Source: Branchiostoma floridae
Lineage: Eukaryota; Chordata; Leptocardii; Amphioxiformes; Branchiostomatidae
Length of the DNA stretch: 64,000 nt
Reading direction: 5' to 3'
NCBI RefSeq assembly: GCF_000003815.2
Contig: NC_049986.1
Span: 876,864-940,863 of the forward strand
How positions within the stretch are numbered: the stretch's first letter is position 1; each line of letters starts with the position of its first letter. Positions 1 to 64,000 of the stretch are shown piece after piece. The notes under the pieces are model-generated. The model did no database searches and was not told the origin of the DNA. It saw only the letters and a program-made list of their open reading frames with translations. The position numbers and the translations under genes are program-made.

Positions 1-117
1 TGATTTTCTTATGACTGGATTCCAATAGCCTGTACTCATTTTAAACCATGTAGGTGCATGCATCTATCAGATAAGTTGGTCCAGTGTAGTTATCAAAGGC
101 TGTAACTTTTTTTGCAG

Positions 118-493
118 ATACCGTAAGCCAGTGTCGGTCTATACCGAGCAACAACTCCAGAACCACCGGAACGTCAGCTGGGTCGACTATCAGCTGTACG
201 ATCACTTCAACAGAAGTCTGTGGAGTAAGATACACGCAGCAGGGCAGGACTTTCAAGACGAGCTGGAAGCTTTTCAACAGTTAAACCACGACGTCAACAG
301 CTACTGTGCAGGAAAACCTAAGGAGATGAAAACTTTTCCAGGATCCAAGTGGAACGGACCTGTAGAACTTGGACCTCAGTTCTGCCAGGATTTGAAAAGG
401 ATACGCCTGGGATGGGATCTAGAAATCTGCCACCGTGTACGAGGTTATGGCAAGGGCAAAAGGCGTAAAAAGAAGCAAAGTTTATGGACGTAA
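118..493 (+). CDS. Galactose 3-O-sulfotransferase paralogue 1, last coding exon (gene continues left of window)
   Basis: This is the terminal exon of a Gal3ST-family enzyme, a Golgi type II membrane protein that transfers sulfate from PAPS to the 3-hydroxyl of galactose on glycolipids or glycoproteins. A TTTTGCAG acceptor at 111-117 precedes the exon, whose first base completes a split codon; 124 residues follow to a TAA at 491-493. The residues beginning YRKPVSVYTEQQL, with WVDYQLYDHFNRSLW, align closely with the last exon of the second copy at 12108-12477, with the same phase and nearly the same length. The C terminus is basic and lysine-rich. The PAPS-binding exons lie outside the window, so activity cannot be judged. 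The family call rests on the full-length neighbour. Confidence 0.85.
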
Positions 494-1090
494 TTTACCA
501 CTTCTACTGAGTAAGTCTGAAACGGAGCTATTCCCGGGTTGAAGACGTAATTCTTACAGCAAAGATAGCCCTGGCCATAAAACAGGGCCAGCACCGTTGA
601 AGACAGACATGCCGTCATAATAGTCTAGAATTCTAAAACGTACCCAAAATAAGGGTAAGATTAAGACATGGTCGTGTGAAAGATTAAATCATTATCAATG
701 GAAGCGATTTGTCTTTTTCCACTTTATTTACGAATGAAATCCATATGAATTTATAACTCGTATATGGCTGTGTGATTTTTTTTCAGTACCTCTTCGATCA
801 GTGCGAACTTAAAAGTGCCCTTTTTACAGTAAAACCCTGCCTTGCCTTTCAAACGCAAACTTAGGTTAAATCCTCCGCAAACACCCTATACAATTTCTTC
901 ATTACATCATAAGCTATCTGCCATCAAAATATGAAGACCACAGTATGTCCAGGTGAAAGATACAGAAACCGGATTTTCTGCTGCAGTACCAAGGTCACGT
1001 ACCACGGGGCCAGAATTGACATTGACTTTTGTCATCCTAGTCCTTATCAACTTACCAAACTATATAATACCTCCATTTTGCATGGCGATG
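494..1090 (+). other. 3' flank of Gal3ST paralogue 1
   Basis: No further exon is visible. About 635-775 is closely similar to 12668-12805, which lies at the same distance behind the second Gal3ST gene, so the duplication included the 3' UTR or 3' flank. Short open frames at 931-1141 have no recognisable content. Confidence 0.5.
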
Positions 1091-1091
1091 A

Positions 1092-1477
1092 TACACCTTT
1101 CTCACGCAGTGGCCATGACAGATCAAAGACGAGGTAAATGAGGCAAACAGACAAAACTTATTTTTAAAATTAGTTTTCCCTCAAACCACACAAATTTTCA
1201 TGATATAAGATAGAATAATCAATATTACAAGTTGTGTTATGCACCGAAAGATTGAGCAATTTAGAGTAGTGTAGACTGATCCCATTGTCCCTTAAGAGAT
1301 GCAAAATTAAAACATAATAATGCACATTTTTGACGGATTTGCAGCCATTCTTTTATTGGTCGCTTTCCTAATTGGCAGGCTATCATTGGCTGAACTGCTA
1401 ATTATGATGGACAGTCTTTTGTTTGCCGCATTGAACTCGTTTTAGATCTATCATGGCCACCGCGTGAGAAAGGTGTA
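1092..1477. mobile_element. MITE family 1, copy 1 (TIR TACACCTTTCTCACGC)
   Basis: This is an element of about 386 bp with matching ends: TACACCTTTCTCACGC and CGCGTGAGAAAGGTGTA, extended inward by the GGCCAT / ATGGCC match. It has no coding capacity. A second copy in the opposite orientation lies at 39688-40090 and matches along its length. It is a non-autonomous DNA transposon, superfamily not certain; TA-flanked ends would suit Tc1/mariner, but the empty site near 41140 does not clearly confirm a TA duplication. It ends about 180 bp upstream of the Gal3ST paralogue 2 start codon. Confidence 0.8.
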
Positions 1478-1655
1478 TTAGGAAGGTGCATGGTTGTATA
1501 CTCTATCGACCCGGTTGGGGGTTGCGGCCGAACTACTTTCCCTCGCGGAGGGACAGAAAAACTACGTAGAACTTTCGACGTGACGAGGCGACCCCGGCTT
1601 CCGCCCCTGTTCTCCGTCTGTCGCTGGACCAAGCTGCACCCCTCCCCCCGAAAAC

Positions 1656-4600
1656 ATGTCAACGAACCACGAAGACAAGGAGGCACACTTGCCGCACAAT
1701 ACTGTACCTGCTGCTCCTTCCCTTGGAGACAGTAAAGTAGGTTTGCTAATAAGATAGTTTTTGTTTTACTTCGTGTACACTCTTAGTTATGGTAGAAAAT
1801 TACCTGACCATATTTTCCATGTTTTCCTTTTCACTGTGCAGTAGCTGTTCATTAGGCAGGCCCCGGCCTTTGTTACTGCTTTGTTTGCAATTTGTTATTT
1901 TGAGTCACGACGAGTTCGAGTGCTGTTTAGATATTTTCGTCCTACTTACTTGACCATTCCCATGGTCTTCATTTGTGATCAGCAACACCGGTGCGCAAGT
2001 GCTCTCAACACGTGGACCCGTATGTTTTTAACCATTAACCACATTAAAAATTTTTTGTCTGTAAAATCCTATCATTGAAGTAACCGTAATATTGTAGACG
2101 ACCAATTGCTTCTTTACCTTGAATGTGTTGTATATTATACCGGGGTGAGAGTTGGTACCTGTTTACGCGTGGTAAATTTCAATCAATAAGTAAACAAACA
2201 GATAATTGGATTTATTAGCAGCATTTCGGCGTGTTTACTAAAGATACAAGACGAGTGTCATTTTTTGTTGACGGTTCATTATACAACAATAAGAGAAATA
2301 TCTTCTTTAATTGTGTACACGATAAGTTTTTATGCTTTCGATATTTAAATAGCACAGAAGAATGTACATTCCTCATACAATTTATTAGACAGTCCAAGCA
2401 TATCAAAGTCCATCTGCCTTTACATTTACAACTGTCTTAAGAAGCGAGAAGAAGTTGAACCTGTGCAAACTAGTATATCTTAGACTCTGTAGCCTTAGTT
2501 ACATATCACATCCTTACACGATTGTACTTGGAATCACTAGGAAGAACTGTGTTCTATTTACCCCGATTTGTACTTAGCTTGGTAGAGTGTATAAACGTAT
2601 ACAATTCATTGACTTAACGTAAACTGTCCTTACAGGTGACCACGTTGAACCTTCAATGTAAGAAGAAGATAGGGACAGCATCGACGGGTCTCCTCATCTT
2701 TGCCTTCGTCTTTATTCTTCTCTTTCACAACATTGGAGTAAGCAAAATTTCATTCTTCGTGATTATTTACTAAATCAATTTCCTTTTGTATCACCACCCC
2801 AGAAATCACAAACACCGAGAAAATAAATACAATAGAAAGCCATACGCGATTGTAAACATAGGGAATAGATACTAGTACATGTACTGTTTCTTTAGAAGAA
2901 AGGGTTTTAACCTTTACGTTTTTGGATGTAAAAAAAACTAATCTATTTCAGATCGTGCGACATGGAACTACGACAGGTTCGTCCTCTGTCGACACAAATC
3001 TTCGCATGGCGGATGCGGTACAAGACGACTTAGATGCAAGGTGATGATCATGTAGATAAGGAAGTTGACGATTCTAAGTACAGATGTGTAGCGAAAGCCC
3101 CTGACACGTAAATAAACACGTCTGGGCTTTGTTATGCAAATAGAGACAAGACATGTTGATAGGTTAGGGGCCTTGACCTTTGACATTCAACACGATGCAT
3201 TTCGCTTGCAGTTAGAATCTTAAACTTCCTTACTGTACAAAATGTACTGCTGTAATTATGCATGGTTACCTGTATCAATATACCACACTTTCTTTATTCA
3301 AACCAATGTACGAAATATCTTCCATCGCCAACTTTTTCCAAAATGCATGTAAAGACTTTCTTCATGCCGATTAATGTTCAGCACTCTCTTTATAAGAAAT
3401 TCACTGATGAAATTGTCGCAAATTCTCCTGACCAGCCTCGTTTTGGGGCGTGACCCCGTGTGACGGGGTCATCTAGAATGATTTGAGCCGGCCCGCAGAT
3501 TTCTAAAGATAGAGCCCTAAGTAGGTCAGTGGCCAGTGGAGACGGAGACTCCCTGGGAGACAGACGTGATCTCAGATGCTCTCATAGTTCTAGTCATTGT
3601 TGTACGTAGGTTTAGGAAGCAGATTAAAAGGAGTTCCCCTCCAGTTACGCGTTGGAGTCTTGGACTGAGTCGGTTCCCTGACACGTGGTGTACAGAAGTG
3701 GTGATCATCGCTGACGGCAAAAAGTAGGCGAGAACTCACTCAAGAAGGACAGAAGGAGGGAGAGGAACTGTGAGTAATTTGTGATCAGGATTGAGCTGTC
3801 AGGATCAAGTGCAAGTGCGTAGGTTTGCATGATAACAGTCAGACAAGAGAAGGGATTCCGAAGAACAGTTGGACTCTTCTAGCTTTGCATTTGTTGGTCT
3901 GGGCTGTGCATGCTTAGAGAAGAACACATCTGGATTGAGTTTTCTGTGGAGCCGGGAAGGAACATTCCAGAGTGCCGGCGGTCAGACGGGCGGTTCCAAG
4001 TCAATAAACTGTGGCAAGGCTGACTCAGGAAGAGTAGAAACTGAGGAAGTCCAGGGATAAAATGGATCAGCTCATGGAGGCTGGGGAGAAGTTGGGGCTC
4101 TCAGGGAGTGAGCTCCGACAGTTTGTGCAAGAGCAACAAGCATTGGAGAGGGAAGAAAGAGCGAAGGAGAGGGAAGTGCAGAAAATGAGGCTGGAAGCTG
4201 AGGAGAGAGAGAAGGAGAGGGAAGCTGAGAAGAGGAAGCTGGAAGCTGCAGAGAGAGAGAAGGAGAGAGAGGCCGAGGAGAGAGAGAAGGAGAGAGAAGC
4301 TGAGAAAAGGAGGCTGGAAGCTGCAGAGAGAGAGAAGGAGAGAGAGGCCGAGGAGAGAGAGAAGGAGAGAGAAGCTGAGAAAAGGAGGCTGGAAGCTGCA
4401 GAGAGAGAGAAGGAGAGAGAGGCCGAGGAGAGAGAGAAGGCAAGAGAGGCAGAAGAAAGACAGAAGGAGGCAGACAGGAGGCATCAGTTAGAGATGAAGA
4501 GGATTGAGAGGGAGCTGGCTGCCGCCGGGCCTATAGCAGAGCCAGTGGGGCAGGCTAGGGCGAAGGCCCCAAAGCTGCCCTCCTTCCAAGATGGGGTAGA

Positions 4601-7600
4601 TGACTTGGACGCTTACCTCCTTAGGTTTGAGAGGTTCGCGGCATCAAACAAGTGGCCGGAGGACCAATGGGCGCCAAACTTAAGTGCCCTGTTGTCAGGC
4701 GAGGCCCTCAAAGCATACTCGAGGCTGCCTGGTCACGAAGCTCGGATTTACCGAACCGTCAAGAAAGCCCTCATGGAGAGATACAACTTGACAGAGGATG
4801 GGTTTCGTGAGAAGTTCAGGAACAACAAGCCGGAGGCGGGGGAGAGCCCCCAGCAATTCATTGTTCGGCTCGAGAACTACCTGGAGCGTTGGTTGGAGCT
4901 GTCCGACTCGACAAAGTCATACGAGAGTCTTAAGAACCTGTTTGTGAAGGAGCAATTCATGGACGCATGCCCGCGGGACCTGGCGGTGCACCTCCGGGAG
5001 CGGGGCTCGGCATCGCTGGAGGAGCTGGCCGAGATGGCCAAGCACTTCTTGAATGCTCATCGAAGGGAACTTGGCAAAAAGGAGGAGGAGGAGAAGAATT
5101 CGAAGCCAGCGCAGGGCCGTGGCCGCCCACAGCCTGGGCCCACGAGCGGGGCAGGCACGTGCTACCACTGCGGGGACCCCAGCCACTTTATAAGGGACTG
5201 CCCCATGTTGAAACAGGAGGTCCAGCCCTCGGGGGCTAGTTCCTTCTTTGGCGAGATGAAGACCGGATCTCCACCGACTGCGTTCATCGTCAGGGGCCAA
5301 GTGGATGGAACGGCGCTCCCCTTGCTGTTAGACACCGGCAGTACACATACGCTGATCCGAGAGAGCCTGGTAGACGCCAGAAAAGTCAGGCTTGACAACC
5401 AAGGCGGGATAACTTGCATTCATGGGGAAGAAAGAAAGCACCCCAGCGCTCGGGTGGAGATCCGGGTCGGGCATAGGAGCTACAGGGTAAATGCAAAAGT
5501 GATCCCAAACCTGCCGCGCCCTGCAATCGTCGGACGAGATGTTCCCCATCTGGCTGAACTGGTAGAGCTGTGTGCGTCCGGGAAGCAGGAGCCATCCGTG
5601 ACTCCAACAGCTGAAACGCGGGAGTTCAATCGGAAGCCCAGAACCGCGTGCGGCTGGGAGAAGGTTTCCACTGGTAATGGGCCAGTATCCGGTCGCCATG
5701 GTGGCAAAAGTCGCGGCTTTGACAGGCAGGACCGGAGCTACGGCGGAGACCAAGGATTCAAGTCGAGTGTTCGTGGCTACAATGGCCGTGGCAGGTCCTA
5801 TGGGGGAGGTGAGCGTGACTTGGGCTCGCGTTATGGGGACGCCCACAGAAGGGGTCTTGCGGCAAGGCCAAAGCTTCGGTTGGCGGCACGTACCATACCT
5901 GTTGAGAGCCCTCCGCCCTTGTCACACGGGAACTCACGGAGAGATATATACGGGGACGCAAAACCTGTAGACACAGCCGCGAGGGAGCGTGAAATCGAGG
6001 AGAAGCTGGCACAACAGAAGATGTGGCGGGAAGAGAGAGAGCTTCTTCAGAGCTGGTGTCTGCAGCCCTGTATCGTGGAGTGAACTCGGACTGATGAACT
6101 GACGATTTATTAGTTTAGCGATATGTAACAAAGTTCGGCAATGTGTAACCTTTGTTTTCAATTAGTTCCATTTATCGACGTGGTAGCTATTATTGGTTTG
6201 TTAAGTAAGTTTCTAGTGAAGGTTAACTGTATCGTTATTCTAATAGAGTTGGCGACTAGATTTGTGATTGAAATGGTTTCAATCAAGGGAAAAAGGGAGG
6301 ATATGTGACGGGGTCATCTAGAATGATTTGAGCCGGCCCGCAGATTTCTAAAGATAGAGCCCTAAGTAGGTCAGTGGCCAGTGGAGACGGAGACTCCCTG
6401 GGAGACAGACGTGATCTCAGATGCTCTCATAGTTCTAGTCATTGTTGTACGTAGGTTTAGGAAGCAGATTAAAAGGAGTTCCCCTCCAGTTACGCGTTGG
6501 AGTCTTGGACTGAGTCGGTTCCCTGACACCCCGGAAAATCTAAAATGGCCGCCGCATCTGGAAATGAATCTATTAGCAACTTAGTGCGAGAAACGGTCAT
6601 CTCCCTTATCTTGTTGTGTAGCATTGTAGATGTAGATGTGTCATCGTGCTTGCTACATACAACATTGACATTGTCTCCTAATTACTGAGTGAGCAAATTT
6701 AAGGTTCAACCATCTCACAATACCAGCCTGTGTATTATCCTGTAGAGTCACAAATAAAAGGACAGAAGATGCCATCGTTAGCGAAGCGGCAACCGACAAC
6801 ATCCATACTGAAAAGGAGTACCTCGAACACCGTGAAACAAACGCACATGGCGGCCACGCGGCGGCCACTGGTTCAAAGCCACCGTGCAAGATGAAGAAAA
6901 GTATTGCATTTCTAAAGGTGAGACAAATTGTATGCACTTATGTGTAAAGCTTTAACTTTACCATTCTCATAACCAATTATATACCTTTCAAACCGTCTCA
7001 CTGGTTCCAAAGAGATGCTTGAAAAATATCGTTTCGTAGCCGATTAGACCACCCTGTACATGATTAGTCCAGTATCATAGAGTAATAGCTTGAAGTGACC
7101 CGATCATTTAAGGTCCAAGTGGGACATCATGTTTCTAGGGCTCTTTATGCAAATTTATGCAAATTAGCAGTCCATTATGCCCCATTTGAGACATACTAGT
7201 CCAAATAACATCGAACTTAGTGAAAGTAACGAGCAACACGCCAACAGGAGAATTTTAATTTTCTGATCCCTGGAAGTGCCTAGCTTGTTTCTATGGCAAT
7301 CATTGCTAAAGGAAAAGACTGCCAAAACGTCCAAAGTAACAGGAAGGCCAATAGTTTTATACAGCCATTAACGTATGTTTAATTCATTCATTCGTGCAGC
7401 AGTTGTTATACTTTATAATGGTATAGCTAGAAAAAAATAGCTTAATTGAGAAGCCATGGACATACAATTGTTTTGGTGTACTGAAACTGTACATTTTTGT
7501 CCAGGTGCACAAGGCAGGGTCTGAAACAACAGCCTGTATTCTGAAGAGATTCGGCTACGAACACGGACTGAACTTCGTACTTCCAAAGTGAGAACTAACT

Positions 7601-10600
7601 TCTTCCTTTCGATTCAAACCTTCTGTTTTCTCACAACAATTTCTCTCTTTATGTCTTTTGCATCTTTTTAATAGTATGTAAAAGATATTTGCGTAACATT
7701 GGCCAACTTTAAACAATGAGAAACCCTTGTACAAACTTCAGATTGACGATAATATTCCATTTTCGATTCGAAAAAGCACCGTTACTGATCAAACTCATAC
7801 TTATATCATTAATTTTGAAAGAATATCAAGAACAAGTTCCTAAAATATGCGTCTGGGCTTCATCTAGAAAAATATGACTTTTCAATCAAACACACACCTC
7901 CCATTAGATATACCGGAATTCGATATACCTGACACACATTTAAAAAAAATTGTACTTGAAGTCCACACCAAATAATCTAACGACGGCGTGCGAGGAGAAT
8001 TAGGAACTTTTCCCATTATAATTTCTGCTAGAATTCAGCTGGCAGAGTTTAGTAAACTTACCTAAGTACTCTCTGCTTCCTTCTTCATGCCTACGCACGG
8101 TCTCCAACGGCGCTAGGCTAGCTAGTTGGAGACCGTGCGTAGGAGGATGTCGGCATTAGGTCCATTTGGAATTTTCGCCCGAATATGGCACGAATTTTGC
8201 AAATTCTACATTCCGGCTGGTTCTGCTTTATTCCTGCTGATTAGGTTTCAGTGTGAAGGCCCTATTAAAGATGACACTTGTTAATTCCAGGAAATGTGGC
8301 AATTCGAAGTTGGGATTCCCTGGAGACATAACAGACGCCAAACTGATGAAGCAGAACGTGGATGAGTACAACATACTGGTACATCACACTGTGTACGACA
8401 GGGTCAAGTTACACAAGCTCATGGCGCCGGATACACAGTTCATCGCCATTCTCCGGGAGCCGCTCAGTCATTTCAAGTCATTGTTCTTCTACATCGACAT
8501 GTATGTGTCAGCTGATTAATCTCCAAGCAGATCTTGTGTGGCATAAGACAGTATCATAAACTGGGGAAGGGGTTTAGCCGGCAGAGGAGTAAATTGGCCA
8601 TGCGTTTGTCCCAGATACTGGCTCGGAAAGGTTGTAAGACGATAATCCCGGCCAATATTCACGTTGGAGGGAATTATAAGTGGGCACTAGGAGGAGCAGA
8701 AATACGTTGCTGAAAAGATCGCCCCACGCAGTGCCTTTGAGTTTTTTCCGTTCTACTGCTGGTCTTTGCGTGGCCAATTTACTCCTCTGCCGGCGAAACT
8801 CCTTCACCAGCTTATGATACTGTATTGCGCAAGATCTGCTTGGAGATTATCAGCTGATGGCTTGTTCGCCCTGTTTACCGATACCATGGCCCCACCCTCA
8901 TCCGTCAAAATGTAAAAACACAAAGGAAAGAATTGGCTATATTTTCGGTTTAAATTCTAGGTTGGAACTGTCCATTGGAATGAGGGAGGTGTAGTGAAAT
9001 GTGCCGCATTTTCTCCCGTGCAAATGTATATAGCCCTATCTTGTTTCTGATGACAATTTTTCTTGATGGCATTTCATCAAGAAAAAGCACATTATGGTCT
9101 ACGAAATATATACGAGATAACCATCCAGTACTTTTTTGCTTGATTTGAACCTTTGTTTGTAATTCTCACGTTGTTGTGGTCTCCTTTTTTTTTATTTTAC
9201 AGTGTAAGACATAATAGGCTGGTACTCACAGCTAGGTCCACATTTGGTCGGTCGAAGAAGCACAAAAGCGCCTAGATGGCTATTCAGAAGAGACACACGT
9301 AAAATAAAGTCGAACGCCACTGGAAAAAAAACTTTGTACATTGCCCGATGCGATGCTCTGCAATGGCTGATTTTAACTATGGTTTATCTATAAAGTGCTT
9401 ACCAACAAGCTTTCGATCAGTCCTCTGATCCATGTCAAATTGAAATGACCAAAAACCTAAGTCACACATCCATATAGAATCACCGGGACACTCTGTGGAT
9501 TTCGACAAGGTGAAGATACTTGCAATTGATTCCGAGCATGATTACTTTGTCAGGGGGGGGGGGGGGGTGCACCTTTGACCCTTTGCTGACGTCACACTTC
9601 CGTTCCGGATGTGTGACTTAGGTTTTGGGTCATTTCAGCTTGAGAAGGATCAGAGGACTGATCGAAAGCTTGTTGGTAAGCGCTTTATTTTGTTCACGGA
9701 TATTTAGTCTTGAAATTGTAACATAATGGTGGTTATGCTTTTTTTTGTTGCTACATTTTCTAGGGACAAAAAGATTGGCTTAGAGGATGAGGAGAACCCA
9801 CTGGGCAGATTTCTGGACAACCCATGGCGTTATGAGAGATCGATGAGAGAGAACATGCGCAGCGGGTCATTGACCAAGAACCTCCAGTCTTTTGTCTTAG
9901 GTAGGTTTGAATTTACCGCTAATGTTTTAGACCAAGAACCTCCGGTCTTTTGTCGGTTTGAATTTACCGCTAATGTTTTAGACCAAGAACCTCCGGTCTT
10001 TTGTCTTAGGTAGGTTTGAATTTACCGCTAATGTTTTAGACCAAGAACCTCCAGTCTTTTGTCTTAGGTAGGTTTGAATTTACCGCTAATGTTTTAGACC
10101 AAGAACCTCCAGTCTTTTGTCTTAGGTAGGTTTGAATTTACCGCTAATGTTTTAGACCAAGAACCTCCAGTCTTTTGTCTTAGGTAGGTTTGAATTTACC
10201 GCTAATGTTTTAGATTGCCAGGCGCATTACAAAGTGCAATTCGGTGTGCAGGCGGAATACCAATAGAAGAAGTGTATGTCCTGCTGATGCCGTATATATA
10301 CAGGATACACAGATATGATGCCTGTATGTGGGTCCAGTATCTTTATGGGTTTGGGGTAGGGGCCAGGGTACCGGTACAGAAAATTCAGGTCCAGGTCCGG
10401 TTCAGGTCCAAAGGATCAGGTCCAGGTCCGGACCTGAACCTGGACCTGATGCAGTATGACTCATACCAATGGTCCATTCCACTACAAAGAAATCTGTTTG
10501 GTGGAGTATTAGACTTACACTGGCGTTTTAAAATCCTACGACGCTAACTGCACCTGTACGATTGGCTGTAAAACTTGGTACAAATTACTATAAACTCTAC

Positions 10601-12477
10601 TCTACTTCACTCTTGTTGTTTTCTTCCACCTGCAAGCTCCAAAACGCGTGAATGCCTGATAAAATAATCTGTTAATTTTCTAATCGGTCCAACATCCGGT
10701 TCACCTATTTTTTTCAGGTCCGGTCTTTCTGGACCGGTCCAATAAGAAAAAAAAACGGTTTTGTACCGGTACGCTGTACCGATACCCAGCCCTAGTTTGG
10801 GGCATTTCTTAATAAATGTGGCATACTGCAACATACCGCATCGATTGGGGATGTAAATCTGCAGTAGCAGCACAGAATAGGTCAGGTTTTACTGATGTGA
10901 TTAACTATCCAGCTTAATTAAGAGGGGTTAAATTGGCAAAGGAATTCCAAGCAGGACAAGCGTTGTGTAAGTTTTAACTTGTATATGATGCAAATTTTCC
11001 TCTCTTGGGAAATTAAGAAAACTTCTAAATCAGCATTTTCTATGATAAACGTGTAATTAAGATTACTGTCAAGGAATGGAAAGGGAATAAATCAAAACAT
11101 GCTTTGAAACGTTCATATATTCATGTATTCATTATCTATGTTTATCTACACACGCAGCCAACATTCTTGCCTCTTGCTAGTTGCTAGGTCCATCGGTGTA
11201 CGGATTTTCTATAGTAACAGACTGATCATACTAATCTGAACCGATCCCCTTTATCCGATTCTTCCTCGTAATTGAATTCTGTCTACAACGCGTATTACTG
11301 TAAGGATGGAAGGACAACGACAACAAAGGCAGCGGAGAACTCAGGAAGTACATCTCTCAGCTTGACAGTGACTTTCCCCTGATCCTCATCCTGGAGTACT
11401 TCGACGCGTCGCTAGTCTTACTCCGGCGCCTGATGTGTTGGTCGTTCTACAACATTCTGTACGACAGACAGCCCAAACATAAACAAGTGTGAGTGATAAA
11501 CACGAGATTTGACAACATTTTGACAAAAAATTTGATGCTGTAAATACCGTCCCAAGTCATCGTAATATGTTAGCTACATAGTACTATTCTGGTAGTTGTG
11601 GATCCTCACTATAATGGGCATTGGTGTGAAAATTGCTATTCGACTCTCTTGCCGAATCAGCTACTTAAAGCGTACAGTCACTGCACTAGCGTCAAGGCAG
11701 CGTCACCGCGGGGTTCGAAAGATCATCATAAGAAAGATACTCAACGAATTTCAGAGATAAAGAACGAATTTTCTTACTTTTTGTGTATCTTTCGTCTTCT
11801 AAGTATTACGCAATATCTAGATTATAAAATAAATTGGAGAAAATATCAAAACAGTGACGCAGTGAACGAACCCCGAAGTGACGCAGGCTTGACGCAAGTG
11901 CAGTGAGAGTGCACCTTTGGCCTGTAAACTCGAGTTCTCGACTTAGAGCGCTTTCCCTCCATGTAATACAAAGTGTATGTTTTAGATACATGTAAGCTTA
12001 TCTTATTATGACTGGATACCTAAAGCTTGTACTCATTTCAAATCATCCCTGTATTTCCATTCATCAAGGAAGTTAATGTAGTATATTTATGACTGTTGTG
12101 TTTTCAGATACTTAAAGCCAGTGTCGGTCTACACCGAGCAACAACTCCAGAACCACAGAAACATGAGCTGGGTCGACTATCAGCTGTACGATCATTTCAA
12201 CAGAAGTCTGTGGAGTAAGATACAGGCAGCAGGGCCGGACTTTCAAGACGAGCTGGAAGCTTTTCAACAGTTAAACCACAACGTCAACAGCTACTGTGCA
12301 GGAAAAAATACGGAGAAGAAAACTTTTCCTGGGTCCAAGTGGAACGGACCGGTGGACATTGAACCTCAGTTCTGCCAGGATTTGAAAAGGACACGCGTGA
12401 AATGGGATCTAGAAATCTGCAATCGTGCACGCGGGAATGGCAAGAGCGAAATGCGTAAGAAGAAACAAACTATATGA
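1656..12477 (+). CDS. Galactose 3-O-sulfotransferase paralogue 2, nine coding exons, 475 aa
   Basis: PAPS-dependent galactose 3-O-sulfotransferase, expected in the Golgi. Coding exons: 1656-1736, 2636-2737, 2952-3040, 6746-6917, 7505-7587, 8291-8500, 9764-9900, 11305-11488, 12108-12477. All junctions are GT-AG with matching phases. The joined frame gives 475 residues, within the range of vertebrate GAL3ST1-4. In order: a short cytosolic N terminus, a signal-anchor helix at about 39-58 after KKK, a luminal stem, the 5'-phosphosulfate-binding motif FLKVHKAGSETT at 146-157, the 3'-phosphate-binding motif REPLSHFKS at 231-239, then the catalytic C-terminal half. Start chosen at 1656 because it opens the only frame that splices in phase to the membrane exon. 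The acceptor substrate cannot be told from sequence. Intron 3 holds an intact LTR element; introns 6 and 7 hold MITEs and a minisatellite. Confidence 0.9.
2215..2610 (+). mobile_element. Degenerate 3' fragment of a non-LTR retrotransposon (intron 1 of Gal3ST)
   Basis: The segment translates in pieces (STEECTFLIQFI, then after a frame change KKREEVE), corresponding to the last coding stretch of the better-kept fragment at 35400-35825. That fragment reads SSTDKFIFLMRF followed by KKREEAELLC. Both also share a GTACTTAGC-type 3' tail. It is 5'-truncated, frame-broken and not expected to be mobile. Confidence 0.55.
3459..3683 (+). repeat. 5' LTR of the gag-pro element
   Basis: Starts TGTGACGGGGTCATC and ends GGTTCCCTGACA. 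It reads identical to the copy at 6304-6528. The candidate primer-binding site, beginning TGGTGTACAG, starts within a few bases of the LTR end; the primer tRNA was not identified. No AATAAA is seen in the LTR. Confidence 0.92.
4062..6083 (+). CDS. Gag-protease polyprotein of the LTR element, 673 aa
   Basis: A single open frame in the retroelement. Residues 1-160 are an extremely charged E/R/K helix or coiled coil, with a 28-residue (84-nt) unit repeated about three times. Residues 170-345 are a capsid-like region; its second half (FREKF, ESPQQFIVRLENYLERW, LFVKEQFMDACP) resembles a SCAN domain, as expected for Gmr1-type gag C-terminal capsid. A CCHC zinc knuckle CYHCGDPSHFIRDCP starts at residue 367. 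A retropepsin active site LLLDTGSTHT has its aspartate at 424. Residues 520-600 are rich in RGG/YGG. The frame is unbroken to TGA at 6081-6083. The gag and protease calls are secure from motifs; the SCAN relation is by pattern only. Confidence 0.9.
   Translation: MDQLMEAGEKLGLSGSELRQFVQEQQALEREERAKEREVQKMRLEAEEREKEREAEKRKLEAAEREKEREAEEREKEREAEKRRLEAAEREKEREAEEREKEREAEKRRLEAAEREKEREAEEREKAREAEERQKEADRRHQLEMKRIERELAAAGPIAEPVGQARAKAPKLPSFQDGVDDLDAYLLRFERFAASNKWPEDQWAPNLSALLSGEALKAYSRLPGHEARIYRTVKKALMERYNLTEDGFREKFRNNKPEAGESPQQFIVRLENYLERWLELSDSTKSYESLKNLFVKEQFMDACPRDLAVHLRERGSASLEELAEMAKHFLNAHRRELGKKEEEEKNSKPAQGRGRPQPGPTSGAGTCYHCGDPSHFIRDCPMLKQEVQPSGASSFFGEMKTGSPPTAFIVRGQVDGTALPLLLDTGSTHTLIRESLVDARKVRLDNQGGITCIHGEERKHPSARVEIRVGHRSYRVNAKVIPNLPRPAIVGRDVPHLAELVELCASGKQEPSVTPTAETREFNRKPRTACGWEKVSTGNGPVSGRHGGKSRGFDRQDRSYGGDQGFKSSVRGYNGRGRSYGGGERDLGSRYGDAHRRGLAARPKLRLAARTIPVESPPPLSHGNSRRDIYGDAKPVDTAAREREIEEKLAQQKMWREERELLQSWCLQPCIVE
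6284..6303 (+). other. Polypurine tract of the gag-pro element
   Basis: A purine-rich run (AAGGGAAAAAGGGAGG followed by ATA) lies directly before the 3' LTR, where plus-strand synthesis of an LTR element is primed. Confidence 0.75.
6304..6528 (+). repeat. 3' LTR of the gag-pro element
   Basis: A 225-bp terminal repeat matching 3459-3683 without a visible difference. It is followed at once by CCCCG, the second copy of the target duplication. Confidence 0.92.
8090..8143. repeat. 19-bp perfect inverted repeat (hairpin) in Gal3ST intron 5
   Basis: CCTACGCACGGTCTCCAAC (8090-8108) is followed after a 16-nt loop by its exact reverse complement (8125-8143). The loop itself is partly palindromic. 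It could be a tiny fold-back element or a relic of one; no target duplication was recognised. Confidence 0.8.
8517..8849. mobile_element. Fold-back MITE with 9-bp target duplication, next to a splice donor
   Basis: A 333-bp element with long inverted ends beginning TAATCTCCAAGCAGATC and continuing inward for about 80 bp, including CGGCAGAGGAGTAAATTGGC. The 9-bp duplication TCAGCTGAT lies at 8508-8516 and 8850-8858. Target size and long TIRs fit a Mutator-like non-autonomous element. The left duplication starts 7 nt after the end of Gal3ST exon 6, so the insertion has left only the core donor bases untouched. Confidence 0.85.
9390..9688. mobile_element. Fold-back MITE in Gal3ST intron 6
   Basis: The ends ATAAAGTGCTTACCAACAAG and its near-perfect reverse complement extend over about 40 bp, continuing through CTTTCGATCAGTCCTCTGAT. 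A second inverted block (GTCACACATCC / GGATGTGTGAC) lies further in. It carries a run of 13 G near 9556 and no coding frame. Confidence 0.8.
9873..10213 (+). repeat. 58-bp minisatellite made from the exon 7 / intron 7 junction of Gal3ST
   Basis: Six copies start at 9873, 9931, 9982, 10040, 10098 and 10156; all are 58 bp except the second, which is 51 bp. The first copy is the end of the real exon 7 plus the start of the intron. Each full copy contains an acceptor-like TTTTAG, 28 nt of exon-derived sequence (ACCAAGAACCTCC...GTCTTAG) and the donor GTAGGT. The short copy has lost the donor. Confidence 0.93.
10351..10796. mobile_element. hAT-like non-autonomous element, copy 1 (intron 7)
   Basis: The ends resemble TAGGGCTGGGTATCGGTACA: left TAGGGGCCAGGGTACCGGTA, right, in reverse complement, CTAGGGCTGGGTATCGGTAC. 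The left part contains iterated CAGGTCCAGGTCCGG. A second copy at 16925-17370 shares internal blocks such as AACTTGGT and TATAAACTCTACT. No transposase frame. Superfamily is by analogy of the terminal bases only. Confidence 0.65.
11672..11911. mobile_element. Fold-back MITE in Gal3ST intron 8
   Basis: The ends GTCACTGCACTAGCGTCAAG and, inverted, TCACTGCACTTGCGTCAAGC continue for about 40 bp to GGGGTTCG on both sides. The inside is AT-rich with no coding frame. No target duplication was established. Confidence 0.65.
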
Positions 12478-12630
12478 ACTTTATACCTACCAGACACCGA
12501 TGGATGGAACTATTGATTAAATCTGAAATGGAGCTATAACATTCGTCGAAGCCATTAAGATTCATTTTCCTGGGGTTAGCTTGAGTGATGTAGTACTGGT
12601 ATTCCTACAGCAAAGATAGCCTTGGCGATA

Positions 12631-12871
12631 ACAGGCGTAGCGTCATTAATTCTAGCCCTCTAGACTTACACAAAATAAGGGTAAGATTAAGAAATCGTCG
12701 TGTGAAAGATTTATCATTATCGATGGAAGCGATTTGTCTTTCTCCATATTTTGATTTTTTTACGAATGAAATCCATATGAATGATGACTCATGTGGCTGT
12801 GTGACGATTTCTTAATCTTACCCTTATTTTGTGTAAGTCTAGAGGGCTAGAATTAATGACGCTACGCCTGT
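12631..12871. repeat. 69-bp perfect inverted repeat behind Gal3ST paralogue 2
   Basis: Arms 12631-12699 and 12803-12871 are exact reverse complements separated by 103 nt. The left arm and loop match the 3' flank of the upstream paralogue (635-775); the right arm has no counterpart there, so it arose by inverted duplication after the genes split. If it lies in the 3' UTR the transcript would form a long double-stranded stem. Confidence 0.92.
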
Positions 12872-13143
12872 CAATATGAAGACTTACACCTTTATAACCT
12901 GACTTGAAAGAAAGTATCAAGTTGAGTTAGTAACAGGCCAAAAGCGGCCAAAGTGGCCACGAAGTCTGTTTTAAGCAGACGTCAACAAGGTGGCGATGAT
13001 CCACACCAGATGCAAGCTACTGTACATGCGTCCAGGCGTACAGTCTTCCCTCCCCTTCATTCACAGCGCATTACAAACGCTGTACGTCGTGCTTTGCGTT
13101 TTCTTCCCAACTTAAAGCAGCAGTTTAAGCTCGCTTCAGCATT

Positions 13144-16100
13144 ATGTGGTTACATATTTTAATTCTTCTCTTTGCCAATCCGCCGAGGATGATGGCGGCA
13201 TCCAACACCCTCTGCCCAGCCGGATGTAGCTGTTCCTCCGAAACCGTGGAGTGTACCAACATGGGGCTGGTCCGGGCGCCGGCCTCCATCCCGAGACACG
13301 TCAGGGTCCTGAACATGGACGACAACAGCCTGTACGACTTGGAGTCAATAAGTTTCCGATGGTTTCCGTACCTTCAACAGCTATCCTTGCAGAGGAATAA
13401 GATCGAGAGGATCGATGAGCACTCCTTTGCCCAGATCGACAGCCTGCGCAGGTTGTATCTGACTCAGAACAACATTGGTGTAGTCTCGCCCCGCGCGTTT
13501 AGGCGGCTTCTGCGGCTGAGACATCTCTATCTGGGGTGGAACTCCATCTCTCACCTCCACTCTGACACGTTCCGCCATCTCTCCAGACTAAAGATTGTCC
13601 ACCTAAACAACAACAACATTTGTACCATCACAGAGGGTAAATACTTTTTTTAGCTCCCTGTTTGATACGTCGTTGGAATCTACGGTTTTATTCATATAAT
13701 ATCATTACCGGCTACAGATTGAATAAGTTGCTGGATGTAATAGTATAGATCGATTAGATAGACTGAATAGTATTGCGTCAGAGGGGCTCGAGCTTGTACA
13801 GCTTGCATCCTAGTTGCAAACTGTACTCATTAGACTGACGAACTCACCTGGCATAATTTTCAGTTTGGGCAATTTCTGCATTTTTCTTGCTGGGTACTCT
13901 CCAAGCAGAAGTTCGACTCCGGCTGTTTCTGACGTGTTTCGGGGTGTTTTTATTGGGCTTTCTATTTTGTGCGGTTTTCTTTATAGTGGCTGGCAGACAA
14001 ACAGAGAACAGCACAAATTGAAAGCCCGATAAAAATACATCAAAAACGGAGCCAAACCTCTGCTTGCAGACTAAGGTAGAGGCTAAAAATATTAATTCGA
14101 TATACGCAGTAGTGCCAAGTTTGTATTCGTGGTACGGTTCATCTGTTCCACGCAGGTCTGTTTGCTGGATTGAGTAATCTGGAGTCCCTGACGCTCAGCC
14201 ATAATTGTTTATCAGAGCTGCCAGACGGCACATTCCGAGACTTGAGCAGTCTACACACACTCTTACTCCACAACAACAATCTGAAGTACATTCCACACGG
14301 GGCATTTAGAGGTCAGTCAACATCTTGACATGGTATCAGGACAGTTCTGCACATGGACACTTCGGCCCGGACATTTCGGCCCCAAGTCTAGGACACTTCG
14401 GCCCCAGGCCGAGGGCATTTCGGCCCAGGCTCAGAGGACACTTCGACCCCGCTAGTTCTTATGTTGTGGGCATGCCATGCTATGCAATGTACAAATTAAT
14501 CGAAGTCGGGATCTTCATGCCCCGGAAACGCAAAAAAGCGTAATCACTAATGGCGATTTTCTCGAGTAGACAGGAGAACGCTATACTATACAAATAAAAT
14601 CATACGTCCTAAAATTATACTTTATTTAGTCAACTCGGGCTACGTGTTAGATAACTATCGTGGACTGGACCCAGGGCCGAAGTGTCCTCGGCTTGGGGCC
14701 GAAGTGTCCTGAGCTTGGGGCCGAAATGTCCTGATTGCCAGGGGGCCGAAGTGTCCATGTGCCGAAGTGTCAGACATTCTCTTGACATTTTATATTCTTA
14801 CGTTTTTATGCTGTTCGAAAATGTTTACATATTATTCTACTGACTAACACTCAACCCATAATGGAAAATTGGTACTATGAGCTACCAAAATACACCGGTA
14901 CCATTGTAACAAATGTGTATATTGAAGCAGGGAATGCTTATTGAATCCTAGACTGACATGTGGTCACTGTGCAAAAATAGTTTTCAGTGCGCCAACTGTT
15001 TTCCAATGTTTATGTCATACAGGGCTTCAATCTCTGACGTCACTCAACCTTTCGAACAACAGTTTGGCCAATATAACGGCCAACATTTTTGAGGATTTGC
15101 CTTCTGTGCAAGTTCTCGAGCTTCGGAATAATAGGATCAACTACATACACCCGGATACATTTGGAGCTGCTCCGAACTTGACTTATTTGTACTTGGACTT
15201 CAACCGCCTTAAACAGCCACCTGTTTTTGGTCATCAACATCCGGGCCTTCGCTTCCTGTCCCTGACTGGGAACGAGGTCGAAGAGATCCCGGATGTTAGT
15301 TTCCGGAATGCACCAAACGTCCACACACTTCTGCTCGGGCGAAACAAACTTGGACGTGTGCCCACAGAGAGTCTATCCGTCATGACAAAACTCGTGGTCT
15401 TGAACTTGTCTGAGAACCCTATTATGGAACTTCGTGAGCATTCCTTCCAGGGACTGGAAAATCTCCGACTCTTGTCACTGCGTGACTGTGAGATTCGCAC
15501 CGTTTCTAGCGAGGCTTTCAACGGGTTGGGCCAAATCATGGGGATATTTCTCAACGGTAACCGCATTGCTAAACTTGAACAGGGTACATTTTCAAACATG
15601 CCGTTCATTTTCAGCGTCAACTTGAACGGGAATTTCTTACGTCACGTAGAAAACGGAGCATTTGGAAATCACTCTTCACTAAGGAGACTGTTTCTGCAAA
15701 ACAATCGTTTACAACGGGTTCCAAAACGTAGCCTGGGTATGATGCCAAGTTTAAAAGACCTTTACCTGGACTATAATCCAATCAGATCCATTGGTCCTTC
15801 GTCGTTTGTCCATCTACCGAATCTGAGAATACTGGGACTTCGTAGCTGTAACTTGAGTCGCGTCCATGACACCGCTTTTGAAGGACTTGGAAAACTGCGA
15901 CAGTTGGATTTGAGAGGAAACAACTTACGGAACCTGCCATCCACAACTTTCACAAATATGTCTTCAGGTGAGGATCTTTTGATCATGACTTTATTCAAAT
16001 TACAAGAATGATAATATAATGTAGATTTGGCAGCTAATAAGCTCATATTGTGACCACACACAGCGAATAATGAACAGGTGAGTCAATGTCAATGTTTAAT

Positions 16101-16682
16101 TTGATTACTTAACATTTATCACTTCAATTATGGGTACTACTAATCATAATCTACGATTTGGCGATTATCACTGTCGAAGACACGATACTGTTCATTATCC
16201 AAATTAAGCCATAAGACAACGATGAAATCTGCCTGCTGTGTTCCATTGATTCTTTCATTTTAAGATCTAAGATCACATTTATCATTTTGTAATAGAACGG
16301 GGTATCTAAAGGTAACCAAGAAACTAGTTTTTAGGGAAGAAGATTCACAAGATATTTTCTTTTATCATTTGCAGATTTAGTGGTGGAGCTGGACCAGAAT
16401 CCGTGGACCTGTGACTGTGGCATGCTGGGATTCCACCAGTGGTTAAACAACGTTCAGCGGTTCTACAGGGAGATCGTCTGTGTGTTCCCACAGCGGCTAC
16501 AGGGGGCGCTTCTGTCTAAACTTGACTCAAGAAGTCTTAACTGCAGCGGTGATTTTTCTCTTCTCCCCGTCACCGTGCGGACTGAAGATTTGTTTCACAA
16601 CCCAGATTATCGGGGTGTTGATGATGAGTTGACTACAGGTACAGTAAGCAGTATGGTCACCGAAAAGACAACCAACAACTAA
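13144..16682 (+). CDS. Secreted leucine-rich-repeat protein (LRRNT, about 20 LRRs, LRRCT), four exons, 633 aa
   Basis: Exons 13144-13636, 14156-14311, 15023-15967, 16375-16682; all introns are phase 1 with GT-AG ends. Residues 1-19 form a signal peptide. Cysteines 24, 28, 30 and 37 form an LRRNT cap. About 20 repeats of roughly 24 residues follow (pattern LxxLxLxxNxI..I....F). Cysteines 544, 546, 567 and 588 form an LRRCT cap. The last 45 residues are acidic/threonine-rich without a membrane helix, so it reads as secreted. A potential donor (ACAG|GTACAGTAAG) before the stop could splice to an unseen downstream exon with an anchor. Ligand and pathway are unknown; secreted or membrane LRR receptors of this build serve adhesion and innate recognition. 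Orthology to a named vertebrate gene is not claimed. Confidence 0.88.
13896..14073. mobile_element. Fold-back MITE in LRR-gene intron 1
   Basis: The ends ACTCTCCAAGCAGAAG and CTCTGCTTGCAGACT are inverted, as are the internal blocks GGGCTTTCTATTTTGTGC and GCACAAATTGAAAGCCC. The right half recurs alone at 43755-43845 (GAAAGCCCGAT...CCAAACCTCTGCTTGG). Confidence 0.65.
14339..14772. mobile_element. MITE with iterated terminal repeats (GGACACTTCGGCCCC)
   Basis: Inverted arms of about 110 bp (14339-14455 and 14660-14772), each made of five near-copies of the 15-mer GGACACTTCGGCCCC or GGACATTTCGGCCCC spaced about 20 bp apart. They enclose an AT-rich core of about 200 bp. It begins 27 nt after the donor of LRR-gene exon 2. 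Iterated transposase-type binding motifs in long TIRs suggest a DNA transposon derivative. Confidence 0.8.
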
Positions 16683-16924
16683 GGCCACGTTGATTTGATT
16701 ATATGGATGACATCCACGCTCGCACCAATTTTCGACCATTTCCAAAAAAAAAAAAGTTTTCGACCACACAATAAATTGTGTAAAGCAGCTGTAAAATGAG
16801 CACAAATATTCCGTAGATTGAAAACAAAGTATCAGAAAACAGATAACTAATGCCATAGAATGCCAAAATGAATCTAAAGTCAAGAATAAGATGTGAAAGG
16901 ACAGAAAGAAAAAAATCTATTGTT

Positions 16925-17370
16925 GGTAGGGGGAGGTACCAGTACAGATTCAGGTCCATAGGATCATTTCCAGGTCCGGACCTGACCTGATTGTCTGTGG
17001 AAACTTGAGAACTGGCAATACTCAAAACAATGGTAATTGGTCAATTTTGCTACAAAGGAATCTGTTTGGTAGATTATTGGACTCCCACTGCATTTTAAAA
17101 TCCCATCTCCATGTAATAAAGGCTAACTGTCTCTGTACCTTTGACTGTAGAAACTTGGTGCAATTGACTATAAACTCTACTTGACTTAGCTCTTGTTGTC
17201 TTCTTGGCCCCCCGGTTAGACCCCAAATGGCTGCAGACATAGTGTGTCCATTTTGTAATTGGCGAAACCTGTTCCTCTGTTGTTGTTTTTTCAGGTCTGT
17301 TTTTTTTTATTGGTCCAAGAAGAATAAAATGTTTTGCACCCGTATGATGTACTGGTCCCTACACCTAACT
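16925..17370. mobile_element. hAT-like non-autonomous element, copy 2
   Basis: Diverged copy of 10351-10796 in the same orientation. It shares CAGGTCCGGACCTGA, GGAATCTGTTTGGT, TTTTAAAATCC, TATAAACTCTACT and TTTTTTCAGGTC in order. It lies about 240 bp behind the LRR-gene stop codon. Confidence 0.65.
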
Positions 17371-17852
17371 GTTGGTATACCATATACTATATGTGTTTAG
17401 TCCTATGTTCAACCTTCCTCGCCACTTTGATTTCATACTGAAGGCAACTTTTTTTTTGGCCAAACTTTTTTTTTTATTCGCTCGCTCGCATCAGTTTTGG
17501 AGTTCCCAGAGGATGTCATCCATATAATCAAATCAACATGGCCTAAGTTACGTTATTGGATTAAAGTGCGCTACCGGTTAAGGACGTCGACTTCGTGTAC
17601 TAGGCCAACTAGTTTAGTGCTACATAAGGACAGAGAAAACAACTTTATTCGAGATTTTCATTTGATAATCAATGAAAGGTTTTTATCCCCCCACCTATTA
17701 CATAATTACAAATGTTAAACACTTTACACGTAATATCGAATTTTGGAATGATTACATATTCTAAGCACGTGTAAACATGCTGATGCTGAACCATTGATGA
17801 TGAACCTGAGGTAAAATAAAGATAAAGGAAACAGAAACACACTCATAATCTT
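17371..17852. other. Spacer between the LRR gene and MCT-A
   Basis: AT-rich sequence with T runs near 17450-17475. I see no gene. It should contain the 3' UTR of MCT-A on the minus strand. Confidence 0.4.
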
Positions 17853-20800
17853 CTATAAGCGCGTTATCTCATAATTTTCACAAACGTCCATCGTGTCTGA
17901 CTTGTCGACGCTAGGCTGGGCTCCATTAACGGACACTCGGCGAACGTTCTCGTCCCCAAGGCACAACAAGATGGCGGCTATCAGTCCCCCTAGGACGGGC
18001 GCGCATCCGGCCACGATGAACGACATGTTGTAGTTTTCAGTGGCGTCGTAAAGTTTCCCTGAAATACAAACCGATGTTATTGACACAGTCTACAATAAAA
18101 AGAATTGCGTACTGCAGACATCACATTTAATGCCAATGGACGAAAAGAAATTGGCTGGAAAATTTACAAAGAACATTGTTTACGTTATACATGTTGGGAC
18201 CCATTGTTGCTATCCAAAAGCAGGGCAGATTGACCAGCGTGTCACATTGAATAAGCAAGCCAGTCTTAAGTTGAAATAGAATAAATAGATAAAGCTCAAC
18301 TTATGCATAGTAATTAAGCCGTTACCTCATTGGACTGCACCAAATTGCGCTAACGCGAATTCGTACCAATTTTCCCTTAAATGCCACATTTCGAGTTTCT
18401 ACACAATACAACTTTACTAAGAATTGTAATGTGGCCTAAAAACAGTGTACAATGATTAAAGGTTTATTTGCGCCATTTAGCCAGTTTCTAATATTTTTAG
18501 TTTTCAGAAATTCGTACTTCCGGTGCCATATTTGGGAGCCGATGGGCAGTTTGCGCCACTTTATGAATGCTTTTTGCAATTTGACGCAGTCCAGTGCGAT
18601 ATCGACATCCTCATCCCTTACCTGCGATTGGAGGTGCTCCTATTATTGAAACGCTCATCAGCAAAGTCATCAGCCCCATTCCATCGGAAAGTCTTGTAGG
18701 ACCAACGAGATCCGCTAGGAGCGTCATTGAGAGTGTCAGACCGGCTCCTACCAGAAGTCCTATAGTGATGCAGTAGACAGCCAACGCGGGGTAAGTCTTT
18801 GCAAGGGGTGACAAAAGACAAGAGATGCCAGTTGCTAACACGAGAAGTATGTACCAATGGAGATGACGAAATTTTCTATTCGTCGGAAGAATTCCCGACA
18901 GCAGTCGACCAATCAGGTCGCCTATAGAGATCATGGAAACGAGGAACGCGGACTGATATTGCTCGATCCCGAGATGCCTTGCGCGCGGAGTGATATGAAC
19001 GACGGGAATGAACAGACCGAATCCCAAGAACAACATCTGAGCAGTTATGAAGCAAACTAGCGAGGGATTGGTTAGCAAAGTCTTGAATTCAGCTAGCGTT
19101 GTGCGCCCATGACTAGAAGGGTGATCTGGCCGTCTCTTTTTATTGGAAAGTTGGAGGTCTTCTGTATTCCCCCTTTCTTCATTGTTTTGGATGACGCCCT
19201 TTGGTTGGTCCAACTGGATGTCAGAGAGGTCTGGAGAGAAAGCTTCGTTAGTGCACGCTTGGTTTTTCTCGGCCTTTGCTTCTAGTGATGGCGACAATGA
19301 TTCGGATTTAGTTGGCAGGTCGTCTATGTTCTCCTGTTGGTCATTGTTTTCAATGGGAGTCGTCGGTTGGTCCAGTTGGATGTCACTGTCTGAAGAGAAA
19401 GCTTCGTTAGTGAACGCTTGGATTTCCTTGGCCTTTGCTACTGGTGATGTCGACAAAGTTTCAGATTTAGGTGGTAGGTCGTGTATATTTTCTAATTGGA
19501 CATTGTTTTGGATGAAGGCCACCGGTTGGTCCAGTTGAATATCACTGGGCTCTGAAGAGAAAGCTTCGTTAACGTAGGCATGGAATGTCTTAGCTTCTGT
19601 ATTTGCTGGTGATGACAGTGATTCGGATTCATTCAGCGGCATGGCCAGATGGATCGGTCTCAACAAGGCCGCGAAAGCTGTGATGTTGAGCATGACTCCG
19701 GCAGCGATCAGGAACGACCCTCTCCACCCGTACTCCTCTATCAGGTACGTGAAGATGAGGGGGAACACGATGTTACCCACGCCGACACCCGAGAAGGCGA
19801 TACCGTTAGCGATGGCCCGCTTCTTATCGAAGTATTTCCCCACCAGACTTAAGCTCGGGAACATAGCTAGGGACGACCCTAAACCTATAGAGAAACAAAG
19901 ATACGTATTAAAATTCACAACAACGTCCTGTGCAGAGTTTCAACAACATCAAACAGGCTAGGCACTTAGCACATTCACCGAAGTTTAAAGGCAATATACA
20001 TCGCCTGACGATCAAAATACTTTCTACAAACAGCATTGTGTACAATTATTATTAAACCAGAATGAATGGCAGTATGTGTTGTACAGATGAATGTTGAAGT
20101 TAGGGACAGTAGTCATAGGTTTTTGCCATATGAATATATGTGTTTCGGAAACAACGCAGAAAACGAAAATTTGTTCACGCACCAACCAACACGCCTACAG
20201 TGATGTACAGATGGACTATACTGGTTGAGAATGACGTCAGAATGCATCCTGTTGCCGCCAGCACTCCGCCCACCATCGCCACCGGTCTGAAGCCGAACGT
20301 CGCGCTTAACATGACACCAAGTAGAGCTAAGACGGTAGGTATAAAAGAAATCTGAAACCATTGAGTTGTTCAAGATCTATACTCTTGTTCCCGAAAAAGC
20401 ACTCAATTTCAACCTTCGTCATCGAATGTGACCTATCATGGTGAATAATGGATCGTTTTTTCTGAAGTGGGCTGACGTATTGGTTAGAAATCTTTGAGTA
20501 GACTTCCTATATATATATAGGAACTGTAATATTACAGTTTATGTGTTATATGTATTCTGTTAATCTTGGCTTAACATTGATAGACGCAACATATTTTGCT
20601 AATTATGTTTCGGTCCTAGGATAGGATACTTTTTTGGCAATCGCATGTATCTGACTGCAAGTAAGTACAGTAGGTTAGTATAATGATAGATCTTTGACGT
20701 CGTGAAAATTGTTGTTTCTTACTTCCTCCAAAAGTGAGTCCCAGACAAACGGAAATGATCCATGACGTGGCTGCAGCTGATTGGTCAAACTGCGTCGTGA

Positions 20801-20924
20801 ACTCTTCGAAAAACACGCCGAATGATCGCATGACTCCCAAGCTGCAGGCTCCGATCATGAAGACGGCTCCAACCACAGCCCATCCCCACCCTCCATCTAA
20901 GGGTCTGGTGTAACGTACCGGCAT
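17853..20924 (-). CDS. MCT-A: SLC16-type monocarboxylate transporter with repeat-expanded central loop, 604 aa
   Basis: Minus-strand exons 20723-20924, 20183-20326, 18622-19884, 17853-18058; all junctions are phase 1. A 12-helix MFS carrier of the SLC16 family. Signature 1 DGGWGW is at 10-15 and signature 2 [12 protein letters not shown] at 132-143. The intramembrane acid/base pair D438-R442 (SIGDLIGR) matches the Asp-x3-Arg pair of MCT1 helix 8; where MCT1 has the helix-1 lysine, this family has arginine (VMRSFGVFF). The cytosolic loop between helices 6 and 7 (about 196-385) is expanded by three roughly 54-residue repeats. The C terminus ITRL fits a class I PDZ ligand. The start codon sits right behind a TTACAG acceptor, so a non-coding upstream exon is expected. 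Substrate unknown. Confidence 0.9.
19138..19570 (-). repeat. Three tandem repeats inside MCT-A exon 3
   Basis: A unit of 159-162 bp encodes NEAFSS..SDIQLDQP...I.NN....ENI.DLP.KSE.LS and starts at residues 221, 275 and 328; the third is diverged at its end. MCT-B, -C and -D lack it: their loops have different sequence. The repeats are acidic and hydrophilic, and stay in frame. Confidence 0.88.
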
Positions 20925-21150
20925 CTGTAATCAAGTGTTAGACCACATTAACCACAGCCCATCCCCACCCTCCATCTAAGGGTCTGGTGTAACGTACCGG
21001 CATCTGTAATAATCAAGTGTTAGACCACATTAACCACAGCCCATCCCCACCCTCCATCTAAGGGCCTGGTGTAACGTACCGGCATCTGTAATAATCAAGT
21101 GTTTAAGACCACATTAACCACAGCCCATCCCACCCTCCATCTAAAGGCTC
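20869..21150 (-). repeat. Array of the MCT-A start exon boundary (79-82 bp unit)
   Basis: Each unit carries, on the minus strand, a TTACAG acceptor, the ATG and the first 54 or so coding bases ([18 protein letters not shown]), then a short linker. Start codons lie at 20922-20924 (the real exon), 21001-21003 and 21083-21085, with a fourth, partial unit ending near 21147. A start at an upstream copy would give a peptide of about 21 codons closed by TAA. Confidence 0.9.
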
Positions 21151-22012
21151 TTTTGACCCCCCCCCCCTTCGTAATTTCAAAAAGGCTTGGGTTACGATCA
21201 CCAAATTTGGAGGGGATGATGTACTAGTGAAGTTTTATATTTTCTGTAATTTTGGTATCGTTATGACGTAATATGACGTAATTATGACGTCATAGTGTCC
21301 TATTTTGGGCTTAAATCGTCAAAATATGAAATTTCCGCTATACTTAAATGTATTGAACAAAACGATGACAATAAAGGTTATCTTATTGGTGTCTAAGTCT
21401 GCCAAGTCTTTTGATGCCAATGACGATGACATTGACGTCTATATGACGTCAGAAAATGACGTCATTTGTCCGCCATCTTGGATCGACAAGCTTGAATTTT
21501 CTAAAATACGATTTTTTCCACATATAACCCCAAAACCCAATGGAAGTGGACTAAAAAGGTTCAAATGATTGTGTTTTGTAAGAAAATAAAAGATTTTGAC
21601 GGAATTTGAGTAAAAATAACATGTACATGTATTTATCGTTGAAAATGGCATTGTCCGCCATCTTGGATTTTGACCCATGACGTCATCAAATTAGCATAAA
21701 TTATGAATATTTAATTAGAAATGTAACTTAAAATTACACAGGATGTTAATGATATCAATAAACAAGTTTGATCTAGCTATAAAACCATGAAATCCCATAA
21801 TTCAAACTGAAATTAGTAAATTTGGGAAAATATGCCTGTCAGAAACCCGTTACCATGGCAACACGAAAAATCACAAACTAAATTTTTTCGCAGAATTGTT
21901 GCCAACAATATTTTAGGAAAAGTCACCAAGTTTCGTAGTCCTAGCACACGTCGTTCGCCAGTTATACGACGTCAAAGTTGACGCGGGCACTTTTAGCCCC
22001 CCCCCCCCCCGG
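21150..22012. repeat. CRE-rich repeat element, copy 1
   Basis: Bounded by GACCCCCCCCCCCTTCG at the left and CACTTTTAGCCCCCCCCC at the right. It holds four full TGACGTCA palindromes and three TGACGT half or variant sites between 21255 and 21685, plus two CCGCCATCTTGGAT motifs. An almost unchanged copy lies at 28190-29042 within the segmental duplication. Non-coding; class unknown, possibly an old interspersed repeat. Confidence 0.6.
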
Positions 22013-22433
22013 TCTGGATAGGGTTAAACCTGACCATCAGTTCTATTCTCGATAAAATGAGTACGTTGTGTTTTGATACCTGACGTTCTCTCATACACGA
22101 GACCTTCTGCATTACGTTATCATCCGAAATGGCGAGTGAAACCCCGTACAACACTCCAACTTGAGATCAATCCACCGCCACGAATCCATGGAATCTGATC
22201 CTTATGACATCACAAAGCAGCGGGATCGATTACCTATCACGCTTTATGTATAGGTAAGTTATTCAGGGTTTTTACAAACTGCTAATACTCAGTACTAGAC
22301 AGCTTTCAACATGCAAATGCTTCGTAGAGGCAGGGGGCGATGGCAAAACTGTTCTATACTAAACACCTACAAGTTTATGGTCTTCTGTTTGCTGTCTAAA
22401 GTCGCTCGCTGTATGAATAAACATGCATTTCTG

Positions 22434-22533
22434 NNNNNNNNNNNNNNNNNNNNNNNNNNNNNNNNNNNNNNNNNNNNNNNNNNNNNNNNNNNNNNNNNNN
22501 NNNNNNNNNNNNNNNNNNNNNNNNNNNNNNNNN
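22434..22533. other. Assembly gap of 100 N
   Basis: The flanks (CATGCATTTCTG and CAATTCCTTAAACGGG) occur in the duplicate copy near 29450-29530, separated by 48 bp, so the 100 N are a placeholder size. Confidence 0.95.
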
Positions 22534-23504
22534 CAATTCCTTAAACGGGGAGCGTGCTTGTTTGCTTACTATAGTGGTACCACTTAAGGTCACTTAACAC
22601 TTCAACCGACCTTATCCGAGGCTAGTAATGGGCCTATAATCTAATTCAACATAGGCTACCACAATCATTATTTGTGCCCATATATTGTCATTTTTGTATT
22701 AGGCTAAAACATAAAGACGATAGATGCCATAAGTCTTTCCAGACTGAGGATGTTATACTGACCCCCACCCCAGATCAAAATGGCGAAAGAGCTAGCTTTT
22801 AAAGATCGAGCACCTTGCATTCGAGACAGAAAACGTTACAGTCCACAGAGAACTATAATGAAAAATACTTGTGTGGTATGTGATAACTTATCAACAAAGG
22901 TTGATATTTCCAGACGTCTATTCCTGAATATACAGACCTGCCTTGGTCGGAATTGCCAGCCAGGTAGTTCAAGCAACTAATTGATCGTGAATATAGTTCT
23001 CAAATCAGGTGCAGTTTCAACATTATGTTTGAATGTATGCATTTTGGACAGCGAAAGAAAATCCAACCATGATTTCACTTTGACATTTCTACATACCTCA
23101 ATGTACGGTGGGGCTCACAGTAGGTAGCCAGTCTCCAGCCTTGGGCGGTGTGCACTAGTTCAACCAGTTCAAGATGGGTCAAAGGGCGAGATGAATATCT
23201 TTAGGTCTTTAGCAGGATTTAGTAAAGTAATATACTACAATATCCTCTTCGTGGACGTAACTTAGAAATGGCAAACACCAGTCTGATGTAGCCAGGGACG
23301 ACGTAACTTAGCAGGTGTGACATGGACGGATCGACCCATTTTGAATAGCTTTGAATCTTTAAAAATGAGAAATTAACGATTGATCTTAGAACTATTCAGG
23401 GGTGCTAAGGAGAGAAGGCAGATAATCAATAATCACGTATACTATAAACCTTCCTGTGCTTGAAAGCAGCCAGGAAAAGACAAACATTTTGTTCTGGTCC
23501 TTAC

Positions 23505-23590
23505 CCCAGTCGCAGAATCGACTCGTCCGCCCTTTGACCCTGTTCATCGATGCATGCAGTGTAAATATTGGGGTCTGAGATCAACGTTCT
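23505..23590 (-). promoter_or_regulatory. Candidate non-coding 5' exon of MCT-A
   Basis: On the minus strand a block containing GGACGAGTCGATTC ends in a donor GGG|GTAAGG (exon edge at 23505). The same block and donor recur at the same position upstream of MCT-B (edge 30468) and, diverged, MCT-C (edge 35187), although the surroundings of the C copy have drifted. The MCT-A ATG follows directly on an acceptor, so an upstream 5' UTR exon is needed. The upstream boundary is not determined. Confidence 0.45.
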
Positions 23591-24151
23591 CGTGAGTACT
23601 TCATTGACCGTATGTATGTGTTGGGTAGACTTTGTCGTTCCATTGTTCAATTCCATTTCTTAGATTGTTAGATGGTACAAGCATCAAGACATATCTTAAA
23701 GTATACTAGCTGAAAATTAGTCCGATTTAACTTGACGTATAACGTTAGAACTATTAGGCACTGAGTCACCTTCATACATCTATCCTTCACGCATTTTGCC
23801 GACATGAAGCACGTGTGCCAAAGTTTATAGTGTCTAGATATGAGTGGCTGATTATTAGATTTTGGGTTCTTCCCGCCAAGAAACTTCTTTGTATTTATGA
23901 CATTTATACCATCACCCGTTTGTCTCGGTTTCGTCACTGTGTTGGGGTCATAGGTCAACGTTCTGGTGGGTGCTTAAACCGAGTAACCTCCTTGCTTAAA
24001 CTAATGATGGTGTTTTACGGTTCAAAGTTTTTGGATTGAGATCAAGTGTGTTTAAACAGAGCTTAATATGGCCCTTTGGTGCCCCTGTGGCTTACAACAA
24101 CCTAAGGGTCTGATAATGATGTTGAAGTGGCCAGGGTGGCCAGGATGCCAG

Positions 24152-24485
24152 TAACCTGGAATCCAGTCTAGTTGTGGCACGGCCTACCGTAGTTAGTATA
24201 GACTCTCTACGGGGTCAGTGCAGCTCTAAGCCGCCGGTGTAATCATTCACACCCGGTAGCATTTTCCCCGGTAGGATTTTGCCCAGTGGGAGTGAATTAA
24301 TAGGCCACAACTAGACTAACTGCTGGCCGGCAATTAACTCCCACTGGGCCAAGTCTAACCGCGTGAAAATCCTACCGGGTGTGAATGATTACCCCGGCGG
24401 CTGAGAGCTACACTGGCCCCGTAGAGAGCCTAAACTAACTACGGTAACGTTAGGCCGAGCCAGTAGTAGACTCGATTCCAGGTTA
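24152..24485. mobile_element. Fold-back element with 9-bp target duplication, absent from the duplicate copy
   Basis: 334 bp, almost wholly two inverted arms of about 150 bp starting TAACCTGGAATC. It is flanked by GGATGCCAG at 24143-24151 and 24486-24494. The duplicate segment has a single GGATGCCAG near 31107 and no insert. The 9-bp duplication and long TIRs fit a Mutator-like MITE. Confidence 0.9.
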
Positions 24486-24698
24486 GGATGCCAGCCGTGT
24501 TAGCTTTGGTTCGCTCCAAATGACTGTTATCCTAATCAGCTACAGCTAACGTATTCGAAACGGGAAAACCATTACTCCAACCCCAAGTTCCCCGTTAGTT
24601 CATTGTAAATAGCCTTGAACCCTGAACTCTTGTACGATCTTTGATATAAACAACATTTGTCAACTTTACCGCTCTATCAATTTAGAGTGGTGGGCGTA

Positions 24699-24901
24699 AG
24701 GCTTAGAACACATTTCCAAAGCGGGGCCCGGCCGGGATGTTTTAAGAAACGAAAAATTAAACTTTATACCTAGAAATATACACAGATAATTGCCAGGGAT
24801 TTTATTTTGACATTTTGTGTATTTTGATGTCTTTTATATCATTCTTTTTGCTCCCGAAAGCTGCCCGGCCGGGCCCCGCTTTGGAAATGTGACCTAAGCC
24901 T
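24699..24901. mobile_element. MITE family AGGCTTAGGTCACATTTCC, copy 1
   Basis: A 203-bp element with TIRs AGGCTTAG.ACACATTTCC / GGAAATGTGACCTAAGCCT. The subterminal blocks GCGGGGCCCGGCCGGG are inverted too. Copies lie at 31319-31521 and 46487-46685. Confidence 0.8.
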
Positions 24902-25004
24902 AAGGTCATCTCTTTAGAGAGTATTTCATTGTCATTCCGTCAGTCAACTTTTGTTGTAAAAGAAAGCATGAAATAGACTAGATGCTTATGAAATACATTT
25001 TTTT

Positions 25005-25602
25005 GCATTTTGCGACTTGCAGTCGCAAAATGCCTTCTGGCCAGTGTAGTCGCCGTTGTGATGTTGTGATGTTGTGATGTTGAGATGAACGGACCTGTTC
25101 AATCCATGCCAAACATTTCTATACCTGTTAAAACAGGCATTTTTTCAACATGTTCGCACTAGCGCAGTGGTAAAGTTTACGCATTCTAAACCAATGCACC
25201 CGGTTCGAATCCGAGGAAATAGATTTTTTTTTCTTTTTTACATCCATTAAAATACTCATTTTTACATCCATTTGGCCACACCAATTTATTTCTTTGGTTA
25301 ACGGATTCGCCGCTTCGTTTTTTTGCCGAATAGAAATAAAAAATTAAAAAAAAAACTTAAAAATGCCCCGCAACAGAGCTCACTCAAAAACAGGCAATGT
25401 GTAGTGAAATTTGCTGCAGTTCACGCAAATTTTAACAGGTGGCGTCTAGATCTGCTGCAGTTCAGGCACATATGTGAATCTCTCCATGCGCCAATATCAG
25501 GTTTAGTTACTCTGTTCTATTTATATGACATTCTAATAACTAGAAAAAAAAAGTTCACACACGCAAACATTGGCAAAATGCCAGCTTTTTTAAAAGCACT
25601 TG
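25005..25602. mobile_element. Block present behind MCT-B but missing behind MCT-C, with hairpin and tRNA-like unit
   Basis: At the equivalent place near 31625 the flanks AAATACATTTTTTT and TTCGTAGAATCTGATC meet directly, so this roughly 600-bp block is an insertion here or a deletion there. It starts with a perfect 13-bp hairpin (GCATTTTGCGACT, TGC loop, 25005-25033). A GTTGTGAT microrepeat follows, then a pol III-type tRNA-like sequence and A-rich/T-rich stretches. Confidence 0.6.
25150..25235 (+). pseudogene. tRNA-like (SINE head or tRNA pseudogene)
   Basis: An A-box-like TAGCGCAGTGGTAAAG and a canonical B box GGTTCGAATCC at normal spacing, an anticodon-like stem GCATT/AATGC, then a long T run as pol III terminator. 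The acceptor ends do not pair, so it is not a functional tRNA. Confidence 0.6.
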
Positions 25603-25708
25603 TTTTCGTAGAATCTGATCGACGTTTTGGTATGAAATAAACGTCTCCAAACGTAGCCTTGTGAGACAAGGCATTGTTGAAACATGCATTAGCAATCTTC
25701 ACATCATA

Positions 25709-27963
25709 TTATACTGATGTTTCGATCACGAACTTTGAAATCTCTTTATCGTTTGACTTGACGACATTTGGAGGTTCTCCGTTGGCGGGATCGGTAACCG
25801 CTGAATAACTCTCCCTCCCAGACACCTGGCGAACGCTCTCGTCCCCAAGGCACAACAAGATGGCGGCTATCAGTCCCCCTAGGACGGGCGCGCATCCGGC
25901 CACGATGAACGACATGTAGTAGTTTTCAGTGGCGTCGTAAAGTTTCCCTGAAATACAGACCGATTTGCAAATATTTTGACAATCTCTAATAATGAGCAGC
26001 CAATTGCCTACCACTGACACTTGTATTACTATTACCATCCAACCTAAAAGCCTACAAAACGGTTGGCATTGCCATTTTGGACACATCTACTTCGTTAAAA
26101 CCAAGATACTCCATTGGGAAACGTGTATCACTTTGTCACATTCAATCAGAAACTGTCCATATATATCAAGTAGATTAGTCTTATGGTAATAAATTTGCTT
26201 TTACCTGCAATTGGAGGTGCAGCCAGAATTGAAACGCTCATCAGCAATGTCACCAGTCCCACTGCTTCAGAGAGTCTTGTAATACCGACTAGATCCGCCA
26301 GGATGGTCAGTGCCCATTGTCAAACTAGCCCCTACTAGAATCCCTAGCACCATACAATAGATAGCCAGCGCTGGGTAAGTCTTTACAAGGAGTGACAGTA
26401 GAGAAGAGATGCCAGCCATTGATAGAAAAAGTATGTACCAATGCAGATGTAGAAATTTCCGACACGTGGGAAGAAATCCCGACAGAAACCGACCAATCAG
26501 GTCGCCTACAGAGATCAGGGAAACCAGGAACGCTGATTGGTATTGTTCTATCCCGAGATGCTTTGCGCGCTGTGCGATGTGCACGACGGGAATGAAAAAG
26601 CCAAACCCTAACAAGCAGGTGTGTGCAGTTATGAAACAAGCTAGCCGACGATTGGTCAACAGAGACTTGAGTTCAGGCAGCATTGTCCGGCAATGACAAC
26701 AGGAGCGGCCTGCTTTAGAAGTGTCAGTCGACTGATCTTGATGGGGCTCTGGGAATGACATTGTATTGGTGTACGTTTGCGTTTCCACGAGCTTAGCTGC
26801 TTGGTCGGTGAAACCTCCTTGATCTAATGACAACGATTTCTGTCCTTCATACAGATGGATCGGTCTCAACAAGGCCGCGAAAGCTGTGATGTTGAGCATG
26901 ACTCCGGCAGCGATCAGGAACGACCCTCTCCACCCGTACTCCTCTATCAGGTACGTGAAGACGGGAGGGAACACCATATTACCTACACTAGCGCCAGACA
27001 CGGCGATACCGTTAGCGATGGCCCGCCTCTTGTTGAAGTATTTCCCCACCAAACTTAAGCTCGTAAATGTAGCAAGGGACGACCCTATACCTGAAGAAAA
27101 ATAACGATATATCATTTACAACACCGAGAGAAAGAATTTCTGCGTGAGTTTTCGTCAACAAGACAATAACACGCACATATACAGAACATAGTCAAGATGT
27201 TCACGCACCAACCAACACGCCTACAGTGATGTACAGGTGGACTATACTGGTTGAGAATGACGTCAGAATGCAGCCAGTCGCCGCCAGGACTCCGCCCACC
27301 ATCGCCACCGGTCTGAAGCCGAACGTCGCGCTTAACATGACGCCAAGTAGAGCTAAAACGGTAGGTAAAAAAAGAAAATCAATACATTTGAAACCATTGA
27401 GTTGTTCAAGATCTATACTCTTAAGCTTGTTCCCGAAAAAGCACTCAATTTCACTTCGTCATCGAATGTGACCTACTCATGGTGAATGATGGATTAGTTT
27501 TTCTGAAGTGGGCTGACGTATTGATTAGAAGTCTTTGAGTAGACTTCCTACATATATAGAAACTGTAATATTACAGTATATGTGTTACATAGATTCTGTT
27601 CATCTTGGCTGAACATTGACAGACGCACCACATTTTGCTAATTATGTTTCGGTCCTAGGATAGGATACTTTTTTGGCAATCGCATGTATCTGACTGCAAG
27701 TAAGTACAGTAGGTTAGTATAATAATAGATCTTTGACGTCGTGAAAATTGTTGTTTCTTACTTCCTCCAAAAGTGAGTCCCAGACAAACGGAAATGATCC
27801 ATGACGTGGCTGCAGCTGATTGGTCAAACTGCGTGGTGAACTCTTCGAAAAACACGCCGAATGATCGAATGACTCCCAAGCTGCAGGCTCCGATCATGAA
27901 GACGGCTCCAACCACAGCCCATCCCCACCCTCCATCTAAGGGCCTGGTGTAACGTACCGGCAT
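25709..27963 (-). pseudogene. MCT-B: SLC16-type transporter with a +1 frameshift in exon 3 (489-aa equivalent)
   Basis: Minus-strand exons 27762-27963, 27209-27352, 26205-27090, 25709-25947, with the same borders as MCT-A. Signature DGGWGW, KYFNKRRAIANG and the GDLIGR pair are present, and the C terminus ETSV is a class I PDZ-type ligand. Compared with MCT-C, one extra C in the plus-strand run TGCCCATT (26311-26318) shifts the frame in a helix near residue 385 and leads to an early stop at 26267. The downstream frame is intact. Exon 3 is 886 bp where 885 would keep phase. It is either a young pseudogene or a base-call error. Exon 1 and upstream match MCT-A; exon 3 to exon 4 match MCT-C. Confidence 0.85.
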
Positions 27964-28190
27964 CTGTAATAATCAAGTGTCAGACCACATTAACCACAGC
28001 CCATCCCCACCCTCCATCTAAGGGCCTGGTGTAACGTACCGGCATCTGAAATCAAGTGTTAGACCACATTAACCACAGCCCATCCCCACCCTCCGTCTAA
28101 GGGCCTGGTGTAACGTACCGGCATCTGTAATAATCAAGTGTTACCACATTAACCACAGCCCATCCCACCCTCCATCTAAAGGCTCTTTTG
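27908..28190 (-). repeat. Array of the MCT-B start exon boundary
   Basis: Same unit as at MCT-A: minus-strand start codons at 27961-27963 (real exon), 28043-28045 and 28122-28124, plus a truncated unit that runs into the C-rich edge of the next repeat. Confidence 0.9.
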
Positions 28191-29042
28191 ACCCCCCCCC
28201 TTCGTAATTTCAAAAAGGCTTGGGTTACGATCACCAAATTTGGAGGGGATGATGTACTAGTAAAGTTTTATATTTTCTGTAATTTTGGTATCGTTATGAC
28301 GTAATATGACGTAATTATGACGTCATAATGTCATATTTTGGGCTTAAATCGTCAAAATATGAAATTTCCGCTATACTTAAATGTATTGAACAAAACGATG
28401 ACAATAAAGGTTATCTTATTGGTGTCTAAGTCTGCCAAGTCTTTTGTTGCCAATGACGATGACATTGACATCTATATGACGTCAGAAAATGACGTCATTT
28501 GTCCGCCATCTTGGATCGACAAGCTTGAATTTTCTAAAATACGATTTTTTCCACATATAACCCCAAAACCCAATGGAAGTGGACTAAAAAGGTTCAAATG
28601 ATTGTGTTTTGTAAGAAAATAAAAGATTTTGACGGAATTTGAGTAAAAATAACATGTACATGTATTTATCGTTGAAAATGGCATTGTCCGCCATCTTGGA
28701 TTTTGACCCATGACGTCATCAAATTAGCATAAATTATGAATATCTAATTAGAAATGTAACTTAAAATTACACAGGATGTTAATGATATCAATAAACAAGT
28801 TTGATCTAGCTATAAAACCATGAAATCCCATAATTCAAACTGAAATTAGTAAATTTGGGAAAATATGCCTGTCAGAAACCCGTTACCATGGCAACACGAA
28901 AAATCACAAACTAAATTTTTTTTCGCAGAATTGTTGCCAACAATATTTTAGGAAAAGTCACCAAGTTTCGTAGTCCTAGCACACGTCGTTCGCCAGTTAT
29001 ACGACGTCAAAGTTGACGCGGGCACTTTTAGCCCCCCCCCCC
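28190..29042. repeat. CRE-rich repeat element, copy 2
   Basis: Near-identical to 21150-22012 and part of the same segmental duplication. The C runs differ in length. The same four TGACGTCA palindromes are kept. Confidence 0.6.
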
Positions 29043-30467
29043 GGTCTGGATAGGGTTAAACCTGACCATCAGTTCTATTCTCGATAAAATGAGTACGTTG
29101 TGTTTTGATACCTGACGTTCTCTCATACATGAGACCTTCTGCATTACGTTATCATCCGAAATGGCGAGTGAAACCCCGTACAACACTTTAACTTGAGATC
29201 AATCCACCGCCACGAATCCATGGAATCTAATCCGTATGACATCGCAAAGGAGCGGGATCGATTACCAATCACGCTTTATGTATAGTTAAGTTATTCAGGG
29301 TTTTTACAAACTGCTAATACTCAGTGAGACAGCTTTCATCATGCAAATGCTTCGTAGAGGCAGGGGGCGATGACAAACTGTTCTATACTAAACACCTACA
29401 AGTTTATGGTCTTCTGTTTGCTGTCTAAAGTCGCTCGCTGTATGAATTAAACATGGCATTTCTGGTTACCAGACCGTGACACGTCAAAAGAAGTGTGCTT
29501 GAGAAACAACAACAATTCCTTAAACGGGAAGCGTGCCTTGTTTGCTCACTATAGCGGTACCACTTAAGGTCACTTAACACTTCAACCGACCTTATCCGAG
29601 GCTATTGGGCCTATAATCTAATTCAACATAAGGCTACCACAATCATTATTTGTGCCCATATCATTTTTGTATTAGGCTAAAACATAAAGACGATAGATGC
29701 CATAAGTCTTTCCAGACTGAGGATGTTATACTGACCCCCACCCCAGATCAAAATGGCGAAAGAGCTAGCTTTTAAAGATCGAGCACCTTGCATTCGAGAC
29801 AGAAAACGTTACAGTCCACAGAGAACTACAATGAAAGATACTTGTGTGGTATGTGATAACTTATCAACAAATGTTGATATTTCCAGTCTATTTCCTGAAT
29901 ATACAGACCTGCCTTGGTCGGAATTGCCAGCCAGGTAGTTCAAGCAACTAATTGATCGTGAATATAGTTCTCAAATCAGGTGCAGTTTCAACATTATGTT
30001 TGAATTTGGACAGCGAAAGAAAATCCAACCATGATTTCACTTTGACATGTCTACATACCTCAATGTACGGTGGGTCTCACAGTAGGTAGCCAGTCTCCAG
30101 CCTTGGGCGATGTGCACTAGTTCAACCAGTTCAAGATGGGTCAAAGGGCGAGAAGAACATCTTTAGGTCTTTAGAAGGATTTGGTAAAGTAATACACTAC
30201 AACATCCTCTTCGTGGACGTAACTTAGAAATGGCAAACACCAGTCTGATGTAGCCAGGGACGACGTAACTTAGCAGGTGTGACATGGACGCATCGACCCA
30301 TTTTGAATAGCTTTGAATCTTTAAAAATGAGAAATCAACGAGTGATCTTAGAACTATTCAGGGGTGCTAAGGAGAGAAGGCAGGACTTCATCAATAATCA
30401 CGTATACTATAAACCTTAACGGGCTTGAAAGAAGAAATGAAAAGGAAACATTTGTTCTGGTCCTTAC

Positions 30468-30555
30468 CCCTGTCGCAGAATCGACTCGTCCGCCCTTTGA
30501 CCCTGTTCATCGATGCATGCAGTGTAAATATGGGGTCTGAGATCAACGTTCTAGT
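30468..30555 (-). promoter_or_regulatory. Candidate non-coding 5' exon of MCT-B
   Basis: Equivalent of the block at 23505-23590, with donor GGG|GTAAGG on the minus strand. The upstream boundary is not determined. Confidence 0.45.
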
Positions 30556-31318
30556 GAGTACTTCATTGACCGTATGTATGAGTTGGGTAGACTTTGTCGT
30601 TCCATTGTTCAATTCCATTTCTTAGATTGTTAGATGGTACAAGCATCAAGACATAATCTTAAAGTATACTAGCTGAATATTAGTCCGATTTAACTTGACG
30701 TATAACGTTAGAACTATTAGGCACTGAGTCACCTTCATACATCTATCCTTCACGCATTTTGCCGACATGAAGCACGTGTGCCAAAGATTATAGTCTCTAG
30801 ATATGAGTGGCTGATTATTAGATTTTGGGTTCTTCCCGCCAAGAAACTTCTTTGTATTTATGACATTTATACCATCACCTGTTTGCCTCGGTTTCGTCAC
30901 TGTGTTGGGGTCATAGGTCAACGTTCTGGTGGGTGCTTAAACTGAGTAACCTCCTTGCTTAAACTAATGATGGTGTTTTACGGTTAACAGTTTTGGGATT
31001 GGAATCAAGCGTGTTTAAACAGAGCTTAATATGGCCCTTTGATGCCCCTATGGCTTACAACTACCTAAGGGTCTGATAATGATGTTGAAGTGGCCTAGGT
31101 GGCCAGGATGCCAGCCGCGTTAGCTTTGGTTCGCTCCAAACGACTGTTACCCTAATCAGCTACAGCTAACGTATTCGAAACGGGAAAACCATTACTTCAA
31201 CCACAAGTTCCCAGTGAGTTCATTGTAAATAGCCTTGAACCCTGAACTCTTGTACGATCTTTAATATAAACAACATTTGTCAACTTTACCGCTCTATCAA
31301 TTTAGAGTGGTGGGCGCA

Positions 31319-31521
31319 AGGCTTAGAACACATTTCCAAAGCGGGGCCCGGCCGGGATGCTTTAAGAAACGAAAAATTAAACTTTATACCTAGAAATATA
31401 CACAGATAATTGCCAGGAATTTTATTTTGACATTTTGTGTATTTTGATGTCTTTTATATCATTCTTTTTGCTCCCGAAAGCTGCCCGGCCGGGCCCCGCT
31501 TTGGAAATGTGACCTAAGCCT
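31319..31521. mobile_element. MITE family AGGCTTAGGTCACATTTCC, copy 2
   Basis: Duplicate of 24699-24901, carried along in the segmental duplication rather than by a separate insertion. Confidence 0.8.
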
Positions 31522-31728
31522 AAGGTCATCTCATTAGAGAGTATTTCATTGTCATTCCGACAGTCAACTTTTGTTGTAAAAGAAATCATGAAATAGACTA
31601 GATGCTTATGAAATACATTTTTTTTTCGTAGAATCTGATCGACGTTTTGGTATGAAATAAACGTCTCCAAACGTAGCCTTGTGAGACAAGGCATTGCTGA
31701 AACATGCATTAGCAATCTTCACATCATA

Positions 31729-33893
31729 TTATACTGATGTTTCGATCACGAACTTTGAAATTTCTTTATCGTTTGACTTGACGACACTTGGATGGTCTCC
31801 GTTGGCGGGATCGGTAACCGCTGAATAACTCTCCCTCCCAGACACCCGGCGAACGTTCTCGTCCCCAAGGCACAACAAGATGGCGGCTATCAGTCCCCCT
31901 AGCACGGGCGCGCATCCGGCCACGATGAACGACATGTTGTAGTTTTCAGTGGCGTCGTAAAGTTTCCCTGAAATACAAACCAATTTGCACATATCGTTGA
32001 CAATCTCTACAAGGAGCAGCCACTTGCCTACTACTGACACGTGTATTACTATTACCATCCAATGGGCTAAATCCAACCTAAAAGCCTACAAAACGGTTGG
32101 CATTGCCATTTTTGACACATCTACTTCGTTGAAACCAAGATACTCCATTGGGAAACATGTATCACTTTGTCACATTTAATCAGAAACTATTCATATATGT
32201 TACGTGCAAAGTGTTGAAGTAGATGAGTCTTATGGTAATAAATTTGCTTTTACCTGCAACTGGAGGTGCAGCAAGAATTGAGACGCTCATCAGTAATGTC
32301 ACCAGTCCCACTGCTTCAGAGAGTCTTGCAATACCGACTAGATCCGCCAGGATGGTCAGTGCCATTGTCAGACTAGCCCCTACTAGAATCCCTAGCACCA
32401 TGCAATAGATAGCCAGCGCTGGGTAAGTTTTTGCAAGGAGTGACAGTAGAGAAGAGATACCAGCCATTGATAGAAAAAGTATGTACCAATGCAGATGTAG
32501 AAATTTCCCACATGTGGGAAGAAATCCTGACAGAAACCGACCAATCAGGTCGCCTACAGAGATCAGGGAAACCAGGAACGCTGATTGGTACTGATCGATC
32601 CCAAGATGCCTTGCGCGCTGTGCGATATATGCACGACGGGAATGAAGAAGCCGAACCCTAACAAGCAGGTGTGTGCAGTTATAAAACAAGCTAGCCGACG
32701 ATTGGTCAACAGAGTCTTGAGTTCAGACAGCATTGTCCGGCAATGACAACAGGAGCGGCCTGCTTTAGAAGTGTCAGTCGACTGATCTCGATGGGGCTCT
32801 GAGAATGACATTGTTTTTGTGTACGTTTGCGTTTCCACGAGCTTAGCTGCTTGGTCGATGAAACCTCCTTGGTCTAATGACAACGATTTCTGTACTTCAT
32901 ACAGATGGATCGGTCTCAACAAGGCCGCGAAAGCTGTGATGTTGAGCATGACTCCGGCAGCGATCAGGAAGGACCCTCTCCACCCGTACTCCTCTATCAG
33001 GTACGTGAAGATGAGGGGAAACACCACATTACCTACACTAGCGCCAGACACGGCGATACCGTTAGCGATGGCCCGCCTCTTGTTGAAGTATTTCCCCACC
33101 AAACTTAAGCTCGTAAATGTAGCAAGGGACGAACCTAAACCTGAAGAAAATAACGATATATCATTTACAACACCGAAAGAAAGAATTTCTGCGTGAGTTT
33201 TCGTCAACAAGACAATAACACGCACATATACAGAACATAGTCAAGATGTTCACGCACCAACCAACACGCCTACAGTGATGTACAGATGGACTATGCTGGT
33301 TGAGAATGACGCCAGAATACACCCTGTCGCCGCCAGGACTCCGCCCACCATCGCCACCGGTCTGAAGCCGAACGTCGCGCTTAACATGACGCCAAGCAGA
33401 GCTAAAAAATAGGCAAAAAGCAATTTGATACATTTGAATCCCAAGAGTTCTTGTTAAAGGTCTAAACTCTACCCCGTGCCAACAAAGTATTCAACGATTT
33501 GACCTTTCTCATGTTTACAGACCCGGTGATGAATATATCAGTTCTTCTGACGAGGGAACTGGTTAACATCTGCATGTGTTACATCTTGATATATGGACTG
33601 CACATGTGTACATTTTGGTGAGACGTTAAGTGAGTACAGAAAAGATCATGAAAAGGATATGATTCTTTGTCCTCGTGAAAATTTCTCTTACTTCCTCCAA
33701 AAGTGAGTCCCAGACAAACGGAAATGGCCCACGACGTGGCTGTAGCTGATTGGTCAAACTGCGTCGTGAACTCTTCGAAAAACACGCCGAATGATCGAAT
33801 GACTCCCAAGCTGCAGGCTCCGATCATGAAGACGGCTCCAACCACAGCCCATCCCCACCCTCCATCTAAGGGCCTGGTGTAACGTACCGGCAT
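31729..33893 (-). pseudogene. MCT-C: SLC16-type transporter with a +2 frameshift in exon 3 (489-aa equivalent)
   Basis: Minus-strand exons 33692-33893, 33258-33401, 32254-33140, 31729-31967. Same architecture as MCT-B; DGGWGW, KYFNKRRAIANG, GDLIGR and terminal ETSV are all present. Relative to MCT-B an extra AT in the plus-strand stretch GCGATATATGC (32623-32632) shifts the frame just after FIPVVHI at the start of the helix 7-8 loop, giving a stop near 32563; the remaining frame is intact and splices in phase to exon 4. Exon 3 is 887 bp where 885 would be in phase. Pseudogene, polymorphic allele or assembly error are all possible. Confidence 0.85.
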
Positions 33894-34455
33894 CTGTAAT
33901 AATCAAGTGTCAGACCACATTAACCACAGCCCATCCCCACCCTCCATCTAAGGGCCTGGTGTAACGTACCGGCATCTGTAATCAAGTGTTAGACCACATT
34001 AACCACAGCCCATCCCCACCCTCCGTCTAAGGGCCTGGTGTAACGTACCGGCATCTGTAATAATCAAGTGTTAGACCACATTAACCACAGCCCATCCCCA
34101 CCCTCCATCTACGGGCCTGGTGTAACGTACCGGCATCTGAAATCAAGTGTTAGACCACATTAACCACAGCCCATCTCCACCCTCCATCTAAGGGCCTGGT
34201 GTAACGTACCGGCATCTGTAATCAAGTGTTAGACCACATTAACCACAGCCCATCCCCACCCTCCATCTAAGGGCCTGGTGTAACGTCCCGGCATCTGTAA
34301 TCATCAAGTGGTCGACCACATTAACAGCAGATCATCACCATCCTTCTTATAAGGGGTTGTCTCACCATATCCTCCTCGGTACGGGGCATTTAGCCTTCAT
34401 TAATCACAGCCCATCCCCACCCTCCATCTAAGGGTGTGGTGTAACGTATCTGTAT
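33838..34455 (-). repeat. Longest array of the start exon boundary (MCT-C)
   Basis: Six units with an intact minus-strand acceptor and ATG (start codons ending at 33893, 33975, 34054, 34136, 34215 and 34294). A break follows, then a degenerate unit at about 34398-34455 in which the start codon is lost. The unit is 79-82 bp, depending on the presence of an extra AAT. Confidence 0.9.
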
Positions 34456-35400
34456 GTAATAACAAGTGTATCATGTTTAACGCCGAAGTGACAATCTTCT
34501 TTCAATCATGATTATATCTGCACAATTGTTTTGGTCAAAACCGGTTTCGTACGGAAGGAGGCGAGGTCAAAACAGCTCGTAGTAGAAACATATACCAGTG
34601 AATGAGCCCCTGCCTTTAAGTTAGTTTACTGTCTCATCCGCTGTTCGAGAGTCCCATCATACAGACATACATGTTTTAGAAGGAAATGACGTGATACAAG
34701 CGCAAACCAAAAACTATCTTCGTGAAACGTGGGGTTTACTTGTCATTTGATTGTCTAATGAGACTGAACTAAAATTGGACTGCACTCCTTTTTCACGCGG
34801 CTTTCATAGGAAGTTTTCAAATCTATACATGTCAGACGGCCACTGTAGCGTTAATTATGTACATGCATGACTTTATCCTTGAATGAAATATCCCACAAAA
34901 ACGTTGCCAATTTTAAATCTTACCTTTTGTTGGGGACAAACCAAACGAACCAGTCCATTGCCCGGGGCGATGTGTCTGCTTCGTGCAGGTCAACCAGTTT
35001 GGAATAGGCCGAAGGTTACCACACGGCCGGTGGATCGCTTTGATTTCTTCAAAAGGAGCTGGTAAATGTTGAACTTGAAATGCATTTAGGAAATGTACGT
35101 AGAGAAGGCGAGCTTGCGTCAATTACTTTGTACACTCTGAAGCTAATTAGTGTTTGTTTGGAAGGCATCTTGTTTCATTATCTTACCCACAATCACTGAA
35201 TCGACTCGTCCATTCCTTGACGTCATGACCTTGTCATCAGTGCAGTAATAATGTTGGGGTCTCAAATCAATGTTGCGGTTGGTATTCTGGCTTTATCCAG
35301 TGTATAGTGTGTTCGTGACTTCTCAAATCTAATGCGAATGCTTAAGGTGAAACGCCGGATTTAGATTTTTTTATTGGGTGGAGAATTTCGAGCAATCGTC
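34456..35400. other. MCT-C upstream region
   Basis: No coding exon. On the minus strand, 34930-35060 shares a patchy block (AACTGGTTGA..T.GTGC) with the region upstream of MCT-A near 23140. A second block near 35187-35275 contains GGACGAGTCGATTC followed by donor GG|GTAAGA (exon edge 35187). Both look like remnants of, or real, 5' UTR exons. Confidence 0.4.
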
Positions 35401-35825
35401 TCAAAATCATGCCGTGGGGAATGACGCAGTTTCAGCTCGATGTTAATCCTCTAGAGCAAAGAGTCTGCCAATTTTGTACCTCAAACATGGTAGAAGATGA
35501 AGTGCACTTCACTGTTGATTGCGATATGTATGCGAATGATAGAAATACTCTATTCAGTTATATAGAAAGTAGTTCCCTCATTTTAGACACATGAGTAGCA
35601 CTGACAAGTTTATATTTCTCATGCGTTTTGACAAACCGACAATAGCGAAACCCATACAGTCCTACATTTTCACTATTACCAAGAAGCGAGAAGAAGCCGA
35701 ACTTTTGTGTTAGACTAGATTTATGACACTTTTATGTATGTATATATCCTGACTTGTTGTGACCTGTACTTAGCCCGGTTGGGCAAAATTGTACAATAAA
35801 GGTCTTCATTCACTTTCATTCGTTA
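35400..35825 (+). mobile_element. 3' fragment of a non-LTR retrotransposon
   Basis: Encodes QRVCQFCTSNMVEDEVHFT.DC, the Cys/His motif typical of the C-terminal end of non-LTR retrotransposon ORF2. A frame break follows, then SSTDKFIFLMRF and KKREEAELLC with a stop, then a 3' tail ending TACAATAAAGGTCTTCATTCA. 5'-truncated and inactive. Same family as 2215-2610. Confidence 0.75.
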
Positions 35826-37036
35826 ATCTTCTTTTACATGTACTAATCTACTAATCTAAGTGACTCGTGCTATCTGCAAGAGTGTTACGGTTTCTGGATA
35901 AGTGGTGTAGGTCTGGGCCCCTAGCAGCTTTCCTTGGAACTGCAGTGGCTTATGTGGGTCTTCTTGCTATAAACAACATGTGGGGAGTGGGGCTGGAATA
36001 TGGGAATACTAGTATGTGCCAGAAGTGAGCAGTTGAACAAGAGTTCCCTGGTATCACCTCAGACTGAAGTTTTCTTTATCTCTGTTTGTTCGCAGTTCAA
36101 AATCATTGCCATCAATTACAGTTTAAAATATACCCACGACCAATGTAAATGTTATAGCCATTTGACGAATCTATATTATATGAGACCTCCGATCTCTAAT
36201 GTTAAAATGCAATCATTACATAACCGTTTAAGTACATATACAGGCTTTCTCGGATAAGACTAAATCTTAGTTGCACTGCTGTTGAGCACACATAAAACAT
36301 CCGTCCAGTAGACAATATGTATATGTAGCTGTTCTGTAATAACGAAAATAACGAATTGAACAAATAGTTTGTGTAGATATTCACAAGATATAATCTTAAA
36401 CCATTTGGCAACAGCATACATGTTTGTGATAACCTCAAGACACAACATGTGCATGTTAAGAATAGAAATAGCTGTAGCCAAAGCATATCTATTAGAAAAT
36501 GTTATCAAATACGTACGAGTACACGTAAACTATTGCTTTTATACGATATTGTGTGATATACTTCTACCTGGATAAGTACGCAACAAAGACAATGTAAACA
36601 GCATATTGCAGTTGGTGTGCTCTGGGGGCACGGTTTGCACATGTATACATGGATTGCTCCTTTTGTTACGACAGTTACCATCAAAGTACATAGTACATAC
36701 TTTTAATTTTTACAGATACATCATTTGTCTTGAGTAGAAAATCAAGTGACAGGGGGAGGGGCATCAGCTCTATGGAACTTGTGTTGACTGAGATATATAA
36801 TCTTTCTTTTAAGCTTTGCTAAAATGTTGTTTTCTTGGCCCCAAAATGTTAATGAAAAGGTCTATGGCATCTCATGATATGGAAAACCTTCCATGCCCCC
36901 CCCCCCCTCCCTTTCAGGAAAATGCATGCTGCAATCAGCAACGGTACCAATGCGTACCAATGAAACAAACGTCAACTGTTGCCTTGTCAGACAAGGCTTT
37001 GATGAAAACATTGGGAGCAAGATTTACAAAAACATG
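35826..37036. other. Spacer between MCT-C upstream region and MCT-D 3' end
   Basis: Low-complexity, AT-rich sequence with a C10 run near 36900. Only spurious short frames; I recognise no gene or named repeat. Confidence 0.4.
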
Positions 37037-39573
37037 TTACACTGATGTTTCGATCACAAACGGCTTCAAAATTTCCTTGTCGTTTGACTTGACGACGCTT
37101 GGATGGTCTCCGTTGGCGGGATCGGTAACCGCCGAATAACTCTCCCTCCCAGACACCCGGCGAACGTTCTCGTCCCCAAGGCACATCAAGATGGCGGCTA
37201 TCAGTCCCCCTAGGACGGGCGCGCATCCGGCCACGATGAACGACATGTTGTATGATTTAGTAGCGTCGTACAGCGCTCCTGTTGGAGAAAGAAGTATACA
37301 GGTTTGATCATTGTTGCGTAGTTCAATATCATCATCATCATCATCTGGGCGTGCTGATGCTCTCGAGTTATATTAGAATTAACGTTGTGTAACTGACTTG
37401 TCTTCAGTGAATTTATTTGCGTTAATATTCGTTGATTCTTGTTATATTACCATTTATTCTATTTGATGTCATTATCGATTGCTGTTATGTTGCATGTATG
37501 TGAGGGGTGTTCCCTAGGTATCTTTGAAAATCGCCAGCCAGGCGACGTGTACCCCTGGAATCCAGGGGCCTGGATGAATAAAGATAAACAAACAAACAAA
37601 CAATATGGTAATAGTGTGCATACCAGCGACAGGTGGTCCACCCAGGATTGCCACGCTCATCAGCAGTGTCATCAGGCCCATGGCGTTGGAAAGCCTTGCA
37701 GGACCAACCAACTCCGCCAGGACTGTGAGTGATATGGACATGCTTGCTCCTCCCAGGATTCCATAGAAGATGCTGTAAGTGGCTAACGTTGCGTACGTGT
37801 TTGCCAGCGGTGACAATAGCGATGTAGTGCCCATGCCCAACATGGACAAGATGTACCAATGGAGAAGACGGAGTCTACGAGATGTCGGGAGAAACCCCGA
37901 CGCTATACGACCAACAACATCTCCTATGGAGATCATCGAGATCAAGAACGCCGCCTGGTACTGCTCGATCCCGAGATACCTTGCGCGCGGGGCCATGTGC
38001 ACGATGGGAATGAAGAACCCGAAGCCGAGAAGGAATACGGAGATTGTCAGACACACGAATGGAATGTAGGCCAAGAGTGACTTCCACTGAGCCAGAATCA
38101 TCTTCCCAGGACTTCTAGGAGTTGGCGTTGCTGACTTCCCGTTTGATACGATTGCAACTTTCATGTCGTCGGTAGGACCAGCCCCCGCTGGTGACCCCAT
38201 TTCAGAATCGTCCCGGGGCAAGCCTCTTTGCTCTGCGCCTGAGGACCCGTTGCGAAGCGTTGGCGGGGCGTTTGCTGGTGCTTGTGCGTCAGTCCCTAGT
38301 GACGGGACAGCCAACTGGATCGGTCTCAACAAGGCCGCGAAAGCTGTGATGTTGAGCATGACTCCGGCAGCGATCAGGAACGACCCTCTCCACCCGTACT
38401 CCTCTATCAGGTACGTGAAGATGAGAGGGAACACGATGTTGCCCACGCTGACACCCGAGAAGGCGATGCCGTTAGCGATGGCCCGCTTCTTGTCGAAGTA
38501 CTTCCCCACCATGCTCATACTTGGGATGAACGCCAGGGACGAACCGAAACCTGGAGAGGACACAGCAGTTTTATTAGTTTTTATCAACACTACAAATATC
38601 ATCTTTGATAACTGGATGTACACGAATGGATTAGTGGTCATAACAGATGCTGATTCCTTTGTAGTTATTTCTGAGACACTACGACACCATCCACCCCCGA
38701 CCAGCACTCTGTCTTTCCCCTCCTCAATCTCAGCTGAAAAGCAAAGTAGACCTACAGATACAAGGTCTCCTCTATGACCAGAGCATGTAGAAACGATGTA
38801 AGAAAAACCCTAGACCTAGGCCTATAACTCACCTGTGAGAACCCCCGTGGTGAGGTACAGGTGAACTATGCTGCCCGCGAATGACGTCAGAATGCACCCA
38901 GTCGCCGCCAGGACTCCGCCCACCATCGCCACCGGTCTGAAGCCGAACATTGTGCCGAACATCCCACCGAAAAACGCTGAAAGGAGGTATTGTTTTAACA
39001 GTCATAAACAGCAGATTCAGTTTTTTATATATGTACTCTGATAGTATTACACTCTTACTCTTAGAATGCCCAGTTGCCGAAAAAGATTGATAAATTGCTT
39101 TTCTTTTTGCGGCAAAATCCTTTTCCTTCCAAATTATTGATCTGATTTGACAATACCTAAGTATCAAAGAAACCGAACCTACAAAGTGAATCCCAATCAA
39201 TCTTATTTATGTACGACGTTCACCATAGTACCATGAAATCAAAGACTTGGACCATCAAATGTTTTTTGTTCTACTAATGTATCTCAAAATTCATTACCCT
39301 TTCTGAAACAAAATAATCAAGTTACCATCAATGAACTGGTGGGGATAGATAGACCTATAAATTCTCCATACCTCCTCCAAATGTTATTGCCATAGCGACG
39401 GAGATGACCCATGACGTGGCAGTTGCCGGTTGGTCGAACTGCGAGGCGAACTCGATGAAGAACACGCCGAAGGACCGGGTGACTCCCATGGTGCATGCGC
39501 AGATGACGAACACCGCCAGCACCACGGCCCAGCCCCATCCTCCATCCAGGGGCTTGGTGTAGCGCACCGTCAT
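37037..39573 (-). CDS. MCT-D: SLC16-type monocarboxylate transporter, intact, 504 aa
   Basis: Minus-strand exons 39372-39573, 38833-38976, 37624-38550, 37037-37278; all phase 1 and GT-AG. Start [15 protein letters not shown] follows a TTTTACAG acceptor by three bases (ATC), so a 5' UTR exon is expected; a donor GTAAGT with exon edge near 42827 is a weak candidate. Signatures DGGWGW and [12 protein letters not shown] are present, with helix-8 pair D326-R330 (GDVVGR). The central loop (about 195-270) is rich in Ala, Pro, Gly and Ser and lacks the MCT-A repeats. C terminus ETSV, a class I PDZ-type ligand. The most diverged of the four, yet exon 4 and part of exon 3 are near-identical in DNA to its neighbours, suggesting gene conversion. 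No start-exon array. Confidence 0.9.
37480..37604 (+). mobile_element. Non-LTR retrotransposon 3' tail in MCT-D intron 3
   Basis: GTGTACCCCTGGAATCCAGGGGCC forms a hairpin, followed by GATGAATAAAGATAAAC and an AAAC microrepeat tail. This is typical of the 3' end of lancelet CR1/L2-like elements. Heavily 5'-truncated. Confidence 0.55.
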
Positions 39574-39600
39574 GATCTGTAAAATATAGGATCGGTGAAT

Positions 39601-40178
39601 ATTTTGCCAACTCACTTTTTTCCTGGCTGTCAGGTTTAACCTGGTTACCGGGAGCGCATACGATTGACCAAGTCTGTTCTAGTTTAATACACCTTTCTCA
39701 CGCGGCGGCCATGATAGATCTAAAACGAGCTCGAGTTCAATGTGGCAAACAAAAGGCTGTCCATCATAATTAGCAGTTCGACCAATGGTAGCCTGCCAAT
39801 TAGGAAATCGACCAATAAGTGAATGGCTGCAAATTCGTTAAAAATCTGCATTATTATGTTTTTATTTTGCATCTCTTAATGGACTATGGGGTCAGTCTAC
39901 ACTACTCTAAATTGCTACATTTTTCGGTGCATAACACTTCTTGTAATATTTATTATTCCATCTTATATCATGAAAATTTGTGTGGTTTGGGGGAAAACTA
40001 AATGGGACCTGATTTTAGAAATAAGTTTTGTCTGTTTGCCTCATTGACCTCTTCTTGGATCTATAATGGCCGCCGCGTGAGAAAGGTGTATTGCCTTACA
40101 AGGAGGATCACGACTTGTACGCATGCGCAGCGAAATGCACTGTGGGTATGTAAAAGTCGTGAACCCCTAAAGTGTAAA
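39601..40178. repeat. Unclassified repeat split by a MITE (filled copy)
   Basis: 39601-39687 plus 40091-40178 read together match 41057-41220 (CCAACTCACTTTT...CTGTTCTAGTTT|GCCTTA...TACGCATGCGCAGCGAAATGCAC). The second copy has no insert at the junction 41140/41141. Confidence 0.75.
39688..40090. mobile_element. MITE family 1, copy 2 (inverted relative to copy 1)
   Basis: 403 bp with ends TACACCTTTCTCACGCGGCG and its reverse complement. It matches 1092-1477 in opposite orientation throughout. The empty relative at 41140 shows that insertion added at most about 2 bp of duplicated target. Confidence 0.85.
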
Positions 40179-41056
40179 CAGTTCCTATGCCTTCTGTTTG
40201 CTCATATGTATTATGAAAATTAAATACCAAATGATCAAATAGATAGATTCTTTCATAAGGGAAGAGAGGATAATGGAGAATTGTAGCTGAGTAAAAGAGC
40301 ACGACAACATCGCGCTTTCTCGTTTGTTACTGGCGTGAAACATTTTGGGCACCGCTCTGCTGTTTTGTCGTTCTGGGCCTTCGTACTGTGCGCCGTTCGT
40401 TGGCTGCGATTCAAACTATCAATGCACCTGCATGCACGCAATATACACTAGGTTTATGCTGACTGTTTGCCAGATTTTGCCTCCCCACTGAAATGTATTT
40501 TACGGTTTGTCCCTACGTGACCGCGTAGCGTCATGACTTTTCCTGGAAAGTAGGGGGCGTTTCCTGGAACTTCGGTACCGATAGAGAGATAGCTACAGGA
40601 GCAGCGTCATAACGGCTAAGGTGGGGGCCTGATCGAGCATTATATAAAGTAGGTGGGACACAGGGGGTCCACAAATACGTCATGTGAAATAACGTCATGG
40701 CAATTTCGCGGTAAGGATGTGGCATTTCCTAGAATTTATGTAGCTATTGCGCAGCGGTATATTTGATTAATAACATGGGGGGTTCTTTAATACATGCATC
40801 AAGAGACAGAAGCCTCAATCTAAATCCGCTCAGTTTTATCAAATCATTCAAAAGATAAATTACCAGATACCATGATCATAATCTGTTTCGTACGCATGTA
40901 CAATCTGAACCGATTCAACTGGCGAGGAAGGCAAGGTTTCATCGGTGAAAAAATAATGAAAATACTGAAAATTTCTCGAAAAGCCAAACAAGAAGCAAGC
41001 AGATGAGCTAAGTATTACATTTGATGAAAACTGGACTCTAAAAACGCACAGAAAAT

Positions 41057-41220
41057 ACTTTTCCAACTCACTTTTCCCCTGGCCGTCACGTTAACCCGGA
41101 TACCGAGAGCTCAGACGATCGATTCTGTCTGTTCTAGTTTGCCTTATATGGATAATCACGATTTGTACGCATGCGCAGCGAAATGCACTATGGGTATTTA
41201 AAAGTCGTGGACCCCTAACT
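41057..41220. repeat. Unclassified repeat (empty copy)
   Basis: Counterpart of the split repeat at 39601-40178 without the MITE, so it shows the pre-insertion state. Confidence 0.7.
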
Positions 41221-44200
41221 AAAGTTCTTTTGTCTCGACCATTGTCTCGAGTTGCAAAACAATGTCCAGACGTGGTTTGTTTATGTCTCAGGGGCCTTCA
41301 CCTTGACATGTTACCGACAATGCATTTTGCTGCACATACGTCAGAAGACGCACCCGATACCATAACTTTCTTGGTGAAGGTTTTCTTATTAAAAGAAGGT
41401 GCCCGGGGCTGCCTTTGCTGCCTTTGCACAAAAATAATGATAAACATTCGCCTCCTCCTTAGTGTTAAATGGAACAACCCCAAGGGTATTGAGAACTGGT
41501 ACATGTGGCACGTTCCACTGCCGGTACGTAAACTAGGATTAGGGGTGACGATGTCAAGGTCCATAAGGTCACCGGCAAGCCGTGAAACACTTTGAACATA
41601 ACAGGTTTTGAGAGAAGTAAAACACAGCGTAGATACGTACGAAAGAACACATAAAGAACGCCAATTTGATAACGGCACTGCTACTGAGTATAATGAAAAC
41701 ATTTACCATCACGTAGTATCAAACTACATGTATATTGGTTGACATGAGGGCTAGAATTGGCTGGATGTACATCAGTTTAAGCAGCGACATGAAAAAAATT
41801 GATAAAACCACAATGGCAGACTGTGGCATACAGGTGCCATGTATAATAGCGTTCCTGACAGCATATAGACTGGGGTCATTATGACTAAGCACATCTCACT
41901 AGCGGCTGTTAAGACCTGTCATAGAGCCATATGCTTTATATTCGAATACAGACCCTTGTAGTACCTAGGCTTCTCCCAGAAGAACCATTAACACACAATC
42001 AATGGTTCTTTGTCGGAAGATTGGATTTGAGGTAATTCTATAGCCAGACTCGGTCTAACGCGTATGTTGCGTGCACGCGTATGTTAAACGTGCTTCTGCC
42101 ATCACGGTTTGTATAGAAGACCCGGCTGCGTGCTCCAGTAACGTGCCAGACAACCTGTTCTGTCCTACATCCAACAGCCTTGAACTAAATCTCAAACCAT
42201 GTCGACAGAGAGCCGGGAATACTCACTAAAACAACGAAAAACACAGCATTTTTCCTAGCCACATAGGAATGCGTAGAAGTATTGCAACAAACACTTATGT
42301 ATATTTTCAGGATGCTGGTTCAAAGTCCAACGTAAAATTTAACGATCCCGCCACGTAGGAAACGGTTGACTGCTTCGGGCAAGATTTCTTAGGGCCGGGG
42401 CCAAGGCCATGCATGTCCCCTCTTATAGAGCGACTATAAATTAGTACACGTTCTATCCCAATCTTATCGTTCTTTCCGATACACAGGTATCATTACTATA
42501 GAAGGAAAAGAACCGCCAGATATGGAAACAAACATACGTCCACTTCTGACAGAACAATTAAGAAACCTTGGCCTACTTTGAACTCCGTATCTTCCTCGTA
42601 AATTTGTGATTACAACCAGGCTCTTAGACAGACAATCACTAAGCTGAGTTGGTCACAATTAGGAAGCAAGTCCTTCACACTTACGTAACCTTGTCTCATC
42701 TCTAGTAGTAGTCACGTACAAGTATTGTCCTAAACACACAGAACAATAAGCCGAGGGCTAAAGCCAAACGCTAGCGTGGACTGTTGAACACAAACCTGTC
42801 ACGGGGTAGCAGATAAGAGGACTTACCAAGACAGTTGCCTCGTGGAATCAAAACAGTGTGGTGGTGACAGTTGAGTCTGAGCCCGCCGACTACGCAGCTT
42901 TGCCTCGCGAACTCAGCTAATTTTAGTCCGTACCCTTGGAGCGCCCAGGTGTCATCTGAGGCATGCCTGCCCGGGCCCAACCAGCCAGGTATAACCACGC
43001 CCCCGTGTGACCTTGGTTACACAAGTTGAAGTCCTGCCATCTGTGTGATATCAGTAAATAAACCCTCTCCCCTAGGTGTTATACATTAACCAGCATATAG
43101 CCTTGGAAGTGATCAGTACTATAAACAGAATTTTATCAAGTGTTTATCTCTGAAATAAGCCACGCCCCCTGTGACCTTGGTTATTGCCATCTGTGTGATA
43201 TCACCCCCCCCCCCTCCCGATTTTGCAACAAGTGGCCTTGGAAGTGACAATTATAAAGAAACTACTGTATCAAGCGAGCCTTGGAATTAACAAGTGCTTC
43301 TGAATTTCACGAGAAAACAAAAACGACTCCCAGTCAGTTGACCCAGATATAATGTCGCACAATACAGGAGCAAGGACAGAGACAGAGTTGACCGAGCGGT
43401 CGTTGAACTGTGGCAACTGTCCTAATACTAGTATCTCTGCGAAGTAGGTTACGTTTTGATTTTTAAATGACCGTGAATGAAATGTTCGTTTTATTGAACT
43501 GGGAAGCTTTGTCCTAATGCTAGGGTCAGATTTCCCACCCGGGGCCCGGCCGGACTGTTTGTGGAAACGAAGAATTGAAGATTTTATCAAGAAATACAAC
43601 TTATGCTCTTTTCGTTCCCCCAAACTACGGACAGGGCTAAGGATAGCATTAAACGTGACCTTAGCATCGCAAAGTAGAAGCACCCTTATCATGGCAACAA
43701 ATTCAGGTGTCTTTCTTGTGGAAAAGGCTTCCATGCTGGAAGACAAAAAGGAAACAGCACAAAAATAGAAAGCCCGATGAAAACGCATAAAAACACTTTA
43801 AAAACAGTCAGAACCAAACCTCTGCTTGGAGAGTAAGAGTCTGCTAGTTCCCGCAGTTTTATACCAAGTAAACATTCGCAAGTTGAAGATAAAAAGCAGA
43901 CGGTCTGTACATGTGTATCTAGACTGTATCTTCTTCCCTTTTGACTTACAAATTACACTCGTCTTTTTGCTAGCCCATTTCTGTTTAGCTGGAGCACCCC
44001 TCCCCACCTTGCCTCTCCAAGCATTGGAAGTGCTTGGTCACGCATGCTGGTAAACACACAGCTAAGTACACCCGTACAACTGTTGCTTCACATTTCAACA
44101 TCACCTTTTGTACTCTGGCATGAGCGTAACGCTATATTGATTATGACTGGGGTTTTGGATTGTCCACTGACGCATTGATGTGAACTCTGTGTCAAGTCAT

Positions 44201-45155
44201 GTCTGGAACGTACGTGGTCACACGTTCGTGTAATGTAACGATTCTGTACGCCATCAACGAACTGAAACATCGTTCAGGCTGAAGTGGATAGGATGTAGTG
44301 GGTGGAAGACAAGTCCTCAATTTAGAGCTACAAGTGCGCTATTATATACACAGTGGGTTTTGCGGCTAAGTTGTATTTCTTACGAAGAAAAACAAACGCT
44401 CCTTGACTACGTTAAGTGGATTTTACGTAAGCTCTGCGTGGACTGGTTGTCGGAGCACATGTTACGTGAAGAAGGTTATATATTGATTCTGCCTTACGGA
44501 ATCAAAACAACTTACTGGGCGTCATAATACGTTTTGTCTGGATCGATAGCGCGATGTTGAGCCAGTGATAAAGAAATAAATAAAGAAGAGAGCAGTCATT
44601 GTGAATAATTAATGAGCGAGTAATGCCTCATGTCTTCAATAAAAAAACATTCATCGCAAAATATCAAGTTTAGAGTGTAATGCCCAGTATGCAAATAATC
44701 GGGCTTTAATCTGGAATGTAGATGTTTACGATTCTATTTCTGTCAACTTATAGATATTGCCATTCTGCGTGCATTAAATTAGTACCGTTGGCAATGACAC
44801 ATACAAAATAATGGTAACAATACTATAGCTAACATTCTACTTTGATAATCAAGAAATCAAATACATAATTTCTTGTTTATGGTTTCGCCGTTATGATTTT
44901 GAAATTCTAGCAAACCAGGTGAACAATTTTAAAATATTAGAACTAAAACACACCTTACCCTATCTGAGACAAAGACCAATATCTTCCATGTACTGCTAAC
45001 ATGTCCTACTCCAATATCCGCATACGTAGGTATTTGTACATTATTCCAAATGTGAAACCTGATCACCCACACATAACTGTGCTGTAATCCTTATAATGTT
45101 ATTGATGAAATTTTGTTGTACATATCTGTATGTAGTACAGTGGCCATTGCCATAC
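41221..45155. other. Gene-poor spacer
   Basis: I find no convincing exon. Visible: a possible 5' UTR exon of MCT-D with donor GTAAGT on the minus strand (edge 42827); a local direct repeat CCACGCCCCC.GTGACCTTGGTTA with GCCATCTGTGTGATATCA (42995-43050 and 43152-43203); a solo half of the fold-back family of 13896-14073 at 43755-43845; and a CGGGGCCCGGCCGG stretch near 43540 recalling the ends of the 24699 MITE family. Confidence 0.4.
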
Positions 45156-45507
45156 CAGGGCTCGAAATACTGGGTGCATGTGCACCCAGGTGCACCCAAA
45201 ATTGGAGCTGTGCACCCAATTATTTTTTGTGGGTGCACAGGGTGCACCTAAATATTTTCTTAGGTTTATGTATGTAACGTTAAAGATATTTAAGTATACT
45301 AGTATACATCATATTCTTGACATCTAAGTGTTAGAAAGATATAAAAATGTCTGTCATGGTACTTGTTTAAGAATTTGATAGCTTGTTACTAAGTCTTATT
45401 ATTGGTTATTACTTAAATTTAAGTGGTGCACCCAAAAATTTTTCGGTGCACCTAATTTTTTAAGCTGGGTGCACCAGTGCACCTTATCCCAAAAATGAAT
45501 TTCGAGC
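45156..45507. mobile_element. hAT-like MITE (CAGGGCTCGAAATACTGGGT)
   Basis: The left end CAGGGCTCGAAATAC and right end ATTTCGAGCA are inverted; GGTGCACC motifs are iterated in both subterminal regions. 352 bp, AT-rich core, no transposase. The CAGGG terminus suggests hAT; the 8-bp target duplication was not clear. Confidence 0.65.
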
Positions 45508-45769
45508 AATAAAGTTCATTCATTTCATGTTCAAGCTACATGGTAATATTAATATTCAGCACGGAAGCTACGCAGACTGCTTGCCAATACGTACACGCGC
45601 GCTCTACTCAATATGTTCACGCGGATGCTAACGTTACCTGCAGGACGTTAACCTTTAATAGCGGCGTAGCTGTCTAGGCGCGTGCATTTGGCAGGAGGGA
45701 CGTATCGCATGATGTTTCAGGGGAGGCGCTGAAATTCGTTGTTTACTGCGTAGAATATATTCTTCGTGC

Positions 45770-46175
45770 CTTTGACATAAAATGGAGGTATACAATTGTC
45801 ATCTCCCTTTCTGATTGGCGACAACAAGACATTTCAATTGAATACATCATCATCAATTGAAGACCAGTGGTCGAAATACTTTTTTTCAGTGTTCTGCAAT
45901 ATTGCTTCTGCAATTAGGAAATATCTTCTGCAAACACACAGTCAAGCCTCTACACAATCCTTCTCAACCTAATAATGCCTTGCATTTAAATCATATCTAG
46001 TTTTGCAATGCGTAGCATTACTGTGGTTTTTATTCTCTCACTCTATTTTTAATTTCAGTTAGACAAATTAAAGCAATGTTGATACTTTTTGTGTATTTGA
46101 CATAACATGGAGCTATCCAATTGTCATCATCTTTCTAACCATAAGTTATTTCAATAAAATTTCAATTGAAGACAA
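45770..46175. repeat. Diverged direct repeat
   Basis: 45770-45865 and 46090-46175 share TTTGACATAA.ATGGAG.TAT.CAATTGTCATC and ATTTCAATTGAA.A. Function unknown. Confidence 0.5.
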
Positions 46176-46486
46176 ATCAAGGCAATGTCGAGACAAGGTA
46201 ATAGTATGCTAATGAACCTCCTGTTATTTTTCAGTCGATGAGTGCTGTCTGTCTGGCCGTCTAAAAAATCCACCCAGTCGCTTACGTAGATTCTATATTA
46301 TGTATCCCTGGGTAGTTTGACCAATTCGGTCGCAAATCCCCATTTTTAAACGTGCATCACATAGCTGTCGCCATGGTGTCACTTTAGGTCATTGCCCGGT
46401 CACAACTGTCGTGCCTTAACCAACTGATGAAAACAAGAAGACATCCAAAAAAGCTACAACATAGATACGACTATTCTCTCCCGTTA

Positions 46487-46685
46487 AGGCTTAGGTCACA
46501 TTTCCAAACCCGGCCGGGCAGCTTTCGGAAGAGAAAAGAATGATATAAAATACGTAACAATACACAAAATGTGAAAATAAGATTCATGGGCATAATGTAT
46601 GTGCATATTTCTAGGTATACATATTAATTTTTCTTTCTTTAAACATCCCGGCCAGGCCCCGGTTTGGAAATGTGACCTAAGCCTA
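46487..46685. mobile_element. MITE family AGGCTTAGGTCACATTTCC, copy 3 (inverted)
   Basis: The TIRs AGGCTTAGGTCACATTTCC and GGAAATGTGACCTAAGCCT are perfect. The inside matches copies 24699 and 31319 in reverse orientation. An independent insertion outside the transporter duplication. Confidence 0.85.
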
Positions 46686-46689
46686 AACA

Positions 46690-49600
46690 GTGCATAACAG
46701 GTATTTGCAATTGCATTATCTAACAATACCCTATCCCCATGATGTTGTGAAGAATATGATGACGGTGTACATTTAACCATGATGAACTACAGAGAAACTG
46801 ATATAGACAGCTAACATTTTACCCAACACAGGCCTTCATAAATAATTACACGTACCTCACTTGTACCTTGCCCTTCTCCCTTTCAAAACATCGCGTGTAG
46901 CGACTGCGAATGCAGCAAAAACAATGCCCTAGTCTGCGCAGCAGGCAATATATACCGCGGGCGGTGGTAGTGTTTCACCGTCTCAGGGAAAAATCTTTCC
47001 TGACCCGAGGCTTTGCAAAATATGCAGGCAAACACAACAAAACATGCTCGGCTTAGGTAGACTCAGTGGATATAGGGCTCAACCGGAATTATATATCTGT
47101 ATACACGCGATCACACTCTTCGTTCTAGACATCGCGTGTTCACGTTTGCGACCCAAAAAAGGACTAGCCTCCTTCACCGGCCTCTCTGGGAAGCTTGGCA
47201 ATTTTTTTTTTGGGGGGGGGGGGGGGGCGGTATGTCGATTCGCGATTTTTATCCGGGAATATGCCGGGAAAGGAATATATGCCCGGAAAGGAATATACAC
47301 CGGAAAGCTTGTACGGGCTAGGCGAAATCGGCTTCCCAGTAGGCCTGCTACTCTTCGGTATCTACAAACGCAATAATGATTAAGAATGCCTTTCAGACGG
47401 CCAATTAATGTATTCGCGAGAAGTTATTCACACTGCCGCGAGAAGTAATTCACACTTCAACGTTAATAGAACTCGNNNNNNNNNNNNNNNNNNNNNNNNN
47501 NNNNNNNNNNNNNNNNNNNNNNNNNNNNNNNNNNNNNNNNNNNNNNNNNNNNNNNNNNNNNNNNNNNNNNNNNNNAGGACGACCCCAGCATACACCTTCT
47601 CGGTTGGTTCACAAGAACTTGATAGACTCCATTTTGGCAGTTGTTCCTCCGCCATTCGAAGTTTCAGATTTATGAGTTCAAGAGTGGTAGTTGAAAATAC
47701 AGGGGAAGAAACAAACTTCATATCATACCTTGGACGATACTGGGGTCCGCGAAGATCAGAGAAGTCCCATGTTGTAATGACGAGTTATGTCTGTCTTGCT
47801 GGCGGTGGAATCGGTCTTCCAATCGGTTGAGCTGAACTTGTTTTGTAACGTCGGATCCATGCACCTTCTGTCAAGTCTGTGAAATGAGAGGGCGAGTCCA
47901 TTTAGAAAATCAAGGGGTGCGAGCCACCTATGTTTTATACTCAAATGAAGGAACAAATATGCATATTGATGGGTGTGAATCAGCCTAAGTTATAGTAAGC
48001 CATTGGTAAACCTGAAAACTATGTTTACGAATGAGATGAACATGAATCAAATGGATCAAAACGTGTGCAATGAAATCGAAGAGGTTCTATACATTCGTAT
48101 GATAGATATTGGGTAAAATGTATCTATGAAAACTTCTTTGTTTGTCCTCCCTCTTTGAGTGAAATAGAATAGCCCAAAGCACCCGCTGTAACCAATCAGG
48201 GCCCATGGGGAATGTGGGACGTGAGGTTAACTGAGGACACGTCCTCTATCGACACCTCGGCCGTACAGCACGTACGAACCGGTGGATGGGACGCCTCCTG
48301 CATACCAAATGTCGTGATAAAACATTCCGTGGAAAATGTCATCTCATGCCTCGCTTTTCTCAAGCTCCAGGGGTATCAATCATACTGTGCATCCCGACTG
48401 AAGTGGCACAATAAAAACTTAAGTTATACTTTTGTCTAGTAGACTATTTACAACAATAAATTAACAAGTGGCCATTCTCTGTTTAAAACTGTAACAAACG
48501 ATGTAGAACCAAGGGTCCATCTATCAATAAAAGAAACAAGGCTCAATAAAAATCTTTCAACTTTTATTGGCCACAAATCTTGACGTTCTATTGGCTCATA
48601 AAACGTGGGAGGTAGAGAAACATGCTTAACGTTATTAGCGAGAGTTTGCGAGTTATATGAGTATTTTTTTTTTTGCGAGGGTGTATCGTCATGTGAGTGC
48701 TTGATTGTCTATTAGAAAAAAAAGGAGAACAAAATAAACTCTTTCATTTGTCCGCTAAATAAAACAGCCGTTTGACATGGTTGGCGCCATTCCCACTGTA
48801 TTTAAGGCTTAAGTTCATTGGGTCTATATCAAGCGCATCTGCGTTACAGTCTGTACGTTAGACCAATCAATTGGAAGTTCACATGCCAGGATCTTCATAT
48901 TTCAGTACCGTTTATATAGGACATAGTATTTGTATGTGGGCACACGCTGAATATGACTGTTGCCTTTCCGAGCCAGACAGTCTTTAAATATCTATGCATG
49001 ATAACAAGTCTCTTCATACATACAGTCTCTTCACTCGAGCTCAAGCATAGCGCTAATGTATATTTGGTGAACTTGAGAAGTGACATTGAATCTCTGTCGA
49101 AGCGTATGATCTGATCATCTATAGCAGAATTTCGTTGCAGCACGCAGAATTGCATTACGACAACGCGATGCGTGGTTACAGTCATGCCACGGGACATGCG
49201 GTCTTGGTGATGGATCAGTAACACCGCCCCCCCCCCTCCTTATTTCTAGGAAAAATCGATAACGATTGCCGGCGGTAACAAACCGTCAATAGACCGTCAT
49301 CTCCCCGCTACTCCTCCGCAACATCACGTGATGATTCCCCGTCAGGTCATGTGAGGACATCGCCCGGTGACCGCGCGGGCGTTGAACTGGGAGGGTTTGA
49401 ACATGTTATGGCTTTGACATATGACGGGGGTACTGATATAGCTTTTGAGTCTAAATTTGTGAGAAGTTTATTTGGGTGTGCTGGCTGTACACTTAGCACT
49501 GATACTGCAAATTTGCGGATGCTTCATTTCACTGCATTGCAGCAATGAAACTACAACATTTTGCCAGAATGCACGCTGCATGGTTGCAACTAAAGTACTT

Positions 49601-50787
49601 TTGGGCTTCTTTTCACTACGCTGAACAACATGAAATGCAAACTTTGCAAAACAAGAGGAGATTTGTTGACTGATTAATGAGAATATTCTGTCATAGTAGT
49701 TTTTGCAACGTATACGTATCTCTTGTCCCGGACATGATACGGTCTTGACATTTGGGTGGCAGATACTAGTAGCTTTTCACGTCAGTACAAGGCGGGGTGA
49801 GGTTTGAGCTTCCTAGTCTAACATTCATTTTTGGAACTTTTGCATTGCAAGGGTATTTTTGTAAAAAACATTCCAAAGAGAATAACTGAAGAAAGGAACG
49901 ACGTGTTTTCGGCATACAGGTAGCTCAAACAAAGATGTACATACAATTTCAAATATATGCATATTATGAACATGAGGAATAATTTACAAAATTGATGAGA
50001 AGATTGTAAGATTATACTGTTTTCCATAACTGGACTTCGATAAACGAAACAGATATAATTCATGACAAGTGGAACATAAACAGACACCAAACATGCAAAT
50101 GAATGATTGCATAATTAATACAAAAATGGCAAAACCACTGGTAAATGATGGGAACTTTATACTTGTGGCAAGTGTTAGGTAGTTGAAGGTAAACATCGCA
50201 TGCATAAATTATGCAACTGTATAAGTCCTTCTTGAAATAGTTGAACTGTAACCAACACAGATGAACTTTCAAGTTAACTGTATAAGTCATTTGCTATTTT
50301 TTTTTCACGGAGGTTTGACGTCGCCGAACTCTCGTTCTATAATGTTGACATTTCTATGCAGTGGTGATAACCTTTAATGCACAATCCTGCTAAGCCCTCG
50401 GAGGTAGAATAGTATTCCTAATGGCTTTACGTGCCGGCGTAATGATATATAGACTCTTGACTACCGTGCAGAGGTTAAGCCGGAGTATCTGCTTGCAGCA
50501 AGTATCGGGCTCATGCCTAGGGAATTTGTATTTAGCCTTCTGCCTATTAAAGTAAAAACACTGCTTGTCCAATCTAATGTAGGCTAAATATATCCATTAT
50601 GCACATTGAAAGACAAATGTCCTCGTGCATTTCAGTTTACTTTGCTTAACTGTATTGTAACATGTCTCACTAGAGTTTTGACTAGCCTAAAAATTTACAA
50701 GAAAAAAATATAATCCCTACCTACCTACTTACCTATTACTACTAGTACCGACCCTATTTTTTCCTGACTGAAACATAAAACACAACA
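46690..50787. other. Gene-poor spacer with assembly gap 47476-47575
   Basis: No supported gene. A run of 16 G with one C near 47212-47228, and a 100-N placeholder gap at 47476-47575. The open frames here are short and without domain signatures. Confidence 0.4.
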
Positions 50788-50887
50788 NNNNNNNNNNNNN
50801 NNNNNNNNNNNNNNNNNNNNNNNNNNNNNNNNNNNNNNNNNNNNNNNNNNNNNNNNNNNNNNNNNNNNNNNNNNNNNNNNNNNNNNN
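50788..50887. other. Assembly gap of 100 N
   Basis: A round-number N run, probably of unknown true length. Confidence 0.95.
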
Positions 50888-52500
50888 TAGTTTTCTTCAC
50901 ACTGAAGGTTCTCAGTTATCAAGCGCATATGTAGTTTTCCGACCTAACTTATCATGCCTCGTGACAGATGAAGTATTACGTGTCAAATCGTTTAATATCG
51001 ACACGGCAGACCGGTGCGGCCACTCGCGGTGACAACATGACGGCCTTGTCCGATTCTCGGGTCGTCTCACCAGGCAGGCTCCCCGGTATGTGTTAGGCTG
51101 TCTGGAAAACTACGAACTGTGTCACTTCTCAGGTCCACAACTGGGGCAAAAACGCAGAGATAGGATCTAAAGGTCGACCTTGTGTAGGAAACGGAGACTG
51201 AGCTGGGACATTCGTGTATCGTGGGGGATGTGTTCATTCTATGTCCCTTAGACCACAGCAAGCACATTTTATGAAGAAGAAGAACTTTATTGCGCGACAA
51301 TTGTAACAGGTACAATGTATGACAATCTGTGTATACATGGGAGTTGAGCTATTTACTGTTGGGAGAGTCTAACATCTAAACTAGTAATCTAATCTTATAT
51401 ATATTATGCAAGCTAATACATGTACTTCAAAACATTATGTCAATATTGCACTGTCTCGTTTTTCCAAGGTGTTCTGCAACTTTATTTAGTCATGGCTACC
51501 TTCCTAGTGTCGCTTCTACAAGTATGATTATGTTTGGATATTTTGGTCTATCTGACCATCCCCGAAGAGAGAAAAAAAATCTTCTTTTTTTTCAAATCAG
51601 GCAAAAGCTAATAAGCGCGCTGATTTCAGCCATAATTTTTTTTTTTTGCTGTCAGTGTGGCCTAATGGCGCTGTGTAAAACCACGGCCTGATTAGTTGGC
51701 GTACGTATGTACACATTCTCCTACGCAGAGGGAGACCAAAGCCGTCTCATGGCGTTTGCGAATGACGTGTATAGGGTTAATGTACACAGTTTGTATCTGA
51801 TTATCTTCCCGTAAATGATCGGATTTACATGGAGAAAGCAGTATGAAATTGCTTGAGCATGTGTCGACCGGCTATTATCGCCCCCATATGCTTTGTAATG
51901 CTATCAACAACCCTAACATACATAGCGCCTATGAATATCCATTTTTCATCGCGAATTTCAAATAATTTTGACGGTAATGTTTACACACCATCATTAGAAA
52001 TACATGTATGACATTTTCCCCAGAATTCAAACGTGATTATGCTCCAAGTGAGCCTTTGTTGTCGACTTTAAAGCCCAACCCAAAGGTCACAGGTGGGTAC
52101 TGTCAGTTGTGTTTTGTCAACTTGTTTACGGTTGCCGGAACACCGTGTCCTTGAATGAACTGTCGGACAGATTACACTATCATTATCCTGTGTAGGGAAG
52201 CTCGGCTGACCTAAATTTGAACACTGTGTGTCAGATTTTAAAGTCGGCTTGTTTCTGTTTACTTTGTAAACAGTTCAGTAGAGGAATTGTAGTCTCCGTC
52301 CACAAACGTTGAAGTGAAGTGTTAATCATTGACATAGTACAAGTGTCAAATGTATACACGTGCGTGTGCCCCCCACCCCAAAAAGCACACGTTTCTTCAC
52401 ACTAAACCGTTTTCAGTTGTCAATGCTACATTTAGCTTCCTGTTCAATGTGTAACAGGTGAATTGTTACGTGGCAAACCGTTTAATGTCGACCGCATATG
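50888..52500. repeat. Diverged direct repeats about 1.5 kb apart
   Basis: 50888-51010 and 52388-52500 share TTTCTTCACACT, TTCAGTT.TCAA, TGAA.TATTACGTG.CAAA-type blocks and CGTTTAAT.TCGAC in order. No coding sense. The left copy abuts the gap at 50788-50887. Confidence 0.5.
51271..51430 (-). mobile_element. Probable non-LTR retrotransposon 3' end, minus orientation
   Basis: Read on the minus strand: GTACCTGTTACAATTGTCGC, then GCAATAAAGTTCTTCTTCTT, a typical poly-T-rich or microrepeat-tailed 3' end. The left border is sharp near 51271; the other end is unclear. Confidence 0.35.
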
Positions 52501-52662
52501 TTAGATATGATATGCATTTATTAATGCATGAGCCCAACATACACGCCATTTTCAATGAATGACCCTGAACCGAACACAGAAAATTGTGGCGACTTGCTCT
52601 AAAACAACGATGTCAAAATATCAGATATTACGATTAAAATCATCACAACCAGACATGTTCAG

Positions 52663-52663
<1 letters not shown>

Positions 52664-52699
<36 letters not shown>
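52664..52699. repeat. (CA)n microsatellite
   Basis: An uninterrupted AC run of about 36 bp. Confidence 0.95.
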
Positions 52700-52700
<1 letters not shown>

Positions 52701-53439
52701 TAACATAAGCATAGTCCCTTTCCCAAAACTTTACCGTAACTACACACTACAGTATATGATCCATATTGCAACAGGCAAAACTTGGTTCATAACGTCCTTG
52801 GTGTAGCTTGACTTACAGCCGTACAATTTTCAGTCGTTTAAGTCATCCAGACGGTACTAAATTGCTACACAAGTACTGTCTTACCATTTTGAGAGAAGAA
52901 AAAAAATATTTACCCGACTGTTCCGTGGTTGGGACGCCTTGAACTACTACCAAAGATTGCCTGCTTCACGCCAAGGTGAAACGTACCCGTGACCACGTAA
53001 CGTCTATTAGTACTGTATCATACTATGGAATGAAAGGTCAACGGTCAGAGTTCAAGGTAAGAACAAACATGACACTTTGTTTACATCAGCCACGCCCATC
53101 CCTGTCAATTGATAAGCTAGCATGTTTCCACTGTCCAACCTTCCAATAGGAAAGCCATTTTAGCAAAACGTAGGCTTTTTTTAATGTATTATATTCCAGA
53201 ACTGTGTATGTGTATTTGTATTTGTATCGATAAGTTTTAAATAAGCAGTAACGCATTTCTTGTATAATACTTGTTGTCAGCGGTTACTCGGTGATCTCTA
53301 TCGTAAATATGCGATTTTTTTAGATTGTTATGCCTCCCTGCTTTGCAATTTTTCAAACAAAAATTGAAGAAACGACACCTCTGTCCCTGGCAGTCCCATG
53401 TGTTTTCACTTCACTCAGCCACTCGCCAGTCCCTATGTG

Positions 53440-54100
53440 GGTGGATGTCACGTTGCTGTTGGATGTGAAGGTCGTTTGAATATGTTACCAACGTATTTGA
53501 CATTGGCGAACGTCTACATGGAATTCAATAGCACGTAAGGTAGCTACTAGCTATCAGACCACTCTTAACTTCTATAGACTGCATTAAATAGTGTGCACGA
53601 AATACCATGATATTGGCGGTGAGCCAGGAGAGAGAATTAATGGTATGTTATCGGGAAAACTAGGGCAGGTCTGACAGTTTCATCACCGTCGTTTGCAAGC
53701 TATCAAATCAATTCGTGAGCTACGAATCCTTCTTTAGACTGTTATATTACCCCATTATACTGTACAAATGTCTAACAGAAATTTGTTCAACAATAGACGA
53801 CACACAGGGGCTTTCATTCCACGTGCCAAATCCTGTGGGTGGATGTAGATGCGAAGGCGGGCAGCATATGTTATGTTCGTACTTGACATTGAATAGTCAC
53901 GTGTACAAGTAAGGTAGCTATCAGACTAGATCACGTTCAACCTCTCTTGACCGGGCGCTGCCGTTAGTGTGCAATGTATTATACCTGTTGATATACATCT
54001 GCAGCCGCGGTGAACCAGAATGATGGATTGAAGATTAGAAGGGAAACTAGGACGGTGTTGACAGCTTTAGCACTGTCGTATGTAAGCTATTAAAGATCGT
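53440..54100. repeat. Diverged tandem duplication of about 280 bp
   Basis: 53440-53710 and 53825-54100 share GTGGGTGGATGT, AAGGTAGCTA...CTATCAGAC, GTGTGCA, GGTGA.CCAG, GGGAAAACTAGG-type, GACAG.TT..(G/T)CACCGTCG-type and AAGCTAT blocks in the same order. No coding potential recognised. Confidence 0.55.
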
Positions 54101-54396
54101 TAAATCGCTGCAATTTTCTGACATTAACACGGAGAATTCAGATGGTTAATTCTCAAATTACGACGCTGCCATCAGAGATAAGTTGGAAATAAATCGAATT
54201 GGGCGTAGACAATAATAAATCCTCCATAACACAACGAAACACGAGGGACGATTCGTTATCAATTAGTTTCGAGGGAGGGTAGATGAATTGAGTGAACATT
54301 TACCAAAAACAACCAACGGTTTCGAAAGAAAGCAACAATATACATACACAAGGCTACGTCGATGAAGGCTTAGACTTCCAGGTAATAAGATACAGT

Positions 54397-54529
54397 AATT
54401 ACTCAAGCAACTGCATATGATTTTGGTCCAATTACTCAAGCAATTGCATATGATTTTGGTCCATTACTCAGCAATTGCAACTGCATATGATTCGGGTCCA
54501 AAATCATATCCAGTTGCTTGAGTAATTGC
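54397..54529. repeat. Tandem plus inverted repeat of a 34-bp unit
   Basis: Three direct copies of AATTACTCAAGCAACTGCAT followed by ATGATTTTGGTCC, and then one copy in reverse complement (GGTCCAAAATCATAT...GAGTAATT). Could fold into a hairpin; lies 80 bp before the 444-N gap. Confidence 0.85.
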
Positions 54530-54608
54530 TATTTGACGTATATACAAAGCTGGCTGTAAACGGAGAAGGTTGAATAATACAAAAAAATATATTTTTCTTG
54601 AACAAATC

Positions 54609-55052
54609 NNNNNNNNNNNNNNNNNNNNNNNNNNNNNNNNNNNNNNNNNNNNNNNNNNNNNNNNNNNNNNNNNNNNNNNNNNNNNNNNNNNNNNNNNNNN
54701 NNNNNNNNNNNNNNNNNNNNNNNNNNNNNNNNNNNNNNNNNNNNNNNNNNNNNNNNNNNNNNNNNNNNNNNNNNNNNNNNNNNNNNNNNNNNNNNNNNNN
54801 NNNNNNNNNNNNNNNNNNNNNNNNNNNNNNNNNNNNNNNNNNNNNNNNNNNNNNNNNNNNNNNNNNNNNNNNNNNNNNNNNNNNNNNNNNNNNNNNNNNN
54901 NNNNNNNNNNNNNNNNNNNNNNNNNNNNNNNNNNNNNNNNNNNNNNNNNNNNNNNNNNNNNNNNNNNNNNNNNNNNNNNNNNNNNNNNNNNNNNNNNNNN
55001 NNNNNNNNNNNNNNNNNNNNNNNNNNNNNNNNNNNNNNNNNNNNNNNNNNNN
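54609..55052. other. Assembly gap of 444 N
   Basis: An estimated-size gap. The adjacent hairpin-forming repeat and the CA microsatellite at 55388 may explain the assembly failure. Confidence 0.95.
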
Positions 55053-55384
55053 GATCCTGTCTTGTGGCTTAGCCACGTGACGCCACCGGCACTGAGTGAA
55101 CCCATTTCTGTGTCAGTGAACGGTGAAACGAAGGTCGCGGGGGGAGGGAATGTTAAGCTGGGGGAGGCAGATAGCGAGATGTGCACGATATAAATCAAAC
55201 ATAATCTATTAATTATAAAGATAAAAACACTTGGGGCAAACGTTTATAGAGATGGACGCTTGATCCTCGACAAGTTGTATAACATATGGAATTTGTTTCT
55301 CGCTATCAAGAGCCCCGTCCACCCCGAAACTTGTAATTCAGAAATAACTCACTCACCATACACACTTACGTACACACACACTTA

Positions 55385-55387
<3 letters not shown>

Positions 55388-55479
<92 letters not shown>
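55388..55479. repeat. Long (CA)n microsatellite
   Basis: About 90 bp of pure CA with degenerate CA/CG edges on both sides. The reading frame through it (THTHTH) is not a gene. Confidence 0.95.
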
Positions 55480-55483
<4 letters not shown>

Positions 55484-56040
55484 ACACGCATGCACACACA
55501 CATGCACACTGATACTATAGAGGTTGTGCTTACATCCACATTGCATTTTTTTAGAATCCCTGACGCATACGAAAATTATTTACAGGATAGATGTATCACA
55601 AAATATATTACACAAAAATATATGTGGCAACACAACTAACAGAAAGTGCAACGCACATTTTTCTTGTCTTATTCACCCCTGTTATCTCTGTGAAGTAGAT
55701 CGGACTAGGACCAAAGAGCGTAAAAGGCCGAGGCGTAGCTCCGTGAAAAAGAAATGCAGCTAGAGCCTGGGATTTGTAAAGCGCCACTAGCCCTACTGCA
55801 TCGGTACTGCACTTACATGAAAATTCCTCACATTTTTTAATACGATACAATAAACTTAAAAAGTGAGATACTAATATATATTATATATATCGAATCTTTT
55901 ACATATTATCCCATGTATCATCTATATGGCCTATATAGATATATAGATCTATAGATTTAGAGTTTATGTACAAAATACTATATTAAATTGGTATGTTGAT
56001 ATTCATATTTCACAGTTGTTATGAACTTGATTGAACCCAG

Positions 56041-59000
56041 TTATCGCTTAGCACCGACTGTGAACGATGTCTCCCCACAGAGCGCGGCAGTGGCTCGTAG
56101 GATGGAGTTTTGGTGCGCTGGGTTTCTCACTCCCATCGTCCTTAGCGCGCGGTCATCCAGCTCAGCCAAGATGGCGCCGTCAACCCCCTTCTGTCGGAAA
56201 GTTTCCGTGTATTCATCCAGTCTCAAGGACTGAAGAAACTCTACAACGTCCTCCACTGTCATGTGGTATACTTCAGAGTCTTTGTTTCCTGTTGAGATGT
56301 CAAGAAATTACATTTCAGTAAGAAAATACACCGAGCTTGAAAACTGTTTATTGTACAGAAATCGGTAAGTAGAATATCAATATCTGTTTTATCTGATATA
56401 GAATACGTTATGTATTCAATTTTGACTCAAAAGTTTCTGGAAATGCAGAGTGTTTACTCACCTATGGTGTTGACGTTGATAACGCAGTCATTTCCAGTTT
56501 GAATAACGATGTTCCCAACTCCAGTTACACCAGCGTTGTTCACAGCGGCACTGGCTTTTCCGCTTGTTGGCAGCGATTTGGAGTTGGCTGTGGAATTTAA
56601 GTCAAATGTTATATTTATTCAATAACGCGAAAACTATTATACCAGATGACAGAAAAATGATATGTATAGAAGAAACTGTGTTCCAAAAAGAGAATGCCAA
56701 AAGAGAAGCAATTTCTACCAGGAGTGGGGTTCGAACCCACGAAGACATACGTCCATTGGAACTTAAGTCCAACGCCTTAACCACTCGGCCATCCTGGTAA
56801 GCATATCACCGGAGTTGTTACTAACGCACTAGTAAGACTTTCGAAGATAATCGACTAACTTTTCGATTTTTCGGTCAAATATGTCATATACTTGTGATTT
56901 TTTTAGACTATACAATTTTACTGCAAAAATTGGTTAGGCCAAGTACATTAATACCGACGTTAGGGTTAAGTTGACAGTATGTATGTCTTACCTTCTTCCT
57001 CTGCTCTCAGAGGAGAAACTAAAGACGTTCTGAAGAAAGAGGTTCCTCCGGATCTCGGGCACACCATCATATCTTCTTCGGGAGCTGGCTGGTCTAAGAT
57101 CTGGCCGGGAAAACGGTACCTACGGAACAAAAACGCTGTTTTGATAAGGTCATTTCAACATCAACAACTGCACGATTTGGACCTATGAAAATGTACAAGA
57201 AAGGCCAATCGTGCAAGCGTGATCGGTGTTGTTTCAATGTGCTGTGATCAAACATGTCATTTTTCATGAGTTGGGATGGCTATAGACAGTATAAGTCAAG
57301 GTTGACCAAACAGTCGCAGTTTCACAACAAAAGAGGTATGGACGCACCTGTCACCAACAGCGTTGTTCTTGACGCAGTGCGGACACGTGACAAAGGAAGT
57401 GTGGGTCAGTCCAGGCCATTCCTTCATAAGGTTGTCCAGCTCTTCTTGAAGCGGAAGTAGGGCCTTCCACATCCGGTTGACGTCGATGGTGTCAGCCCTG
57501 GTTGTTATGACGATGTCGATCTCGTCATTGGGGTTGATGACGTCAAATCGTGAGGTCAACTGTGTTCCGGGGGCGTTCTCGTTCCCAGAGTCTCCTGAGC
57601 GGCGCAGGGTTCTCTGGACCAGGATCTGAAGGTCGCCCTTGCAGGCCATGACGCCATCTTTCCAGTCTTGTCTGTAGGTCACGTGCGGATGGATTCGGAC
57701 ACAAAGACGTTCAAACAGTCCCGGTGGACAAAAACCCTTCAGTGTGTGACCTAGTTCGATTTGATCTTGGCTCTCAGAGATTTGTGCTGGCCACACTTTG
57801 TTGTAGGTCTTTGGAGGGCTACTCTGGAGGTATGACGGGAACCGATACTGTTGATCCGTACCAAAGATAGCGGCTGTTGAAGGGCTGACCGGAACAGGGT
57901 AGCAAAGACCGAACTCTAACAGCAGATCCATCACAAGGTCCGACTGAAGCATCACGGGACTGTCGGAGAGGAGCATGTGGATCACATCACGTGACAAGAG
58001 GCCATTTTGGAGCAAGGAGGTTTTGACTCTATCCAGCTCCATGCTAAGCATGTCTTCAAATCGTGGGTTATCGACGCTGAACACCGAATCGGTGTCGTAG
58101 TGGAACAAGCCCTTGAAGATCTCAACTATACAAACAGGATCTGGGAACACGTGATCACGAAGAGCCTCGTTTTCACTGTAATGCAAGATGGCGCCCTTCC
58201 GGTGAAGGTATCCAACCGCAGTATTCATGCTTATCTCCGAGGTGAGACCAACCTCCGATGCAATCTGTCGACACACTGACCTTGAAACTGAAAAGCTCTT
58301 CTCTTTTCTTAGAGATTCAAGTCTTGTCTCTAGATCAGCCCATGTCTTCGGCAGTACTCGGCGTAAGTCTGGGAAGGTGGAGGTGTCTTCCAACACCCTT
58401 AAGATTTCAGCTCGCAGTGCGTTGACTCCCTGAAGACCCTCTGCCGAACTCAGCGGGAAGACTCGGGAGAACTTCAGCGGTTTGGAGTCATGTAGTTCCG
58501 TCAGGCGTTTGATGTATCCGTCTTGAGTGGAGTTTGAACTGTCGCCGCGGACGCCTTGAAGCTCCTTGGTGATCTTTCTTATTTGTCGGTCAAGATCCTT
58601 CACGTGATTTTCTTGCATTTGGCCAATTTGTGTTTCGATGTCTTCACATTTCGTCCGAATTTCTTCTACGTCTTTTATCTGGTCCACGTGTGTTCCCGCC
58701 AAAAGGACGTGTGTCCCAGGTACCCTTGCGCGAAGTATGTCCACCCATTTGCCGACAGACGTTGGGAACGCCTCTTTCCTGTACCTGGCGAGGTCCACCG
58801 TTAGGATATGGAGGCTTCCCTTAGTGAGGAACAGCTGGTGGGTCATGTGGTAGATGGGATGTCCGCCAAAGTCGTACACAAGCAACGTAACATTGCCCTC
58901 TGCCGACCACGGTGTGATCTGCACCCCATGCGTGCGGTCTTCCTCTTTTGTAAGTACAGAAACGTCCTGAGTCAAGGCATTACAGAGGCTAGTTTTCCCC

Positions 59001-59866
59001 GAGAGAGGCGTCCCGACCAGGGTTAGCTTTACTTGCGGCACAACAGTCGCTGTAGACCGCCCAAGTTCGTCCTGGTAGGCGGCGATGGACTCAATTCCTC
59101 CCGCGCAAACTTCATGTGGAGGCTGGCATAGGGGGTTGTTCTTAAGTCGGAGATCAGCTCTTTTTTTGATGTTGACTAGACTTCCAAACCCCATTGGCAG
59201 CGCGGTGATTCGATTATCTTGTAGATGAAGAACGGTCAACGACGTCATCCTACAAATCGATTCCGGAAGTGACGTCAGCTCATTCTTGTCCAGGTAAAGG
59301 TTCTCAAGTTTGTTCAACTTGCAAATGTCTTCCGGTATCTTCCTCAACTTATTTCCGCTAAAGTTGAGAATCTTGAGGTTGACGAGACAGAGAACTTGGT
59401 CAGGAAAATCTTCGAAACGATTATTACCGAACCACAGATCGGCTAAGTTCGTCAGCTTGCCGAAGTCACGAGGAAGAGACGAGACCCCGTTGTCTCCAAG
59501 ATAGAACATTTCCAGTTTGCGTAAGTTGCAAAAGGCTTCTGGAAGATTTTGCAGCTTGTTTTTGTACAACCGTAGCATCTTCAACTTTTGCAATACTTCG
59601 ATATTTTCTGGAACTTCCGCTAACTCGTTGCATCCGATGTCTAATTCCTCTAACTCTATAAGCTCCAAAAGCTGTTCAGGGAAGGATTTAAAGTTATTGT
59701 CCCACAACTTGACATTCACTAAACCCTTCAGGTTGCGGAAATCGTCCGGCAGGCAAGACAGATGGTTTTGTCTCATGTTTAGTTCTCTAAGGTCTTTACC
59801 AGCCCGAAGCACGTGAGAAGGAACCTTTGTAAGGCCCTTCTTCTGAAGTTCTATTTGCCGAGACAT
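56041..59866 (-). CDS. LRR-Roc-COR (ROCO) GTPase with RHIM-like motif and C-terminal SAM domain, four exons, 1006 aa
   Basis: Minus-strand exons 57348-59866, 56992-57119, 56462-56587, 56041-56288; phases 2, 1, 1, all GT-AG. Residues 5-265 carry leucine-rich repeats of the LxxLPxxI type. A Roc GTPase domain follows: P-loop GTPLSGKTS 285-293, G3 DFGG 332-335, G4 THVD 392-395, G5-like SSAEG 473-477. A COR region follows (about 495-700), then CPHC at about 828 and VCP in exon 2, possibly a small zinc site. Exon 3 gives a Ser/Ala linker and GNIVIQTGNDCVINV (907-921), RHIM-like. Exon 4 is a SAM domain (about 933-990). No kinase domain, so nearer MFHAS1-like than LRRK. Start at 59866 is inferred: an in-frame extension to 59995 is translated from an antisense SINE. 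Likely a cytosolic immune or cell-death signalling scaffold (inference). Confidence 0.88.
56716..56798 (-). tRNA. tRNA-Leu (anticodon TAA), 83 nt
   Basis: On the minus strand: acceptor stem ACCAGGA/TCCTGGT pairs perfectly, with A box TGGCCGAGTGGTTAAGGC, anticodon stem TTGGA/TCCAA around CTTAAGT, a long variable arm as expected for leucine, B box GGTTCGAACCC, discriminator A, and a TTTT stop about 17 nt downstream. No intron. It lies in the ROCO-gene intron between exons 2 and 3, in the same orientation, and looks functional. Confidence 0.96.
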
Positions 59867-59929
59867 CTTCGCCTTGGACAAACTTGAGAACCAGGTAAAC
59901 TGTTCAGGAAGCCAGGAACTGTCTGGCGT

Positions 59930-60125
59930 CGTGTGTAGCGTAAATGGTGGAGCGCGTTCGGCTCGGAATCTAGAGGTCCCGAGTTCGATATCCACCGTGC
60001 CCCCGACGCTGTGCCCTTGGGAAAGGCACTTTACACAGCTTTCCTCACTTCACCCATGTGTAAAAATGGGTACCCGACTTCGGTCGTAAAGGTAAAGGAA
60101 AAGACTGCAATATGGATTGTACAGC
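59930..60125 (+). mobile_element. tRNA-derived SINE
   Basis: The tRNA-like head has an A box (TGGTGGAGCGCG), TTCGGCTCGGAATCTAGAGG and a B box (GAGTTCGATATCC). It is followed by the conserved-looking body GTGCCCTTGGGAAAGGCACT ... TCACTTCACCCATGTGTAAA ... GGGTACCCGACTTCGGTCG. Its plus-strand orientation is antisense to the ROCO gene, about 65 bp upstream of that gene's start codon. Possibly related to the deuterostome Deu-domain SINEs, which I cannot verify. Confidence 0.75.
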
Positions 60126-60414
60126 ACAGGGTCGCCTCTTCTCTCATGATCTCACTGTACTGTTATACTGGCACGGCTGCTCTATTCCGCTAGGTGGCTC
60201 TGTTTCATGTTGAGACGCTCTTGGCAGACACCCAACATATCGTCTTTCATGTCACGTTCAACCGTACCTTTCGAAAGAAAACAGACGTGGTAAGTATAAA
60301 ACATCTGCTAGCTAGGATTTCACTATCGATTGTATTTCGTGGCAGGGGAATGACTCATAACATTGTTATCATAATGGTATGTCATACTCATAGCAACGGG
60401 CTGTGTTTTAACAA

Positions 60415-60925
60415 GTGGAGGAAAATGAATGTCTTTTGGCACCAAACAGAAGTGCTCCTTGCTTCTGTGACTTTGTGGACATCTCGGGGATAGGACAGGA
60501 ACTATTGCAGTGGATGTCACTTGAAGACAGAAGGAAAATGTCCAGACTTTCCATGATGTACAAAATGACCAATAAACTGGTGGACGTACCAACGGATAAG
60601 TATCTAATACCAGCTCAAAAAAGAACAAGAAACAGTCATGCCTTCAAATACCAGAGTTACCAACCTAGGATTGATGTGTTCAAAAATTCGTACTTTCCCA
60701 GAACTATCGTAGAGTGGAACTTGTTATCACCAAGTACAGTAGGGGCATCTTCTCTTGGTAGTTTTAAAGAACGCTTGCAGATAGATGTGCAAAAGTTAGG
60801 GGTAACGAGTCGTTCGGTGTAATATAACCAGCTGCTGCCGCGCCGCGTGCCTGCAAAGCTGGTGTGTTACGCCGAACGGCGGTTATACCGGCTATATAGA
60901 TACAGATACAGATACAGAACTAACT
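60415..60925 (+). mobile_element. 3' fragment of a CR1/L2-like non-LTR retrotransposon
   Basis: The frame 60415-60822 contains MSLEDRRKMSRLSMMYKM, VDVPTDKYL, FKNSYFPRTIVEWNLL and SLGSFKERL, the standard C-terminal tail of the CR1/L2/jockey-type reverse-transcriptase ORF. The 3' UTR has a stem (CGTTCGGTGTAA / TTACGCCGAACG) and ends in the short tandem tail ATACAG. 5'-truncated, with no RT core. Confidence 0.85.
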
Positions 60926-61070
60926 AAGAGTAAACGTAACAAATGAGTAATGAAAATTTGCCCAAAATGGTTGACGACAATTTACACAAACTACTGATCT
61001 AACTCCTAAGAAACTGCACCAAAACACTCTCCTATGTACTTACCTTAGCTAGGAGGTTATATTTTGAGCG

Positions 61071-61113
<43 letters not shown>

Positions 61114-64000
61114 TTTCAGACTAACTTTCTTCTTATGACGACCATATTTAGTCATCCCGGTCTACGTCATCGGTTTATATTTACAAATAGCCAATCATCT
61201 ACTGTTAACGGCGACCTCTAGACGTTACATACAGCATGGATTAACTATAGAAAATACAAGATAGAATGCTTCAAGCTTGTTGCCTTCAGAAACAATTCAC
61301 TAGTTAGTGTCCACAACCAAACCAAGGAGGTTATAGTGAAACTTCGTTGTAAATAGGGCATATCTGTGTCACTTCACATGACAGGCACCTCAACATGTCT
61401 TACTGAGAAAGCGTGTAACCGATAACAACTCTGCTTATATTTACCATGTCTGTGTTAATGGTTAGACAAGCGTGTTTGGGTTGACATATGTCAATAATGA
61501 CTCACATGCAATGACCCAAATAAAGAGTACGAACAATTGATTCACAGCACTGGACAAATATAAAACATCTACCAATTGTTTGACGAGGCTGAGCATAAAT
61601 AATTCACACACAATGCACCTATACTAGAACACATTCAGCAAGAAAGAATGTTTAACTGTGAGGGACGATTCAGATCGCTATTGATGACTCACCCACACGT
61701 TGGGAGGTATTTAAAGATGGAGGCGAGTGGCGAACTGTGGTGATGTGATGCTCAAGTAAAGACACGTATTTTCTTATCAAACCTTGATCGATCGTACCAT
61801 TATCTGCTCCTTGCCAGCCTCAAGGTACGATCTGTCATCCCGTTTCACTCCAACATCCCTCCATTGCGCTGGAAGTCCCCGTTTTCCCCTAGACTCATCC
61901 AGCCGAATCATGTAGCCACACCGCATCACTATATGCAGCTGTCATATGACGTCATGGGAATCCCCTATATCGAAACGTCAAGGGTCAATGGGCGGTACTA
62001 CTTGTAGGAAGGGGGCTCTCGAGTCTGTTTTAACAGTGAAAATTCATAATGTATTGATGATTGTTGCTACTGAAAATGATTTTACATGATTTGTGGTTTT
62101 GTACTTACGTTAGAACGTTGACAGAAATGAATTTTACTTGTCTCAGAAGCATTTGAGGACAAGTTGCTACTGAAACCTTTAATACTGAAAGCTTTCATAG
62201 ACAGTTGAAAGTAAGTCGTTGAATGGTGAATCACAGACACAATTTCAGGCACTGGTAGAGCTAGTTATATCAAGGAGGTTGAAGTGATTTTTAAAGCTCA
62301 TTGGTTTGATATCATTTTCATGAAACTCACGCTGCAGTTGCTGTGGGCTCCAATAGAGGTCGCTCCTGGTCTTTGTTTTGTTGTTGCACATGTGTGTACT
62401 AGTATTGCCTCACTTTCGAATACTAGTATGACGTTACGTTTCATTTCGTCGTAAATACAAATCAAACATGTCTTCATCCATCTCTTTCTCAATACTATAG
62501 ACAGTAGCAAATGATCTCTTAAAATTTGCATACATTTTGTCATATACATTTTGTTGAACGAAAAAAACAATCACAAAGAAGCTCAAGTATTGATTTCCAG
62601 ATTTATTAATTCTTGTTCTCAATCCAACAATATTGATGTTATTCATCACCAAGGCAATATCACAATTCAAGTTGCCATTCCCAAAATATATTATTTCGAT
62701 CGCACAGACAAGTGAAAAACGTGATGTTTAGAGCTTGAGTTACATGATAACGATTTTATACAGTTTTGTTTCGACTTGGATAATGTTATGTATATGGTAT
62801 GTATTACACGTGCTTCTCTATTACCGTGTATTGCCTAATTACTGCGCAAACGGTTTACTGTGTACGAGGCAGTCATTCACATATATAGCCGCACTGACAA
62901 AAATACTATACTTACTGTAGTTACACTTGTGTGGCGTTTATGATTTAAGTACGAGGCTCTAGAAAAAATAACAAATCAACTAGAAAGGTAATATTTGCAA
63001 GCAAATACAGAATGTTACCTTCACATGTTGTAGTCTAACACTGGCAACTGTTTTGTTCATTCTTATTTGAATACATTTCTAAATGTAGTGACCCGAGCCC
63101 CTCTAGATCTGACGTTTGCTACATTATGTAACCAAACACCACAGGGTGCCTGCTACTTTACCGGTTACCATGGTGACAGCCGTCTGGTCCAGGTCGTTGA
63201 CCTTATTTGCGCGGAAAAGAAGAAGAAGAAACAAAGCAAAAACAATATGTTCCCTTCTGTGAAGGTAACATAATAACTATATAATGCGCCATATCAGAAT
63301 GCCCAATCGTCGTACCACATGACCAAACACATTTTACCCTTTTTTTAGCCATTGAGTTGATGAATTCTGATAGTATCTCTTTATACAATTGCTTTAGAAA
63401 GGCCGTGCCGCTTTTGATATATCTAACTTAAGGTACTTTTTGTACATCCATTTTATCTAGCTGTTTTATATACATCCTAGATATGGTGATAGTACTCTGA
63501 TTTTTTTCTCAGTTGTACTTTGTACTAATTTATTTACAGATTGTATGATCCCGTATGTACACTTTCCTGTGCCTGGCTCATGTACTTTTTTTTATAAACT
63601 ACCTTTCGGTACTATCAGATCCGTGACAATGCCATTGACAATGCACATGAGGTGTGCTCTATTCTATTCTGTTCTGTTCTTTTCACTGCATTGTCTTCTG
63701 TGGTACATAATACGGTGAGTGCATATGATTGTGCCCATTGTACACTTTGCTTTGTCTGATTGCATTCTGAATATAGTTTTGGATGTGTAATTGTTTTTTC
63801 AGTGGCACGACAATTAGAAATGTCTGATCATGACGTTTGTTTCTGCAGCGAGTTTACCTATAGTTATTATCTACAGTTCTACCACATAGCGTCCTTCGAA
63901 GACTTTGAGCTGGCTTTTATTCTTTGCAGAGGGAACTGTTTCAAAGTTTCGCTTGTTTCAAAGTGGCCTTAGGTTCTCTATCGCAGGGAGTTTGCCAGTG
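60926..64000. other. Right-hand unassigned region
   Basis: A (TCTG)n microsatellite lies at 61075-61112, with scattered AT-rich sequence around it. I find no exon with splice sites and domain content. The 5' UTR and promoter of the ROCO gene may lie here. Short frames at 62298-63273 and 63760-63972 look spurious. Confidence 0.4.

Follow-up and report, generated by a model that had tools for sequence, protein, structure and literature searches.

Mirages, minisatellite-like tandem duplications of an exon-intron boundary, are known in lancelets from Adh3, two globin genes (BflGb6 and BflGb9), TnC and PGBD5 (PMC3087553, PMC3902484), the last two having been added by PMC3902484; the available text of the globin study cites the name to the work on Adh3 (PMC3087553). 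According to the same text, BflGb6 has six and three units in two haplotypes, with 81–100% identity between units, and Adh3 data together with globin RT-PCR suggest that regular splicing is undisturbed by mirages, although the copies could act as cryptic splice sites (PMC3087553). Boundary repeats also occur in human genes within segmental duplications, and the accessible part of that study reports RNA-supported alternative splicing for them (PMC2812944).

We describe here tandem arrays in front of three predicted monocarboxylate transporter (MCT) genes in a window of 64,000 nucleotides of Branchiostoma floridae DNA, to which all positions refer. They are likely to constitute a mirage, that is, a minisatellite formed by tandem duplication of an exon-intron boundary and tolerated since. 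As in the described amphioxus cases, the repeat is minisatellite-like and duplicates such a boundary, and as in BflGb6 the duplicated part joins the 3′ end of an intron to the 5′ part of an exon (PMC3087553). The boundary predicted from the sequence takes in the 3′ end of the intron that precedes the ATG, together with the initial 54 nt of the coding exon. Unlike in the amphioxus mirages, the junction thus lies just before the start codon and each whole copy carries its own ATG, the use of an alternative acceptor would not change the protein, and the array is found at three paralogs, which are likely to exchange sequence with one another. The unit measures 79–82 bp, compared with 150–160 bp in BflGb6, 157 bp in BflGb9 and 10–72 bp in Adh3, as given in the available text (PMC3087553). 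The human internal tandem repeats are likewise boundary minisatellites, in paralogs that arose by recent duplication and vary in repeat copy number; their units average 30 bp, and a start-codon exon case is not met in the accessible part of that paper (PMC2812944). Mirages as a kind are already known, and what sets this one apart is the position of the junction just before a start codon, in three paralogs that probably exchange sequence. Among the papers listed in a literature search of titles and the beginnings of abstracts, none was titled as concerning a lancelet MCT mirage.

Unit structure of the three arrays

Four MCT genes, MCT-A to MCT-D, lie on the minus strand in head-to-tail order. 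A 193-residue query from the N-terminal half of MCT-A matched solved MCTs (MCT2, 2.6e-38; MCT1, 3.8e-36), a similarity by which the genes are predicted to belong to the SLC16 monocarboxylate transporters. MFS_1 (Pfam) was found in the downstream exon of all four paralogs, while exon 1 of MCT-A, taken by itself (67 aa), gave no Pfam match. The large coding exon of MCT-A contains a 159-bp (53-codon) in-frame tandem repeat (19228-19571), which had little or no counterpart in MCT-B and MCT-C on alignment. Exon 3 has its reading frame broken once in MCT-B (26270-27115, near 26315) and once in MCT-C (32183-33240, near 32630), reflecting either decaying genes or draft errors.

The first-pass annotation had placed an array at 20869..21150, with a predicted 3′ splice site, ATG and 18 codons repeated every 79–82 bp. 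The array is real and the anatomy and spacing are as described, and it is one of three homologous arrays called by TRF, which front MCT-A, MCT-B and MCT-C (Table 1). For array A the call was 82 bp × 3.4 with 96% matches and a score of 489. In 20 order-1 Markov resamplings of the whole window no repeat scored above 65, and in 15 of them nothing reached the reporting threshold of 50, which rules out a chance repeat as the origin of this array. At the ATG of MCT-D the TRF listing held no array.

Table 1. Positions of the arrays and associated features in the window.
Feature	Positions	Strand	ATG, authentic; whole extra copies	Basis or remark
58-bp array, Gal3ST region	9872..10214	+		TRF; exon end, AG/GTAGGT and intron start, donor-like
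MCT-A first coding exon	20723..20924	-		202 nt, ATG to predicted donor GTAAG
Array A, in front of MCT-A	20871..21148	-	20924; 21003, 21085 (plus-strand coordinates)	TRF, unit listing and ORFs
Flank adjoining array A	21149..22433	.		97.7% identical counterpart at 28184-29464, adjoining array B
Array B, in front of MCT-B	27910..28183	-	27963; 28045, 28124	TRF and unit listing
Array C, in front of MCT-C	33840..34448	-	33893; 33975, 34054, 34136, 34215, 34294	TRF and unit listing
ATG of MCT-D	39571..39573	-		TTTTACAG ends three nt before the ATG

Read on the minus strand, a whole unit consists of a 25–30 nt intron-like tail ending in TTACAG or TTTCAG, followed by the ATG and codons 1–18, with successive units spaced by 79 or 82 bp. 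The three arrays hold 16 units: three authentic, nine whole extra copies (two in A, two in B, five in C) and four that are fragmentary or degenerate. The full boundary-spanning structure (intron-like tail, AG and first 54 nt of the predicted coding exon) is therefore present in 12 of the 16 units, that is, in the authentic ones and in 9/13 extra ones; since whole units were chosen by a pattern that includes ATGCCGG, the intactness of AG/ATG in whole copies is partly the result of selection. Each whole extra copy opens a 21-codon frame, running on past codon 18 as NVV and then a stop (TAA in seven, TGA in two), while the authentic exon runs on as GAVFMIGACSLG to its predicted donor. Below, whole units are numbered outwards from the authentic one (A0, B0, C0).

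Array A contains the authentic codons 1–18 (20871-20924), two whole copies and one distal exonic fragment. The tails of its three ATG-bearing units all end in TTACAG/ATG; TTTCAG occurs in B1 and C3. An equivalent acceptor, an ATG and a 21-codon frame closed by TAA, which the first-pass annotation had assigned to every copy, hold for two of the three extra units and fail for the third and most distal, which has neither acceptor nor ATG. The outermost unit of array B is a fragment with the same edge, and the two outermost units of array C are degenerate. Homogenised inner units thus stand beside divergent array edges, as in BflGb6, where the edge units are left out of homogenisation according to the available text (PMC3087553).

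Across the 54 exonic sites, none of the 12 whole units has more than one difference from the consensus. These differences comprise two synonymous sites (with the AGA and GAC variants described below) and three amino-acid replacements (L to V, G to R and V to G), each replacement being present in a single copy and all confined to C3, C4 and C5, so that 6/9 whole copies encode the 18 residues of the authentic exon.

A second repeat seeded on a splice junction had been proposed for the Gal3ST region, and this proved correct: five of the six unit starts of the 58-bp array carry AG/GTAGGT, the exception being the unit from 9930, which has no AG/GT. This repeat lies on the donor side and is of different sequence. 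The Pfam scan there covered ORFs other than the one that enters the array, and Gal-3-O-sulfotransferase matches fell on three of them. Elsewhere in the window, an ORF at 4038-6083 has SCAN and aspartyl-protease Pfam matches, a zinc knuckle just below the cut-off and an internal Glu/Arg/Lys-rich repeat, and looks like the gag-protease of a retroelement; a 917-codon open frame (stop to stop) at 57299-60049 contains LRR, Roc and COR domains.

Predicted splice signals and upstream reading frames

TTACAG before the ATG is a predicted acceptor. By-eye counting found CTAAC or CTGAC, which resemble the branch-point consensus, in 9 of the 12 whole units; those without it (A2, B2 and C5) are the outermost whole copy of each array. 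MCT-D moreover keeps TTTTACAG beside its ATG in an upstream region that by eye is otherwise dissimilar. Both observations argue against the view that the AG is not an acceptor and that transcription starts in or just upstream of the array, the repeats being 5′ UTR or promoter. That view draws on the pyrimidine-poor tails, the closeness of the branch-like motif to the AG and the failure of paralog comparison to locate an upstream noncoding exon, A and B being near-identical over long upstream stretches and C having no match; we think it unlikely. Each unit also contains a GTACGT at which a microexon might end; this was considered, and such an exon would be 6 nt long.

C1 and C4 have the same 25-nt tail as A0, letter for letter, and by local sequence the authentic acceptor cannot be told from its copies. 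Use of an upstream acceptor would lengthen exon 1 from 202 nt to 281–284, 363, 445, 524 or 603 nt. That this would place short upstream ORFs in the mRNA, as had been suggested for array A, follows from the sequence. The further proposal, that one to five such uORFs before the MCT start form a functional switch in which repeat number tunes translation, found no support; it is possible on the sequence, and we regard it as very unlikely. In its favour are AG/ATG and a closed 21-codon frame in 9/13 extra units (the pattern used to pick them includes the ATG), the presence of the array at three of four paralogs and the lack of any protein-level penalty, since the protein would be the same whichever of these acceptors was used. 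However, the copies look recently homogenised, so that intactness would be expected anyway, and MCT-D has no array. In all nine extra copies the frame is closed within the branch-like motif of the unit that follows (GTC TAA C or GTC TGA C); the closed frame would therefore come free with the branch site and need not reflect selection for a uORF stop.

Several features of the frames themselves also tell against such a switch. The distance from each stop to the next ATG is 13 or 16 nt, which is too short for efficient re-initiation. Graded re-initiation is thus unlikely: the effect of a uORF should be near all-or-none rather than that of a graded counter, and with little re-initiation a single retained copy should be roughly as repressive as five. 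In genomic context every array ATG has C at -3, a weak start context. Distal units have degenerated, losing the branch-like motif, the acceptor or the ATG, and an amino-acid change is found in 3/9 whole copies. For the same reason a coding-constrained uORF peptide was rejected, as there was no sign of constraint, although the counts are tiny and the DNA recently homogenised. Published mirages are, in the available texts, reported to splice normally (PMC3087553, PMC3902484). On the other hand, the RNA-supported alternative splicing in the accessible part of the human study counts against assuming that the MCT array is silent (PMC2812944).

Array similarity and probable exchange among paralogs

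Measured from the ATG of the second copy to the authentic acceptor, the arrays agree at 97–99% of aligned sites (A-B 154/158 and A-C 155/158, each with 6 gap columns, and B-C 160/161 with none). Intron 1, which begins 148 nt downstream of the array, is similar between A and B (360/380 sites), whereas A and C agree at 192/254 sites (76%, with 167 gap columns) and B and C at 201/255 (174 gap columns). For the 2,452 nt upstream of array C (34449-36900), BLASTN found nothing similar in the rest of the window (E up to 1e-5), and the flank adjoining array A matched nothing in the window besides its counterpart at array B, hence nothing beside array C. Given the similar arrays, the diverged intron 1 and the unmatched C flank, the array and exon 1 stand out as an island of similarity shared by A and C, which is a direct observation. 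The flank of array A contains poly-C runs near 21157 and 21998. Further upstream of MCT-A lies a self-complementary stretch of 334 bp (24152-24485, 81% identical to its own reverse complement), without which the corresponding MCT-B region continues, and a further stretch of ~600 bp (25005-25599) is present in A only.

The simplest reading of this comparison is that the arrays were probably homogenised by exchange among the paralogs. Among the authentic exons A0 alone departs from the consensus, synonymously, with an AGA codon that is present in its neighbour A1 and absent from the other 10 whole units; because A0 and A1 alone have this codon in common, the authentic coding start itself appears to be involved in the exchange. 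A GAC variant is confined to B2 and C2, and CTGAC precedes B0 and C0 only. Against exchange, variants common to B and C could be due to descent, constraint on splice signals could contribute to the A-C island, and intron 1 and the upstream flank of C could have been replaced rather than have diverged. MCT-B as a whole is mosaic, resembling A from intron 1 upwards and C from around exon 2 as far as its 3′ end. The array was considered as the switch point and rejected, the change from A-like to C-like falling at ~27200-27420, around the intron 1–exon 2 junction.

The differences in copy number between the paralogs, in the one assembly covered, are at most suggestive of length instability, as expected of mirages. 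When arrays are read from a gapped draft there is also the concern that alleles or repeats were wrongly joined. A run of N (22434-22533) lies near array A, the broken reading frames of exon 3 in B and in C could stem from draft errors, and according to the available text the B. floridae draft had one globin mirage misassembled (PMC3087553). The differing copy numbers, private variants and degenerate edge units of C are nevertheless unlike a simple misassembly, and we consider it highly improbable that the arrays are an artefact, while copy number itself may be wrong in the assembly.

A probable tolerated mirage at a start codon

The four of 13 extra units that lack the full anatomy, together with the rival readings of the similarity island, lowered our confidence in the mirage reading very slightly, and it stays high. 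On this reading, the array would have arisen once in an ancestral MCT gene and been carried along by tandem gene duplications, with unequal exchange and gene conversion altering it later. The innermost acceptor would normally be joined, the copies leaving with the intron and being nearly neutral. If an upstream acceptor were used now and then, the same protein would be made, with one to five 21-codon uORFs added and translation lowered. A stronger role can be imagined, in which leaky upstream acceptors add uORFs as a copy-number-dependent translational brake, with array exchange among paralogs resetting the brake and rewriting the coding start in concert; we give this little credence.

The MCT arrays add a start-codon case to the few minisatellites at splice junctions that are described in the papers cited here. 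With two, two and five whole extra copies in front of MCT-A, MCT-B and MCT-C and none in MCT-D, they also offer a natural series for studying how the spliceosome picks among near-identical acceptors, and how the exchange of an array carries a coding start along with it.
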